A DNA stretch of 64,000 nt from positions 310,001 through 374,000 of the forward strand of contig CATKHK010000015.1 of the NCBI GenBank assembly GCA_949751835.1, written 5' to 3'. This stretch comes from Blepharisma japonicum. Lineage: Eukaryota > Ciliophora > Heterotrichea > Heterotrichida > Blepharismidae. Each line of letters starts with the position of its first letter. Within the stretch, counting starts at the first letter, position 1. Positions 1 through 64,000 of the stretch are shown in pieces. A program made the position numbers and the translations under genes. The notes beneath the pieces were generated by a model. That model was not told the DNA's origin, ran no database searches, and was given only the letters and a program-made list of their open reading frames with translations.

Positions 1-3000
1 TTCGGGATTAGCTCAACTATTTGTTTGTCTTCTGAAGTTACTACAAAGGTAAGTTCAGAATATTCAAGCAAAGAAGGGTCCATAGTAAGGATTTCTTTTA
101 AGGAGTTATAGAAGATTGGGTCGTCATCGTTTAAATCCTCTGGGGTAAGTCCACGGCCCAAAAGCTGCTTATATATAGAAGGGGCGAAATTTATTTCTAA
201 TAGATATTTGTGAAGAATGGCTTTAGCAAAATAAGCGCCGAGGACATGGAATAATTCTAAGTGGTTAGGGTTTTGGCTTGAAAGGGGGTTGATTTTGAAG
301 AAATCGCCAACCTGAATGAATAAATGATGCTCAGGAAGCACAATTTCTCTCCCTAATTTATCAAAAAATTCACGACTAAGTCCGCCACCATCAATTCCAG
401 GCTCATGCTCAAATTTGATATTTAAATACCCCCTCAAATTTCCTACATCATCATAAAAATTTTTCCTCAAGCTTTCTAAAAATTGTGTTCTCACCACATC
501 CACATTATGATTCTCATAAAAGCCATCCAGTTTTTTTGCTTTTTTATAAAATAATTTCCTCTTTATCTCGAATCTCATAGGCTTTACAGTAAAATCAATT
601 GGGGAATTTGATAGCTCTATATTATTGATAAACACCTTTAAAGTTGCGTCAGTAGAAGTTTTTATTTTTATGATAAGTAAAACTTGGCCTAATTCTTGAG
701 AAAATTTCAGCTCTACAGGGTATTCTTTGCCAGCTTTATTGAAAAGAGTTGCTGATATCATAATATTAGAAGCTAAAGACATATGGTTCTTGAACACTTC
801 AGCGTTAATTGATGGTAATGGAGATTCTAAATCAGCCTCTGGAGAAGGGATGAATTCTTCAGCGTTAGGGTTTAACTCAAATGGCTTTTCTAATATTTTA
901 TGAGCTTCAAAATCACATGGAGAATAAAAGTTTTTATATTCGTCACAGACCTTAACGAATACCTTGTGCTTTTCCATTTGAAAAATATCGCCAATATTAG
1001 CGACTATGCAGTGGCTAGGAGAAATTTTTCCTGGGCATACATATATTGGCTTAGATGATTTTAGCTTGTGAGAGTTTAAGTAAAAGGTGTAGAATCCTTT
1101 GCTAAATGGTGTCCATTTAATAATGCAGCTGTCAGAAGAATGGGGGTGTATAGTAGCTTCATATTCAATTTCAGGGTTTTGCTTGTGTTTGAAAACTCCT
1201 TGAAGATGATCAATGTTATAGCTTCCACGTAAATCACAATCTGCACGAATTAATAATAAATCAGAACGTTCACAGCCAGCTCGAGAGCAAATGGCATTTT
1301 TCAAGCTTTTTGGATGAGAAGGAGATTTATTGCAGAGCTTTATCAATAAACTTTTCTTTTTAGATTTGTTTTTGGCCCGTAATTTTTCTTCAGGAGAAGA
1401 AGCAATATATGAATGCTTATAAGAAAGTTGTTTTTCTGTTGATTCTATTTGTAAGCAGCTTTCAAAATGGCTCAAAGGTAGTGGTTTAGCTTTTTCGTTT
1501 CCACTTATCGTGTGAGCAAGAAATTCTAAATGAGCTGGGTTTTTATTAGAAAAATTCATAACAGGCTGGAACAACCCTGTTTTTTTAGAAATAAAATAAA
1601 ACACCCTTTTTTCATTTGAAGTCCAATTAATGCTAATTAAATAGATTTCAGGGGCGATTTTAATATAGCGATAAGAGTTCTGATGCCCTATAGAGTCATC
1701 TTCTCCAATACATGAAATAACAAAATCATTTGAAACTATTAAGTCATATTCTGCTAATTGTTGATAAGATATATTGCTTAGCAAGTTGAAGACATATTTT
1801 GGAGTTTCAGTAGAATATTTAAATTGTGGTATTTCTTGCATCAATATTTTGTATTCGTTTTGCTTTTGTTCGGTGGAAGCATAAAATTCAATTAAATGAT
1901 TTGGAATTTGTGGACCTGTGTAAACTACTTTTGAATCAATAGGGAATCCATTGTCAAAGAAAATGATTAATATACAAGAATTTTCAGGGAATGTTTTTAT
2001 TGAAAAAATGTCTTTTGCGAGCTCAATTGAAAATACTTGTAAATTATTATAGCAAATTCCTGTTGCTGTTATATAATCTAATTTTCCAAACTGAACAATA
2101 TAATTAAAAATTCCATCTGGGCTAAAAAGCACTGAGTTAAAATCAGCAGGCAAAATTTTAAATAAATTTACCTCATGCCATGTATTTTCTTTAAGGTTGA
2201 CTAAAAGATCAAATATTGATGGAATCTTCACCTTTTCAGCAACAGTAATAGAAATTAATAAAACTTCATCAATAGACATTGCTAATAATTCATCTGGATT
2301 ATTCCTATATTGATTTATTTCAATCTTTACATCAAGGTTCAAAAATTTTCCAACCAAACTGAAATGTTTACTGATTCGAGATGCTTGTGAATATAGGATA
2401 AGATCCTGCAAGGAAAATTCATCTTTATATTTTGTGACGTTAGTGTTTTCAGGAAGCCGAGAAAGTGATATTTCAGCAAGGTACTTTATTATTACTGTCA
2501 TAAGGCTGCTCTTTGAGTATATTTCTTTGATACTTTCTGATTTTCTTGATGTTGGCAAGCAAACCAATAATGTATTTTCTTTAATGGAGGATTTATTAAT
2601 CGAATTTGATATTTTTATCACGATTTCTCTGATATTTTCACTGAATAATTTAGCAATCTCGTATTTTGAAATCTGCCCAATTTCGATATCATCAGGATCA
2701 TATGTTTCAATATCAAATATAAACCCATCGTAATCACAAACATTTTTAATTGCTTCATATACATTTATTAAGCACTCTTTAATATCGTTTATAAAAAAAT
2801 CAGCCATGTCTTCTATGATTGGGGCTTCTGCTGAGTCATTCCAGTCAATGCTCACTGGGATATTTCATTGTTTAAGTCCTGTTATTTTTCTTAATTGTTT
2901 AAAATGTCCACATAAAGTGTCAATAAGTTCATAATAATTAGGATTTGATAATAGTGTTTGCTCCAATGAAGGTTCAGGAAAAACAAAATTTACCTTAATA

Positions 3001-6000
3001 TCAAAATCTTTCGACAAGCTTAAATTCAAACCTGGTTTATTTTCTGAAAACTGCAAAGAGATTTCTTTTGGTATTGGCTTAAAAATTTCTCCACATTTAG
3101 GGAACCTTAGCTTTTCCTTATAAAGCTCTTCTTTAGCTTCCTCATACTCAGGCAAAGATTCCTGATCAAAAAATCATATTCTTCCAACAGAATCGCATAT
3201 AAAAATTGGTCCTTCCTTCATCTCAATTTCTTCTTCACTGGGGAAATCTTTATAAACCTTAAAAATCTGTGAAATTTTATTAATAGGGAAATCTTCTTCA
3301 TTTGCCATTATTTTTATTTCATCTATAGACTTGATTTTTAGGACTTTTGATGTATTTACCAGTACTGTGTCATCTTTTTTGCAGATTAAGCTTAAATTTG
3401 ATATAGAAAAATTGAGAAGATAGCTTCTTTTAAGCTTGGAAAAATGCTTATTGCATGCAATTTGAGCATTGCGTTTTATTTTATTTGAGATTGAATTGCC
3501 TAGGATAAATGAAGATGTATATAAAGAGAAGGATTGATTTATCATTAAATCGTCCCATGTGCTTTGAGAGAGGGAAATTGTTATATTGTCCCAGAGAGTT
3601 CTAGATTGAAGCTGGTTTGCAATGTATTCTAGTTTTCTTATATTGGCAAGCTTTTCAGAGAATGTAGAGAAATCACTGAATAAGCATTCAAAATTTTTAA
3701 AGACCATATCATATAGAGACTGTTTATCAAAATAAAAAGTGACTTTTGAGCCGATACTTTCTGATACTGGGAATTCGTTTAATTTTAAATTAAATTCTGT
3801 GATTTGCAAAATTTCTTCCATTATTTGTGAAGGAGTTAACATTTTTGTTAAGAAATTTCAGCTAATTTCATCTACAGACTTAATGGGGAAATCCTCACTG
3901 AACTCTATTTCTAACAAAGGATTTTTTCTATATACCCAAACTGTTACTAAAATATATCTGTATTTAAACTCAAAGGTTAAATCATAAATCTTGATAATAT
4001 CATCTATATTTTCATTTTCTGTGCTAAAATTCGTTTCTTTAACATTGAAATCAATATAAATTCCTTTAGCTTCTAAAACTAATTTTTTATGCTTCGTTAA
4101 AGCTATCAGCATATTTCCAACCCAAGTTTTTAAATCTTCTGATACGAAGAATTCTTCTATGACATGTAAAGGATGAGAATATTTTTCACTATGAAAACTA
4201 TTGGAAACTGCCAAGCCAATTTCATTATAAAGTGTTAGAAGCTCAAATTCTACTTGGCAGGCAAGATTAATCATATCTTTTTCCCAGAACCAAAATAGTC
4301 TATGAGTGATCACCTTTAGCTTCAGCTCATTATAGATTGACACATTTGCTAAACTATATATAATTTCTTTGTTAATAATGGTGAACTTCCATTCGTCGGA
4401 ATCAAATGAAGAATCTTCATAGTTCTCAGGATCGACATATCGAATAGCAAGATTGACATAGCTTATATTTACTTTGTTAAAGGTATCAGTGATTTCTTGT
4501 GGCGCATCTTCATTGCCAACTGTTGGTCTTAAAACGCCACTAACACTTCTCGTAAATAAAGGCGGTTCTGGCTCTTGTCTAGGGGCTTCTGGCTCTCGAG
4601 GTTTTTCAAAGCGGAAATGCTTATAGTAAGTGTGTTCTTCTATAAATATCACTTTAATTGCCATTAACAAATTCAATGCTCCGCATGCTTTTCCTATAAA
4701 AATTTCATCAACAAATTTATGAGTTTTTGCTTTATAGACTTTCTTTATCAACTTAAATTGTTCAATTATTGTTCCATAGTGCTCCTGAGGAATGCTATCA
4801 TAAATCATTCTTAATTTTGACTTGTCTTTAAGGTAATATTTATTGAAAAATTTTAAGTATCTTTTTACTGCTATTTGAAGATAGTCTTTACTAATGATTA
4901 TTGGCTTTTCAACAGTCACTTGCAAGTATTTTTGCATTGATGAAAATATAGAAGAATCTTCAAGATCTTTATCAATTATTTCTATTTTCCCTTTTATATT
5001 AATCTCCTTATCAGGAATGATTTCATAACTAGGCTCTTCCTTATTTGATAGCAAGTAATTAACTTTATGCTTTTTGGGTGCTCATTTTGTATCAAGTAAT
5101 GAAAAGAGCCCTGATGAGCTGAACATCTGCACTAGACATAATATTTTCTGCCATCCTTTCCTAATGCCCACAATATCAGACATCAGTGCTTGATCAATTT
5201 CTATTGAAATTCATTTTTTATCATAAATAATCAGCTCATTTTCACTGCTTTTTTGAAAAGATATATAAGATTTCAAGTAAGGGATATATTTCTCTAATTC
5301 CTCTTCTCCTTTTTCTTTCAAGAACACAAGTGATGATTCACTTATGATTTTATTAACTTCATTTCTCAATAAATCTGCAGCTGCAGTGTGGAAAAACAGC
5401 TTATCTCTTCATAGGAATCTTGTATCTTTGTTGAAATCATTTTTAAAATCATAATGTGACAATATTAAATTTCAATTATTTTCACGAATAATACCTCTTT
5501 GTACAAGTTCTAATAGCAGCGCTTGCAATTTAATTTCGCTGATCATTGAACCTATAGATTTTAGCTGTTCTTCAATTTGTTCAGAATTTATCATAGAGTT
5601 TTGAACAAAATATAGTAAAATTAGCACTCCAAGATCAAAAAAATTATACCCAAATATTGATTCTAATGATTTAATATCAAAAGATTGTGGGCTTATAGAT
5701 AAAATCAGCTCAATTGTGTATCTGCAGCCTGAACGGCACACAGACTCAGCTATTTTTTTAAAAAGTGTATCTTTAATTGTTTTTTTTATTGATTCTGGCT
5801 TGTGTGATGCTATAAGCTCACTTAATAAATCATGATCAAAACTTTTAATTTTTCCAGCTCGCTCAAGCTTAGTAAAAGGTGAGTCTCCAACCCCAAAATA
5901 TTCAAACATCAATAAAATCATGTCATCTCTGCCTTGATCTGCAGCAAAAATCAGCACTTTTTTAGAAGGCGCCAACCCACAAGCTCTTAGAATCTGCATT

Positions 6001-9000
6001 GCCCACAAATTATTGGATTTAATAGCTTCTTTATACAAGTTATCAATTATTTTTCCTTCTTCTGTAGTGTTTTTTTCATGATATTTGATAATATCTTTAA
6101 TAAGTAAGTTGTCCTTTAAAGTGCAATATAATAATGGGATATTTTTAGAGCCAATAGCTTTTGATAATCCAAAAATTAAAGGAATTTTTTTCCAAACATG
6201 AGGGGATTCATAATGGTAATGAGGGGCTAGTGAGGGATACTTTGTGCAATTGAAAAAAGATGTGCAAAAGGAATGCTGAAGCAATAGGTAGGATGAAACA
6301 TCAGTAAGTCCATTGCTAAATATAAAATTGATAGGGGTTTTGCTTACATATTTTGATAAGAGGTAAGGAGTAAATCCATAGGCTGTTTTAGCATCAAATA
6401 GCTCTTTCTGAAACTCTTCTGGAATCTTATCTATGATTTTTCTAATTAATTGATCATTCCCATTGATGGCACAATAATGCAATATTCCTAACCCTTTTCT
6501 CTTTATGCTTTCTACAATTTCATTCCCTCTATAAAATTGGAGCAAATATTCAGCAATTTCTCTGAACCCATGCCTGCAAGCCTTATTTAGCAATTTTTTG
6601 CTCTTTACGTACTCCTCTGCATTTTTTATGCTAGAAATGCCTTTAATAAAAGAATCAACTTTTCCTGACATGAAAACAAGAATTAAGTTTTCTTCATTTA
6701 CTTCACCTAATTTGCTGATAATTTCCCAATTTCCTCTCAAGCATGCTACATCAAGTGGAGTTACTAATAAAACTCTCAATTGTTTTTTCCCTAAATAAGG
6801 CTTTAATAATGATAGCCTAACTTGTATATTTATCCTTGCTTTATGCTGTAATAGTAGATCTATCATTTTCTCATCACTTCTTTCAGCAGCCCAATGCAAA
6901 GCTGTAGGTAATGTTGCTGTAAAATTTGACCGAGGAGCTTCTTCATTCTTTACTGATGAAGAATCAGAATCACTCCAAGGGCCTAAATCCTCATGCTCTT
7001 TATAAGAACTTAGCTCATTTGCATCATATCGAGGCACAAGCTCCCATGGTGGCAAAGCTTGACACCAGTCAGGATTGGCGCCCATGTCTAATAGCTTGCT
7101 AAGTCCTTTTATATCTCCAATTCTAGCCGCAGTTATTAAAATCCCTCCAAAAATGCTTGGCTCAACTTCTAATTTATTTACTAACTGAAATAAAGGAACG
7201 GCAACATCCAATAAATGATAATGCAAACATATATAAAAAATATGCAAAAATTTCATTTTGTTCTGATGGTTGTTTTCTATGTCCATAATTGATAAATTTT
7301 CTGATAAAAATACCAAAAACTCATTCCATGACTGCTTATAGTTTTTTCTTTCCTCTGGTGAGCTATAATTTGATCCCAGTTTAAACAAAAATTTGCTACA
7401 AGAACTTCCATAAAATGAATAAAAATTTGGAGCGAATCTGTAAATATAGCCATTTATTGAAGCTGTAAAAATATTCAGCAGATCTCCAGAAGATTGACAT
7501 AAGTGAGCCTTTATATAATCCATAAACCAAGATTGACCATAAAATGAAGCAATAATAAGTGAATCAAAATCTGGCTCTATGTCATGCTCAGAATTCAGTA
7601 AAATTTGTAAGACTTGACTATAATCTTGCTGAGAATTTGGAAATATAAAATCTTCAGAGCATGATCACTTGGAAGGACGACAGGAATATCGAAGAATTAG
7701 AGGAGCAGATGATATTTGTTTAGGGATATAATTAGGCAATTGGATGTATCTGTCATTAAACAGTAAAGATTCTCCAATTATTGCATAAAGAATTGCTGAT
7801 GAAATTATTTCTTTTATGTTTTCTGTTTGAGAAGGCAAGTTATCGAGATAAAGCTCTAAAAGTGGCCAAAATCCATTGAGAGCGGCTATTTCTAACGGAG
7901 TTATTTTATAATCATCACTCCTTATTTCTTCCTCTTCTGATTTAGTGTATTTTTTTACTTCTCTATTATCACTAGATATAATTAAAGTGTGATTATTTGG
8001 AATTGAGAGAATTTCTTTTGCCAAATTGACGTTGCATAAAGCTGTAGCTAATTTCAAAGGGTTTCTTTCTCCAAGGATTTTTATATAAGGAAGCAGCTCT
8101 TTTCTCAGATCAGGCGAAAATTTAAAACCGGTCATTACCCCAGAATCAAAACTGATGCCAAAAGTATTTAAGTTTAAAGCTAGTGTCTTAATAGCTACCA
8201 TATTTTTTTCTGCAATTGCGATATAAAATGCTCTATCAACCCTTATTCTCTCTATGACAGTCAAGCTAGCAAATTTTTCTAATAAATTTATTTGATTTTC
8301 TCTCACTAAATACTCAATAATTAATCCTAATGATTTATTTGTTGGATTCATTGTTTCCATTAATTTTTCTAATACTTTCCACCATTTTCTTTTGCTAGCC
8401 AATAATAAGCATTCTTGATACAAATCTGAACTTAAAATGTCTTTGGATAAGTATTTTATAAGAATTAATGCCACATTTTCATCTTGATTATGAAGTAAGC
8501 TCTCTTTTAATGGGTATTTATCAAAAATCTTTAAAGCATTGTCCTGATATTTTGGAGGTACATCTTTCATGTATAAATTTTTCATTCTATGGGTTTTGCA
8601 TAGGATATCAGGAATAAAACATTTTTCAAGCATGCTCATAATAGTTTGCTCTGACTGAGAAGATGAAGCTGCAATCATAGGATTACTGTATGCTCATTCA
8701 TTATAATATTGAGCTGATGAATTTGGGTTGTCTGTAGCTTTAGTGTAATAATTTATCAATAAAGTAATAGCAGCTTCTCTTTCAAACGCTTCTTCAGGGA
8801 AAAAGTTTCAAGTCTGCATTTTAAATGGGTCATATAATTTATAGCCTAATAAAGAAATAGCGCAAATGATTTTTGCAAATACTTCTGTTGGTACTGGAAT
8901 TTCATAAGCAATCAAAAGCTTTATTATTTTTAACTTCCTATATTTGCATGCTCGAGTTAAAAGATTTTTTGATTTTTCTTCTCAAAATAAATGTTCTGGC

Positions 9001-11612
9001 TGATAGTCTAATATCTCTTTAATTAATTGAAGAAAATTTTCATTTTCGCACAAATAATAAACTAATGGCCTTTTCTTTAAAATAGCTCTGTTAGTTGCAC
9101 AAAGTAGTGGCATCATTTCATCATAAACGCTATTGTCGTAATGTTTTAAAAAATATTTATAAGCCAAGAAATTTTTAATCCCGAAATGCAAAGTTACTAA
9201 CGAAAATCGCTTTAAAATATCAATAAAGACTTTGCTTTTGCCTTTAATTAGATGCTGAAGCAGAGAGTCACTAAAATCGCTTTCAGTAATACTAAATTCT
9301 TTATAAATAACTAGCAGTTCTAAGAGTTTTGGTAAAATACCAAAAAGTTCAGAGTTAATAAGGAATTTAAACCATGCTGTTTTCTGCATATTACTAGGTT
9401 TGTGAATATTAGAATAGAGTCTATCATGATATTCTTCTATAATAAACCTAAATAGTTCTTTATAGTCCAAAGCGACTGCAAGATCTAGTATGCTGCACAA
9501 ATTAAAGCTAGAAGATTCTTCTACATAATACTGATAGCAGGATTTTAAGAGCTCAACTAGAATTAATTCATAAGACTTGTGAACTGAAATACTTTTTTTA
9601 AATCTTTTAATGCATTCTAACCTCCCAACCAATAAAAGTTGTGTTCTCGAAAGAAATGTCATTTCTTCTGTCCTTATTTCAGTAAAAATTGGTTCTGATT
9701 TTATCAATTTTTTTGAAATTTCAATACTAGGATTATTTGATAAAAATATATATGAAAGGTAAAATTGAGAAAAATATTCTTTGTAGTGAGAAATATCTGG
9801 CACATAATAACCCATATGCTTTTTCTTAACTATTTTATCTATAAATTCATTAAATCAATCTAAGTATCTGATTTCATCAGTTAAATCTATTGCTATGCTG
9901 TTTTTCTCTAATAATTCTCCCATCATATCAAAAATTTCATTTTTCCCATATAAAATTGTGTAGCAATAAGTTTCGATAAAAATTTTCAAAGAATGAGAGA
10001 GACCAATATTATTAATTAAAAACTCCAAAAACACCCTAACTTGCTGAATTGCATTTTTCTTTACTAGCAATCTTGTAAAACTAACTTTGTTTATATTTCA
10101 AAGGGATTTTACTGAATGATTTCTGATAAGCGAGCTACTAATCACTTCTTCACTTTTTAATTGCAAAAATAAATACTCAAGTAAAATCACAATAATTTGT
10201 GGGTTTGTAAAAGAAGAAACAGCAAGAAGACTAAAATCAATATTCTTATAATTAAGAGATGCTTCCTCATATGATTTATGAGTATTTTTGCCTTTTTTGT
10301 CACTTGATTCAGTATAGTAAAAATGGAGGTTATTATTTTTGGTGAGTATTCTGATTATTTCTATGTCATTAGATAAAATTGCTACTTCAAGTATTGTTTT
10401 GCCTGAGTTTGTAAAGGAATTAACATTGAATCCGTTCATAATCAAAAAGCTTAGCATTTCAGTTGATTTCTGCTCTATAGCAACTTCAAGAGGGTTAACG
10501 GGGTATTTTCATTTGAAATTTTTAAATGTTTCTTTATCTAGAGTTTTAAAGTAATAAGGCCAACTATTATTAGTTGAGATAAAATATGGAGGAAGTTGTT
10601 TTGTAGTTGAGTATAATCCGATACTTTCGTTATATGAATCAAGTAAAATTTGCAAGCAATCATTGACTTCTTCATTTGCAGCTAAAGAAAAAGCATTTTC
10701 TCCCCAAACATCGACAGCTGAAATCATAGTTTTTAGCATATCATGATCATAATCTCGAAACTTCCTCAAAAGTCTGACTTTAGCTTGTATTTCAATGTTT
10801 TTATTTCTTAATAAGTAATGAATAGGTGTTTTAGCTTCATTGTCAAAAAGGTCGCAAGAATTTTCGTGTTCTAAAAATAAATCAATTCTATCTTCTATAT
10901 CTATTAAGTCTGATTCAAGAATGTACATTATAGCAGATTTTCCTTTAAAATCTCTATAATGTAAATTTGTTTTGGTAATTGACAAAAATTGCTTTAATTT
11001 CCAGAGTTTTGACTTTAATGAAAACTCTTTCAAAAGTGTAAGTCCTATATCTTCCATAATTTCTATATGTTTTTCAAGCTTTTCCTTTGCTCAATCTCTT
11101 GCTTTTTTCAGTAAATCAAAGTCCTCATCTAATGCTTTTTCTCATATTAATGCTTGGAAATCTTTATAATGGATGTTTCACAAGTCCTCTACAGTCAAAT
11201 TTAAATAATATTCATTGCAAAAGTCTAAATAAGAGCAATATTCTATTATATTGAATATTTCCAATAAATCAGGTCTTATAAAAAGTGTATGCCAAACAGT
11301 CCTATTTGAAGAATCTTTAATCGATCCGAGGCTCGGATTCGTTTTCAAAATTGCCTCTAAAACTCTATAATCCCGCTTTTCTGCTAGAAAATGTAGTGTC
11401 GTTTTTCCACATAAATCCTGTTGGGCTAAAATTGAAGAATCGAAAATGGGTAAGTCCTTAATTAGATGGGATCTTCTAGCTATGACAAGATGCTGAAAAA
11501 TATTGAGATACAAGTGGTCTAGGCCTTGTAAAGAGGAGCTTTGAAGCTTTAAAAAGGATAGGACTTGGTAGTCATCAGAATTCGAATAGATTAGCTCTAA
11601 AGCCTCTTCCAT
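1..11612 (-). CDS. Giant ankyrin / filamin-like / HECT E3 ubiquitin ligase (C-terminus off window)
   Basis: One reading frame stays open for about 3,870 codons when TGA is read as Trp; I followed it through every TGA between the start at 11612 and position 1. The N-terminal half has scattered degenerate ankyrin repeats, for example near residues 66, 380, 1240, 1500 and 1570 (ATLPTALHWAAERSDEKMID). Around residues 3420-3525 there is a filamin-like Ig segment (KWTPFSKGFYTFYL). From about residue 3680 a HECT N-lobe is clear, with EHEPGIDGGGLSREFFD and LGRGLTPEDLNDDDPIF. The C-lobe with the catalytic Cys, about 150 residues, lies before base 1. HECT ligases take ubiquitin from an E2 onto that Cys and pass it to substrate; the ankyrin and filamin parts probably bind substrates. 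Known relatives in architecture are HACE1 (ankyrin-HECT) and AREL1 (filamin-HECT). The 2,000-residue middle is unassigned. No stop-containing intron is visible, but stop-free 15-nt introns could hide in it. Confidence 0.9.
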
Positions 11613-11654
11613 GTTTATTACTTAATAATTTACTTATTAATAGAAAAGGATAAA

Positions 11655-12395
11655 TTATAGCTTCTTTCTTTTCCAGCATTGAAGAAGGTAGATTATCGAT
11701 GTCACTGTTCCCAGTATTCCAATTATTGTAGGGTGAAATTTCTTTTTATCTAAATAATAAATCGCAATTGGGATGTCAAATATTGATTTTATCATGACCC
11801 ATTGCAAAAACTCGTTTTTTCTTACCAGTGCTCTATACCTGTCTTTTGATTGAGAAAATTGAGTATGAAGGTTTTGGTCTCTCTATATAGAAATTACCAT
11901 TTTTTGAAGCTGGATGTTCCCTTTGTGGACTTTGATTGCATTAATTATTGCAATCAAGCCATTATCAATAACCCAGCTTAGGTTCCTTAATACATATACA
12001 AGAAACACAGTTTTTGACTCCTGAGGCATATGAATAATTTCAATTTTGTGCAAAAATAAAAAATGATCTGAAAAGTAATACACAAGCGATACTAAATTTT
12101 CTAGAGTTTTTGCCAATTTGATTATGTCTAAATTCTTATTAGAAAGCCTTCTGTATAAAGATATAAGAACTCCTATTGGCATCCCAAATCTCAAAATTTT
12201 TCTCATCAAGTGAAGATTTGCATTAAGCCTCCCAGCTTTTTTAGAAATGTCATTCAAATTGGTATACTTCAAGCCTGATTTAATTCCGAGAGAGAAATAT
12301 TGAACTAAGCGGATGCATTGCTCTCTAAAATCAGATTGGTTGAGCAAGGATAGATATTTCTCTGCACTTTCCATATTACTATTAATATTCATCAA
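11655..12395 (-). CDS. PEX11: PEX11-like peroxisomal membrane elongation protein
   Basis: PEX11 proteins bend and elongate the peroxisome membrane before fission. The 241-residue product needs removal of a 15-nt intron at 11883-11897; without it the frame stops at the intron's own TAG. Exon 1 gives 166 residues with the PEX11-type start (CIRLVQYFSLGIKSGL) and the amphipathic region RKILRFGMPIGVLISLYRRL. Exon 2 gives 75 residues with the family-like IKSIFDIPIAIYYLDKKKF and a final hydrophobic span (IIGILGTVTSIIYLL) followed by a basic tail ending KRKKL. Length and order fit the family. It shares strand with its neighbours, with 42 bp to the HECT start and 80 bp to the TBC stop. The family call rests on pattern recognition of these segments. 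Confidence 0.82.
11883..11897 (-). other. 15-nt spliceosomal intron in PEX11
   Basis: On the minus strand the sequence is GTAATTTCTATATAG, phase 0. Removing it joins LQKM to RDQNLHTQFS and keeps the frame open into a PEX11-like C-terminus. If retained, its last codon is an in-frame TAG. Confidence 0.88.
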
Positions 12396-12475
12396 TTCCT
12401 AAATCTATTTAACAAATTATTTTAACTTGGGAATTTTTCAAATTAGTTGTCGATTAAAAAATTGTTATTATACCA

Positions 12476-13456
12476 TTATATATTTCAATTTACAAGTACA
12501 GGGTTTGGAGAGTTTTGATATTCCCTATCTATTTGTAGCAGCTCTTTTCTTGATAAAGTTATAGTAAATGCAGCTTGCAATAGAATATCTGCATCTAAAT
12601 TGGCTTCAATCCTTCGAATTCCTGCCAGCAGATTTTCAAAACTCAAATCTATTAAGTCTTTTTTATACAGCTTAAAAAACCCTAAAAATACTCTAAAAAG
12701 TATTTTTGGACCTTCAAGCAAAAAGCAATCCCAAATCCTCAAAACTGTATCAATATTAAAAGAAAAAGTAAACAAAGTCATAAATCACTGCATTGCGTAG
12801 ATCTGAGGATAAAATTCAGCTTTGGTAAATTTTTTCCATAAAATAGGTTCGTGGAGTTTTAGTAAATAATTTGCTTTATATAAGCTTTGATATACTTTTG
12901 TCATTCCCTGCATATAATAGCCTCTCATTTGATAATTATACATGAAGCTCACGAGCATCCAAAACGCGCTTTCTTCATCTACGTGCATTAAAAACACTCC
13001 GACGATATATGCCATTCCTTGGCAGTAGCCAATTTCTGGGTCTAGGAATGCATAAGCTCTTAAAATGTTAGTCAAAGATTGCTGGCCGCCTTGACGCACA
13101 AATAAAAAATGCTCAGGGAAAGTACGGCTTACGTCCTTTGTAATATCAAGCATACAAGGTGGATCTTCTTCACGGTTACAGAGCCTAAAATATAGATGAT
13201 GAGGATAGCTGTTTTTAACTTCAAGTCCTTTGCAGAGCATAAATCAAGCTCTTCCACGAGCATTACTTGGGATCCCTTTTCGGCATCTTTGCTTAAGAAT
13301 TTTATATTTTGGAGTTGAGTAGTTTGAATAGTCAGTTCAATTTGATAACATGTGGTCTCATATCTTAATCTGAGCTGCAGCTTTCGTCTGTGTTGAAGAA
13401 ATATCTCTATTTGTTTGGTCTGAAAGAAACCTTGGTCTGTCTATGTAATCTAACAT
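12476..13456 (-). CDS. TBC-domain Rab GTPase-activating protein
   Basis: TBC proteins speed GTP hydrolysis by Rab GTPases, switching off vesicle traffic steps. The 326-residue product is almost all TBC domain. It opens with a short leader, then KGIPSNARGRAW (about 60-71). The arginine-finger motif is ITKDVSRTFPEH with R111. The glutamine-finger motif is YCQGMAY with Q146. The C-terminal core is YAMQWFMTLFTFSFNIDTVL, where W is written TGA. Both catalytic fingers are present, so it should be active. The start at 13456 is the first ATG in a frame that includes a TGA Trp at the position of the conserved N-terminal W-x-x-M/L. Stop is TAA. No membrane segment or extra domain is seen; the Rab target cannot be told from sequence. 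Confidence 0.93.
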
Positions 13457-13588
13457 TTATCTTTTTTAATTAATTACTTTTTTAAAAATTTTAGGTTTTA
13501 CCAGTTTTTCAAATTATATGAAAACAGCTTTTATTGGTTAATGGAGCCTTTTTACTGTTGGATTTTAGATGAATTTTATTTAAATTAT

Positions 13589-15382
13589 TTAAATTGATTT
13601 TTGGCCTTTTTTCGCCCGTTTAACTAACCCTTTGATATTCATCAACGACCTAATATCACTATAATCAATTTTTCCTTTTGTAATACATATCTGTTGTAGC
13701 TCTTGAACAATCTCCCAAAATTTTTTCACTTCCATTGTCTTGTCTTTTAATTTATCTCGAAACCCTCCTTTTTGTGTCTTAAAGCTGATTTCTCCTTGAA
13801 TTTTATTAGTTCGATTTCTGTCTAATTCCTCCAAAAGTCTTCGGTTATTTTCACAAGATTCATATAGCTTTTCTTTCAGCTGTTTAATTTCTAAGCTTAA
13901 ATTATCACAAATCTCTGCTCATTCAATTTTCTGCTTATTTCTTATTTCTTCTTTTTTATCAATTTCTGCCATTAATCTTTCTCTTTCTGTATACAACTGT
14001 CTATCTTTTTCTTCCAATTCCAAATGAAGTCGCTTTCATTCTTCTCTTACATCAATTTCATTTATTAATTTTTCTCTATCTAAATGAAGCAGCCTATCCT
14101 TTTCTTGTAATTCCCTTTGAAGACTCTCTACTTCTTCTCTATATCGTTTTTTAATATTTTTATTTTCCTCTGCTAATTTTTTGATTTCTCTTTGCAGCTC
14201 TTTACTTTCAGATCTTCCTAAATCATCAGTTTTTCTCATATGAATTACTGACTCTTCTAATTGGGTTTGCAACATTATGATATCGGATTTAAGCCTTTCA
14301 ACTTCTCTTTCTCTTGTTAATTCTAATTTAGAAAGCTTTCCGTTATCACTTTTCCTAGAAGATTCCAACTGTTTTTGAGATTGAGAAAGCATGTCATTTA
14401 AGTAATTTATTTCTGCTTTTAAGTTGGCTGTTTGTGAAGAATCTATGGATTCTTGAGATTTTATAATTGCTTGGAAGTTTTTGATATCAGAATGAAGATT
14501 TTCAATTTCTTCATTTTGCTTAATTATTATGCTTTGAAGTTTATTAATTTCTGCAGATTTTCGCTTAGAATTTTCAATATTTTCATTGCAAGCTTCAGCT
14601 ACAGATTTTATTTTTGCTTCAAGCTCAACTATTTTATCTTTATGCTCTTCTTCAGAAATTTTACCTTTAACGCTTGAAGATAGCTCTTTGTTGTGCTCAA
14701 TAACAGCTTTCAATTGATTTTCATATTTATCTTTAGCTTTAGATAAAGCTGCTCCTATATCTTTCTGCATTACTCTTTTAAGTTCGATTTTTTCTAATTC
14801 AGAAATTTTGCCAAGCTGTTCCACCAATCTTAAAGCTTCACGGAATGCTAATACAATTCCTTCTATTCCTATTACAAGATTTGTTGAAATTCCTTCAATT
14901 TCACTTACTTGCTCATTTAAATAATCTTTATTATTTGATCCTCTAATCGAACTTAAAGGTTTTTTGATTTTTCTAATATTTTCTATTATTGTTTCTAGTG
15001 AATTATTTTGCTTTATCATTAGTTCTTTGATTTTCAGAAACTCAGACTGACTTGAAATTTCAGTTTTATAAAGTTCACTCATTTCTCATTTTTCTTTAAA
15101 TTTTTTCATATTCATTCGCTTTTTAAAATTCGCTGAAAGTTTCGGGGATGCGTTTTCATCTTTGAACATTCTTTTTTTCATTTTATCAATTTCTGCGTGA
15201 TTTAGCATTTTTCTTGATCCATTATCTTCATTCAAATGGAAATCAATCATTTCTTTTGCCTTTTCTCTAAAAAAATGCAATTTCGAATTTGGTACTTCTT
15301 CATCAAAATTTTCTTTATAAGGGGCCAATAATTTCCTTTCAAGTATGATCTCCGAAGGCGATTTGTCTCTTACTTTATCCAT
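13589..15382 (-). CDS. Coiled-coil protein of unknown function
   Basis: A 597-residue protein in one frame, with TGA read as Trp at the two joints at about 14036 and 15086 and once more between them and the stop. The first ~100 residues are basic and low in structure. From about residue 130 to 520 heptad-like, Lys/Glu-rich sequence is continuous (for example LQREIKKLAEENKNIKKRYR), so a long coiled coil is expected. The C-terminus (about 560-597) is basic and ends QKSI. No catalytic motif is visible. Such proteins in ciliates often belong to the cortex, basal bodies or other cytoskeletal structures, but nothing here proves that. Its ATG is 14 bp from the ATG of the divergent SUKH-like gene, so the two probably share a promoter. 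Confidence 0.88.
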
Positions 15383-15396
15383 TTATAAAATCAAGC
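15383..15396. promoter_or_regulatory. 14-bp gap between two divergent start codons
   Basis: The whole space between the ATG of the minus-strand coiled-coil gene and the ATG of the plus-strand SUKH-like gene is TTATAAAATCAAGC. It holds a TATAAAA-like string but is far too short for two ordinary promoters plus leaders, so initiation signals must overlap the coding regions or serve both directions. Promoter function is inferred. Confidence 0.45.
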
Positions 15397-15906
15397 ATGG
15401 AGGCAAACAAAAAATTCGTGGTAGACAAAGGCCATTCTAGAGGCACTCAAATCTCTTCTGAAGAAATAGATCAAGCTCTGAGAGATATCCTAGCATGGCT
15501 GTCCTCAAATGTCCCTAATTTTTCACCACCAGGCCCATCAAACAGAATTAGCCAACTACAAAACCCTCCATTAGCTCTTTTAAAAATGCTGCAAAGCCAT
15601 AATGGAGGAATCCAGCTACAAGAAACTTTTATCACAATATCTGTTGAAGAAATTCTTGATGCTATCGAGGTAGGACGAGTATCGATATACTGGAAAAATG
15701 GGTATTTTCCATTTGCCAGAAATATTGATGGCGAATTTTTAGTTGTTGATGGAGAAGGAGGAGTCTTTCATTGGAATTTGGATATTGGGATCGTAGAGCA
15801 GGTTGGAGAAAGCTTAGCACTGTTTTTAGAAACTCTTAGAAATAACATGCTTTCAAGAAAATATCAATATTTAGATGAAGACTGCGGACTTGTCGAAAGC
15901 GTTTAA
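15397..15906 (+). CDS. SMI1/KNR4 (SUKH) family protein
   Basis: A 169-residue protein with features of the SMI1/KNR4 fold. These are the W-x-x-L-x-x-x-x-P start (DILAWLSSNVPNFSPP), the N-G-G turn (LQSHNGGIQL), a central W-K-N-G-Y-F-P-F-A strand, the VVDGEGGVFHWN segment and a last helix SLALFLETLRNNML. SUKH domains act as protein-binding modules: yeast Smi1/Knr4 in cell-wall and calcineurin signalling, others as immunity proteins in bacteria. Which role applies here is not visible. It is a stand-alone single-domain protein. The next gene on the same strand starts 19 bp after its TAA stop. Confidence 0.75.
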   Translation: MEANKKFVVDKGHSRGTQISSEEIDQALRDILAWLSSNVPNFSPPGPSNRISQLQNPPLALLKMLQSHNGGIQLQETFITISVEEILDAIEVGRVSIYWKNGYFPFARNIDGEFLVVDGEGGVFHWNLDIGIVEQVGESLALFLETLRNNMLSRKYQYLDEDCGLVESV

Positions 15907-15925
15907 ATAATAAAAATAAAGATAA

Positions 15926-16600
15926 ATGGGCGGAAATTTGTCTCTTGAATGACTTAAAGGAGCAATTAAGGACGAATTTGAAAGAGTAAGAGAAGATAAA
16001 AAAAGAGATTATTTAAAATTATCAGAAATATTGCAAATTCTTATGCCTCGAGATGTTACAATTTCATTTTTTCATATAGGAACATTATTTACTCTAGACG
16101 AAGACAAAGATGGGCGATTTACAGTTCAAGATTTAGAAAATTATGCAATTTTCTGTTTGAATAAGCAAAAAATATATAAACCACATGAGATAACCTCTAT
16201 GATTCAAGGAGCATGTACATTGAATATGTGGCAAAACGTTTGCACTGAAGATGGAGAAGATGATTTTGTGGCTTGACTAGGAAGATTATTATATGAAAAC
16301 GAAAATGTCGCTTATTTTGAATATAAACCTGGCGTTCCATTTATCCAAAGATCAACAATTTTGCATGTCTATGAAATTTTAAATGTAAAGGCTACACATG
16401 GGGTAGAGTTTCAGTATTTTTTCGATTTATTGCAGCATGCAGCCGAGGAAGATGGCCTTATGAGCATTGATTATGAAGAAATGGATGATTTTGTACCGCT
16501 AAATATTTGTCAGAAATTTGCAAGGTATTTTATAAAAGGTTTTGTTAGGCTAATGAATCAGCTTGGATTTGCTCCAGGTGCAAAGCAGTCTATATTATAA
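15926..16600 (+). CDS. EF-hand protein with N-myristoylation motif
   Basis: A 224-residue protein starting MGGNLS, which fits the N-myristoylation consensus (Gly2, Ser6), so membrane attachment is likely. One clear EF-hand loop follows at about residues 54-66 (DEDKDGRFTVQDL) with acidic residues at loop positions 1, 3 and 5 and Gly at 6; position 12 is Asp instead of the usual Glu. A second, weaker acidic loop may lie near TEDGEDDFVAW. Trp residues in LEWLKG and VAWLG are written TGA. No kinase or other catalytic domain is seen. It is probably a calcium-dependent membrane adaptor. Its TAA stop ends at 16600 and the opposing gene's stop begins at 16601. Confidence 0.8.
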
Positions 16601-17344
16601 TTAATTGTGAGAAAAATAATCAATAAGTACTTGCTTGAGACCTTCTAAATTAAATTCAGTAGGGACTCCATCACATCTCGCAATTTCTGAGTTATTTCTT
16701 AACGCGGTAGCTGTGGTGTCTCCTATAGCAAACGTTTTTATTACTCCCCAATTCCAATTTTGGTCAGCTAAATGCTTTGTAGCTGTTTTTACGCCTGATG
16801 GGCTGAAAAACACACAACCTATTGGCTCGATATTTTGAATTGAATTCAAAAAGCTTTCTTTTCCTATAGGAATTGTGGAGTAGCAGCATACTTCTTTAAT
16901 ATTTATTTCTGCTTTTTGATATTTTTCATGGGGAAGTGTGCTTTGATTATCTCCTCCTAAATATATAAATGAGCCTCCTGGTCCTTGCTCTTCAATAATT
17001 TTGTCTGCTAGTTCTGCTGCTCCTCTTCTACCGATTACTTCTGGAGTTTTCCCAAGCATTTCTAAGCATGCTTTCGCAGTACTTTCTCCAACTGCATATC
17101 ATTTAATATGCCTTAAATCTTCATTAGTACGACTTAATGCAATAACAGCTCGTGGGCTTGGAAAAATTACTCCTTTCTCATTTGATCATTCAGATATAGC
17201 TGCTCTTAAATTTGGTTCATATTTTATATAGTCAAATTCAAGAACTGGGATACAAATCACGGCTAATCCTAGTTGCTCCAGAGGAGAAATAAAATCTTGA
17301 GAAAGGTCTGGGTTTCTAAAAAATAAGAGAGTCTTGTTTTGCAT
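16601..17344 (-). CDS. UROS: Uroporphyrinogen-III synthase (heme pathway)
   Basis: This enzyme cyclises hydroxymethylbilane to uroporphyrinogen III with inversion of ring D, in the cytosol, upstream of heme. The 247-residue product has the family's two-lobed layout. The N-terminal strand is NKTLLFFRNPD, followed by VIFPSPRAVIAL and YAVGESTAKACLEMLGKTPEV. Later come SFIYLGGDNQSTLPH and the most conserved C-terminal block, VFFSPSGVKTA and FAIGDTTATALRN, ending near GVPTEFNLEGLKQVL. Length matches the usual ~250. The ATG at 17344 was chosen because the conserved first strand begins right after it; two Trp codons upstream of 17059 are TGA. It is divergent from the GET2-like gene with 19 bp between start codons, and converges on the EF-hand gene with no gap. 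Confidence 0.9.
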
Positions 17345-17363
17345 ATATTAGATTTCATACAAT

Positions 17364-17837
17364 ATGGATCCAGAAGAGATTAGAAGAAAAAGAAGGGAAA
17401 GAGTGCTGGCAAGGGCAGGAGTTTCTGTCGCAAAGGCTCCTGAACCAGAAGTTACACCAAAAGAAGAGCAAAACCTGAAAGAAAAATTCATTGAGATTAA
17501 GAAAAAAGATAGCAGAAATGTAATGATAATTTAGAAAATGAAAATAAAGATAAAGAACCTTATTACATGTATTTTAGCCGTTATCTTCGGAATTTTTCTT
17601 GTCTTTGGATATGAAGTAAGAGCAATGAGCTATTTCCTGCTGCTTATTATAGCCTTCAAGTTTATTGATTTTGTTTCTACAGACATCAGCATATCTAATC
17701 AGTCAATTCATATTGTTGAAAAATTCGCAAATGTATATCAATTGATGGATGATATTCTTAAAAGTATCACACTTTTTGTGTTTACATTAACAATCACCCT
17801 CACATTAGGCCTATCAATTGTGCAGAAAATAAAATAA
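17364..17837 (+). CDS. GET2/CAMLG-like ER membrane protein (tail-anchored insertion), candidate
   Basis: GET2 (CAMLG in animals) is one half of the ER receptor that takes tail-anchored proteins from the GET3 ATPase. The product here is 152 residues after removal of a 15-nt intron at 17520-17534. It starts with a charged helix, EEIRRKRRERVLARAG, much like the Arg-rich GET3-binding tip of GET2. A ~40-residue polar linker follows, then three hydrophobic segments at about 61-80, 83-100 and 126-148. Short length, N-terminal basic helix and three C-terminal spans match GET2/CAMLG, which diverge so fast that only this pattern is usually kept. The call is inference from architecture; another small ER protein with a basic N-terminus is possible. 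Confidence 0.55.
17520..17534 (+). other. 15-nt spliceosomal intron in GET2-like gene
   Basis: GTAATGATAATTTAG, phase 0, lies between the cytosolic linker (KKKDSRN) and the first membrane span. Retention gives an in-frame TAG; removal joins the basic N-terminus to the three-span C-terminus in one frame. Confidence 0.85.
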
Positions 17838-18068
17838 GTTTTATCATATCTATTATAAGCCTATAAATGACTAAAATAATCATAAGATAAATATAATAAT
17901 TATAATATGTGAAAATCTTCGTATTTAAGTTTTCTTAGCTCTCATATTGAATTGTTAATATTTCTCAAATCAATGCTTTTAAATCTATTTACCAGCAGTT
18001 TTCGGATTAAAAGACTTGCCTATCCTTTGAGTTTAGCTATATTATTAGTGTTGTAAATATACGTTAAA

Positions 18069-19889
18069 ATGTCAAGCCCAGATATTAAGGAGAGAGGATT
18101 CAAAGGATTTAATGATGAACTCACCAAAATAAGAAACTCCGAACCTACTTTTGATAGAAACGACGACTTTTCATCATTGTCACAAAGTAAAAACAGCTAC
18201 GAAATTGAGTATTTTCAGAATATCATAAAATCTCAGCAAGCCAAACTTTCAAATAAAGAAAAAGTTGAATTTGAATTAAATGAGCTTAGAGCAATTGTAG
18301 ACCAAAGCAACAAATCGCGGCAAGACCTACAAATGTCTATTAACGAAACCACTGAACAGCTTACAAACCAACTCAGATCTCAAAGTGCAATTATTGATAA
18401 ACTTATAGACGAAAGAGATAAAGCAATATCTGGTTTAAGAAAAGAACAAGGAGTCAGCAAAAATCTAGCACTATCAGAGGAAAAACTAAAAGCAAGAATA
18501 ATGGAATTAGAAGGGAACCAAGAAATATTGCATTCAAAATTAAATGAAGCTGCAGAGACTGAAAGAATGCTAGAAGATGTTAGAAAACAGCTAGAAAATG
18601 CTATGAAATGGAAAGAAGTTTTAGTTCAAAGGTTTGATAAAGCGATTGAAGACTTTGAAGTAAGAAACAATGAGCATGAATCAAGAATCAAAGATCTAAC
18701 ACAAGAGAAGCTAGAGCTGTTGACTAGAATAGAGTCTTTACAATCTCAAAACCATGAGCTGAAAAATGAAAATGACAGACTTACTAACGCTTTGCTACAA
18801 ATGAAAGCGCTAATGACTCAGCTCTCCGCAAAAGCTCACCGAAATGAAGCTTTGACCCAAAAAGACCTAGAGCAAAAAGCCTTAATATCAAGCCAGGACA
18901 CTATGATTAAAAAGCTTAAAGATGACCTCACTAAATCCATCCAAAATTTCAAAGAAAAGCTTGACCAATTAAACATTAATATCTCCCAGCTTATCCAAGA
19001 CAAAAAATCACTAAACACTGAAATTTCTTCATTAACCCAAAAGATCGACACAAAAGACACAGAAATTTATAAATTTTCTAAACAGGCTGAAGACTTGCAA
19101 GCTGAATTGACAAGTCTTGAGCAGCATCTTTGTGTACAAGAAGATTTAAATTCATTATTAGATCAAATTAGCGATCAGAAAGACCAAGCTTTGCAAATGA
19201 AAGATCAGATTGCTCAAGAGCTGAATCAGATGACTGATTTATTTGCAATTGAAAGTCATAAAAATAAGGCCAATTGCGAAACAATAGAGCAGCTGAAAGA
19301 AAATCTTAAAGAAAGAGAAATAGAAATTGAGGAGCTGAGAGAAGTTATCACTGAGCTGCAAAAAGAAAGAGAAGTTTATCTGCCAGTTAAAGATGATCCT
19401 ATTGATATTGCATTAGCTGATTATGTCAATACGCGTCAAGATCCTTTAGATGTACCATTTACTAGAGAAGATTTAGGAATTTATCTGTTTGGAACTAAGA
19501 GAGTTTTTGTAAAGCTTGAAAGAGGAAAAGTAGTAGTAAGGGTTGGAGGAGGGTTTATGGTACTTGAAGAATTTTTGGAAGTTTATACTCCTGTAGAGTT
19601 GGAAAAATTCGAGTCGAGACAAAGAGAAAAAGCTCAAGGAATAAGAAGAGAAATTCTTGGAAAATATGCAGATACACTGATAACTGCTGAAAAAATACAA
19701 AAGAGTCCTGAAATGTCACCAGAAAGAGCTTCTAAGATGATAAAAGACCAAATGGCTAAAGGAAAATATGCAACATTTTATGCAACGAAAAGAAGAGGGA
19801 CTTCTCCTCCAAAACAATCTCAATCTCCTTCATTATTGAATAAACAAGTTTCGTTTAAAGAATTATCAAGAAATTTTGATCAAGCTTAA
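18069..19889 (+). CDS. Coiled-coil protein with C-terminal GAR (GAS2) microtubule-binding domain
   Basis: A 606-residue protein. Residues about 50-440 are near-continuous coiled coil (Lys/Glu/Gln-rich heptads). At about 447-515 is a GAR domain, with DLGIYLFGTKRVFVKLERG followed by KVVVRVGGGFMVLEEFLEVY, the hallmark R-V-G-G-G-(F/W) core. The C-terminal ~90 residues are basic and Ser/Pro-rich (RRGTSPPKQSQSP). GAR domains in GAS2, spectraplakins and related proteins bind microtubules. Here there is no calponin-homology domain beside it, so the coiled coil probably dimerises the protein or ties it to another structure. A role in cortical or ciliary microtubules is inference. The TAA stop is followed by AT-rich DNA. 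Confidence 0.88.
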   Translation: MSSPDIKERGFKGFNDELTKIRNSEPTFDRNDDFSSLSQSKNSYEIEYFQNIIKSQQAKLSNKEKVEFELNELRAIVDQSNKSRQDLQMSINETTEQLTNQLRSQSAIIDKLIDERDKAISGLRKEQGVSKNLALSEEKLKARIMELEGNQEILHSKLNEAAETERMLEDVRKQLENAMKWKEVLVQRFDKAIEDFEVRNNEHESRIKDLTQEKLELLTRIESLQSQNHELKNENDRLTNALLQMKALMTQLSAKAHRNEALTQKDLEQKALISSQDTMIKKLKDDLTKSIQNFKEKLDQLNINISQLIQDKKSLNTEISSLTQKIDTKDTEIYKFSKQAEDLQAELTSLEQHLCVQEDLNSLLDQISDQKDQALQMKDQIAQELNQMTDLFAIESHKNKANCETIEQLKENLKEREIEIEELREVITELQKEREVYLPVKDDPIDIALADYVNTRQDPLDVPFTREDLGIYLFGTKRVFVKLERGKVVVRVGGGFMVLEEFLEVYTPVELEKFESRQREKAQGIRREILGKYADTLITAEKIQKSPEMSPERASKMIKDQMAKGKYATFYATKRRGTSPPKQSQSPSLLNKQVSFKELSRNFDQA

Positions 19890-20227
19890 AATAATTCTCT
19901 AGTATCATTATTGAATTAAAATAAAGTCTAATTATTTATATAATTATATCAAATATATATTATATATTACTTTCTATACATCTAATTTAATTAAGCAAAG
20001 CACAATAAAAGTCATTGAACATTTAATTTTCTAACATTATTTATCTATCCTTCTATTATTTCCAATTAATTCTAAAAATATCTTTTAAATTCAAAAAAGC
20101 GTCACCAGCTGTTACACTTTTAACCAATTCATTCTAACGAAGCAAAGACAACTTAACAGAAAAACCGTTTCTGACAATTTCACGAATATCTAACAAATAA
20201 CATCAAGAAATTACACTAATCATCTAA
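19890..20227. other. Convergent intergenic region, no gene seen
   Basis: About 340 bp of AT-rich DNA between the stops of the GAR gene and the first Myb gene. It includes a run of short AT alternations near 19935-19970. I see no ORF or RNA gene in it. Confidence 0.6.
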
Positions 20228-20935
20228 TTAGATTGCTAAAGCTATTACTTTATTCACATTAGATCATGGCAAGCACACCTCCTCAATTGGGTCCATCTCA
20301 TCCAATCCTGTCAAGCTCTCACATGAAGAAGCTTCCTCAATAGGTTTGAAGCAAAAGCCGTCATTATTGAAAAGGCAGTCATCATCTTGAGTGTTTTGGT
20401 CACTCGGGGAGTTTCTACACAAACCGGTATAGTCAAACATTCCTGAGTTTCCCTTTTTCACTCTCCTGATGATGCTTTTCCATCTGTTTTTTACACTGTT
20501 TTCGGTTCTTCCAGGGAGGCATTTTGCGATTAGACTCCACTTGTTACCGAATTCCTTTTGCTTTTGAATAATTAAATCGTCTTCTTCATATGACCAGCCA
20601 CCCTTTTTAAGGGCTGGATTTAAATGATTGCACCACCTCTCCCTACATTGCTTTCCGTTTCGGACTGGCTTATTGTTATAGATTTTTTCGTTAAGCTCTT
20701 TGGCGATTTGGGCCCACTTCTTGCTGGATTTCGTGGGAAAGAGGCTTAAGAGCATATCATCTTCTTGTTGGGACCAGGGATGGCGCAAATGGCTGGCTGG
20801 TGCTACAGGCTTGTAAAGTGGATAAAACTTGTGCTTGACGTCGTCAAGTTTGCAAGGAATCATCCAGACCCCATCTTCAACCTTATAAGGGCTGCATGGC
20901 TGATGATGGTTGTTGTCTTGGTTTAAAAGTTCCAT
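20228..20935 (-). CDS. R2R3-type Myb DNA-binding protein (paralog 1)
   Basis: A 235-residue nuclear protein with two Myb repeats. R2 is at about residues 52-110 (HPWSQQEDDMLL ... RNGKQCRERWCNHLNP) and R3 at about 112-162 (GGWSYEEDDLII ... PGRTENSVKNRWKSI). The R2 linker contains an insertion relative to plant or animal c-Myb. The N-terminus has a block shared with its neighbour (HHQPCSPYKVEDGVWMIPCK). The acidic C-terminus (LTGLDEMDPIEEVCLP) may be an activation or interaction tail. At 20264-20266 the frame meets TGA just where the paralog has TAA; read as Trp it adds 12 residues before TAA at 20228. It regulates transcription by binding Myb sites; targets are unknown. Confidence 0.92.
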
Positions 20936-21435
20936 ACGTGAGGAAAATCCTATTTATTTATAACCATTGCCAGAATATGGGTTTAAATTGTTGATAATTT
21001 TACAAACATTTACATATGACTCCTTATAAAACTTTGAGTGATTGTTGATCGGAATATAAATGGATGATAAAGAAAAAAACTAAGATCAAATCCAAAATTT
21101 TTGGAGAAGGAATAAAAAAAGTCAATGGGAATTGACGAAGGAATTGATCAATTAAGTAATTGTTAAAAAAGAAAATTTTTTTATTGGATAAATAATAAAT
21201 TTAAGATTTTGAAAAAAAGCCTGTATAGGTCTGTCAATTGTTACAGAAAAATGGCTTGTTGATGTTGAAATTTAACACAGAGCGATGATGCTAGAACTAT
21301 TAATATTTAATCTATATGGAGAAATACATTTTCTGGATAATTTATGCATTTTCACAAAATGTTAAAAATATTTTCTGGCAGATTATTGAAATTATTTTTT
21401 CAAAGGAATTGTTATAAATAATTAATTTTGAGTAC
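20936..21435. other. Intergenic region between the two Myb genes
   Basis: 500 bp, AT-rich, holding the upstream region of the first Myb gene and the downstream region of the second. It contains several A/T runs near 21150-21220. No coding frame or RNA gene is evident. Confidence 0.6.
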
Positions 21436-22107
21436 TTAAAGACAGAAATCTTCAATCGGATCGATTTCATCAAGCCCGAGCTCGATGAAAAGTATATCCT
21501 GATCCCTATTTCTGATAGAATAATTTTGGCTTTCCTCAGTATCTTCATGTGAATCTGTGCTCGAAGTATCAATACCCGCACCCGTGGCATGAGTAAGAAA
21601 CTCTAAGCTTTCACATTTTCTTTTCCTTCCAATACTTTTCCATCTATTTTTTACACTGTTTTCAGTTCTCCCTGGCAAGAATTTAGCAATAATGCTTCAC
21701 TTATTACCGATTTCTTTTTGCTTTATTATAATTATTTCGTCTTCTTCATTACTCCAGCCTCCCTTTTTGAGATCTGGGTTTAAATGATTACACCACCTCT
21801 CCCGACATTGTTTTCCATTTCGAATAGGAGTGTCGTTATGAATTTTTTGATTAATTTCCCGAGCTATAATAGTCCATTTTTTGGTAGTCTCGGTAGGAAG
21901 ATGACTTAAGATAATGTCATCTTCTTTCTTAATCCATGGATGTCGCAGATGGCCTTTTGAAACTCTCGGGTAAATGAGAGGGTAATACTTCTGCTTCATG
22001 GGATCTAGCTTACAAGGAACCATCCAGACCTCATCATCAAGTTTGTAAGGGCTAAGTAGTGGATGATGATTGCTGTCTTCGTTGATGTTTTCCATAGGAG
22101 CAAGCAT
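21436..22107 (-). CDS. R2R3-type Myb DNA-binding protein (paralog 2)
   Basis: A 223-residue tandem paralog of the Myb gene just downstream. It shares the N-terminal block (SPYKLDDEVWMVPCKLD), R2 (HPWIKKEDDIILSHLPT ... RNGKQCRERWCNHLNP), R3 (GGWSNEEDEIIIIKQKE ... PGRTENSVKNRWKSI) and the acidic end (GLDEIDPIEDFCL). The second conserved Trp of R3 is TGA at 21697-21699, while the first paralog has TGG there. The region between R3 and the tail differs most (Thr/Ser/Asp-rich here). Stop is TAA directly after FCL. Both genes are on the minus strand about 500 bp apart, a recent-looking tandem duplication with the DNA-binding residues kept, so overlapping targets are likely. Confidence 0.92.
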
Positions 22108-22776
22108 CTTATGGTATTTTAATAATTATTTGTCATCCATATTTGGTGAGCTCATAAGTTTAAATTAAAACTAAGAATTAAATTTCTAGGTATTTCGATT
22201 TAGTGCTTTATAGATACTGAGAGATAGATGTAAGAATAGAATTAGATCGGATTTGAAATTTAAAAAATATATCGAATTTATGAGCATGTATTAATTTTAA
22301 TGGATTAAGAATTCTATTAATAAAGATTTGAGGAAAATGCGCATTATTAGCTTTTTGCCAAAAATTTGCATATTTGTTTTTTAGTTTTTAGATTTTCCAT
22401 AAAGAGTTTATTTATTAACAAAATTCTCTGAATTTTCAAGCATTTTTTTTGCTAATTAGATCCAGAAAGCCTTTGAAATAATTGTAAATTTTTCACGATT
22501 ATAGCAATTCTCTAAATTAAATAGATTGCCATTAATATTCTTAAATCCTATTTATTAATAAATATTAATTTGATTTATCTTTTAGTAAATTTCAAATTAA
22601 ATGAATTATTTCTGTTACTGACAACAGCATTTTTTTAATTTCTAATAATGATAATTATATTTCTTAATCATAAGTTAATCAAAATATCCATTATAAATAA
22701 AAAACATTTAATCTATGATTTAGTCAGTATTGATACAAAAATAAATGATAAATTGAATATTGATTAAATTAAACCC
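22108..22776. other. AT-rich divergent intergenic region, no gene seen
   Basis: 670 bp between the start of a Myb gene (minus) and the start of the first PAS receptor gene (plus). It is rich in TTTAATTA-type strings. Presumably it carries both promoters; I see no coding frame or RNA gene. Confidence 0.6.
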
Positions 22777-25700
22777 ATGGCAAATATCCTAAAACGAAAA
22801 CATGAGGACAAAGATCTTGATAATCTTCTAGCAATTTCTCGAAGGGAACAGATATATCGCTGCCTTTCTCAAGACAGAGTGAGCCATTGAAAGTCAACTC
22901 TCTTTGAAGTTTTCATTTTGCTTGAATCAACAGATGGAAGAAGGAGTAAAACAAACAAGCTCCAAATTTTTTTAAATTACTCAGCTCTGATTATAAGAAA
23001 ATTTCAACTTTTATCCTTGATTCTCTTGAATTATGATCTAAGTGCTTCGGTCACTTTAATGTCAATTTTCAATATGTCAATGATAGGAATAAGATTTGAT
23101 GCTTTAGCAGCAAAATTAAATACCCAAATCATTTATCTTGTCGCATTATTGTCAAACATTTATTTATGAGGATTTTTTATTTTACTCTTATACAGCCAAG
23201 TTTATTTTAAAAAAAAAATTCAAAGAAAAGTTGTTATTGTCTGTGCACAAGTTTTTGGGTGGCTCTGTGAGTATATTTTGCTCGTTCCTTACATCTATAC
23301 AACTACATTATATATCAAGTACTCTTTGATTTCATATAAAAGTGTAACTGAATATGGAGATATGAAATCTTCTGATCTAAACTGATTTTTTGTTTTACCA
23401 TTGATATTTGGAGCAGTGATTTTTCAATTTTTGATATATTTTAGACTTATTTATAATTGCAATCCTACATATTCGATCAAGCACAAACGAAGCAGGATGT
23501 ATTCTTTTATAGCCTTAAAAGATATTTTTGCGGAAGAAATCATAATTGTTTTGTCGCTTTTTCGTTTCAAATTTTATTTTGAGATGATTTGTACTTTAGT
23601 ATGTTTGTACATGATTTCTCAGTATGCTATATATTTTCCTTTTGTTACTGTTATTGATAATGTATTTGAAGCAAGCACATGAGTATTGCTAATATTTGGA
23701 ATAATTTCTTATATTATAGCTGATGGCTTGAGTGCTTTATACACAAAAACACTTTTTATTATACTTGTTTTTCCTCTTATTATAGTTTTATTTTATTATG
23801 CTATGAATTGATTCTTTAATAAAGCTAATAACTGTCCACTAAATGATCCCTATACTGCTGAACTTGAAATTCGCAAAATTATTATAAGAAAAATTAACTG
23901 CTTTGATAATGATACTATTGAGGTGATAAAGAGCATTTTTACAGATATAACAAAAAAGTTTTTATCCTTTAAACTTATCTTTATCTGAGAGTGCATATTC
24001 ACGATACATTTTAGACACAATAAGTCTTTGGCGTTACTCAAATTATCAAAAATTAACTTATCCTGCCCAGAACATTTAAAGATATATTACAGCAAAGATA
24101 GGCAAATTTCCAGACATTACAGCTGCCCAAACATAGAATGTGAATTTTTATTTTATTTTTATTACAAGAAACTCATAAACGAAGAAAAATCTGAAGATTT
24201 AGCTCTTTTGAGGTATCTAAAGGACATAAGTGAGCTTAAAAATCGTGATTTGGATGTTTTCTTAGAATTATGAAACATTTATCAAAAACTTTCAAGTATT
24301 TCAAAGCACTCTGCCCATGAAATAAATAAGGCTTGTGAAAGACTTATTAATTCAAAGCAAAGGCTTGAGGCTAAGGCTGAAAAATTGATAAAGAAATATC
24401 AGACTGATTCTGAACTCTTAGAAATATATGGATCATATATGTCAGAATTTTTGAAAGAAGAGAGAGGAGATATAATCCTAGCAAAAAGTAGAGCATTTAA
24501 GGAATATAGTGACATTGCGATGGAAAAAATAATGGGATTCAAATTTGAAAAAGGGGCTTCTATTATGGTTGTGAGTGGGATGTTTGGTTCAATTGGTGAT
24601 ATTTTATATCTAAATAATGAAATAGTTAATTTATTGGAATTAGAGTCTATTGATGATTATATCGGTACAAGCTTTATTCAGTTTATACCTGCGCCTTTTG
24701 ATGTTATGCACAATGATATTTTAAGAAAATTTTTAATTTTTGGTGACAAAATTGAATTATACAGGCCTCATCAATTTTTAATTACTTCCCAAGGCCACTG
24801 TGTAGAGGTCAGCATGCATTTTCGTCTTGTTTTTTATAAGCAAAATCCTTATTTTATAGCTGATTTTAACCCAAGAGGACACAGAAAAAATTTAATCCTA
24901 CACTCCCCGGATGGCTATATATATGCAATTTCGAAGGAGATTCAACAATACATTGGAAATCGAGAAGGCACCATTTTTGAAATCCTTAAAAACTTTATTT
25001 ACTACTATGAAAAATATGAAATTGGTCAATGCTTTGAATATAATGAAGAGTTTTCATGAACAATGATGAGGTTTAGGCTAACAATTGACGGTTATGCGCT
25101 AGAAGTTTTATATATAGCAGATTCACATGAATCCATAACTCCATTAGATGCATCACCTAAACCTAAATACCAAAACAAGTCTTATAACGAACCCACTCAA
25201 ATACCTGAATTTTCTATAGAAAACGAAGAAACTTATTTAAAAAACCATGTAGGTAGTAGCAATGCTGAAAATTCAACTGTTGCATCAAAAAAGAGAATTC
25301 AGATTAGAACGGAGTCTGCTAATAAGAGAATATTAGCAACGTGCAAAGTTTTAAATATGAACATAAGGATTGCTTTAGCTATTTTATTTGCCATTACTTT
25401 TACAACTATATTTCTAGAGAATAATTTTGTGAGAAGTTTAAAATTATATAATATGCTCAACCAAATGGCCTTGATGAGATATTTAGGAAATTCTGCTCTT
25501 GTTAATATAAGATCGCTGGATTTACTAAGCCAAGGATTTGAAACATCATCTTCAGAAGCTTATTATAGAAATTTGGCAAAAGTGAACTCAAATACTCTTC
25601 AGGACAATTTAATGCTTGTAAATGATGAAATAACCTCTTCCAGCTTTTTTCATGATGTGTTTTATACAAAGGTTTCTTTATCAGAAAAAATTGATAATTC

Positions 25701-26895
25701 TATAAGAATTACTGATGAAAATTTATTTCATTGCATTCAAATGTACGTTTCACATGTGAATACAATAATTAACACAAAGCTTGAAGATTTTCATACAATT
25801 CCTTCTGATTTTTATTTTGTCTATTATAACTTTCCTTCTATAATTTTGCATGCTTTAAACGATAGCGTATATACAACATCAACAGATTTTAAAGTACATG
25901 TAGAGGACACTTTTAGATTTCTAAAACTTTTCAAAATAGCATTTTTTATTCCTCCAATTGTTATCATTATTTTATCACTGCCAAGCATTATTGTACTTGA
26001 AAAAATAAACAAAGCAAATTGGCGCAGCTTTTCGCACATAAATGCCGATAGGCAATCAATTATAAGAAATAAACTTATTGATCGGCTTCATAATTTGCAT
26101 GGGATAGACGTTCATAATATCAAACTCAAATCCAATGGCAAAGAAAACTTTTCTCCTATTTGAAAAAATTTCATTATAAAAATCCTTTTATTGCAGGTTA
26201 TTAGTGCTCTTTATTATTTTGCTGTTTCATATGGATTTGAGGCTGATTTAAGTGAAAATTTTATCTATGAATCAAAATATATTTTTAACCATGGACTAAG
26301 AAGAATGCTTTCTGCGAATTCTTATTTCTGGGCAAGAGAGACGTTTTTAAATAGCGTAAATTCTTCTTTTATCAATTGGCTTGACGGTAATAAGATTGCA
26401 ACACCCTCATTTTCTGTAAAGCTTGAGACTGTCATTGAGGAGTATGAATTTCTTATACATACTTTAAGTTATGAAAAATACACAACATATTATAATGATG
26501 ATATGATTGAGCTGGAATTTGGAAATCCTTGCAAGATCATTGGAGAATCGATAACAAACTGCGATAGTAGCTATATTGGTGCGGGAACAGTTCCAGCAAT
26601 GAAAATTTATTTGGAAGATTTAAGAGATTACTCTATTTATAGCCAATCGAATTGGAAAAATATCAAAAAATTAGAAATACACTCATCTTTAATAGTAAAG
26701 TCAGCACAGTTTATGATGTTCAATTATCTTAATGCAACTGAAAGTAATATTGAAAACACTATAACAAACTTAACGATTTCTACAGTATTTTATTTTATCA
26801 GTATTGTGATCGCATCAATTATTTTGATTCTTGGCGCTGTTAACAAAATCAAAAAAGAATTAATTGGTAAAATCGAGATTTTGAAGTATTTTTAG
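22777..26895 (+). CDS. PAS receptor-like polytopic membrane protein, array member A
   Basis: A 1,372-residue protein in one frame with many TGA Trp codons. Order: cytosolic N-terminus (about 1-60); about eight membrane spans (65-340); a helical linker (400-560) whose GSYMSEFLKEERGDIILAKS resembles the TPR-like segment of Dictyostelium tiny-macrocyst TmcB/C proteins; a PAS domain (about 588-695; IGDILYLNNE, IPAPFDVMHNDIL); a second PAS-like unit (705-790; HSPDGYIYAISKEIQQYIG). Then four more spans enclosing two ectodomains. The second ectodomain holds SYFWARETFL and a Cys pair in GNPCKIIGES...NCDSSY. The C-terminus is GKIEILKYF followed by TAG. PAS modules sense ligands, redox state or partners, so a membrane sensor is likely, but no output enzyme is present. 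The family name is inferred from pattern; the array and architecture are read directly. Confidence 0.88.
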
Positions 26896-27575
26896 AAATA
26901 AAAACAGATGCCATATTGACGATTAAAATTTATTCTAATGTTTTAAAATATTTAATCGTAATGAACTTAGATTATATAATTACAGTTTTAATTTGTTACT
27001 ATCAAAGCATATATAAAAATTTAGAAAGTATATATGAAATTTTAAACTATAATTCTTTAAAAGCTTTAAATTTCAGTTTTATTAAGTTATGAAACATTTG
27101 ACACTTTTGGAAATAAATAAATAGATCAATATTAGATTTGAAGAGCTCATAACTCATTTAAAAATGCTTAATTTTGATTTCCACAATATTGGAGAAAAAG
27201 TCTCTCATTTTTTAATTTTGTGAATGTAAAACTTGAACTCATTTAAAATAGCTGATATGTTGATGCTGTTGCTAATACTTTAATATAAAAGAGACAATCT
27301 ATCAATATTTCCCTTCAATTTAAATTTCTATTTTCAATTATTCGAATTTTGTTTTAGCATCTTTCTCGACAAGTGAGACTAAACTGTAAGCTTTTCAGCT
27401 TGCTAAAATGAAAAATTATCAAACCTAATCAAAGTTCAAAATTCTCATTAAATCCATACTCAATTTCTTTTTTACAATAAAAACATAAATTTAGGTAAAA
27501 AATTAAATATATTTGTATCAGTACTCCATATTATCACAACATTTTCAACATTTATAATCATAATTATAAAACTTC
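26896..27575. other. Intergenic region between array members A and B
   Basis: 680 bp, strongly AT-rich. I see no coding frame or RNA gene; it should hold the 3' end signals of member A and the promoter of member B. Confidence 0.6.
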
Positions 27576-30500
27576 ATGGAAAGTATTCTTGAAAAAGACG
27601 AAGAAAAAAGGGACCTTGATAATTTAATAGCTATCACAAGAAGAGAACAACTTTATCATAGCCTTGCCCATGATAGGGGTCATCGATGAAAAACAACTCT
27701 TTTTGACGTCTTTATTAGGCTTGAATCAATCGATGGAAAAAGAAAAACAAATAAATATCAAATTTTGCTAAACTATTTAGGACTCATTGTAAGAAAATTT
27801 CAATTGTTGTCAATGGTGCTTTTTGATTATAATTTAGATCCGTCAGTCTCTTTAGTTGGAATATTTAATTCATTGATGTGTGGATTAAGATTTGATATCT
27901 TATCAATTAAATTAAACTTTGAAATTGGTTATCTTATGGTCTTATTATCAAGTGTTTATTTATGAGCTCTCAGCTTTATACTGCTTTATGTCCAACTATA
28001 TTTTAAAAAGAAGTTTTTGAGAAAATTGACAATAATATGTGAAGGGACTTTTGGTTGGCTTTGTGAATATATACTTTTTATTCCTTATATTTATACAACC
28101 TTATTGTACCTCAAATACTCTTTAAATTCAAATCAAAATGTAACTGAATATGGAGACATTAGCACTAACCATCTCCATACATATCTTGCATGGCCACTGG
28201 TATTCGGAGCCGTAATTTTCCAATTAATTTTATATTTCAGAACAATTTGTAGCTGCAATCCAACTTATTCGCTAAAAAATAAAAGAAACCGAATGTATTC
28301 TTTGACAACTTTAAAAGATTTTATAGCTCAAGAAGTCATTGTGATTTTATCTTTCCAAGGTTCCAGTTATTATTTTGAGCTTGTATCAGTAGTATCATCT
28401 TTATATATGCTTTCTCAGTATTCTTTATACTTCCCTTTTGTTACTATTTTCGATAATGCTTTTGAAGCCAGCACATGGCTAATGCTGATTTTTGGAGTGA
28501 TTTCTCATATTGTTGCTTATGACATTGGCGCTTTAAGTGCAAAGGCCCTCTTGATGATCTTTGTGTTTCCCTTAGCAATGCTTCTCTTTTATTTTTTTAT
28601 GCAGCGATATTTCAATTCTATAAACCATTTAACACAAGAGGATCCTTACGCAGTAGAACTCAAAATTCGCAGACTAATTAATGGGAAAAGCACTCAAAAT
28701 TTTAACAGTGATCTTCTTGAAAAAGTTAAAAAAATATACACTGAAGCAACCAAAAAATTTCTCTCATTCAAACTTTTGTTTATTTGGGAGAGTTTATTTA
28801 CTTTGCATTATAGAAATAACAAATCTTTAGCATTGCTCAAATTATCTAAAATCAATTTTTCATGCCCAAAACATCTGAAAATCTGGTATGATCAGGATCG
28901 ACAAATATCTAAACATTTCAGCTTTCCAAACTTAGAAGCAGAATTTTTATTTTATTTTTATTATAAAAAACTTATCAATGAAGAAAAATCTGAGGATCTT
29001 ATCCTTTTAAGATATCTGAAAGATATGAATGAATTTAAAAATAAAGATTTAGAAGTGACCTCAGAACTATGGAACGTTTGCAAGATGATTTCGAATATGT
29101 CCAAGTTTCATGTTAAGGTATTTAATCGAGCTTGCAAAAAGCTGATAAATGCAAAGCGCATTTTTGAAATAAAAGCTGAAAAAATGATTAAAAAATACCA
29201 GTCAGATTGCGATTTACTTTCGATTTATGGATCTTATATGGCAGAGTTTTTAGAAGAAAATGAAGGGAATTTGTTTTTAGCTAGAAGTCAGGCACTTAAA
29301 GAATCAAATGATGGAGGAATTGAAAAATTGACTGGGTTTAAGTACCAAAAAGGGTCAGCAATAATGGTTGTAAGCGGAATGTTCGGATCGATTGGTGATA
29401 TTTTATATCTCAATAATGATATTCTTGATTTGCTAAAAATAGATTGCATTGATAATTATATTGGGACAAGTTTTATTCAATTTATGCCTGCTCCTTTTGA
29501 TGTGATGCATAATGATATTTTAAGAAGATACCTAATTTTTGGTGACAAAATTGACTTATTCAGGCCTCACATGTTTTTAATTACCACAAAAGGCCACTGT
29601 GTTGAGGTAAGCATGCATTTCCGTCTTGTTTTCTATAAACAAATTCCCTATTTTATAGCAGATTTTAATTCAAGAGGACACAGAAAAAATTTAATATTGC
29701 ATTCTCCAGATGGCTACATATATGCAGTCTCCAAAGATATTCAAAGCTTCATCGGAAACCGGAAAGGAACCATTTTTGAGGTCATTAAAAATTATATCTA
29801 TTATTATGAAGATAATGATGTTGGAAAATGCTTTGAGTACAACGAAAATTTTTATGCTACAATGATGAGATTTAGTCTATCAATTGATGGATTTGTTTTA
29901 GAAGTGCTATATATAGCTGATTCTATTGAAGCTATTACTCCATTAGATAGTTCACCTCTTACTAAAACAAGATCTGCATCATTCAATGAATTCGGTGCTT
30001 ATAAAACTGATGTTTCTATGGAGCCTGACGAAAATTATTTAAAAAACACTATGGGGAGCAATCATACTTACGCATCATCAATTTTATCAAAAATTCAAGG
30101 AAGAAGAGAAATTGAAAAGGCTAATCTCAAAATATTAAAGTTATGCAGCGCTTTAAATATGAATATAAGAATCGCGATATTTGTGCTCTTTATTATTACC
30201 TTTATAACAATAATTTTAGACACTGCTTTAATCACTAACCTAAAAATGACAGATATGCTTGATGATCTCGCTTTTATGAGATATTTGGGGAATTCTCTTC
30301 TGTTAAATATAAGATCACTTCACTTGATTAGTCAAGGGTATGAGCCTGCATTTACTGAAGAGTATTATAGAAATGAAATCAAACAAAACTCAGAAACCCT
30401 TGAAAACAGCATAATTCTTATCAATGATGATATTTCTTCATACAGCTTTTTGCACAATATTTTCTCAGACCATTTTGTCTCTGTTTCCGAAAAAATTGAA

Positions 30501-31700
30501 AAAAATTTCATAAGAACCACAAATGAAAATTTGTTCCATTCTCTACAAGCTTACATTTCACATGCAAATGTTATAGCAAATACAAATTTAAAAGATTTTC
30601 ATACGATCCCGAATGATTTATATTATGTTTATTATAATTTTCCTACAGGAATTATAAGAACTTTAAATGAAAGCGTCCATACCATTTCCATTGATTACCA
30701 AGATCATGTGGAAAATACTTTTTTATTTTTGGAGGTTTTTAAGGGCACATTTTTTGTTCCTCCCATAATTATGATAATTTTATCAATTCCAAGTGTCATT
30801 ATATTAGAAAAAGCAAATAAAACGAATTGACATAATCTTTCACATCTAAATATTGAAAGGCAGCAGTATCTGAGAGATAAACTTATGGATAGGCTTAGAG
30901 ATTTGCATGGGATTGAAGTTGAACATATTGAGCCAAGACTTGGGAAAACCGAAATGTACTCTTCAGTTTGGAAAAAATTCATAATCAAAATATTTTTGCT
31001 ACAAATTATCAGCATTATTTATTATTGTGCTGCTTTATATGGATTTCAAGTCGAATTAAGTGAAATTTTTATTAAACAGTCAAAATATATTTTTAGCCAG
31101 GATTTAACAAGTATGCTTTCAGAAAATTCTTATTTTTGGGCAAGAGAAAATTATCTAACTGATTTAAATGAATCATTTATTGATTCAATAGGCAATAAGT
31201 CACAATTTCCTTCTTTAGAAGTTCAGCTTGAGAAAGTAATAGAGGAATATGAATATTTTGAAAACCTGATTACGTATAAAGATTTCAAAAGATTTTATAA
31301 TGATGATATGATAAATTTAGAAGTTGGAAATCCATGTGATGAGCTAGAAGATTCCTTACCAAATTGCAAATACAGCTATTTAGGAGTAGGAGTCACTGCA
31401 GCAGTGAAAATGTATTTAGAAGAATTAAGAGATTTTTCTGTTTTACAACGATCAAATTGAGAAAATATTATAAGATTAGAAAAATACACAAACTTAATTA
31501 TTAAATCCACAATTGTAATGATGCATGTTTACAATAACGAAATGGATGACAAAATTGATGAAAATATTATCAGCTTAATGATTACGACGCTAATATATTT
31601 TATTTGCCTAGTTATTGTATCGATTATACTTGTTTTTGGAGCTGTAAATAAAATCAAGAGAGAATTGATTGGAAAAATTGACATTTTAAAATATTTTTAG
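27576..31700 (+). CDS. PAS receptor-like polytopic membrane protein, array member B
   Basis: 1,374 residues, same layout as member A and its closest relative in the array. The N-termini share DLDNL(I/L)AI(T/S)RREQ, and the PAS2 region shares GHRKNLILHSPDGYIYA. About eight N-terminal spans, linker (GSYMAEFLEENEGNLF), PAS1 at about 588-695 (FMPAPFDVMHNDILRR, VEVSMHFRLVFYKQ), PAS2 about 705-790, then a span near 867-890 (IRIAIFVLFIITFITIILD), ectodomain 1, span (FFVPPIIMIILSIPSVI), cytosolic loop, span (LLQIISIIYYCAALYGF), ectodomain 2 with SYFWARENYL (Trp TGG at 31137) and GNPCDELEDSLPNCKYSY, last span, and GKIDILKYF before TAG. Loss of the frame at TGA codons makes it look like three pieces under the standard code. 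No catalytic domain is seen. Confidence 0.88.
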
Positions 31701-32338
31701 ATCAGTGGATTAAAAATAGTATATTATCTCAAAAACTATTTAAGTTCAATTTTTGATTTTGTATTAGTAATAAGATTTATTTTAATGATGAATTGAGCAA
31801 ATATTTTAATTCTTCTGAGGCTACTAACATTAGAGGCTATCATGAGTTTTCATGGGAAGCCATTTGATAAATTATCTCTGATTTTTTCTAATAATTATTT
31901 TCTTTTTGAAAGAATCTTAAAAATTGAAATAATCAAGAAAATTTAAGCTATATAAATAATCCCAAGTATGAAATAACTATTATTTATTTGCATTTCATAA
32001 CCTGATGAGATTGAGCAACAAAAAAAGGCTTTCTAAAATTATTTTCTCTTCTTTTGTGACATCATTAATAATTTCTTAAATATATGCCTTTTTAATATTG
32101 ATGATTTAGTTCTTTTTTACTTCCTTATTAATAAAAAAATAATTTCAAGAATCAAAAATTAAAATTCAATACTTATTATAGCTAATTATTGAAGTAAATG
32201 AAAGCTAAAATACTTTTAGTATATAATAAGAATTATAATTAACAAATATTACGATAATCTTCTTATCTTGATTCTTGCTCCACTCATGGTGAAATGATTT
32301 ATTAAATCAATATAAATAAAATCCATATAAAATCCAGC
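31701..32338. other. Intergenic region between array members B and C
   Basis: 638 bp, AT-rich. A 34-codon ATG-started frame at about 31842 has no support. Otherwise no coding or RNA feature is seen. Confidence 0.55.
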
Positions 32339-35300
32339 ATGGATTCAGAAGCAGAAAAAAGACAAGGGAGCGCTTCATTTAAATGGGACACATCAACATC
32401 TAAGCGTGATATTTTGTATAAAAGTCTAGAAGCTGAAAGAGCAAATCGTTTTAAAATCACTCTTTTTGATACGCTCATAAAGCTTGAAGGAAGCGATAAT
32501 AAAAGAAAAATAAGCAGAGAGCGCCTGATACTGACTTATCTTTCTCTATTTATAAAAAAAATTCAACTTTTATCAATTATACTCATAAACTTCGATACAT
32601 CTGACACTGTTACTCTTGAATCCTCCTTCAACGTATTGCTAAGGATTCTGAGATTTGATATACTGAGCATTAGTTTAAATATTCAATTAGAATTTTTGCT
32701 TGTTATGATAGGTGGCATTTGAGGTCTTTGCATAAGTTTTTGCATGATCTATTTTCAAATTTTTTATAAAAGGAAAATCGCCCTGAGGCCTGTTCTTTTT
32801 TTAACCAGCTTGCTGGGATGAATATTTAAACATATTTTTTGCATCCCTTATTTGTATAGTGTCGGGATTTTTGTAAAATATACCTTTTTTGATGAGGATT
32901 CTAAGGTTGGAGAATATGATAATGTAAGCGCCTCAAATTACCGGACATTTTTAGCTCTACCTTTAATGCTTGGAGTGCCAATTCTAGCTTTGAATATTTA
33001 TTTTAGGACAATTTATTATTGTAATCCCTGCTATACAGCAAAAATCAAGAGAAATAGAATGCATTCTTTGGTGACGCTTAAGGACAATTTCTTTCAATTT
33101 ATTATTGTTTTTGCTTCATTTTATCGCTCAGCTGTTTATTTTGATATTGTATGTGCTATTATTTCGATTTATATGATTTTACAATATATTTTTTATATGC
33201 CATATGTAGCAATGTTTGATAATGTATTTGAAGTTGATACTTGGACGATGGTTTTATTTGGAGTAATAGCATATCAGATGTCTATTTATATTAATACAAA
33301 TTCCGTGCGTGCTTTAATAATGATTTTTATCTACCCGTGTATAACATTTATCACCTATTTCTTAATGAATTGGTATTTTGACCGTGCTTTGAATTTTCCA
33401 TTGACAAACCCTTATAATGTTGAATTAAAAATAAGAAGGCTTATTTTTGGAAAAAAGCCCAGAAATTTTCAACACAATATAAGCGAAAAAATAAAAACTA
33501 TGTACAAAGACGCAACAAAAATATTTTTATCCTTTAAAATGCTATTTGTTTGAGAAAGCTTATTTTATTTACATTATGAAAGAAATAAATCTTTAAGCTT
33601 GCTAAAATTATCGAAAATTAATTTTTCCTCCAGAAAACATTTGAAGATTTGGTATCAGCTTCACCGCAACAAAGCAAGATACTACAGCTTTCCGAACTTA
33701 GAAGCTGAGTATTTATATTACCTTTATTATAAAATGCTTGTAAATGAAGAGTTTGCAGATGATTTAACATTAATAAGGTATATAAAAGACATAAACGTGC
33801 TGAACAGGAGAGATTTAGAAGTGACATGTGACTTGTGAGATGTCTATAGAAAATTATCAGAAATTTCTGAACATTCTTTGGAGTCAATCAATGAAGCATG
33901 CACAAAACTTGTCAAGTCAAAAAAAAATTTTGAAGAAAAAGCTGAAAAAATGGTCAGAAAGTATCATTCTGACCCAGCAGTTCTATCAGTATATGGATCA
34001 TATAAAGCTGATTTTTTGGAGCAAAACCAAGGAAACTTACTTTTGCAGAGAAGTAGAAGTTTAAAAGGTTCGAAAGACACTGGAATTGAAAAAATAACAG
34101 GGATGAAATATAGACAAGGAGACGCAATTATGGTGGTAAGCGGTATGCATGGAACAATTGGTGATATTTTGTATTTAAATAATGAAATAGCAAAACTCTT
34201 GAATATTGACTGCGTTGATGATTATATAGGAACCACATTTCGCCAATTTATCCCAGCTCCTTTTGATGTGATGCATAACGACATATTAAGGCGAGGGCTG
34301 ATTTTTGGTGAAAGAATTGAGCTTTACAGACCAAGTCTTTTTTTAATCACAACCCTAGGGCATTGTGTAGAAGTTACGATGCATTTTCGGCTTGTATTCT
34401 TTAAACAAATCCCATACTTCATTGCAGACTTCAATGAAAAAGGCCATAACACCAATTTAATTCTTCATTCCCCAGACGGCTATATATATGCTGCTTCCAA
34501 AAACATTAATCAGCTGATAGGTGATAGAAAAGGTACAGTATTTGAAGTTGTAAATAACCTTGCGAATTATTATGAGAATTATGACCCAGGAATTCCATTT
34601 GAATATCATGAAGATTTTAGCTGTTTTATGATGAGAGCTACACTAGTTATAGACGGATCACCATTAGTAGCATTATATGTAGCCAATGATTATGATTATT
34701 TTGCAGAGATGAATAATCCAGATGAAAATCCTCCAAAGCCGCATCATGTAGAGTCTTTTAATGACGGAGGCTATAAAACCGATATAACAATGGAGCCTGA
34801 AGAATTAAACTTAAAAAGTGGATTGGCAAGCTCTTTTACATATGCCTCAACTGTTTTATCGAAAATGGAAAAAAAATACGAAAAAGGAGAGAAGGAAAGT
34901 AGTAAAATTGCAAGGCTTTGCAATTCTATGAATGTGAATGTAAGAATTTCTAATGCAGCTTTGCTTGGGATTATTATTGCTACGATCATCATAGAAAGAT
35001 ATGTAGTTACTGAGCTGAAAATATCAAATTTTTTAAGCAATTTTTCTACACTTAGGTACTTAGGAAACAGCATATTGTTGGATTCAAGATCACTTGATCT
35101 TTTAAGTCAGGGCTATCAATTAGCATATGAAGAAGCTGACTATCGAGCTTCTCTTCAGTCACATATAAACGATTTTGAAAATACACTAATACAAGTCAGT
35201 GATGAAATATCGAAATATGACTATATGGATGATGTTTTTGTTACAAAAAAAGTTAAGACAACAGAAAAAACAGGTGAAAATTCTTTAAGGGTTATTAAAA

Positions 35301-36475
35301 CTAATTTATTCCAATCTCTGCAAAAAATTATCCAAGAAGGATACACAATCTATGGCTCTGAACTTTCTGGTTTTCCAGAAATTCAAGCAAGTCTATTTTA
35401 TATCTATTGGAATTTTCCTGGAGAAACATTTAGAAGCTTAAATAACAGTCTTAATTCTATTAATGAAGAAACACATAATCACATATTATCAGTTTTTGAG
35501 TTTTTGAAAATTTTTAAATTGACTGTTTTTATCCCTTCCATGCTTATTATTATTCTTTCTATTCCAAATCTAATCGCTCTTGAAAAAATCAATAAAGAAC
35601 ATTGAAATCAGCTTTCATCGCTCAATATAGAAAGACAAATAGCCTTAAGAGAAAAATTAACTGTAAGACTATCTGAATTCCATGGTATTCAAGTTGAAGA
35701 AATAGAGCCAAAACATGCAAAAAAGGCAGTTTATTCGTCTATTTGAAAAGCATTTCTATTCAAAGTACTTTTTCTAGAGCTCATCAGCATGATCTACTTC
35801 TTCGTTTCTATTTATGCCATCCAAAATAGTATAAGTGATGCCTTAATTTACCAGTCTAGCTACCGACTTAAATCAGGCTATAGAAGAGCTCTAACCATAT
35901 CTACTTTCTTCTGAACAAGAGAGCTTCTTTTATCAGATACTGCATCTTCTCTGATCAATACTCTTGAAAATAAAAACCCTTACCCTTCAGCTATAAAAAG
36001 TTTGCAAGCTTCAATTGAGGACTATGACTACCACGAGCATCTTATTGACTTCGGCTCAGCAACAAAATACTTTGAGCATGATATGTACAACTTACTGGTC
36101 GGGAATCCTTGCAGTGATGCTTTTGAGTCCATTCCTAATTGTCTCACAAGTTATATCAGCACAGGAATGTTGCCTGCACTTGAACTGTATTTGGATGATA
36201 CAAGGAATATTTTTGCTGATAATAGCTCAAACTGGCAAGACATTATCAAATTAGAGAAATACTCAGAATTAATAACTAACTCAGTAGGGTTGATGACAGA
36301 GAGTTTTATGAATTCTACTGATAGTAAGATTGATACTTATATGACTGACTTGACGATTACCACATTACTTTATTTTTTTATTTTGCTATTTGTTGTATTA
36401 TTACTTGTCTTAGCATCTGTTAATAAAATCAAGAATGGTTTGATTGGAAAAATTGAAATTCTCAACTATTTTTAA
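32339..36475 (+). CDS. PAS receptor-like polytopic membrane protein, array member C
   Basis: 1,378 residues, the same architecture as A and B but closest to D. C and D share the N-terminal block W/L-DTSTSKRD-LY-SLEA and the PAS2 block FNEKGHNTNLILHSPDGYIY. PAS1 is at about 590-700 (GTIGDILYLNNEIAKLL, IPAPFDVMHNDILRR, VEVTMHFRLVFFKQ). The linker between PAS2 and the next span is acidic and Pro-rich. Ectodomain 2 has FFWTRELLL, where the Trp is TGA at 35912, and the Cys pair GNPCSDAFESIPNCLTSY. It ends GKIEILNYF with TAA. Substrate, ligand and output are unknown; membrane location and PAS sensing are inferred from sequence. Confidence 0.88.
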
Positions 36476-36827
36476 GTTTAGATTATTCGTTAACTTATAA
36501 AGTTAAATTGTAATTTTGCTGATCAGTATTTCTTATCACTGGCTTTATAAATTCCTTTTTTTAAAATCCTTAATGAGCATTTCGATAAATATTTAAAATT
36601 TAAGTTTTTTAATATTTATCTAATAAAAATATAAATATTATTAAAGCTGAGCTAAATATTAAATAATACTGAATTATTCTTTATAATTTTTATCAAAGAC
36701 TAATTAAAAAGTTAAGAAATAAATAATATGCATTTTATATATAAGCCAATAAGATTTTATGTAAAGATCGTTTCCTATTTAATATAAAAATTATTATGAT
36801 TTTTAAACAATAATACAATAATTTAAC
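36476..36827. other. Intergenic region between array members C and D
   Basis: 352 bp, very AT-rich, the shortest spacer in the array. No coding frame or RNA gene is evident. Confidence 0.6.
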
Positions 36828-39800
36828 ATGGATTTAGGAATAGAAACGAAAAGAGGTCACAATTCATTTAAGCTAGATACATCCACATCGAAAAGAGATA
36901 AACTTTATCAAAGTCTTGAAGCCGATCGGGTTAATCATTTTAAAAGTGCTTTATTTGATGTATTTATTACTCTTGAGGGCTGTGACAACAAAAATAAAAT
37001 AAGCAAGCAAAGACTTGTAATAAACTATGCTGCGTTATTTATAAGAAAGCTGCAACTTTTATCCCTGATTTTAATAAATTTTGAAGCTACTTCAAATATA
37101 AGTTTAGAATCTGCTTTAAATTCCTTGCTAAAAGTTTTAAGATTTGATGTTATCTGTGCAGAGCTTAATTTTGGTGTTGGCTTTTTATTATTATTACTGA
37201 TTTCTATATGGTGTCTTGGAATAAGTTTTTTTATTGTTTATGCTCAGGCTTATCGAAAAAAGAATCATGATTTAAAATCAATTGTTTATATTATAAATTT
37301 ATTTGGTTGATTTTATGAGCATTTATTGTGCATTCCTTATTTATATAGCGTTGGGATATATTCAAAATATTCATTTTTTGTTAATAACTCAAGAGTTTCA
37401 GAGTATAACAATATTGATTCCAATGGTTTCAACTCATTTTTGTCAATTCCTCTTATTTTTGGGTCACCAATTTTAGTTTCAAATATTTTTTTTAGGACAA
37501 TTTACTATTGTAATCCTTGCTATACATCAAAACTTAAAAGAAATAGGTTGCACTCTCTTGTAAGTATCAAGGATCTTTTATGCCAACTTTTTATGATTTT
37601 TTCATCATTCTACAATTCAACGTTTCATTTCAATATGATTAGTGTGTTTATATCAATTTACATGATTTTTCAATATACTATATATTTGCCATTTGTATCC
37701 ATATTTGATAATGCATTTGAAGCAGGGACTTGAATAATAGTTTTGCTAGGAGTAATATCATATCAAATTTCAAGCGGGATTAATACTACTTCTATTCATG
37801 GATTGATTATAGTATTTATATACCCATGCATAATAATACTTTTGTATTATTTTATGTATTGATATTTTGATAGAGCTTTGAAATCAGTAAAGCAAAATCC
37901 ATACTCAGTTGAGCTGAAAATCAGAAAATTAATTTTAGGAATAAAGCCAAAAGATTTCACTAACAACCTTAGTGAGGAGATAAAAAAAATTTTTAAAGAC
38001 TCAACAAAAATATATTTATCGTTTAAAATGCTATTTGTATGAGAATGCTTATTTTATTTGCATTATGAGCGTAATAAGAATCTTGCACTTATGAAAATAT
38101 CCAAAATTAATTTTTCTTGCAAAAAACATCTAAAAATATGGTATCAGTCCAATAAAAATAAACTAGTCTATTACAGTTATCCCAATATAGAATCTCAATA
38201 TTTATTTTATTCCTATTATAAAAAACTTGTTAATGAAGAACATTCTGAAGATCTGGTCTTATTACGATACATCAGAGACATAAATTCCTTTCGAAAATTT
38301 GATTTAGAAGTATCATGTGAACTTTGGGATGTTTATCGAAAACTCGCAGATATATCAGCTCATTCTACAAAATCTATACAAAATACCTGCCTGAAACTCG
38401 GCAAGGCAAAAAAAAGATTCGAAGAAAAAGCAGAAAAAATGTATAGAAGGTATCATTCAGATCCTGAAGTTCTTTCAATATACGGATCCTATATTGCAGA
38501 TTTTTTAGGGGAAGAAGAAGGAAAACTGCTACTTCATAAAAGCAGAAGTCTAAAAGACTCAAAAGATCTGGGTATTCAAAAATTCACAGGATTTCAATAT
38601 CATCATTTAGGAGCATCAATTATGATAGTAAGCGGAATGTTTGGATCAATTGGAGATATTCTTTATTTAAACAAAGAAATTTGTGAACTTCTGCAAATAG
38701 AGCTTGTCGATGATTATATCGGGACAAGCTTTTGCCAATTTATCCCAGCTCCTTTTGATGTGATGCATAATGATATTTTAAGAAGAAACCTTATCTCTGG
38801 TGACAGAATTGAATTATATAGGCCAAGTCTTTTTTTAATCACCACATCAGGTAACTGTGTAGAAGTTACGATGCATTTTCGGCTTGTGTTTTTTAAGCAG
38901 ATCCCATACTTCATTGCAGATTTCAATGAAAAAGGCCACAATACTAATTTAATTCTTCACTCCCCAGATGGCTATATATATGCTGCATCTAAAAACATTA
39001 ATGATTTAATTGGAGAAAGAAAAGGGACAGTTTTTGAAGTTATACATAATCTTGCTAATTATTATAAGAATAGTAGCCTGTCTGTGCCATTTGAATATCA
39101 TGAAGATTTCGATTGTGTTATGATGAGAGTTAAGCTTGTAATTGATGGTTCACCATTAGAAGCTTTATATATTGCTCAGAGTTATGAATATTTTAAAGAA
39201 GGAAGCGGTTCAGCAAACCATTATGAAGAACATCAGCAAAGTGATTCGGTACAGGATATTGGATTTAAGACTGAGGTTTCTATAGTTACAAGCAAGTCTT
39301 TGATGAAAAGCAATATTGCAAGCTACTGCAAACATTCATCAACTTTACTGTCTAGGATAGAAAAAAAGAAAAAATCTGACAAAAGTGAATTGGTAAGTAG
39401 CCATATTACCAAACTTTGCAGCCTCCTAAATTTTAATATCCGATTTTCTTTACTTGTTTTGCTTTCTATAACCATCGCTACTTTAGTTACAGAGAAAATT
39501 ATTACAAATGAATTAAAAATGTCAAGTTTTTTAAACTCCTTTGATATCATGAGATTTTATGGTATTTCTATAATTCAAGATTCCAGATCTCTTAATCTAT
39601 TGGAAAAAGGATATTTATTATCTTACCCTGAGGAATTTTACAGATCTTCCCTTCAATCAAACCTTGAAAATTTTGAAAAAAGTTTAATGTCTGCAGCTGA
39701 TGACATGTATAAAAGAAGCTATATGCAAAATGTTTTTTCTATAACAAAAGTGTCATCCACTGAAAAATATGGCAATAATACTTTTCGTACTATAAAAATC

Positions 39801-40973
39801 AACCTATTTCAAAATTTGCAAAAAATAATTACGGAAGGCTCAATAATTTTAAACACAGAGTTTACAGATTTTCCTAAAATTAGCTCAAGTTTTGCTTATT
39901 TATACATAAATTATCCTTGAGAAACCTTCACCCATTTAAATAACAGCGTTTATCTATCACTAGAAGATATTAAAAATCATACAGAATGAACATTTGAGTT
40001 TTTAAGGAGTTTGAAGCTGACTTTTTTCATCCCTTCCTTATTAATCATAATTTTATCAATTCCAAGTATTATCAAGCTTGAAAAGATAAATAAAGAAAAC
40101 TGAAAATGCTTATCCAATCTCGATATAGATAGACAGATAACAATAAGAGATAAACTTGTAGATAGGCTCTATATCTTTCATGGTGTTCAAGTAGATGAAG
40201 TTGAGCATAAGTATTCTAAAAATGGAATTTTTTCTTCACATTGAAAATCATTTATGCTGAAAATTTTAATACTTGAAATATTAAGTTTGGGTTATTATCT
40301 TGCTGCTGTATATGGATTCCATGGGACATTAAAAGAAATTTTAATAACTCAATCTGATTTTATTTTTTATGCTGGAACCAGAAGAATGCTATCTTCGAGC
40401 ACATTTTTTTGAGCAAGAGAAATGTTTTTAGATACTAAAAATGACTCTCTTTCTTTAGTTATTGGGGATTATTACCCATTTCCGTTACCGCAAAAGCAGC
40501 TTCAGTCGATGATTGATGACTATCTTTATGCTCAATACTTTATTGACTATGGAAAACCCCATAGATATTACGATGACAGTATGATTAATTTATTAATCGG
40601 GAATCCTTGCGAATCAGATAATAAATTTGTGCAAGATTGCACCAAAAGCTATGTGAGCATGGGAATTAAACCAGCTATCAAACTTTATTTAAACGAGCTA
40701 AAAAGAGTGCCAAGCTATAATAAATCAGATTGGCAAGATATAAATGGTTTAGAAAAATATTCAAAAATCATTGATAATTCCACAATTTATATGCAGAAGA
40801 GCTATACAAACTCAACTGATTTAAAAATCGATTCTGAAATGGGTGATCTAATCATTTCGACACTTTTGTATTTCTTTTTCCTCGTGATTGTCTCTGTTTT
40901 ACTTATTCTATCAGCAGTAAGTAAAATAAAAAGAGATTTGCTAGGTAAAATTGATATCTTAAAATATTTTTAA
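36828..40973 (+). CDS. PAS receptor-like polytopic membrane protein, array member D
   Basis: 1,381 residues, last member of the array, sister to C. It has about eight N-terminal spans, linker (GSYIADFLGEEEGKLLLHKS), PAS1 (IMIVSGMFGSIGDILYLN; IPAPFDVMHNDILRR; VEVTMHFRLVFFKQ), PAS2, and a longer polar stretch before the next span (HYEEHQQSDSVQDIGFKTEV) than in A or B. Ectodomain 2 has FFWAREMFL with Trp as TGA at about 40410, and the Cys pair in GNPCESDNKFVQDCTKSY. The end is GKIDILKYF with TAA. In-frame TGA is dense in its membrane regions. As for the other members, it carries no kinase, cyclase or phosphatase domain, so signalling would go through partners or the channel-like membrane domain. 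Confidence 0.88.
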
Positions 40974-41297
40974 AAATAAAATACTCATTTCCCGATAGCC
41001 TTAACTGTATTCTAGCTCATACTTTTCTTTAATATTTTACATTTATTAATCAATTAATTTAGACTATCTCATTCTGCAGGGTTGAGGATTTCAGCCCGTA
41101 AATGCTTATTGCTAATGAAGGAGTTATTTAACCGCCCTAATCTCCCAACAGAAAGGTTTTGTTCAAAATAATCTTGGTTTCTATGCTTCTTAGCCCTATT
41201 GGCTTGACCACCCTGCAGCTATTGAAAAAATTTGCATAAAGAGGTCAAGTGTTCATCTGTGTCATATTAATTTATTCATATTTTTGACATAATAAAT
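40974..41297. other. Intergenic region with a less AT-rich core and an inverted repeat
   Basis: 324 bp between array member D and the next gene. A core of about 150 bp (41073-41221) is visibly richer in G and C than other spacers. It is bounded by CTGCAGGGT and its reverse complement ACCCTGCAG, which could close a stem. No coding frame longer than about 26 codons is seen in it. A structured non-coding RNA is possible but not recognised as any known family. Confidence 0.35.
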
Positions 41298-42128
41298 ATG
41301 ATTTCAACCCTTCTTGGTAGCTTGAAATTTGCATGGTATCAATGCCGTGCTCCTTATGTCAACGAATCTCGACTTCTCTTAGCCAAAGAACTTGGGTACA
41401 CCTTAGAACCAATAGATAGAAACCTATCAAGACTTATGGGCTTTGAAAATGAACCAGGTTCTCAAAGAATGTCAGCCCTTGAAGCTTCCTTCTTTCTTAA
41501 AGACTTTGCTGAGCAAGACCTTGCCTCTCTTGAAAACCGAGCTCCAGCTATTTTGCAAAAAGCTAAAGAAATAGACAAAAAATTGATTTTCTTGAGACTT
41601 TATTACCTCTTAGCGGATGGTGAATACAGAAATGTATCAACATTGAAGCCGTATATAAAAATTCACAAGGAAAGAGTATCAAAAGTTCACGAAAGCCTAA
41701 TGAGGCTTCTCCAATACACCCAAATTGAAGCAGTTCCTGTGGCTGCTGCTTCTAATACACTTTACGGAGCTGCCAAGCTTAACTTAAATGTGGACCCAGT
41801 TTTAAACTCAATTTTACTGCCAGTCCTCAGCCAGAAATATAAGTACCTCACTACAGTTGGGCTTGCTGAAACGCTATGGGCCCTTCAGAAGTTGAACTCC
41901 AAAAACGCAGATTTATCTAAGAAGATACTGACAGATTTAGGGCAAAGAGAAGTTAAATACATTCAAGTAGTCCCAGGATATTTCAATCATCTGCAGTTCC
42001 AGCTTGACCCAGATGCAAAAACTCCAAGAGAAGTCGGACTTTTAAAAGATGTGTTGATGATGACTACTGATTCAGATATCAAGAAGCAAATTGAAGAGTT
42101 TCTCAGCAAATATAAGCCTAACCAATAA
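41298..42128 (+). CDS. Alpha-helical repeat protein of unknown function
   Basis: A 276-residue soluble-looking protein. I do not recognise it with confidence. The C-terminal half has helical repeats (AAASNTLYGAAKLNLNVD; LAETLWALQKLNSKNADLS) with the A-A-x-x-L-x-x-x-A-x-L-x-L pattern of FASTK/RAP or octotricopeptide-type RNA-binding proteins. The N-terminus (MISTLLGSLKFAWYQCRAPY) is hydrophobic/basic and could be a mitochondrial presequence. Both Trp codons are TGG, and codons are more G/C-ending than in the array genes, a pattern shared with CCT2 here and often seen in well-expressed genes. A mitochondrial role is therefore possible but only inferred. The start is the only ATG near the conserved-looking N-terminus, with an in-frame TAA just upstream. 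Confidence 0.75.
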   Translation: MISTLLGSLKFAWYQCRAPYVNESRLLLAKELGYTLEPIDRNLSRLMGFENEPGSQRMSALEASFFLKDFAEQDLASLENRAPAILQKAKEIDKKLIFLRLYYLLADGEYRNVSTLKPYIKIHKERVSKVHESLMRLLQYTQIEAVPVAAASNTLYGAAKLNLNVDPVLNSILLPVLSQKYKYLTTVGLAETLWALQKLNSKNADLSKKILTDLGQREVKYIQVVPGYFNHLQFQLDPDAKTPREVGLLKDVLMMTTDSDIKKQIEEFLSKYKPNQ

Positions 42129-42347
42129 CTCAGTTTAGAGTTACTTTATTTTTACTTATAAAAATTTGAATCTTATTTCCTTCCCAGATTCCTCCTTAAA
42201 TTTAAAATGCACGCAACTATCATCTAATTTACACATAAATAAATGTCTAATTTACTATCTTTCTAATTGTATAAAGTTACTTATTAAAGACAGAGACAAG
42301 TTGATTTAATGAGCATTGCTGAATTAATAAAATAATTAGATTTCATC

Positions 42348-44384
42348 ATGTCCAAAGTCTTTCCTGGAACTAATAAAGAACTCTTCCTTTCTGGACCAAA
42401 AGACATAAGCATTTGAAAATTAAGGGCTAAAGAGCTTCAAAAGGAAGAGCCACGGCTCAGGAGCAACTCAGAATTCCAAAATGTGAGATGCATTATTTTT
42501 CCTGACGATCATTTTATGACTTTTTGGAGAGTTATTTTATTTCTCTTATTATCATATACGATTTTTATAACCCCATATAGGATAAGCTTCGTAGAAGTTG
42601 ACACTAAAAATTGGCAAATAGCAGATTTATTTGTTAATGCGCTGTATTTTCTTGATGTTTTGATCAATAGCGTTTTAGCCTATTATGACAGTGAAATGAA
42701 TGTAGTAACCTCCAATAAAAAGATTTTTATTAATTATTTGGCAGGATGGATGCTGATTGATTTATGCTCTTGCATTCCAATTGATATGATAACAGAAACC
42801 GATAAAAATTACTCTGGATTAGTCAGGCTAAGCAGACTTCCAAGGCTATACAAATTGGTGAAGCTGACCAAAATGATCCGTCTCGCTAAGTTTGGAAAGA
42901 TGAAAAATAAAGTTGCTAGGTATATGAGCAACCTATTAAAAATTGATGCTGCTCTAGAAAGGCTCTTTTGACTTATTATCACATTTCTCATCCTTATTCA
43001 TATTTTAGCTTGCTTGTGAGGATTTATAGGTGAAATCATGCTTGTTGAAACAGACAAAAATTGAATAATACAAGGAAATTTTCAAGATATAGAAAATTTT
43101 GACTTATATATTTGTGCAGTTTATTGAGCTGTCACGACATTAACTACTGTTGGATATGGAGACATTCATGCTTGGAATCTATATGAAAGGATAATTTCCT
43201 GCAGCGTAATGATTATAGGCATTTTTATTTATTCTACTTTTATTAGTTCTCTATCAAATATCTTGACAAATACTGATACCCTCGAATCTAAGCTGGATAA
43301 AAAAAGAGACATAATAAATAACTTATCAAAACAATATAACATCACTCCAGAATTTCATAACAGACTTATGGATGCTATTGAATATTATCAAAGACATGAC
43401 AGAACTGATTTAGACTCATTGATTGAGGATTTGCCAATTAACCTTAGAACACAGTTGCTTATTGTGATCTATAAGAAAATCCTCGAAAATAATGCATTTT
43501 TTGAAAATAAACAACCGCAGTTTGTGGCGTATATAGCACCACTTCTGAAACCTTTTAGAGTTGAAGAAGGAGACCATATTTACAAAGCTGGAGAAGCTGC
43601 TACTGATATTTATTTTATAGTGAAAGGAGAGGTTGTGATGGTAGCTGACTACGAAGATAATACCAAAATTCCTTTTAATATATTAAAAGAAGGCTATTTC
43701 TTTGGAGAAACTGATTTTTTACTCAATGAAGAGCGGGAGCGCTCATATAGTGTTAAAGCGCTAAAGAGAGCTGAACTATTGGTCCTCCCAGGCGACGACT
43801 TTGAAAATGCTTTAAGAAATTTTGAAGAAGACGGGTTAAGCGTGTTGATGATGGCGAAAGAGAGATACAATAGGCTGAAAGAAAAAGAGGAAGAAGCTAT
43901 TGAAGAATATAAAAAAAGAGGAAGAATCAAACGATTTCAAAGCTTTCCTGTCATGGCTCCTATTTCCAAAAAGGCGCTTTTAAAAATTATCCAGAAAACT
44001 CAAGAAGAAAAAGATGATGACAAAATGACAGTAAATGAAGAAGAAGATTTCAGGAAAGAAAATGAATTTTTAATTCCCGAGGGGGGTAAGGACATAGATA
44101 TGCTGGGGGAATCTTGAAAAAGCCAAAGTTCCCAAAGTTCTTTGAGTAGGAATAAATCTATTTTTAATTCAATTTTAGAAGATAGATTTGGAAATAGTGA
44201 AAAAGAAGACGAAACTGAGAAAAAAATAGAGAGATTGGAAGAAACTATTATGTGTGTCAAAGAAATAGTTATGAATTTGTGTAAAATGCATGGATGTCAA
44301 ATACCGAAAGGAATGATGGAATATAGTGCTCCAATTTCTAGAACTGGAAGCGCTATGAGTTATGATGCAAGATTAAATATTTAA
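42348..44384 (+). CDS. Voltage-gated-type K+ channel with cyclic-nucleotide-binding fold (CNBD family)
   Basis: A 678-residue channel of the EAG/KAT/HCN-CNG group. The six-span core begins near residue 59. S4 is basic (VRLSRLPRLYKLVKLTKMIR, about 164-183). The pore helix and filter read TLTTVGYGD (about 264-272), so it is K+-selective. A C-linker follows, then a CNBD fold at about 405-490 (EEGDHIYKAGEAATDIYFIV; GYFFGETDFLLNEERERSYS). The phosphate-binding cassette keeps FGE but has RSYSVKA where R-(S/T)-A is usual, so cyclic nucleotide binding is uncertain. The C-terminal tail has a Ser-rich stretch and a possible short coiled coil. Several Trp in S5 and pore are TGA. It would conduct K+ across the surface or ciliary membrane. 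Confidence 0.93.
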
Positions 44385-44538
44385 TTTGAGGTATTTCAAT
44401 TTGCTCAACTGTATAGTTGTGCTCCTAAAATTTGTTCAAAGAAAAGGCAATAATTATATAGATATAGTATTATTAAAAATAAAATATCAATTAATCAAAG
44501 TAGCTTTTGATTCTAAACTAATTCAAAATTGTGATAAA

Positions 44539-45237
44539 ATGGCTCAAAATTATGATCCCGCATTAACAGTAGCTGAATTAGAAGGTTTACGTTCCTCAGA
44601 AAGCTCAGTGGAGCCTCCTCAAGAGCTAACTTTAAAACACTTATCCAATTCAAATGAGTTTTCAAGTTCTCTCCCTTCAATTTTAAAAAAAAGGTCATCA
44701 GCTCTTTCATCTGAATATAAGAAAGTTTTATTCTCTGAGCCTGAACGAATAGTTGTTAACGAAATTTCTTCAGAAACTCAAAAAAAGCCAGAAACCGTTA
44801 TAGGCTCAAGTACCTGTGCTTCAAGCAATCAAGAAATCGCTACAGATTCATGCGAAAGCAAAGAAGAGAGCCTAAACACCTTATCAATGCTCAGCTTTCA
44901 CAAATCCCTTGCTACAGATAGTTTAGCAGTAAACTCCAAATTGGAATCTGAAGGAGTTTTAAATAGGCCTATAAACCAAAGAAAAGAAACATCAAGTTTA
45001 ATTGATATGAGATGAAAAGCAAATTCCATAATAAATCGACATAGCGAAACTAAGCGTTTTGATATGTGTCCAAGTGAGATTTTTAGAAAAAAATTAAATG
45101 CGTATTATTTGAAAGACATGAAAAGAATTTTAAATCAACAAGTTTATGAGCTGAGAAATCCCTCTGAGCCTGAATCATGATCGTATTTGGGTGAAAAAAA
45201 TAGTTCGAGCAGTAGTTTTAGCAAATTAAATTATTAA
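44539..45237 (+). CDS. Probable PP1-binding regulatory protein (SILK + RVxF motifs)
   Basis: A 232-residue Ser-rich, probably disordered protein. It has a SILK motif at residues 47-50 and an RVxF-type motif KVLF at 62-65, in the order and spacing used by several protein phosphatase 1 regulators such as inhibitor-2-like proteins. The segment after it (SEPERIVVNEISS) is acidic. The C-terminus (residues ~165-232) is more ordered and basic (SEIFRKKLNAYYLKDMKRIL). The frame is open further upstream to 44386, but the ATG at 44539 was chosen because the upstream part is AT-driven and unlike protein. No catalytic domain is present. The PP1 role is inferred from motif pairing; short motifs can occur by chance. 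Confidence 0.72.
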
Positions 45238-45303
45238 ATTATTAGTAGAAGTGTAAATTAAAAGTCTAAAAAGAGTAAATTGTGTGTTTGAAATAAAAGG
45301 GAA

Positions 45304-46227
45304 ATGGCTGTGAGATATAGAAGACTAAGATCAGGAGCCATGATACCAACTATTGGTTTTGGAACTTATAAACTTAAAGGAGAAGAATGCTATAATGCTG
45401 TAAAGTCAGCTGTCTTAGATGCTGGGTATAGACACATTGACACAGCAACTATGTATAGAAATGAAGCTGATATTGGTAGAGCATTAAAAGATATTTTCGC
45501 TGCAGGAATTCGTCGTGAAGACTTATTTATTACTACAAAGCTCTGATGTAGTGACCATTCTCCTGAAAGACTTTCACAAAAATTTCAAGAATCCTTAGAC
45601 TCCTTAGGATTAGATTATATAGATCTCTATTTAATCCATTGGCCTTTTTCTGTGGCAGGCTGTGAAGATTATCCAAATGGGAGCACTTTTGAGCTGTCAT
45701 TTATTCCTACAACTGCAGTTTGAGCTGAATTAGAAAAATTAGTAGACAGAGGCTTGATAATTGACTTAGGACTTTCAAATATTCCTGCAGCATTGATTTT
45801 AGAAATATATTCTTCAAGCAGAATTAAACCTTCTATAGTTCAAAATGAATTTCATCCTTATAACACATCAGAGAATGTCATCAAATTTTGCAAACGACTT
45901 GGAATTCAGTATCAAGGATTTGGATCCCTTGGAGGTGTAAATTATAGACATGTCCACCAAGTGACACCATTAATTGAGCACTCAGTTATACAAGAAATTG
46001 CATTGAAATATGAAAAAAGCTGTGCAAATATTCTATTAAACTGAAGCTTGAGCCAAGAAGTATGCATTGTTCCTAAATCTGCAAATTTAGATAGACAAAT
46101 TGAGAATTTAGCTGCAATTGAATTTACAATGGAAGAAGAAGACATAAAGAGAATTTCACAGCTTAACCAAAATCTTAGATTTTATGGGCAAGCTTTATTA
46201 AAAACATGTCTCCCTTTATATGAATAA
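45304..46227 (+). CDS. Aldo-keto reductase (AKR superfamily)
   Basis: A 307-residue NAD(P)H-dependent oxidoreductase with the AKR (beta/alpha)8 pattern. The catalytic tetrad is all present: D46 and Y51 in HIDTATMYRNE, K79 in FITTKLW, H112 in LIHWP. The strand-5 GLSN motif is DLGLSNIP, substrate-side QNEFHPY follows, and the cofactor-binding IVPKSANLDRQIENL is near residue 260. The C-terminal ending is short. Trp in TTKLW, TAVWAEL and LLNWSLS are TGA, each at a place where AKRs usually have Trp. It probably reduces aldehydes or ketones in the cytosol; the exact substrate is not predictable. Confidence 0.95.
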
Positions 46228-46388
46228 AAATTAAGGATTATTTATAATTGTGAAATCTAAGCCAAAAATGGTGACTCATATGTGTCAGAAAGCTTAATTA
46301 TTTGTTTTTATTTTTTTTTAATGTGAGCTATCCATTATACGTTTTGGATTTTTATTAATTTTGATTTTCATATAAAATTCAATTTCTA

Positions 46389-47928
46389 ATGAAGATTTTG
46401 CTTCTTCTAATAAGCTCGGCTCTTGCTTATGATGTCAATACAGAAGAGGATGGCAAAAACTTTGGTTACGGAACTTTATATTCTATGGTTCCTCTATGAA
46501 CGATAATGCTGCTCTTAGTACTAATTTTTCACTCAAATCGTAGCCAATTGCTAGGCGGATTTATTCAATTGGTTACGTTTTTTCAATTTGCGAGATACGT
46601 GCCTTTAATGAATTTCTCAACGTCAGTATTCTATGGTTCTTTTTGGAAACAAATTGTTTACTTTTTTCAGGCTTATATTTATTATGAAGATTCAGATGTA
46701 AAGCCAGATCAACCTCATTTTGAATATATGGAAATTAAGTCGGTTTTAATTTTGTATAATGCACAAGAGTATTTTGTTATATTATTGCTATCCCTAATGA
46801 TTTTAACCTTTTTGCCATTAATACAAAAGTCCTTGCAAGAATCTAAGGCGAGATATTCAATTTTCTTTTGGTTTGTTGTTGCATCATGCATGGATTTAAA
46901 TTTTTACAGTTTTTTGACGATCCAAAATGTTGATTCAACTACTCATTTAATGATAATAAGTGCAATTTTGTCAGGGATTTGTTTAATATCTCTCTTTGCA
47001 ATATTTTGTTTAATGGTTTACTCTGCATTCACAAATAATTTTAAAGGATATTTCACTTTATTTTTTAAAGAATTTAAAAGAAAATCAGTATGGATGCATC
47101 TGTATTACCCATTATCTATGCTAAAACGAATTATTTTTGGTGTGCTTTTAGTATTTGCTTATGAGTATAAATATTATCAGTGCTTTACTATGATATCCCT
47201 TGAAGTATGTATAGGTATTTTTTTATTTAGTATTATATTTGCTTATATCTCTGCCTTATATATCTTTAAGAAATACCATAATTACTATTTGCTATCATTT
47301 ATTTGAAATCATATTTCTAGTCATCCCAATTCTTTATGAAAAATCCTATTGAAGTCAGGAAAATGTAAACATTTTAACACTTTCAATATGCTGAGCAGGC
47401 TTTTTATTAATAGTTTTGAGGTTTTCCTTAGATATCGTTTTATTAGAAATTGAAAAATCCAAAGTCGATCTTAATGATATATCTATTGATGAGAGATCTG
47501 CCAATGTCATCACATTGGAACCTCTTTCTCAAATAAATGATGCAGATATTTCTGATAGTTTTGATTATCCTAGAATTAAGCATTTAAAAAATGAAAGCAT
47601 AAACAAGCCCACATCATATCTTAATTCGAACGAAATCAAAGAGTTCTCGATGCATACAAGAAATAACTCCACTGATATGACTATGATGTACCCATCACAA
47701 AGACCATCTGTTGAATACCGACACAATCCTTTATACCAAATGCATTTAACCCCAGAGCTCTCTATGGAAAATAATGACATTCCACAGATTATAACTATAC
47801 CGATTCCAGAACTCCCAGATGAGTCAATAAATAATTCATCTAGCCCCAAACAAAGCTTGATGCAAAATAGACCAAAGAAAATCAAAACTTTTAACCTGAA
47901 CAACTTGACAGTAAAAAAATTAAAATAA
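46389..47928 (+). CDS. Polytopic membrane protein with signal peptide, unknown function
   Basis: A 507-residue protein after removal of a 16-nt intron at 47215-47230. It starts with a signal peptide (MKILLLLISSALAYDVN), a short lumenal part, then about eight hydrophobic segments up to residue ~355. A polar Ser/Asn-rich cytosolic tail of ~150 residues follows. A loop basic segment FFKEFKRKSVWMHLYYPLSM sits before a span. The pattern resembles the membrane part of the TRP-like/cysteine-rich surface proteins common in ciliates, but without a long ectodomain; this is only a resemblance. The intron is required: the first frame ends soon after 47306 while the second frame carries clear membrane-span sequence (FEIIFLVIPILYEK). 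Confidence 0.78.
47215..47230 (+). other. 16-nt spliceosomal intron in polytopic membrane protein gene
   Basis: GTATTTTTTTATTTAG, phase 1. Its removal shifts the frame by one so that the spans before it and the spans plus tail after it form one protein. It is the only 16-nt and only non-phase-0 intron that I could place in the window. Confidence 0.8.
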
Positions 47929-47955
47929 TTACATAATTCTTGAAAATATTAAATT

Positions 47956-48837
47956 TTATACCAAATTTAATGTCAAAGCATTTGGTTCTCTCCAAATGAA
48001 AGCATCTACAAAACCGATCATTAAACTATGATCCAGCTCTCTCCCTTTACACACAAAAGTCCCTTTCATCGGAGTTTTTCTCAAAATCAAGTCATAAATG
48101 TCTTGAATGCAAAATTCTCCAGACGTTTCGAACCCAAAACTGAGTTCTCCGGCCACAATTCTAAAAACTGTGGTCTTTTTGTAATTGAATAATTTTCTTT
48201 GTCTTTCTTGGCTTTCCTGCATATTCAACGTAGAAAGGCTGCTAATTAGTTCATATGCTTTGTCTAGCCTCGGGGATGCTACCGGATAACTATAAAGTAT
48301 GTAAAAATTTAATGCCTGAAGAATCCTGTTGGGGATATATGATTCTATATCTTTTCCACAAGGACATTTTTTATTGCCCTCTTTAAGCCACCTGGCAATA
48401 CAGAGTTTACAAACTAAATAAAAATTACAGTTATGGAAGCAGCCTGATAGTAAAAAAGGTTTTCTGAGGATTCCACCACATAACCCACAGCTAATTTCCT
48501 CAGAAATTTCAGAAGCTCTGAACTTAAGCTTGTCAAAACAAACTCCAAAATTTTTAATTGTTTGATTATTTTTCAAGGCCTGGAATTTTTTGCTGGCAAA
48601 AGCTGAGTTTTTTAAACGCATTTCCATAAAACTCATTTTGCTGGTGACTTCTCTTTCGGAATTCTCTATTTTATGCTGAGGCTGTCCTAGCTCAAATTCA
48701 TCAACTACTTGAAAGAGAATTTCTGAAGTTATAGGAGCAAGAGAGCTTACAAAAATCCCATCAGCCTCTTCTGTCTCACTTTCTGGCGCAAAATTCATAA
48801 TCTCAAAAGAGTGAACACTTTTAGAAGGGTATTCCAT
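47956..48837 (-). CDS. Atypical RING-finger protein
   Basis: A 293-residue protein with a central zinc-binding cluster at residues 117-160: C117-x2-C120, C133-x-H135 (plus C137), C143-x2-C146, C158-x-C160. This resembles a RING finger, but the spacing between the H and the third Cys pair is longer than usual and the last pair is C-P-C rather than C-P-x-C. The C-terminal ~90 residues (TVFRIVAGELSFGFETSGEF ...) may form a small beta-rich, ubiquitin-like or RAWUL-like domain, which is a guess. RING proteins act as E3 ligases; the N-terminal 110 residues are acidic and likely disordered. It converges on the polytopic membrane gene with 27 bp between stops. Confidence 0.75.
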   Translation of the reverse strand: MEYPSKSVHSFEIMNFAPESETEEADGIFVSSLAPITSEILFQVVDEFELGQPQHKIENSEREVTSKMSFMEMRLKNSAFASKKFQALKNNQTIKNFGVCFDKLKFRASEISEEISCGLCGGILRKPFLLSGCFHNCNFYLVCKLCIARWLKEGNKKCPCGKDIESYIPNRILQALNFYILYSYPVASPRLDKAYELISSLSTLNMQESQERQRKLFNYKKTTVFRIVAGELSFGFETSGEFCIQDIYDLILRKTPMKGTFVCKGRELDHSLMIGFVDAFIWREPNALTLNLV

Positions 48838-49619
48838 TTAATCAGCTAATATAATACAACGAAAATTCTTTTATAAATAAAGCAATTATTTTTCTCTTAA
48901 GTTTATGGAATGCTGTCAGCCAAAATTTATTATGAAATGGCAATGGGTATTAATTAATTTTATTGCCTTTTTCTGTTGATAAAAATTGTGTATTTCTATT
49001 AGATTTTTATCTAAAAACCAGGTGAATTAAAAAGCATTAATTACTAAATATATTTCTCCATAAAATTTAAACACTTAAGTTATTAGAAAAAGAATTAGAT
49101 AATTAAGACTATTGTTTGGCAATCAAGATATTTTTATTTGGAGATAATTTACTATTTTTAGAAAGCCTCATAGCAGTGTTTCAAAATGTTAGTAAAACGA
49201 ATTTTATTGTTAGAGATGGAAGATGAAGCCATTATTGTTTTTACAAGAATAGAGTTTAGCAGCTAAAAAAAATTAGTTTTCATCCAAAATTAACTTTATA
49301 TCCTTATGTAGGGGAGAATTACTTAATATGCTTTTTCTTGAAGAATATGAATTTCAATACTAAAATTATAAAATTAATTTTAGATCTGAATTATATGTGG
49401 CTGTATATCACTGAATTAGAAAGATTACTATAAATTAATTGATATAAATTGAGAATTCTATATTTAATTTTTATCTAAAAATAAAGATTCGAAAATTCTA
49501 GAATGCAGAGCTTTAGCAAGTCGAAATGCTGATAAATTGGTTATATCTTTTTTCAAAGATCTCTTTTTCACTAATTAAAAAAACAATTTACTCCTAAATG
49601 TTGTAAGAAATTGCTAAAT
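48838..49619. other. Long spacer, no gene recognised
   Basis: About 780 bp between the start of the RING gene and the stop of CCT2, both minus strand. It is AT-rich throughout. The longest ATG-started frame I noticed is 26 codons (from about 49187, plus). It is much longer than most spacers in this window, but I see no RNA gene or repeat. Confidence 0.5.
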
Positions 49620-51242
49620 TTAATATCCTTCTCTTCTTCTTGGAGCTGCTTTCACAATTTCGTCTACTCTTAATATCATTTCAGCTGCTTCTGAAGCTGC
49701 TAATAGTGCTTGTTCTTTAACTCTTAAGCATTCCTTAATGCCCAATTCTTCCATATTTCCGACGCATCCTCTACCTATATCAATTCCTGCTGTTGCATTT
49801 CCATTATGTATTTCAGCTCTTAATTGTGAGATAATTTCTGCGCTGTCAAAGCCACCATTATCAGCTACAATCATTGGAAGCTTCCTTAGTGCTCGACCAT
49901 AGGCTTCAATTGCTAATGATTTCTTTCCTGGGATTTGTCTTGCAAGCTCGTCTGTAGCTTCAGCCATTCTTACTTCAGTATTTCCGCCTCCGTAAACGAC
50001 TTTGGAATTTTTGATGGTTTGGATGAGGACACAAAGAGCATCGTGCAAGCTTCTTTCTGCTTCATCTAATATGTGAGTGCTGGCACCTCTTAGTACGATA
50101 GTGCTGGCTCTGCCTTCATGACAACCTTGGAATCTGATGACTTTGTCTTCTCCTATCATAATTTCGTCAACTAATTCGCATGTTCCAAGTTTTGCAGATT
50201 CAGGGGTGTCAAATGTGGATAGAATATCAGCTCCTAAGACAGCTGAGAGTCTTTCAACGCCATCAAAATCAGCATGCTCAATAACCATTACACCTTGCTC
50301 AGCCATCAAACTTTCAGGATAATCATAAATCAGCTGCCTATTAATAAATATGCTAGGTTTGTGTGCTAAGATTTTATCGACTTTTCTTTTCATTTTTTCT
50401 CTTTCAGCTGCTTCAATTTCTGCAACTTTGTCAATTGAGTCAACCTTTACTTTTGATCCAAAAATCTTGATTTTGTCATAATCCATAGGAGTATTAGCAA
50501 CAAGAATTCTTGGGGTAATTTTTACTTTTGGAGATTTTGAAGCAATTTTTTTTTCCAAGATGAATCCGTCTGCTAAGAAAGAGTCTTTTAAGTTTCCGCC
50601 AGCCTTCTTAATAATTTGAATAAGCTTTAAGTCATCACTTCCTTTAAGCCTTAAAACTGCATCTACAGCCAAATTAACAAAATGTTCTTTTTCTTGTACT
50701 AGCAATTTTGAGCTTAGGGTGGTTCCAGCGATATTTTCAAGATCCTTTCTGAAAGCGGCTTCATCTTGTGAGTGGTCCATCGCAATATCGAGCAGAGTTT
50801 TTCTGGCTGCTTCTTTAGCAAGTCTCCATCCTTGGATGATAATTTGAGGATGTATTTTTGCAATAACAAGCTGTTCAGCTTCTCTTAGCAATTCTCCACC
50901 AAGTACAGCAACTGTAGTTGTCCCATCTCCAACTTCGTCATCTTGGGTTTTTGAAATGTCAATTAAAATCTTGGCAGCTGCATTGTCAACGTAGACTGAT
51001 TTTAGTATTGTTGCTCCATCATTTGTAACAGTGATTTTCTGTTCATTTGGGTCAGCACTTTTCAAGATCTTATCCATTCCTTTAGGCCCAAGAGTTGTTT
51101 TGACAAGCTCAGAAATGGCAATGGCCCCTACGAAGGATGTAAGTCGAGCCATCTCTCCTTTGGACTCCTCTGCTTCTTCATTAAATATTTGAGGATTTAC
51201 ATTGCCAGCTTCATCCTGCCTGCCTGCGTAAGGTCCACTCAT
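49620..51242 (-). CDS. CCT2: T-complex chaperonin subunit beta (CCT2)
   Basis: CCT is the cytosolic eight-subunit chaperonin ring that folds actin, tubulin and other proteins with ATP. The 540-residue product is full length. It has the ATP-binding motifs [23 protein letters not shown] and [20 protein letters not shown] in order, the apical-domain region, and the equatorial C-terminal [10 protein letters not shown] and [15 protein letters not shown]. The ending [12 protein letters not shown] is typical of the beta subunit rather than other CCT subunits. Its single Trp is TGG. Start is divergent from the DUSP gene with 14 bp between ATGs. Stop is TAA. No intron with a stop is present. Confidence 0.97.
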
Positions 51243-51256
51243 ATTATTATTACAGC
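51243..51256. promoter_or_regulatory. 14-bp gap between divergent start codons of CCT2 and the DUSP gene
   Basis: The full space is ATTATTATTACAGC. As with the other divergent pair at 15383-15396, both directions must use signals inside this short gap or within coding sequence. No known promoter motif is clear. Function as a promoter is inferred from the layout. Confidence 0.4.
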
Positions 51257-51718
51257 ATGCTCAATAGCATAAATCCAGACGAAATAATCCCAAATCTTTA
51301 CCTAGGAAGTATTGAAGCAGCCTGTGACTCTCGGCTATTGCAAAGCTTAGGAATCAACATTATAATACAAGTTTTAGAAGATCCGAGAGAATGCAGGACT
51401 TTTGACCAATTTCAATATTATCAGATAAGGATCGGAGACTGGCCGACTGCAAATATAACAAAATATTTACCAAGTGCTATTAGATTTATACACAGAAATC
51501 TAAATGAAGGGAAAAAAATTTTTGTTCATTGTGTTGCTGGAGTTTCAAGAAGTGCGACAGTTGTTATTGCATATATGATGGCACTGAGAAAATGAGAATA
51601 TAATGATGCAATTCAGTATGTAAGGAGCAAGAGAAGTAGGGTAGCGCCTAATAATGGGTTTGAGATGCAGTTAAGATGCATTGAAAAAGAAATGTTATAT
51701 GAAGCTTTGGAATTTTAA
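51257..51718 (+). CDS. Dual-specificity protein phosphatase
   Basis: A 153-residue single-domain phosphatase. It removes phosphate from Tyr and Ser/Thr. The family start [17 protein letters not shown] is followed by the general acid D61 in RIGDWPT and the P-loop [12 protein letters not shown] with nucleophile C92 and R98. A second-domain helix and the closing [15 protein letters not shown] follow, the first part corresponding to the usual N-x-x-F-x-x-Q-L. All catalytic residues are present. The Trp after ALRK is TGA, which splits the gene under the standard code. Small atypical DUSPs of this kind often act on MAP kinases or RNA; the substrate is not visible. Confidence 0.95.
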
Positions 51719-51859
51719 TAAGAAAGGCTATATTAAGCTTATAGCCAGATATATTATTAAATTTACTTTTTGGTTATTTTATGAAAGTAATTAGACAATT
51801 CTGCTTATTCTATTGTAAATAATTGTATTTTTAAAAAGACATATCATTATATAAAAAAT

Positions 51860-52207
51860 TTAATTCGCAGCATTATGAATTTTTAATTGTAAAAATGATG
51901 AGAACTCTCCTGAGTCTATGCGAGTTTTATACTCCCCAAGAAAATCAGGTCCAACAGAAACTAGATAATTTTGCCCATCATAATCAAGTAAGACAGACTC
52001 CATATCTTCATTCTTATTTTTTATCCTTGTAGGCTGATCATCAAAATCTGAGTCAGTGATTGTCGCAATTAGCAGCTCATAATCAGCACCAACTTCCTTT
52101 TTAGAAATCGTATAAGATCCTCCTTCGTCTATTACAACTTCTTCTTCAGCGTCATTTTCAGATAGTAAACCTTGAATAAGTAAAGCTATTATAATTAAGC
52201 CTTTCAT
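51860..52207 (-). CDS. Small secreted acidic protein (DDQPTRI family, copy 1)
   Basis: A 115-residue protein with a signal peptide (MKGLIIIALLIQGLLS) and an acidic mature part (ENDAEEEVVIDEGG...). I do not recognise a known family. It shares with the gene at 55083-55505 the signal peptide type MK-LI, the block DDQPTRI followed by N, the Y-x-GQ-Y-V core (LDYDGQNYLVSV) and a SSFLQ motif near the C-terminus. No Cys is present, so no disulfide fold. Likely secreted, in a secretory granule or the ER lumen. Together the two genes flank the receiver-hybrid gene. Confidence 0.78.
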   Translation of the reverse strand: MKGLIIIALLIQGLLSENDAEEEVVIDEGGSYTISKKEVGADYELLIATITDSDFDDQPTRIKNKNEDMESVLLDYDGQNYLVSVGPDFLGEYKTRIDSGEFSSFLQLKIHNAAN

Positions 52208-52451
52208 AAAGAGTTTTTGATAAATTATTCATAAGTCCGTTAATCTGGATATCGTTAAACTGCTTTTTTTGTCAAATTTTTTTAAATGGTTCATTTTTTG
52301 CTGGCCAATTCATCTTTTATTATAATTGTCTAATTATAATTAAATCCATTTTAAACTTGTTTAAAAGCATTATAAATGATGCTAGTGGATGTTTTTTTAA
52401 TTGTTTCTTTATTATTTATTATATCAATTAGCCCATTTTCGTTAGTAATCC

Positions 52452-55031
52452 ATGGTGTCGTTTCCAAGGCAAAATTCCAACTTATATTATCAAGACCAAT
52501 ATTTTGAGCAAAATAACTACCTACAATTCAAAGACAGCTCTACTGAAAAGAGGTATTGTTCAGACATTACCAAAGCTCGCGCATATTCACTGACCTATAT
52601 TTGTGCATGATCAATCGCAATAGCATTATGCTTATTTATTTTAGGTGACATAACTCTGCATGAGTTCTCCAGCTTTTTAATTGCATTTCTGCCATGATTA
52701 TTTGCTAGAAATTCCTCTCGCCTCTTGCAAAGAGTTTTATTAGAAATACCAAACTTTATGATTTTATCAAAAATAATCTCAAATGGGGATTTTTTTGAAA
52801 GTTTAGCAGGCCTATTATCTAGCTTTACCATTACTGTGCTCTTATATCCTCACTGAACGAAATTCCTCTGAATTAGCACAATTGAAATAATTGTGCTTTT
52901 TTTTATGAATCATCTTAAAAACCCTGGAGTAATTTTGGCAGCCTTTACTTACACTCTCATTATTTCTCTTGGGGAAAAGGATTTTCGGGCTTTATGAAGA
53001 ATCTATCAAACTATTAAAAAATCGAATGCTACTTATTATTCATTTTTTCAGAATATGTATTCAGCTGCTTTTATAGTAAATTCCTCAGGAAATATTATTC
53101 AATTCAATAAGAAAGCTTATAAAATGATGGCAAAAATGTGCCCAAACTCAAGAAATTTTTTAGATATGTTTTTTCTAGAATATCGTGAATTGATTGAGTT
53201 ATTAATAAAAAATGCTATTTTAAAAGGTTGTCCTGGAAAGGAAGAGCTTCTGTGCAAGCAATTTGAAAAAGACATAGAATTTAGTAAAGGTGAAATTTTA
53301 GGATATTCAATTTATGCTGAAAGTATTACTTGAAAAGCAGAAAACTGCGCATTGCTTATATGTGATGATATCACTGACACTATAAATAATAAAGCACTAA
53401 TGATGCGATATGTAAGAGACTCTAAACCAGCTGTAGAAATATTTGGAAAATCTCTTGCAAATGATATAGACAACACTCAGCTGAGGTGCAAAGAAAATTT
53501 CCAAGAGTATGCAAATATAAAATATTACTATTATACATGCTTAATATACCAATCTGTGTTTTTCAACTCTATTGTGCTAAGCAAAGACTCCTTTAGCATA
53601 GATGATGACATACAAAACACTATTGAAATTTTATATGGAAAAGCCCAAAGAAAAAGCATTACAGTCACTTATCAAAAAGACCAAGGAATTCCAAAATCAG
53701 TAATAGGAGATCAATCTATTCATTTTTATATCCTGCAAACCACTTTTGCCTTTGCTGTCGAAAAAGCGCTTCCAAATAGCGAGATCTATTTAAGGGCAGA
53801 AATTTCAGTAATTACTATATAGTCCGCTGTAGGAAAAGAGCTTTATGTTTCTTATACTCTCGTTATCAGGACAAGGAAGCTTAATAGCAATGATGTTAAA
53901 AAGCTATTTCACGTAAAAAGAACTGAAAGACAAAGAATTTCAATGGACGAAATAATCGAAAATTGTGTACAATCCGGTTTTGGAATTGCTTTATTTGACT
54001 CTATTCTAGTATTCCTTAAAGGCGAAATTTCTGAAGCTGCGATGGAAGATTATGGCTCCGATAAATTTTCTTTAATTTGGAAAATCCCATACTCTCTTTC
54101 AGATAAAGCATCAAAATCTAAAATAATAAGAATCACTGCAAATCAAACTTATGAGACTCCCTTGACTGCTAAATGAAAGCCTCAGCCTGAAAATAGGATC
54201 GATGAATGCCAGCAGTTAAACAATCAGATCACCAGACTGAGATCTCGAGGCAGAGACAGCTTTTCAATGAAATTTGAAATGCAGACAGTAGGAAATATTA
54301 GCATTGAGTCAATTCACCATTGCTCAACCTTTTCCAGTTTTGATGTATCAGATTTAGACGAAAACCCAGATATTGCTCATAAAATATGCAGTTATCGGCC
54401 AAAAGAAGTAATAAGAGTTGTTACTTTTGACCCAGCACAATATGAAACAAATTTTAATGAAGAAAACCCAAAAAAATCTGCCACTCAGTCTCTTGCTAAT
54501 AGAAAAACAAGAGTTTTTAGCAAAAATAACCTTGCCATATTGCCGGATTATTCGATAACTAGTATATTTAAAATAAACAGATTCCTTGAAAAAGATGCTG
54601 TCAAATACAAGCTGGATCCTCAAAGAATGAAAATTTTAGTAGTGGATGATATAGATAGCCAACGTGAAATCATTGAAGAAATGACTGAAAAGCTTTTTCA
54701 CGCAAGCTATGATAGTGCAAAGGATGGAAGCATGGCAATAGAAATGTTTAAAGCTTATGAAGACCAAGGATATATATACCAATTAATTTTTATGGATGTT
54801 TATATGCCACTCACTGATGGGATTAAAGCAACACAACAGATAAGAGATATTGAAAAACAAAAAGGTATGCCCAGGACCTTTATATGCGGGATGTCTGGAG
54901 ATGCTGGGCTTCGGCAGAAATGCCTCAATATCGGAATGGATGAATTTTGTAAGTTTTATTTAGTGCAAAAACCATCATGTCCTATTGATCTAAAACGAAT
55001 TGTGGAATTGAGTAGGATTAATAAATTTTAA
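52452..55031 (+). CDS. Membrane PAS / degenerate histidine kinase / receiver hybrid protein
   Basis: An 854-residue protein after removal of a 15-nt intron at 53808-53822. The start at 52452 (MVSFPRQNSNLYYQDQYFEQ) opens the frame that runs through five TGA Trp codons to the PAS part. Four or five membrane spans lie within residues 55-190. A PAS-like domain follows (about 201-310; AAFIVNSSGNIIQFNKKAYK). The region at 310-600 sits where a histidine kinase should be, but I find no S-H-E-x-R-x-P H-box, no Asn N-box (GDQSIHFYILQTTFAF instead) and only a weak G-box (SGFGIALFDSIL). The receiver domain (about 721-845) is intact: D727-D728 in ILVVDDIDS, D777 in FMDVYMPLTDG, K835 before Pro. It thus looks like a receiver-bearing pseudokinase, perhaps phosphorylated by another kinase. 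Confidence 0.85.
53808..53822 (+). other. 15-nt spliceosomal intron in receiver-hybrid gene
   Basis: GTAATTACTATATAG, phase 0, nearly the same as the PEX11 intron (one base differs). Retention gives an in-frame TAG; removal joins LRAEIS to SAVGKELYVSY in a single open frame. Confidence 0.87.
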
Positions 55032-55082
55032 ATAAATATAATTTTGAAAATTTATAGCGTTAAATCAATTATAATTTGGAAT

Positions 55083-55505
55083 TTAAGATTCTACCTGTAA
55101 AAATGATGGAGATTCTTCCTGTAAAAATGATGAAGATTCGTCCTCTACTAATTCCTTTAAATATTTTTTAGCATATTCAGAGTCGATAGTCACAACATAT
55201 GATTGGCCTTGATAATAAATAATAATTGACCGCACACTTTTATCACTATTATCTATTCTTGTAGGCTGATCATCTTCATCATAATTTGTGGAAACTGAAA
55301 TTAGATCTTCATATAATTCTTCTGGGCCATTTCTTATTTCATCTCAGTTAATGGAAGAGTCATCATAATCTATATCTGAGTCTTCTTCAGACTCAATGCT
55401 CATTTCTATCTGTGTTTCAGTGGTGCTTTCCTCTTTAGAATTAGTTGTATCATCAGTCAGGGATATAGCTTGTAATGTTAAAAGTAGCAAAATTAAAGCT
55501 TTCAT
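55083..55505 (-). CDS. Small secreted acidic protein (DDQPTRI family, copy 2)
   Basis: A 140-residue protein that is hidden under the standard code by a TGA Trp in SINWDEI. The signal peptide is MKALILLLLTLQAISL. The mature protein is very acidic, with runs such as SIESEEDSDIDYDDSS. It shares DDQPTRIDN, the YYQGQSYVVTID core and C-terminal S-F-L-Q motifs with the gene at 51860-52207. Here the S-F-L-Q unit occurs twice because of a 24-bp tandem duplication at 55087-55134. Stop TAA at 55083. Function unknown; likely a secreted or granule protein. The two copies point toward each other across the receiver-hybrid gene only in position, since both lie on the minus strand. Confidence 0.78.
55087..55134. 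repeat. 24-bp tandem repeat, two copies, inside the coding region
   Basis: 55087-55110 and 55111-55134 differ at two bases. They encode the repeated E-S-(S/P)-S-F-L-Q unit at the C-terminus of the second acidic secreted protein. A period of 24 keeps the frame. Confidence 0.85.
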
Positions 55506-55975
55506 ATTTATTTAAACGGATACTTTAGGTTGATGATAGAGCTCGAAAGTTTTGAATAAGAAGAAGACGATTTTTATACAGCAATAATTATTTAAATTAA
55601 TTTATTTCTTTTTTAAGAATAATGTGTGTAAATTTTAAATGTAAAATTAATATTATCTAAAAAATAAATCATTATAATTATTATAAAGAAAATAGCATAA
55701 AAATGCAAGCTAATTTAAGGGGTCGTTCTGGACTATGTTTAAAGCCTGCAAGCTTTGAATTCTTTATTATCAAAAACAATTTATTTTATTCAAACTTAAT
55801 TATCATTATATAAAACAATTTAAAAGAAACCGATTTCAAAATTATGCTCTTAATTATTTTATCGAGCATTAATATGAGTTTTCTAAGAATATTTTGATCC
55901 TTTTTATCATTGAAATTTTCTTATAGTTTTCCTATAGACATATTTTTCCAGTGATATTCAGCTATAGAAATTATT
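55506..55975. other. Divergent intergenic region, no gene seen
   Basis: 470 bp between the starts of the acidic secreted gene (minus) and the C2H2 gene (plus). Mostly AT-rich, with a small G/C-richer patch near 55718-55760. No coding frame or RNA gene is recognised. Confidence 0.55.
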
Positions 55976-56452
55976 ATGGAAAGCCAGAGATTTATTTGCA
56001 GGGTTGCAGGCTGCAATAAAGATTACTGCAACCAATTTAACCTCAAAAGACACTACGAAAGCCAACACATGGGTGTAAAACGCTTCAGATGCAAAATATG
56101 CAAGAAATATCTTTCATCCAAGCAGAATCTTAAGGAGCATCGGTTTATGCATACAGGCGCAAAGCCTTACGCCTGTCCTTATGAAGGCTGTATGGAATGT
56201 TTTCGACAAGGAAGCCAACTTTCTCTACACAAGAAGGTGCATGAGGAGGTAATCAAGCGAGTCAGAGGAATCCCTCAGGTCGAAACAAGTTTGAATTTAT
56301 TGACTTCTGTGCTGACAAGGACAGAAAATGAAGACAAAATTGAGTGCATGGCTAAGCTGGGAGAGCAGGATATTGTCCTTCCGTCAATTAGCTCTCCCCA
56401 AGTTGGAATAATCCTTCCTTCAACTATCAGCAGTCTTGTGATAGTGAGTTAA
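55976..56452 (+). CDS. C2H2 zinc-finger protein (paralog 1)
   Basis: A 158-residue protein with three C2H2 fingers. They are CRVAGC...H-x4-H (about 8-31), CKIC...H-x3-H (about 40-59), and CPYEGC...H-x3-H (about 67-92), joined by TGEKP-like linkers (HTGAKPYACP). Fingers 2 and 3 keep the blocks YLSSKQNLKEH and FRQGSQLSLHKKVH that recur in the neighbouring inverted paralog. The C-terminal 65 residues are low complexity, with Ser/Ile-rich stretches. Likely a DNA-binding regulator in the nucleus; with three fingers it could read about nine bases. Targets are unknown. Confidence 0.92.
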   Translation: MESQRFICRVAGCNKDYCNQFNLKRHYESQHMGVKRFRCKICKKYLSSKQNLKEHRFMHTGAKPYACPYEGCMECFRQGSQLSLHKKVHEEVIKRVRGIPQVETSLNLLTSVLTRTENEDKIECMAKLGEQDIVLPSISSPQVGIILPSTISSLVIVS

Positions 56453-57316
56453 AAGCATACATTAGATTTAAGTAATATATTTTGTACTCACTCATTAACT
56501 CCTTTGCTATAATCTTAATACGAGGGCTCAAATTGCTTTATTTTTAAATACTCTATGAAACCAGTAAGATTAAAGACAAATAAAATGCAATAATGCTTCG
56601 AGAAAAATTATTTTATTTATAAGATTATATTTATTTTTACTTATAGAGAATAAAACAATTAATTCAAGATAAGTAGCTCTGCTTATGGGATTCAAATAAT
56701 AAATGAAATGATTATAAGATTTTATAATAAGTATTTTTGTATAATAGATTTAATTCTCCAGTTTGATTGTCAGATTTTATGAAAATTGATGAAGTGTGAG
56801 GTATTGTTGCAAGTAAACAATTAAAAAATCATAAATTGGTTCTGGTCAGATCAAAATAGATTTTGTTTATTTGAGAGATTTGCAAAAGCTACAATCGCTA
56901 AAATTATGACTAAACTATTCATAAAATAGTGACTATTTGATGAGTTCAACAAAATCTCTTTGATGGATGGCTTTGAAGTTTGCGAAAAGCAAAATAATCA
57001 TTTTTCCTATAAATATTAATAGATTGACATTTAATTTGAAGCAATTGCAAATTCATAACCAATAAATCATAAATTAAGTATTAATGCAAATTTATTGTAA
57101 AATTCAGCTAATTTCTTTGCAGAAAACAAAAAGTTTATTATTATTGTTTAAATAGAAATCTCGTTTAAAATCAATGTATATGGATTAACGTTGGCAAAAA
57201 TTACGGCTATTGTGGTGCTATAATTAAACGAGCAAGTATTAAATCTTTCATTAGTTTATTGATGAAATAATAATACTTGAAAGAAGATTATCTAATTTCT
57301 TTATTTATCTTTTATC
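56453..57316. other. Convergent spacer between the two C2H2 genes, no gene seen
   Basis: About 860 bp of AT-rich DNA between two convergent stops, which is long for this window. The longest ATG-started frame I noticed is about 26 codons. It may hold a decayed gene or an RNA gene, but I find no sign of either. Confidence 0.5.
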
Positions 57317-57649
57317 TTAGGGGTTATCTTTTCTTATTTTTAGTTCCTCTTTAAGTTTTTGCACTCTTGAATTCACTTCTCTATGCATTTTTTTGTGCAA
57401 AGATAATTGGCTTCCTTGCCTAAATTGCTTTCCGCAGCCAAAAACTTCACATACAAAAGGTTTTTGGTTCGTGTGTTTAAGCATATGCTCTCTAAGATTC
57501 TGCTTCGATGATAAATAGTGCTTACACATCTCACACTGATATATCTGAGCTTCTCCGTGCACAGTTTTATGATGCTTATTTAAATTTTCTTGGTTGGTAT
57601 AGCTTCTATGGCATCCTGCTACTGTACAAACAAACCTTTCGGTTTTCAT
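57317..57649 (-). CDS. C2H2 zinc-finger protein (paralog 2)
   Basis: A 110-residue protein, inverted relative to the first C2H2 gene. The three fingers have the same layout: CTVAGC...H-x4-H, CEMC...H-x3-H, CEVFGC...H-x3-H. Residues between Cys and His in finger 2 (YLSSKQNLREH) and finger 3 (FRQGSQLSLHKKMH) are almost identical to the paralog, so the DNA-contacting helices are conserved. Finger 1 is more diverged (SYTNQENLNKHHKTVH). The long C-terminal tail of the first copy is missing; this one ends soon after finger 3 with a short basic helix (VQKLKEELKIRKDNP). Stop is TAA. Confidence 0.92.
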   Translation of the reverse strand: MKTERFVCTVAGCHRSYTNQENLNKHHKTVHGEAQIYQCEMCKHYLSSKQNLREHMLKHTNQKPFVCEVFGCGKQFRQGSQLSLHKKMHREVNSRVQKLKEELKIRKDNP

Positions 57650-57827
57650 ATTTTCTGTCTTCTTATACCGATAGAATATTCATGTTTTCTATTTTAAAAT
57701 AATGATTAAATAGTTTAATTTATATTAAATTAAGAAAATTAAAAATTTATCTTGCTGTCCAAGCATTTTCACTATCCAAGTTTATTTAATAATAAAATCT
57801 TGTAAAAGGCTATTCAATTTCGAGAAA

Positions 57828-58424
57828 TTAATAGTCAATATTAAGCCCACCTTCGTTGTAAACCAATAGCTGCCTTCCTAAATATAATTTCATTATTAAG
57901 TAAGCAGTAAAGAAGACATAAAATATCCCTGTAATAGCTCCAAGTACAACTATAGAGACTGAAGAATTATAAGTGGCTGCATCTTTGCTTTTGCAATCCT
58001 TATTTGCTGAAAGCTCTGATATTGTCATGAAAACTAAAAATAACAGAAAGGCATTTAAAACTGTAGAAATTGCAATAAATCGAAATCATTGAGTATCTGA
58101 TGTCCATTTATGTGCAGAAATTCAGAGCTGATACATGCCATTTAGGAAGAAAAAAAATATTGTTAGATTTCTGACATATTCTAGTCCTGATGAGCAACCC
58201 GTGCTGAAGCCAAGACTTATCCCGACAACCATTAATTCTATGAAGAATATAAGGGTATTTATAATTCCTATTATGAGGAAAATGCATTGAGAAGGATTTC
58301 TTCATAAAGGAGCTGTGGTGCCTGAAAATTGTGTTTCTTGACTTTTGGTAGGTACCTTAATTCCTCAGTCACAGATCCTTTTAGCCATAGTCTTGATAAT
58401 GAACTTATAATTCTTTTTGATCAT
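57828..58424 (-). CDS. Four-span membrane protein, unknown function
   Basis: Joined through TGA Trp codons, the frame gives about 198 residues (or 186 if the second ATG at 58388 is used). It starts with a short basic N-terminus (MAKRICDWGIKVPTK), then hydrophobic segments at roughly 50-72 (IFLIIGIINTLIFFIELMVV), 83-105 (LTIFFFLNGMYQLWI), 112-135 (FIAISTVLNAFLLFLVFMTI) and 160-182 (VVLGAITGIFYVFFTAYLI). Between spans 1 and 2 lies GFSTGCSSG; between 3 and 4 a polar loop with one Cys. The C-terminus is a short tail ending NIDY. The layout is tetraspan-like, but there is no CCG motif of classical tetraspanins. I do not recognise the family. Confidence 0.72.
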
Positions 58425-58654
58425 GAGTAATTTATAAGAATCAGTCCATTTTTACAATATGCTGAAAAATTAATGGTTTTGAAATATTTTTGATTAATTA
58501 AAATTGCTGCAATAAATTGATGTAACTATAAGATTATCAACTTTATATAGAAGCTATACTTATTAAAATATTTCTTCAATACTTTTAAGAAACATTTTAG
58601 ATATGGAACTTAAATTTAAATAAAAGGCAAATCAAAGCTAATATTAAAGTCTCT

Positions 58655-59134
58655 TTAATCATTTATTCTTGTTTTTGTCCATTTGGTCTTTTCAGCAATA
58701 ATTCCTTGATTTGATGTATAATCATTCATATCGGGTTTTAATAGCATTGCTTGATAAGTAGTTCTAAAAACGCTTTTACTGTTATAGCTGGATCTGTCAC
58801 CAATTTCAACTTGGCTTGAATTTTTATATGGAGCTATGAAATCTGCTTGCGGCAAACGGTTTCTATAAGATTCTGGATCGTAAGGAACTAAAGGCTTTTT
58901 GTCCATACCTACGTGCATGTTTGGAAAAGTTTGATAAGTTGCACCTGCATGGGAAACAACTTCAGCAGAACGTCGTTGGTTAGTCCATGAATTTTTTGCT
59001 TTATAGCCTGTTTTTTTGCAAGGAAAGGCAACTGCTCTTGCTTGACCATTTGAAGCAGAAACGTATTGGCATGAGGTAACTCTTGTAGTTTTAAAGAAAG
59101 GAGCTGACATTGTGTCTTTAATTGAGTCAGACAT
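58655..59134 (-). CDS. Small basic protein of unknown function
   Basis: A 159-residue soluble protein without signal peptide, membrane span or coiled coil. It is rich in Tyr, Ser, Lys and Asn, with short aromatic/proline elements such as YQTFPNMHVGMDKKPLVPYD and FRTTYQAMLLKP. This composition is like that of short microtubule-inner or ciliary proteins, but no specific family is recognised and that is only an impression. All Trp codons visible are TGG. The stop is TAA. It is an isolated gene with over 200 bp on one side and nearly 1 kb on the other. Confidence 0.7.
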   Translation of the reverse strand: MSDSIKDTMSAPFFKTTRVTSCQYVSASNGQARAVAFPCKKTGYKAKNSWTNQRRSAEVVSHAGATYQTFPNMHVGMDKKPLVPYDPESYRNRLPQADFIAPYKNSSQVEIGDRSSYNSKSVFRTTYQAMLLKPDMNDYTSNQGIIAEKTKWTKTRIND

Positions 59135-60107
59135 TTTATAAAATAATCAAGTTTTTAAAGTTCTTTTCATATAGGGCATATAATCTGCAGTTAGTTTTGA
59201 AAAAATCAGATTATGTGAAATTAATATATGTTAATTTAAATGAAAACTATAGATAAAGAAATTCCTTTATTTACAAAATTAGCGAATTATATTTGGCCAA
59301 TGCAACTCTATTTTTAAATCATTAAAATAAAAAGAATTGCATGCCTTGTATAGCTTGCGGTAAATAAAGCGAATGAATTGTCTGGGCTAATTCAATATTA
59401 CTCTCGAACTTCTGCATAATAGTAAAAGGTCAACTTATCTAATAAAAATTGGTGCTATAAATGATGTTAAAATAGAAAATTAACGATCAAAAACTTATGA
59501 TACTCTTAAAAAAATTTTCAAGTATTAAATAAAGTTAGATTGGATTTAATGATAAAAATGTATTGAAGTTTAAAGTAAATTAATTAAGCAAGTCCAGCTG
59601 TGATTTTTTTATATCAAAGATCGCATTAAATTGCAGTCTTCAAATGCTAAAGGATTATTTAAAGCTAAGATAATATACACAAATTTAGGATTTTATTGTA
59701 AAATAGGCTCGCATTAACACAAAAATAAACCTTTAAATTCTTCATGAGAAATAATGGTAAACATAAACAAAAGATGACGCTTTAAATCAATGAGTCATTA
59801 ACTTTATGATTTTTTTTCTGATTTAATTATAAAAACCTCTATAATTAAATTATTGAAAACTTAAAGAGCTATTTTCAAATACTTATTATCCGAATGCATT
59901 ATATTTTTGCTTAGCATTCTTACTAAGCTTGAAACAATTCGATTGCAAATTCTCCTTTAATCCGAATAATACTGAAATATCTCATTCTACATTTCCTTAT
60001 TTTTATAATGCTCCTGCTAAATCACAAGCATCAACGAGGTCGAAAATTGCATTTCCATACCATTTTTACCTTCCTTGAATCTTATCAGATGTTCGCAATA
60101 ATAAAAA
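59135..60107. other. Longest spacer in the window; contains an unexplained open frame
   Basis: About 970 bp between the start of a minus-strand gene and the start of the cyclin gene, mostly AT-rich. A stretch of about 100 codons is open on the plus strand from about 59845 to about 60140 without an in-frame ATG. I see no RNA gene; a G/C-richer patch lies near 59340-59410. Confidence 0.45.
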
Positions 60108-60695
60108 ATGTCAACACTTAAAGGCTTATGCAGCTCTTTAATCAAAATGAAAAACCCTCCAATATCAAGTTTGGGCAGTGAAAATAGTTTAAAACTATTT
60201 TCAATAAAAAAAACTGTTCACGTAGATCTATTATCTTACCTTGAATTTATAGTAGATTATTTATCATGCTCAAAAACTGTTTTAGCTATTTCTTATTTAA
60301 TTCTAGAATCTCTCCTAAAACAAAATTCTACATTTCACATTTCTGATGAAAATATCCAAAGACTTATTTTTATTTCCATTGTGATTGCAATGAAATTTGC
60401 AGAAGATTTCCACATATCTAATGCGAAGTTTGCTAAAATTGGCGGTATTAAGTTGAAAGAATTAAATAATTTAGAAATTATTTTACTTACAAATATTGAC
60501 TGAAAAATATGAAATGATGATAGCGAAAAGCATTGCAAAGAATTAATTGAAAATTGAGAAAATTATAAAGAGCTCGACGAGGGTAAAGACGGGGATACAG
60601 ACTATTCTGATGAAGAAAATACAGGGAGCTTCGAAGAGTTGACCAATTTTTCTGAGCTCAGTGACTTTTTCTTTACAAATAATGGCAATATATAA
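60108..60695 (+). CDS. PHO80/U-type cyclin
   Basis: A 195-residue protein that is mostly a single cyclin box. Motifs of the PHO80-like/plant U-type group are clear: LLSYLEFIVDYLSCSKTVL (first helix), ISYLILESLLKQ, and the diagnostic NIQRLIFISIVIAMKFAEDF followed by SNAKFAKIGGIKLKELNNLE. These cyclins bind PHO85-like or CDK5-like kinases and act in nutrient, phosphate or stress signalling rather than the core cell cycle. The final 50 residues are acidic (DEGKDGDTDYSDEENTG). Trp codons after NID and later are TGA. The stop is TAA; the UBE2W gene follows 31 bp downstream. Confidence 0.92.
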
Positions 60696-60726
60696 AATAT
60701 TTATTTTATTAATTTTATAATTAAAT

Positions 60727-61185
60727 ATGCTCAGCAGGGCTCAGAAGCGTCTTCAGAGAGAGTATGAAGAAATGATAAGACATTATTCAGAGACTTTTCC
60801 GCTAGAAATTCCTGATAGTGACCCTAATCGGATGACATGATATGTAAGCTTTGCAGGAGCAGAAGGGAGTGTTTTTGCTGGAGAAAGATATACATTAGAA
60901 TTCAAATTTAGTGATAGCTACCCTATAGAAGCTCCAGACGTAATTTTTAAAGGAGCATACCCTCATCATCAGCATGTGTATTCAAATGGCTATATTTGTT
61001 TATCTATTTTGTATGATGATTGGTCTCCTTCTATGAAAGTTAGCTCAGTTGTTATGAGCATCCAGTCAATGTTGTCAAGTGCAACACAAAAATCAAGACC
61101 CACTAATGATGCTAGTTTTATTAGTTATGCAGGAGGGAGAAGCCCGAAAACGTTTAATTGGATTTTTGAAGATGAAAAATGCTAA
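60727..61185 (+). CDS. UBE2W: Ubiquitin-conjugating enzyme E2 W (N-terminal ubiquitination)
   Basis: UBE2W puts ubiquitin on free protein N-termini instead of lysines. The 152-residue product has the E2 fold in full. The catalytic C91 is in SNGYICLSIL, with the UBE2W-like YDDWSPSMKVSSVVMSIQSM after it, matching the animal L-T-E-D-W-S-P-A-L pattern. The family's short C-terminal part replaces the long helix of other E2s. Length (about 151 in animals) and the Cys number match. The start at 60727 opens with an E2-type amphipathic helix (RAQKRLQREYEEMIRHY). Trp38 is TGA. It lies on the same strand as the cyclin gene upstream. Confidence 0.93.
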
Positions 61186-61373
61186 ATTAAATGCAAAATC
61201 AGATAATTAGTGATTAACGATATGATTACTCTTATTAAATTCTGTTTCTTGTAATCTTAACTTGAGTTCAGGCCATGTTCTGAGGTAGTAAATAATAAAA
61301 ATCTGAGAGAAATAACTAATCTCTGTATAATTCAATGAGTCCATATTTCATAAAAATAACATTAAGAGTTTAA

Positions 61374-62969
61374 ATGAGCGCATACGAACCACTACTAGAA
61401 GAAAACAATGAACTTCGCAAAGCATTATCCTCGACTAAAGAGCTTATAGAACGTTATAGATCAGATAATGAAAATCTCCGTAGAATGCATGAAGATTTTA
61501 AACTTCATCATGAGCGCCTTAAAAAAGAGTGCCAAGAATCTCAAGCAAAGTGCATTGAAGCTGTCAAAAGTAGACGAGAAACTGAATCTTATTATGAAAA
61601 TTATGTCCAAAGGCTAAAAAACTCTATTGAGCAAGGCAAAAAAGAATTCGATGAAATGCAAGCCAAAATGATGCCGCCAGTTGACAATGAAATTTTACGT
61701 TTAAAGCTTGTAGAAGAAATAGAAGGTCCCATGAAAGTCGCTATAGAAAACAAAGTTGAAGAATGCAGTCGTCTTCAAGATATTGTCAACGATTTAAAGA
61801 GAAATCTCGAATTGCTGCAGCTTCAATATGGAAGCTACAGAGCAGAAGCTGAAAAAGAACTTCGAGATATGAAAGATCGTCATAACTCTGAAGTCAACCA
61901 ATACTTTAAAGAAGTCCAACAGCTTCAAGAAAGGCTAGAAGACGCCTCAGACAAAGAAATAATACGAGCCCTCAAAAAAGAAAAAGATGAATTCAAGCTG
62001 AGAGTCGAAAAATTATTCGAAGAATGCGACGACATCAGAAAATCACGAGACACCATAAAAAATGAAAAAAATGATTTAATGATCAGATATAACCATGATG
62101 TAGAAGAAGAAAAAAACAAGCAAAGAATTATCAATATTGACAAAGAAAAGTTCGTCATACAAAATAAAGACTTGCAAGAACAACTTTATAAGCTTAGATT
62201 AACACATGACGCTAAGCTACAAGAAATTCTTACTCTTAAAAAAGATATGGAAACTTTAACAGCGAGCTTGGAAGCTTCAGAAAGCCAAGCAAATTACTAT
62301 AAAGAAGAAGCTGCAGAATATCAGCACAAGCTTCAAGAAAAAGATAGCCAAATTGAAATGAGGGCCAGAGAGCTGTCTAAAGCAGAAAGAGAAAAATACC
62401 AAAAAGAAAAAGAAGAAAAGGAAAGGCTCCAAAGAAAAATTGACGAGCTAACCTCAAGAGAAAGAGAGCTAAGCTCACAGCTGAACGCCACAGAAAGTGA
62501 CTTAAAATATGAGCTTGATAGTGCAAAACAAGAAAATAGGAATATGAAAGATAACATGAAATTATTAGAAAGCAAGCTTGATGCTGCAAAAAATGAATCA
62601 GAAATGCTGAGAAACTCAAAAGAGCTTAAAGAACATGAGAGTGATAAAGTAGAAGAAGAATTCAAAATACTACAAGAAAAATATACAGAACTGTCAAGAA
62701 GAGAAAAAGATGCAGTACTCCAGAAAAACGCATTAGAAGAAAAGCTGGGGAAGCTTGAAGAAGACTTGAGAAGAGGAGGAAGCCCACAGGCGTTTGAAAA
62801 TCTTAAGTCTGAGTTTATAAAACTAGAGCAGAAATTAAATGTTGCTAAAGCCAAAGTTTCTGAGTATAAACAGAAAGTAAGGCATGGGAATGAAAAATTG
62901 AACGAATTAGGATTAAAGCTTGTGCAAAGCGAGAAGGAAAGGCAAAATCTATTAAGACAAAGTAAGTAA
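61374..62969 (+). CDS. Long coiled-coil protein
   Basis: A 531-residue protein that is almost entirely coiled coil, from residue ~5 to ~525, with only one gap near residues 95-115 (Pro-containing MMPPVDNEI). It is very rich in Glu, Lys, Leu and Arg and poor in aromatic residues. I do not recognise a specific family. In ciliates such proteins may be found in basal bodies, epiplasm or contractile or fibre systems; that is inference. A Gly at SPQAFENLK marks a second short break near residue 465. Codon use has more G/C-ending codons than the array genes. The next gene's ATG follows its stop by 10 bp. Confidence 0.88.
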   Translation: MSAYEPLLEENNELRKALSSTKELIERYRSDNENLRRMHEDFKLHHERLKKECQESQAKCIEAVKSRRETESYYENYVQRLKNSIEQGKKEFDEMQAKMMPPVDNEILRLKLVEEIEGPMKVAIENKVEECSRLQDIVNDLKRNLELLQLQYGSYRAEAEKELRDMKDRHNSEVNQYFKEVQQLQERLEDASDKEIIRALKKEKDEFKLRVEKLFEECDDIRKSRDTIKNEKNDLMIRYNHDVEEEKNKQRIINIDKEKFVIQNKDLQEQLYKLRLTHDAKLQEILTLKKDMETLTASLEASESQANYYKEEAAEYQHKLQEKDSQIEMRARELSKAEREKYQKEKEEKERLQRKIDELTSRERELSSQLNATESDLKYELDSAKQENRNMKDNMKLLESKLDAAKNESEMLRNSKELKEHESDKVEEEFKILQEKYTELSRREKDAVLQKNALEEKLGKLEEDLRRGGSPQAFENLKSEFIKLEQKLNVAKAKVSEYKQKVRHGNEKLNELGLKLVQSEKERQNLLRQSK

Positions 62970-62979
62970 TTATAATAAA

Positions 62980-64000
62980 ATGTTTCAGGCTCAAAATGGA
63001 ATTTTGTATGTAACTGTTATTTCTGGGCATTTGGAAACTACAATTGTAAACTTGAAGACTTATGTCCAGCTAACTATAGGATCTCAGACTTTCAATTCTC
63101 CAGTTACAACTGGAATTTCACCTATATGACAGTTTTCTCAGGTATTTCAACTAAATAAAGAGGTTGTGTTGAGTATAAAAGTTATCAACCAAACTCCTCA
63201 AAAAGAAATGTTCATGGGGCAGAATATGATAAACTTAAAAAATATTCGGTTTATTAAAATAATCGGAGGAGAGTATCCAATTTACTTGGATAATAAGCCT
63301 GTCGGAGATTTGATGATTAGACTTCATTATGAAGATAAAGATAGCTTGAGTGTTTTATCAGATGCAAGCATTACAAGAAACTCTAAGCATCAAGAAACAA
63401 AACAGTTAAAAGGAAACAATTCACAGCCAAATCTTCATGCTGTCACAAAATATCGGTTATCAGAAAACAATTCCCCTAATATAAGCAATGAAATTTCCAC
63501 AGAAAATCATGAAACAACTACTTTTCAAGATGAATCCAAAGAAAGCAAGAAGCCAAAGAAAGAAAATAAACAAAAAAACGAAGATCATAAAGTACATACC
63601 GAAAATATAATAACTGAAGATGTAAAAACCGTTCCGCAAGCTTCAAAAAGCCATTTACCATCAATCTTCAAAATTTCAGATATTTCTATCACAAAACTTT
63701 CCATCAAAAATCAGCTTAATTCAAAAGCTAACAAAAAAACATATGATGGAATTCTAGCTCTTGATAGTGGATATGAAGTAATAATTAAAGAAACTATTTT
63801 TCCAAGCATCGATGAGTTAAAACGCAGCCAGCAAGCTGAATTAAAATTATGCAAATTAAAGCACCCTAGCATCTGCACAATTATTACTTCTCTCCAAAAT
63901 ACAAATAATCAAAATTTTTCTAATTATTTAGTCAGAGAAAAATGCGAAGGGTCTATGCTACTCGATTGAATTAATTCTAGAAGAGAAAAAAAAGAGTTTA
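62980..64000 (+). CDS. C2-domain protein kinase (cut by window end)
   Basis: A frame from ATG at 62980 runs to the window edge (about 340 residues so far) through two TGA Trp codons. Residues 1-105 look like a C2 domain (LYVTVISGHLETT ... LKTYVQLTIGSQ ... WQFSQVFQLNKEVVLSIKV ... GDLMIRLHYED). The usual Ca2+-binding Asp residues are not obvious. A Ser/Lys-rich linker (about 110-235) follows. Residues ~255-340 are the N-lobe of a protein kinase, with the ATP-binding Lys in EVIIKET and the alpha-C Glu in QQAELKLCKLKHPSIC. The Gly-rich loop is weak. The catalytic loop and DFG are outside the window. Activity therefore cannot be judged. Confidence 0.85.

Follow-up and report, generated by a model that had tools for sequence, protein, structure and literature searches.

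Heme-binding PAS domains include those of the oxygen sensor FixL of Bradyrhizobium and Sinorhizobium and of DosP (EcDOS) of Escherichia coli, a cyclic di-GMP phosphodiesterase, and FixL-like heme PAS proteins (FXL) are also present in Chlamydomonas. Helical ectodomains held between two membrane helices are a feature of bacterial four-helix ligand-binding domains such as those of McpN, PcaY_PP and Tar. The TmcB/TmcC family (PF25474; for example Blepharisma stoltei P0009-P0012 and P0014 and the ENA protein P0013) includes TmcB, named after a tiny-macrocysts gene; a literature search of limited reach found no account of a TmcB-type family in ciliates and none of TmcB function. To our knowledge, the receptor-level basis of chemical and gas sensing in ciliates is largely unknown.

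The window analysed here (64,000 nucleotides of contig C15, from the 45.2-Mb Blepharisma japonicum genome that was searched) carries four tandem genes, A to D. Their first PAS domain (PAS1) is like the heme PAS of FixL in its fold, in its best profile and VIA match and in an aligned heme-ligating His. Unlike FixL, however, A-D have no detectable histidine kinase and a wholly different membrane context, the heme in PAS1 is putative, and the distal pocket (e.g., the O2-contacting Arg), compared by eye, does not appear to be conserved. Nor do A-D contain the phosphodiesterase domain of DosP. Like McpN, PcaY_PP and Tar, they have helical ectodomains held between membrane helices, but there are two in tandem and no HAMP or signalling domain was found. 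No sequence match to these domains was found, and the likeness may be convergent. The TmcB/TmcC proteins are homologous to A-D over the N-terminal membrane block, the linker and PAS, and the C-terminal half is also homologous in the rows that reach that far. A-D differ in a linker loop of ~20 residues which the distant rows lack, and they form a well separated branch with no hmmscan match to TPR_TmcB at E≤1. By their alignments, A-D are divergent relatives of the TmcB family. What is new, on top of a known TmcB-type family, is the predicted combination of a FixL-type PAS core bearing a candidate ligand His, two modelled helical ectodomains and massive tandem growth.

Four intact genes in tandem

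The genes were called with translation table 4 (TGA=W), as follows.

22777-26895, + strand: gene A, 1372 aa, one open frame with TGA=W
27576-31700, + strand: gene B, 1374 aa, open frame under TGA=W
32339-36475, + strand: gene C, 1378 aa, open frame under TGA=W; chosen for structure models
36828-40973, + strand: gene D, 1381 aa, open frame under TGA=W

The calls agree exactly with a prior reading of the sequence alone, in which four intact head-to-tail genes of these lengths filled 22,777-40,973. The spacers are 680, 638 and 352 bp in order. The frames of A, B, C and D contain 9, 4, 7 and 9 TGA codons, respectively, and break into fragments when TGA is read as stop. Twenty mononucleotide shuffles of the window gave longest open frames of only 119-220 codons. 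Identity to A is 59% for B, 44% for C and 45% for D, and two of the genes have full-length counterparts in B. stoltei: P0006 for A (90% identical) and P0005 for B (90-100% by segment). Taken together, the short frames of the shuffles, the mutual identity of A-D and the counterparts of A and B indicate that the frames are not due to chance. No counterpart of C or D was returned by a protein search of the B. stoltei set, for which a loss, a gain or a gap in that set are possible explanations.

Domain layout

AlphaFold models of gene C were built for residues 1-800 (from a 26-row alignment; mean pLDDT 77.8, pTM 0.74) and 835-1378 (from a 19-row alignment; pLDDT 85.2, pTM 0.79). Apart from PAS1, which is listed for all four genes further below, they delimit the following parts of C.

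32516-33382, + strand: N-terminal membrane domain, residues 60-348; eight or nine helices (model), hydropathy, loop charges
33389-34108, + strand: cytosolic helical linker, residues 351-590; homologous to TPR_TmcB (PF25474) of paralogs, model
34436-34699, + strand: PAS2-like segment, low confidence; model and profiles
35009-35473, + strand: ectodomain 1, residues 891-1045; between two spans
35819-36337, + strand: ectodomain 2, residues 1161-1333; helical bundle, two Cys in each of A-D

The N-terminal model consisted of membrane helices at 60-348, a helical stretch at 358-577, PAS1 at 596-700, and then a weaker PAS-like part to residue 782. About eight spans had been proposed, and the model (eight or nine helices) and loop charges support this, although a plain hydropathy scan of the block gave no clean count. 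The loop charges were consistent with the N-terminus, linker, PAS and C-tail lying inside and the ectodomains outside, with two inner loops being neutral and uninformative. The C-terminal model was nearly all helical, with two ectodomains borne on long helices, and supports the proposed pair of ectodomains after the PAS modules, each between two spans. The region 588-790 had been singled out as the place where a PAS fold should lie, and PAS1 (residues 591-702) is present there. The second of the two proposed PAS-like modules fared less well: the PAS2 segment of C has pLDDT blocks of 50-72, its profile matched among PAS proteins only AHRR (0.074) and CLOCK (0.89), and a Pfam PAS_9 match was found in PAS2 of 2 of 13 members (best E, 0.018). 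The C-terminal half of C gave no Foldseek match at E≤0.001.

Scans with Pfam and NCBIfam gave no match above cut-off in any of A-D. The Pfam PAS match of D itself (E=0.2) agrees with PAS1 in position and lies below the cut-off. Weak, scattered matches to DUF7442 (A and B), ALS2CR8 (A), PRK11836 (A) and pcnB (D) were dropped, and the one match from a PDB sequence search with A alone (E 0.81) was taken as chance. The Pfam scan found no enzyme domain in A-D, in keeping with the sequence-only reading, and no additional recognised enzyme domain was found in four further long genes of TmcB type, of which all or part was scanned. A nucleotide cyclase was considered as a fused output. There is no cyclase domain within A-D, and none of the 87 cyclase matches in the genome is close to a TmcB match (the nearest to any of the 150 listed TmcB matches is 30 kb away, start to start); the cyclase was therefore rejected.

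A large TmcB-type family

When gene C was searched against the genome in six frames, 27 matches were returned: A-D themselves, seven pieces from contig C75 at 45-58% identity and 16 distant matches of 21-26% identity (E 1.6e-27 to 1.8e-12). Most of the distant matches spanned 600-750 N-terminal residues, with one of 1,229 and one of 264. In all, 26 N-terminal and 19 C-terminal stretches aligned co-linearly. When distant paralogs were scanned, 6 of 8 passed the cut-off for TPR_TmcB (PF25474) and 3 of 8 that for a PAS-type domain, at corresponding places. Since these paralogs pass the cut-offs at aligned places, the TmcB and PAS assignments of A-D are right by homology, and the TmcB-type linker that had been proposed is borne out through them, A-D themselves lacking such a match.

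PF25474 had at least 150 matches in the genome, 140 of them over the cut-off and none of them in the window genes; as scoring covered 150 of 174 candidates, the count may be low. Among the 150 listed matches, 120 lay in runs with neighbours ≤12 kb apart and 97 in runs of at least five; runs reached up to 18 members, and the median spacing was 5.1 kb. The window array, judged by homology, is one twig of a far larger, tandemly duplicated TmcB-type family in this genome.

The nearest named relatives of A-D are B. stoltei proteins. Protein searches, in which only candidates sharing enough short words were scored, returned B. stoltei proteins and P0013. In a full-length tree with long outgroup branches, A, B and one C75 gene fall into a single clade, where every one of them has a B. 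stoltei protein as its partner (support 100/100). The tree gives no resolved order among C, D and a set in which B. stoltei P0008 joins two C75 genes. By this placement, the C75 cluster holds an A/B-type gene plus genes nearer C and D. Of the two pairs proposed earlier, A and B do group together, joined by the third gene on C75, whereas the tree does not resolve a pair of C and D.

Two of the C75 paralogs are interrupted. One (L036, 5077-6549) has an insert of ~1.47 kb with a stretch that by eye is reverse transcriptase-like, as from a non-LTR element. The other (L035, 707-5136) is split into three open frames, yet its counterpart in B. stoltei, P0008, is uninterrupted; the cause may be short inserts, eliminated DNA that was retained, or decay.

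PAS1 and its conserved histidine

PAS1 and the codon that aligns with the heme-ligating His of FixL are located as follows.

24541-24891, + strand: PAS1 of A, family profile
24709-24711, + strand: His645 codon of A
29337-29690, + strand: PAS1 of B, family profile
29508-29510, + strand: His645 codon of B
34106-34453, + strand: PAS1 of C, FixL-like fold (model residues 593-702)
34274-34276, + strand: His646 codon of C
38598-38948, + strand: PAS1 of D, family profile
38766-38768, + strand: His647 codon of D

PAS1 of C adopts a PAS fold in the AlphaFold model, and PAS1 is the most conserved segment of these proteins (74-82% within A-D, 96-99% for three species pairs). The aligned His sits at the place of the F-alpha proximal His, within the model helix 642-656 of C, and was present in all 26 rows of alignment A2 (window genes included) and in 17 of the 19 rows of A6. 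Because the rows of A2 and A6 had been chosen by similarity, the list of 150 TPR_TmcB loci was sampled at odd ranks from 1 to 99, giving 50 loci from above the lower third of the list. The His was present in 28 of the 50; the others had L (8), F (8), I (3) or N, R or T (one each), and two of the F rows matched the PAS1 family profile only weakly.

A quick tree of PAS1 was made from 73 rows (the 50 sampled and the 26 from A2, with 3 duplicates removed) with the His column left out; 24 of its 70 inner branches were open. The split between His and non-His required 3 changes on this tree compared with a mean of 19.0 for shuffled labels, with 0 of 500 shuffles as low. One His-less clade comprised 19 rows (support 92), 11 from contig C38, 5 from C57 and 3 from elsewhere. 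C38 and C57 carry arrays of TmcB-PAS genes whose sampled PAS1 mostly have Leu, Phe or Ile at the His place. Outside this clade the His was found in 51 of 54 rows and was the 6th most conserved of 115 columns. Within the clade, PAS1 scores 43-88 bits against the family profile, so the His seems dispensable to the domain there. We read the conserved His as a probable ligand-binding residue, kept over long branches outside one clade. Heme is our most specific guess for the ligand, and we consider heme binding by PAS1 through this His plausible, at somewhat less than an even chance.

Alternatively, PAS1 may be FixL-like yet heme-free, serving to dimerise, to relay or to bind something else, while the ectodomains sense outside ligands. 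This alternative retains the reading of A-D as sensors and departs from our preferred explanation at the heme step; we give it a chance only a little short of even. In the fold search, non-heme PAS domains followed close behind, from row 15, and a PAS1 profile from the window clade alone had no FixL match. Moreover, 22 of the 50 sampled paralogs are without the His. On the other hand, elsewhere in the family the His persists over long branches, and a control profile of 16 of the 19 His-less rows matched neither FixL nor DosP at E≤10, with BMAL1 (0.09) as its best match.

Proposed function

We suggest that A-D are probably multi-input membrane sensors without an enzyme of their own, having a FixL-type core and divergent outer domains. 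The two ectodomains would bind external ligands much as bacterial four-helix chemoreceptor domains do, and their long helices would extend through the membrane in the direction of the tandem PAS core. PAS1 would bind a small ligand, most specifically heme via the conserved His, providing an internal gas or redox input. The outside and inside inputs would be summed in the PAS core and passed via the TmcB linker, and the linker and eight-span block would hand the sum on to partners or themselves make up the output, e.g., a conductance. Tandem duplication would have produced copies with diverging ectodomains and membrane parts and a little-changed PAS1, i.e., a repertoire of sensors. The segment identities, with the ectodomains and membrane parts more divergent between copies than PAS1, agree with the earlier view of a shared core with changing outer parts and lend support to its idea of a sensory repertoire.

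Compatible with the sensor reading, the eight-span block may itself be the effector, an ion channel or transporter gated by the linker, PAS and ectodomains. The block has no assigned fold, no enzyme has been found in A-D to serve as output, and KCNH channels carry a PAS domain. Against this, neither Pfam nor the PDB profile gave a match to a channel or transporter family; the fold search barely probed the block, since its lists were filled by PAS. We regard such an effector as rather unlikely.

A structural or mating-recognition role as surface proteins, with the PAS parts as relics, would suit ectodomains that differ between copies and a TmcB family for which no function was found in the literature search. 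PAS1, however, being the most conserved segment, is the opposite of a relic, making this role improbable. A LOV-type light sensor for heterotrich photoresponses is highly improbable: although PAS1 is a PAS domain by fold, strong light responses are known in Blepharisma and Stentor, and the YtvA LOV domain was among the weak PAS1 profile matches (E 0.48), the LOV flavin-Cys motif (GRNCRFLQ) was by eye absent from the PAS1 alignments, where a nearby Cys occurs only in some rows and one place off.

Returning to the multi-input sensor, ~150 loci with a conserved sensor core and other parts that diverge would represent a candidate receptor repertoire in a ciliate. From the conserved His it is predicted that PAS1 carries heme in the clades that keep this residue, and that PAS1 of the His-less clade in this genome carries none. 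In its fullest form, held tentatively and thought rather more apt to be wrong than right, the proposal is a large tandem receptor family in which a FixL-type heme PAS, an oxygen- or NO-sensing core, lies between an eight-span block and two chemoreceptor-like ectodomains, with one large clade having lost the heme His and become purely ligand-driven. If true, this family would parallel, in a eukaryote, the chemoreceptor repertoires of bacteria.

Genomic neighbourhood

Two adjoining Myb DNA-binding genes lie just upstream of the array on the - strand (20228-20935 and 21436-22107). An open frame of at least 3,873 codons (3-11621, - strand) runs off the left edge of the window and encodes ankyrin repeats together with the beginning of a HECT ubiquitin-ligase domain. 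Downstream, one gene without assignment (41298-42128) separates the array from a channel gene with Ion_trans and cyclic-nucleotide-binding domains (42348-44384, + strand), which lies ~1.4 kb from the array on the same strand and is only a neighbour. In the genome as a whole, many of the nucleotide-cyclase domain matches are by eye paired at a distance of ~1.5 kb, suggesting that enzymes bearing two such domains are numerous.
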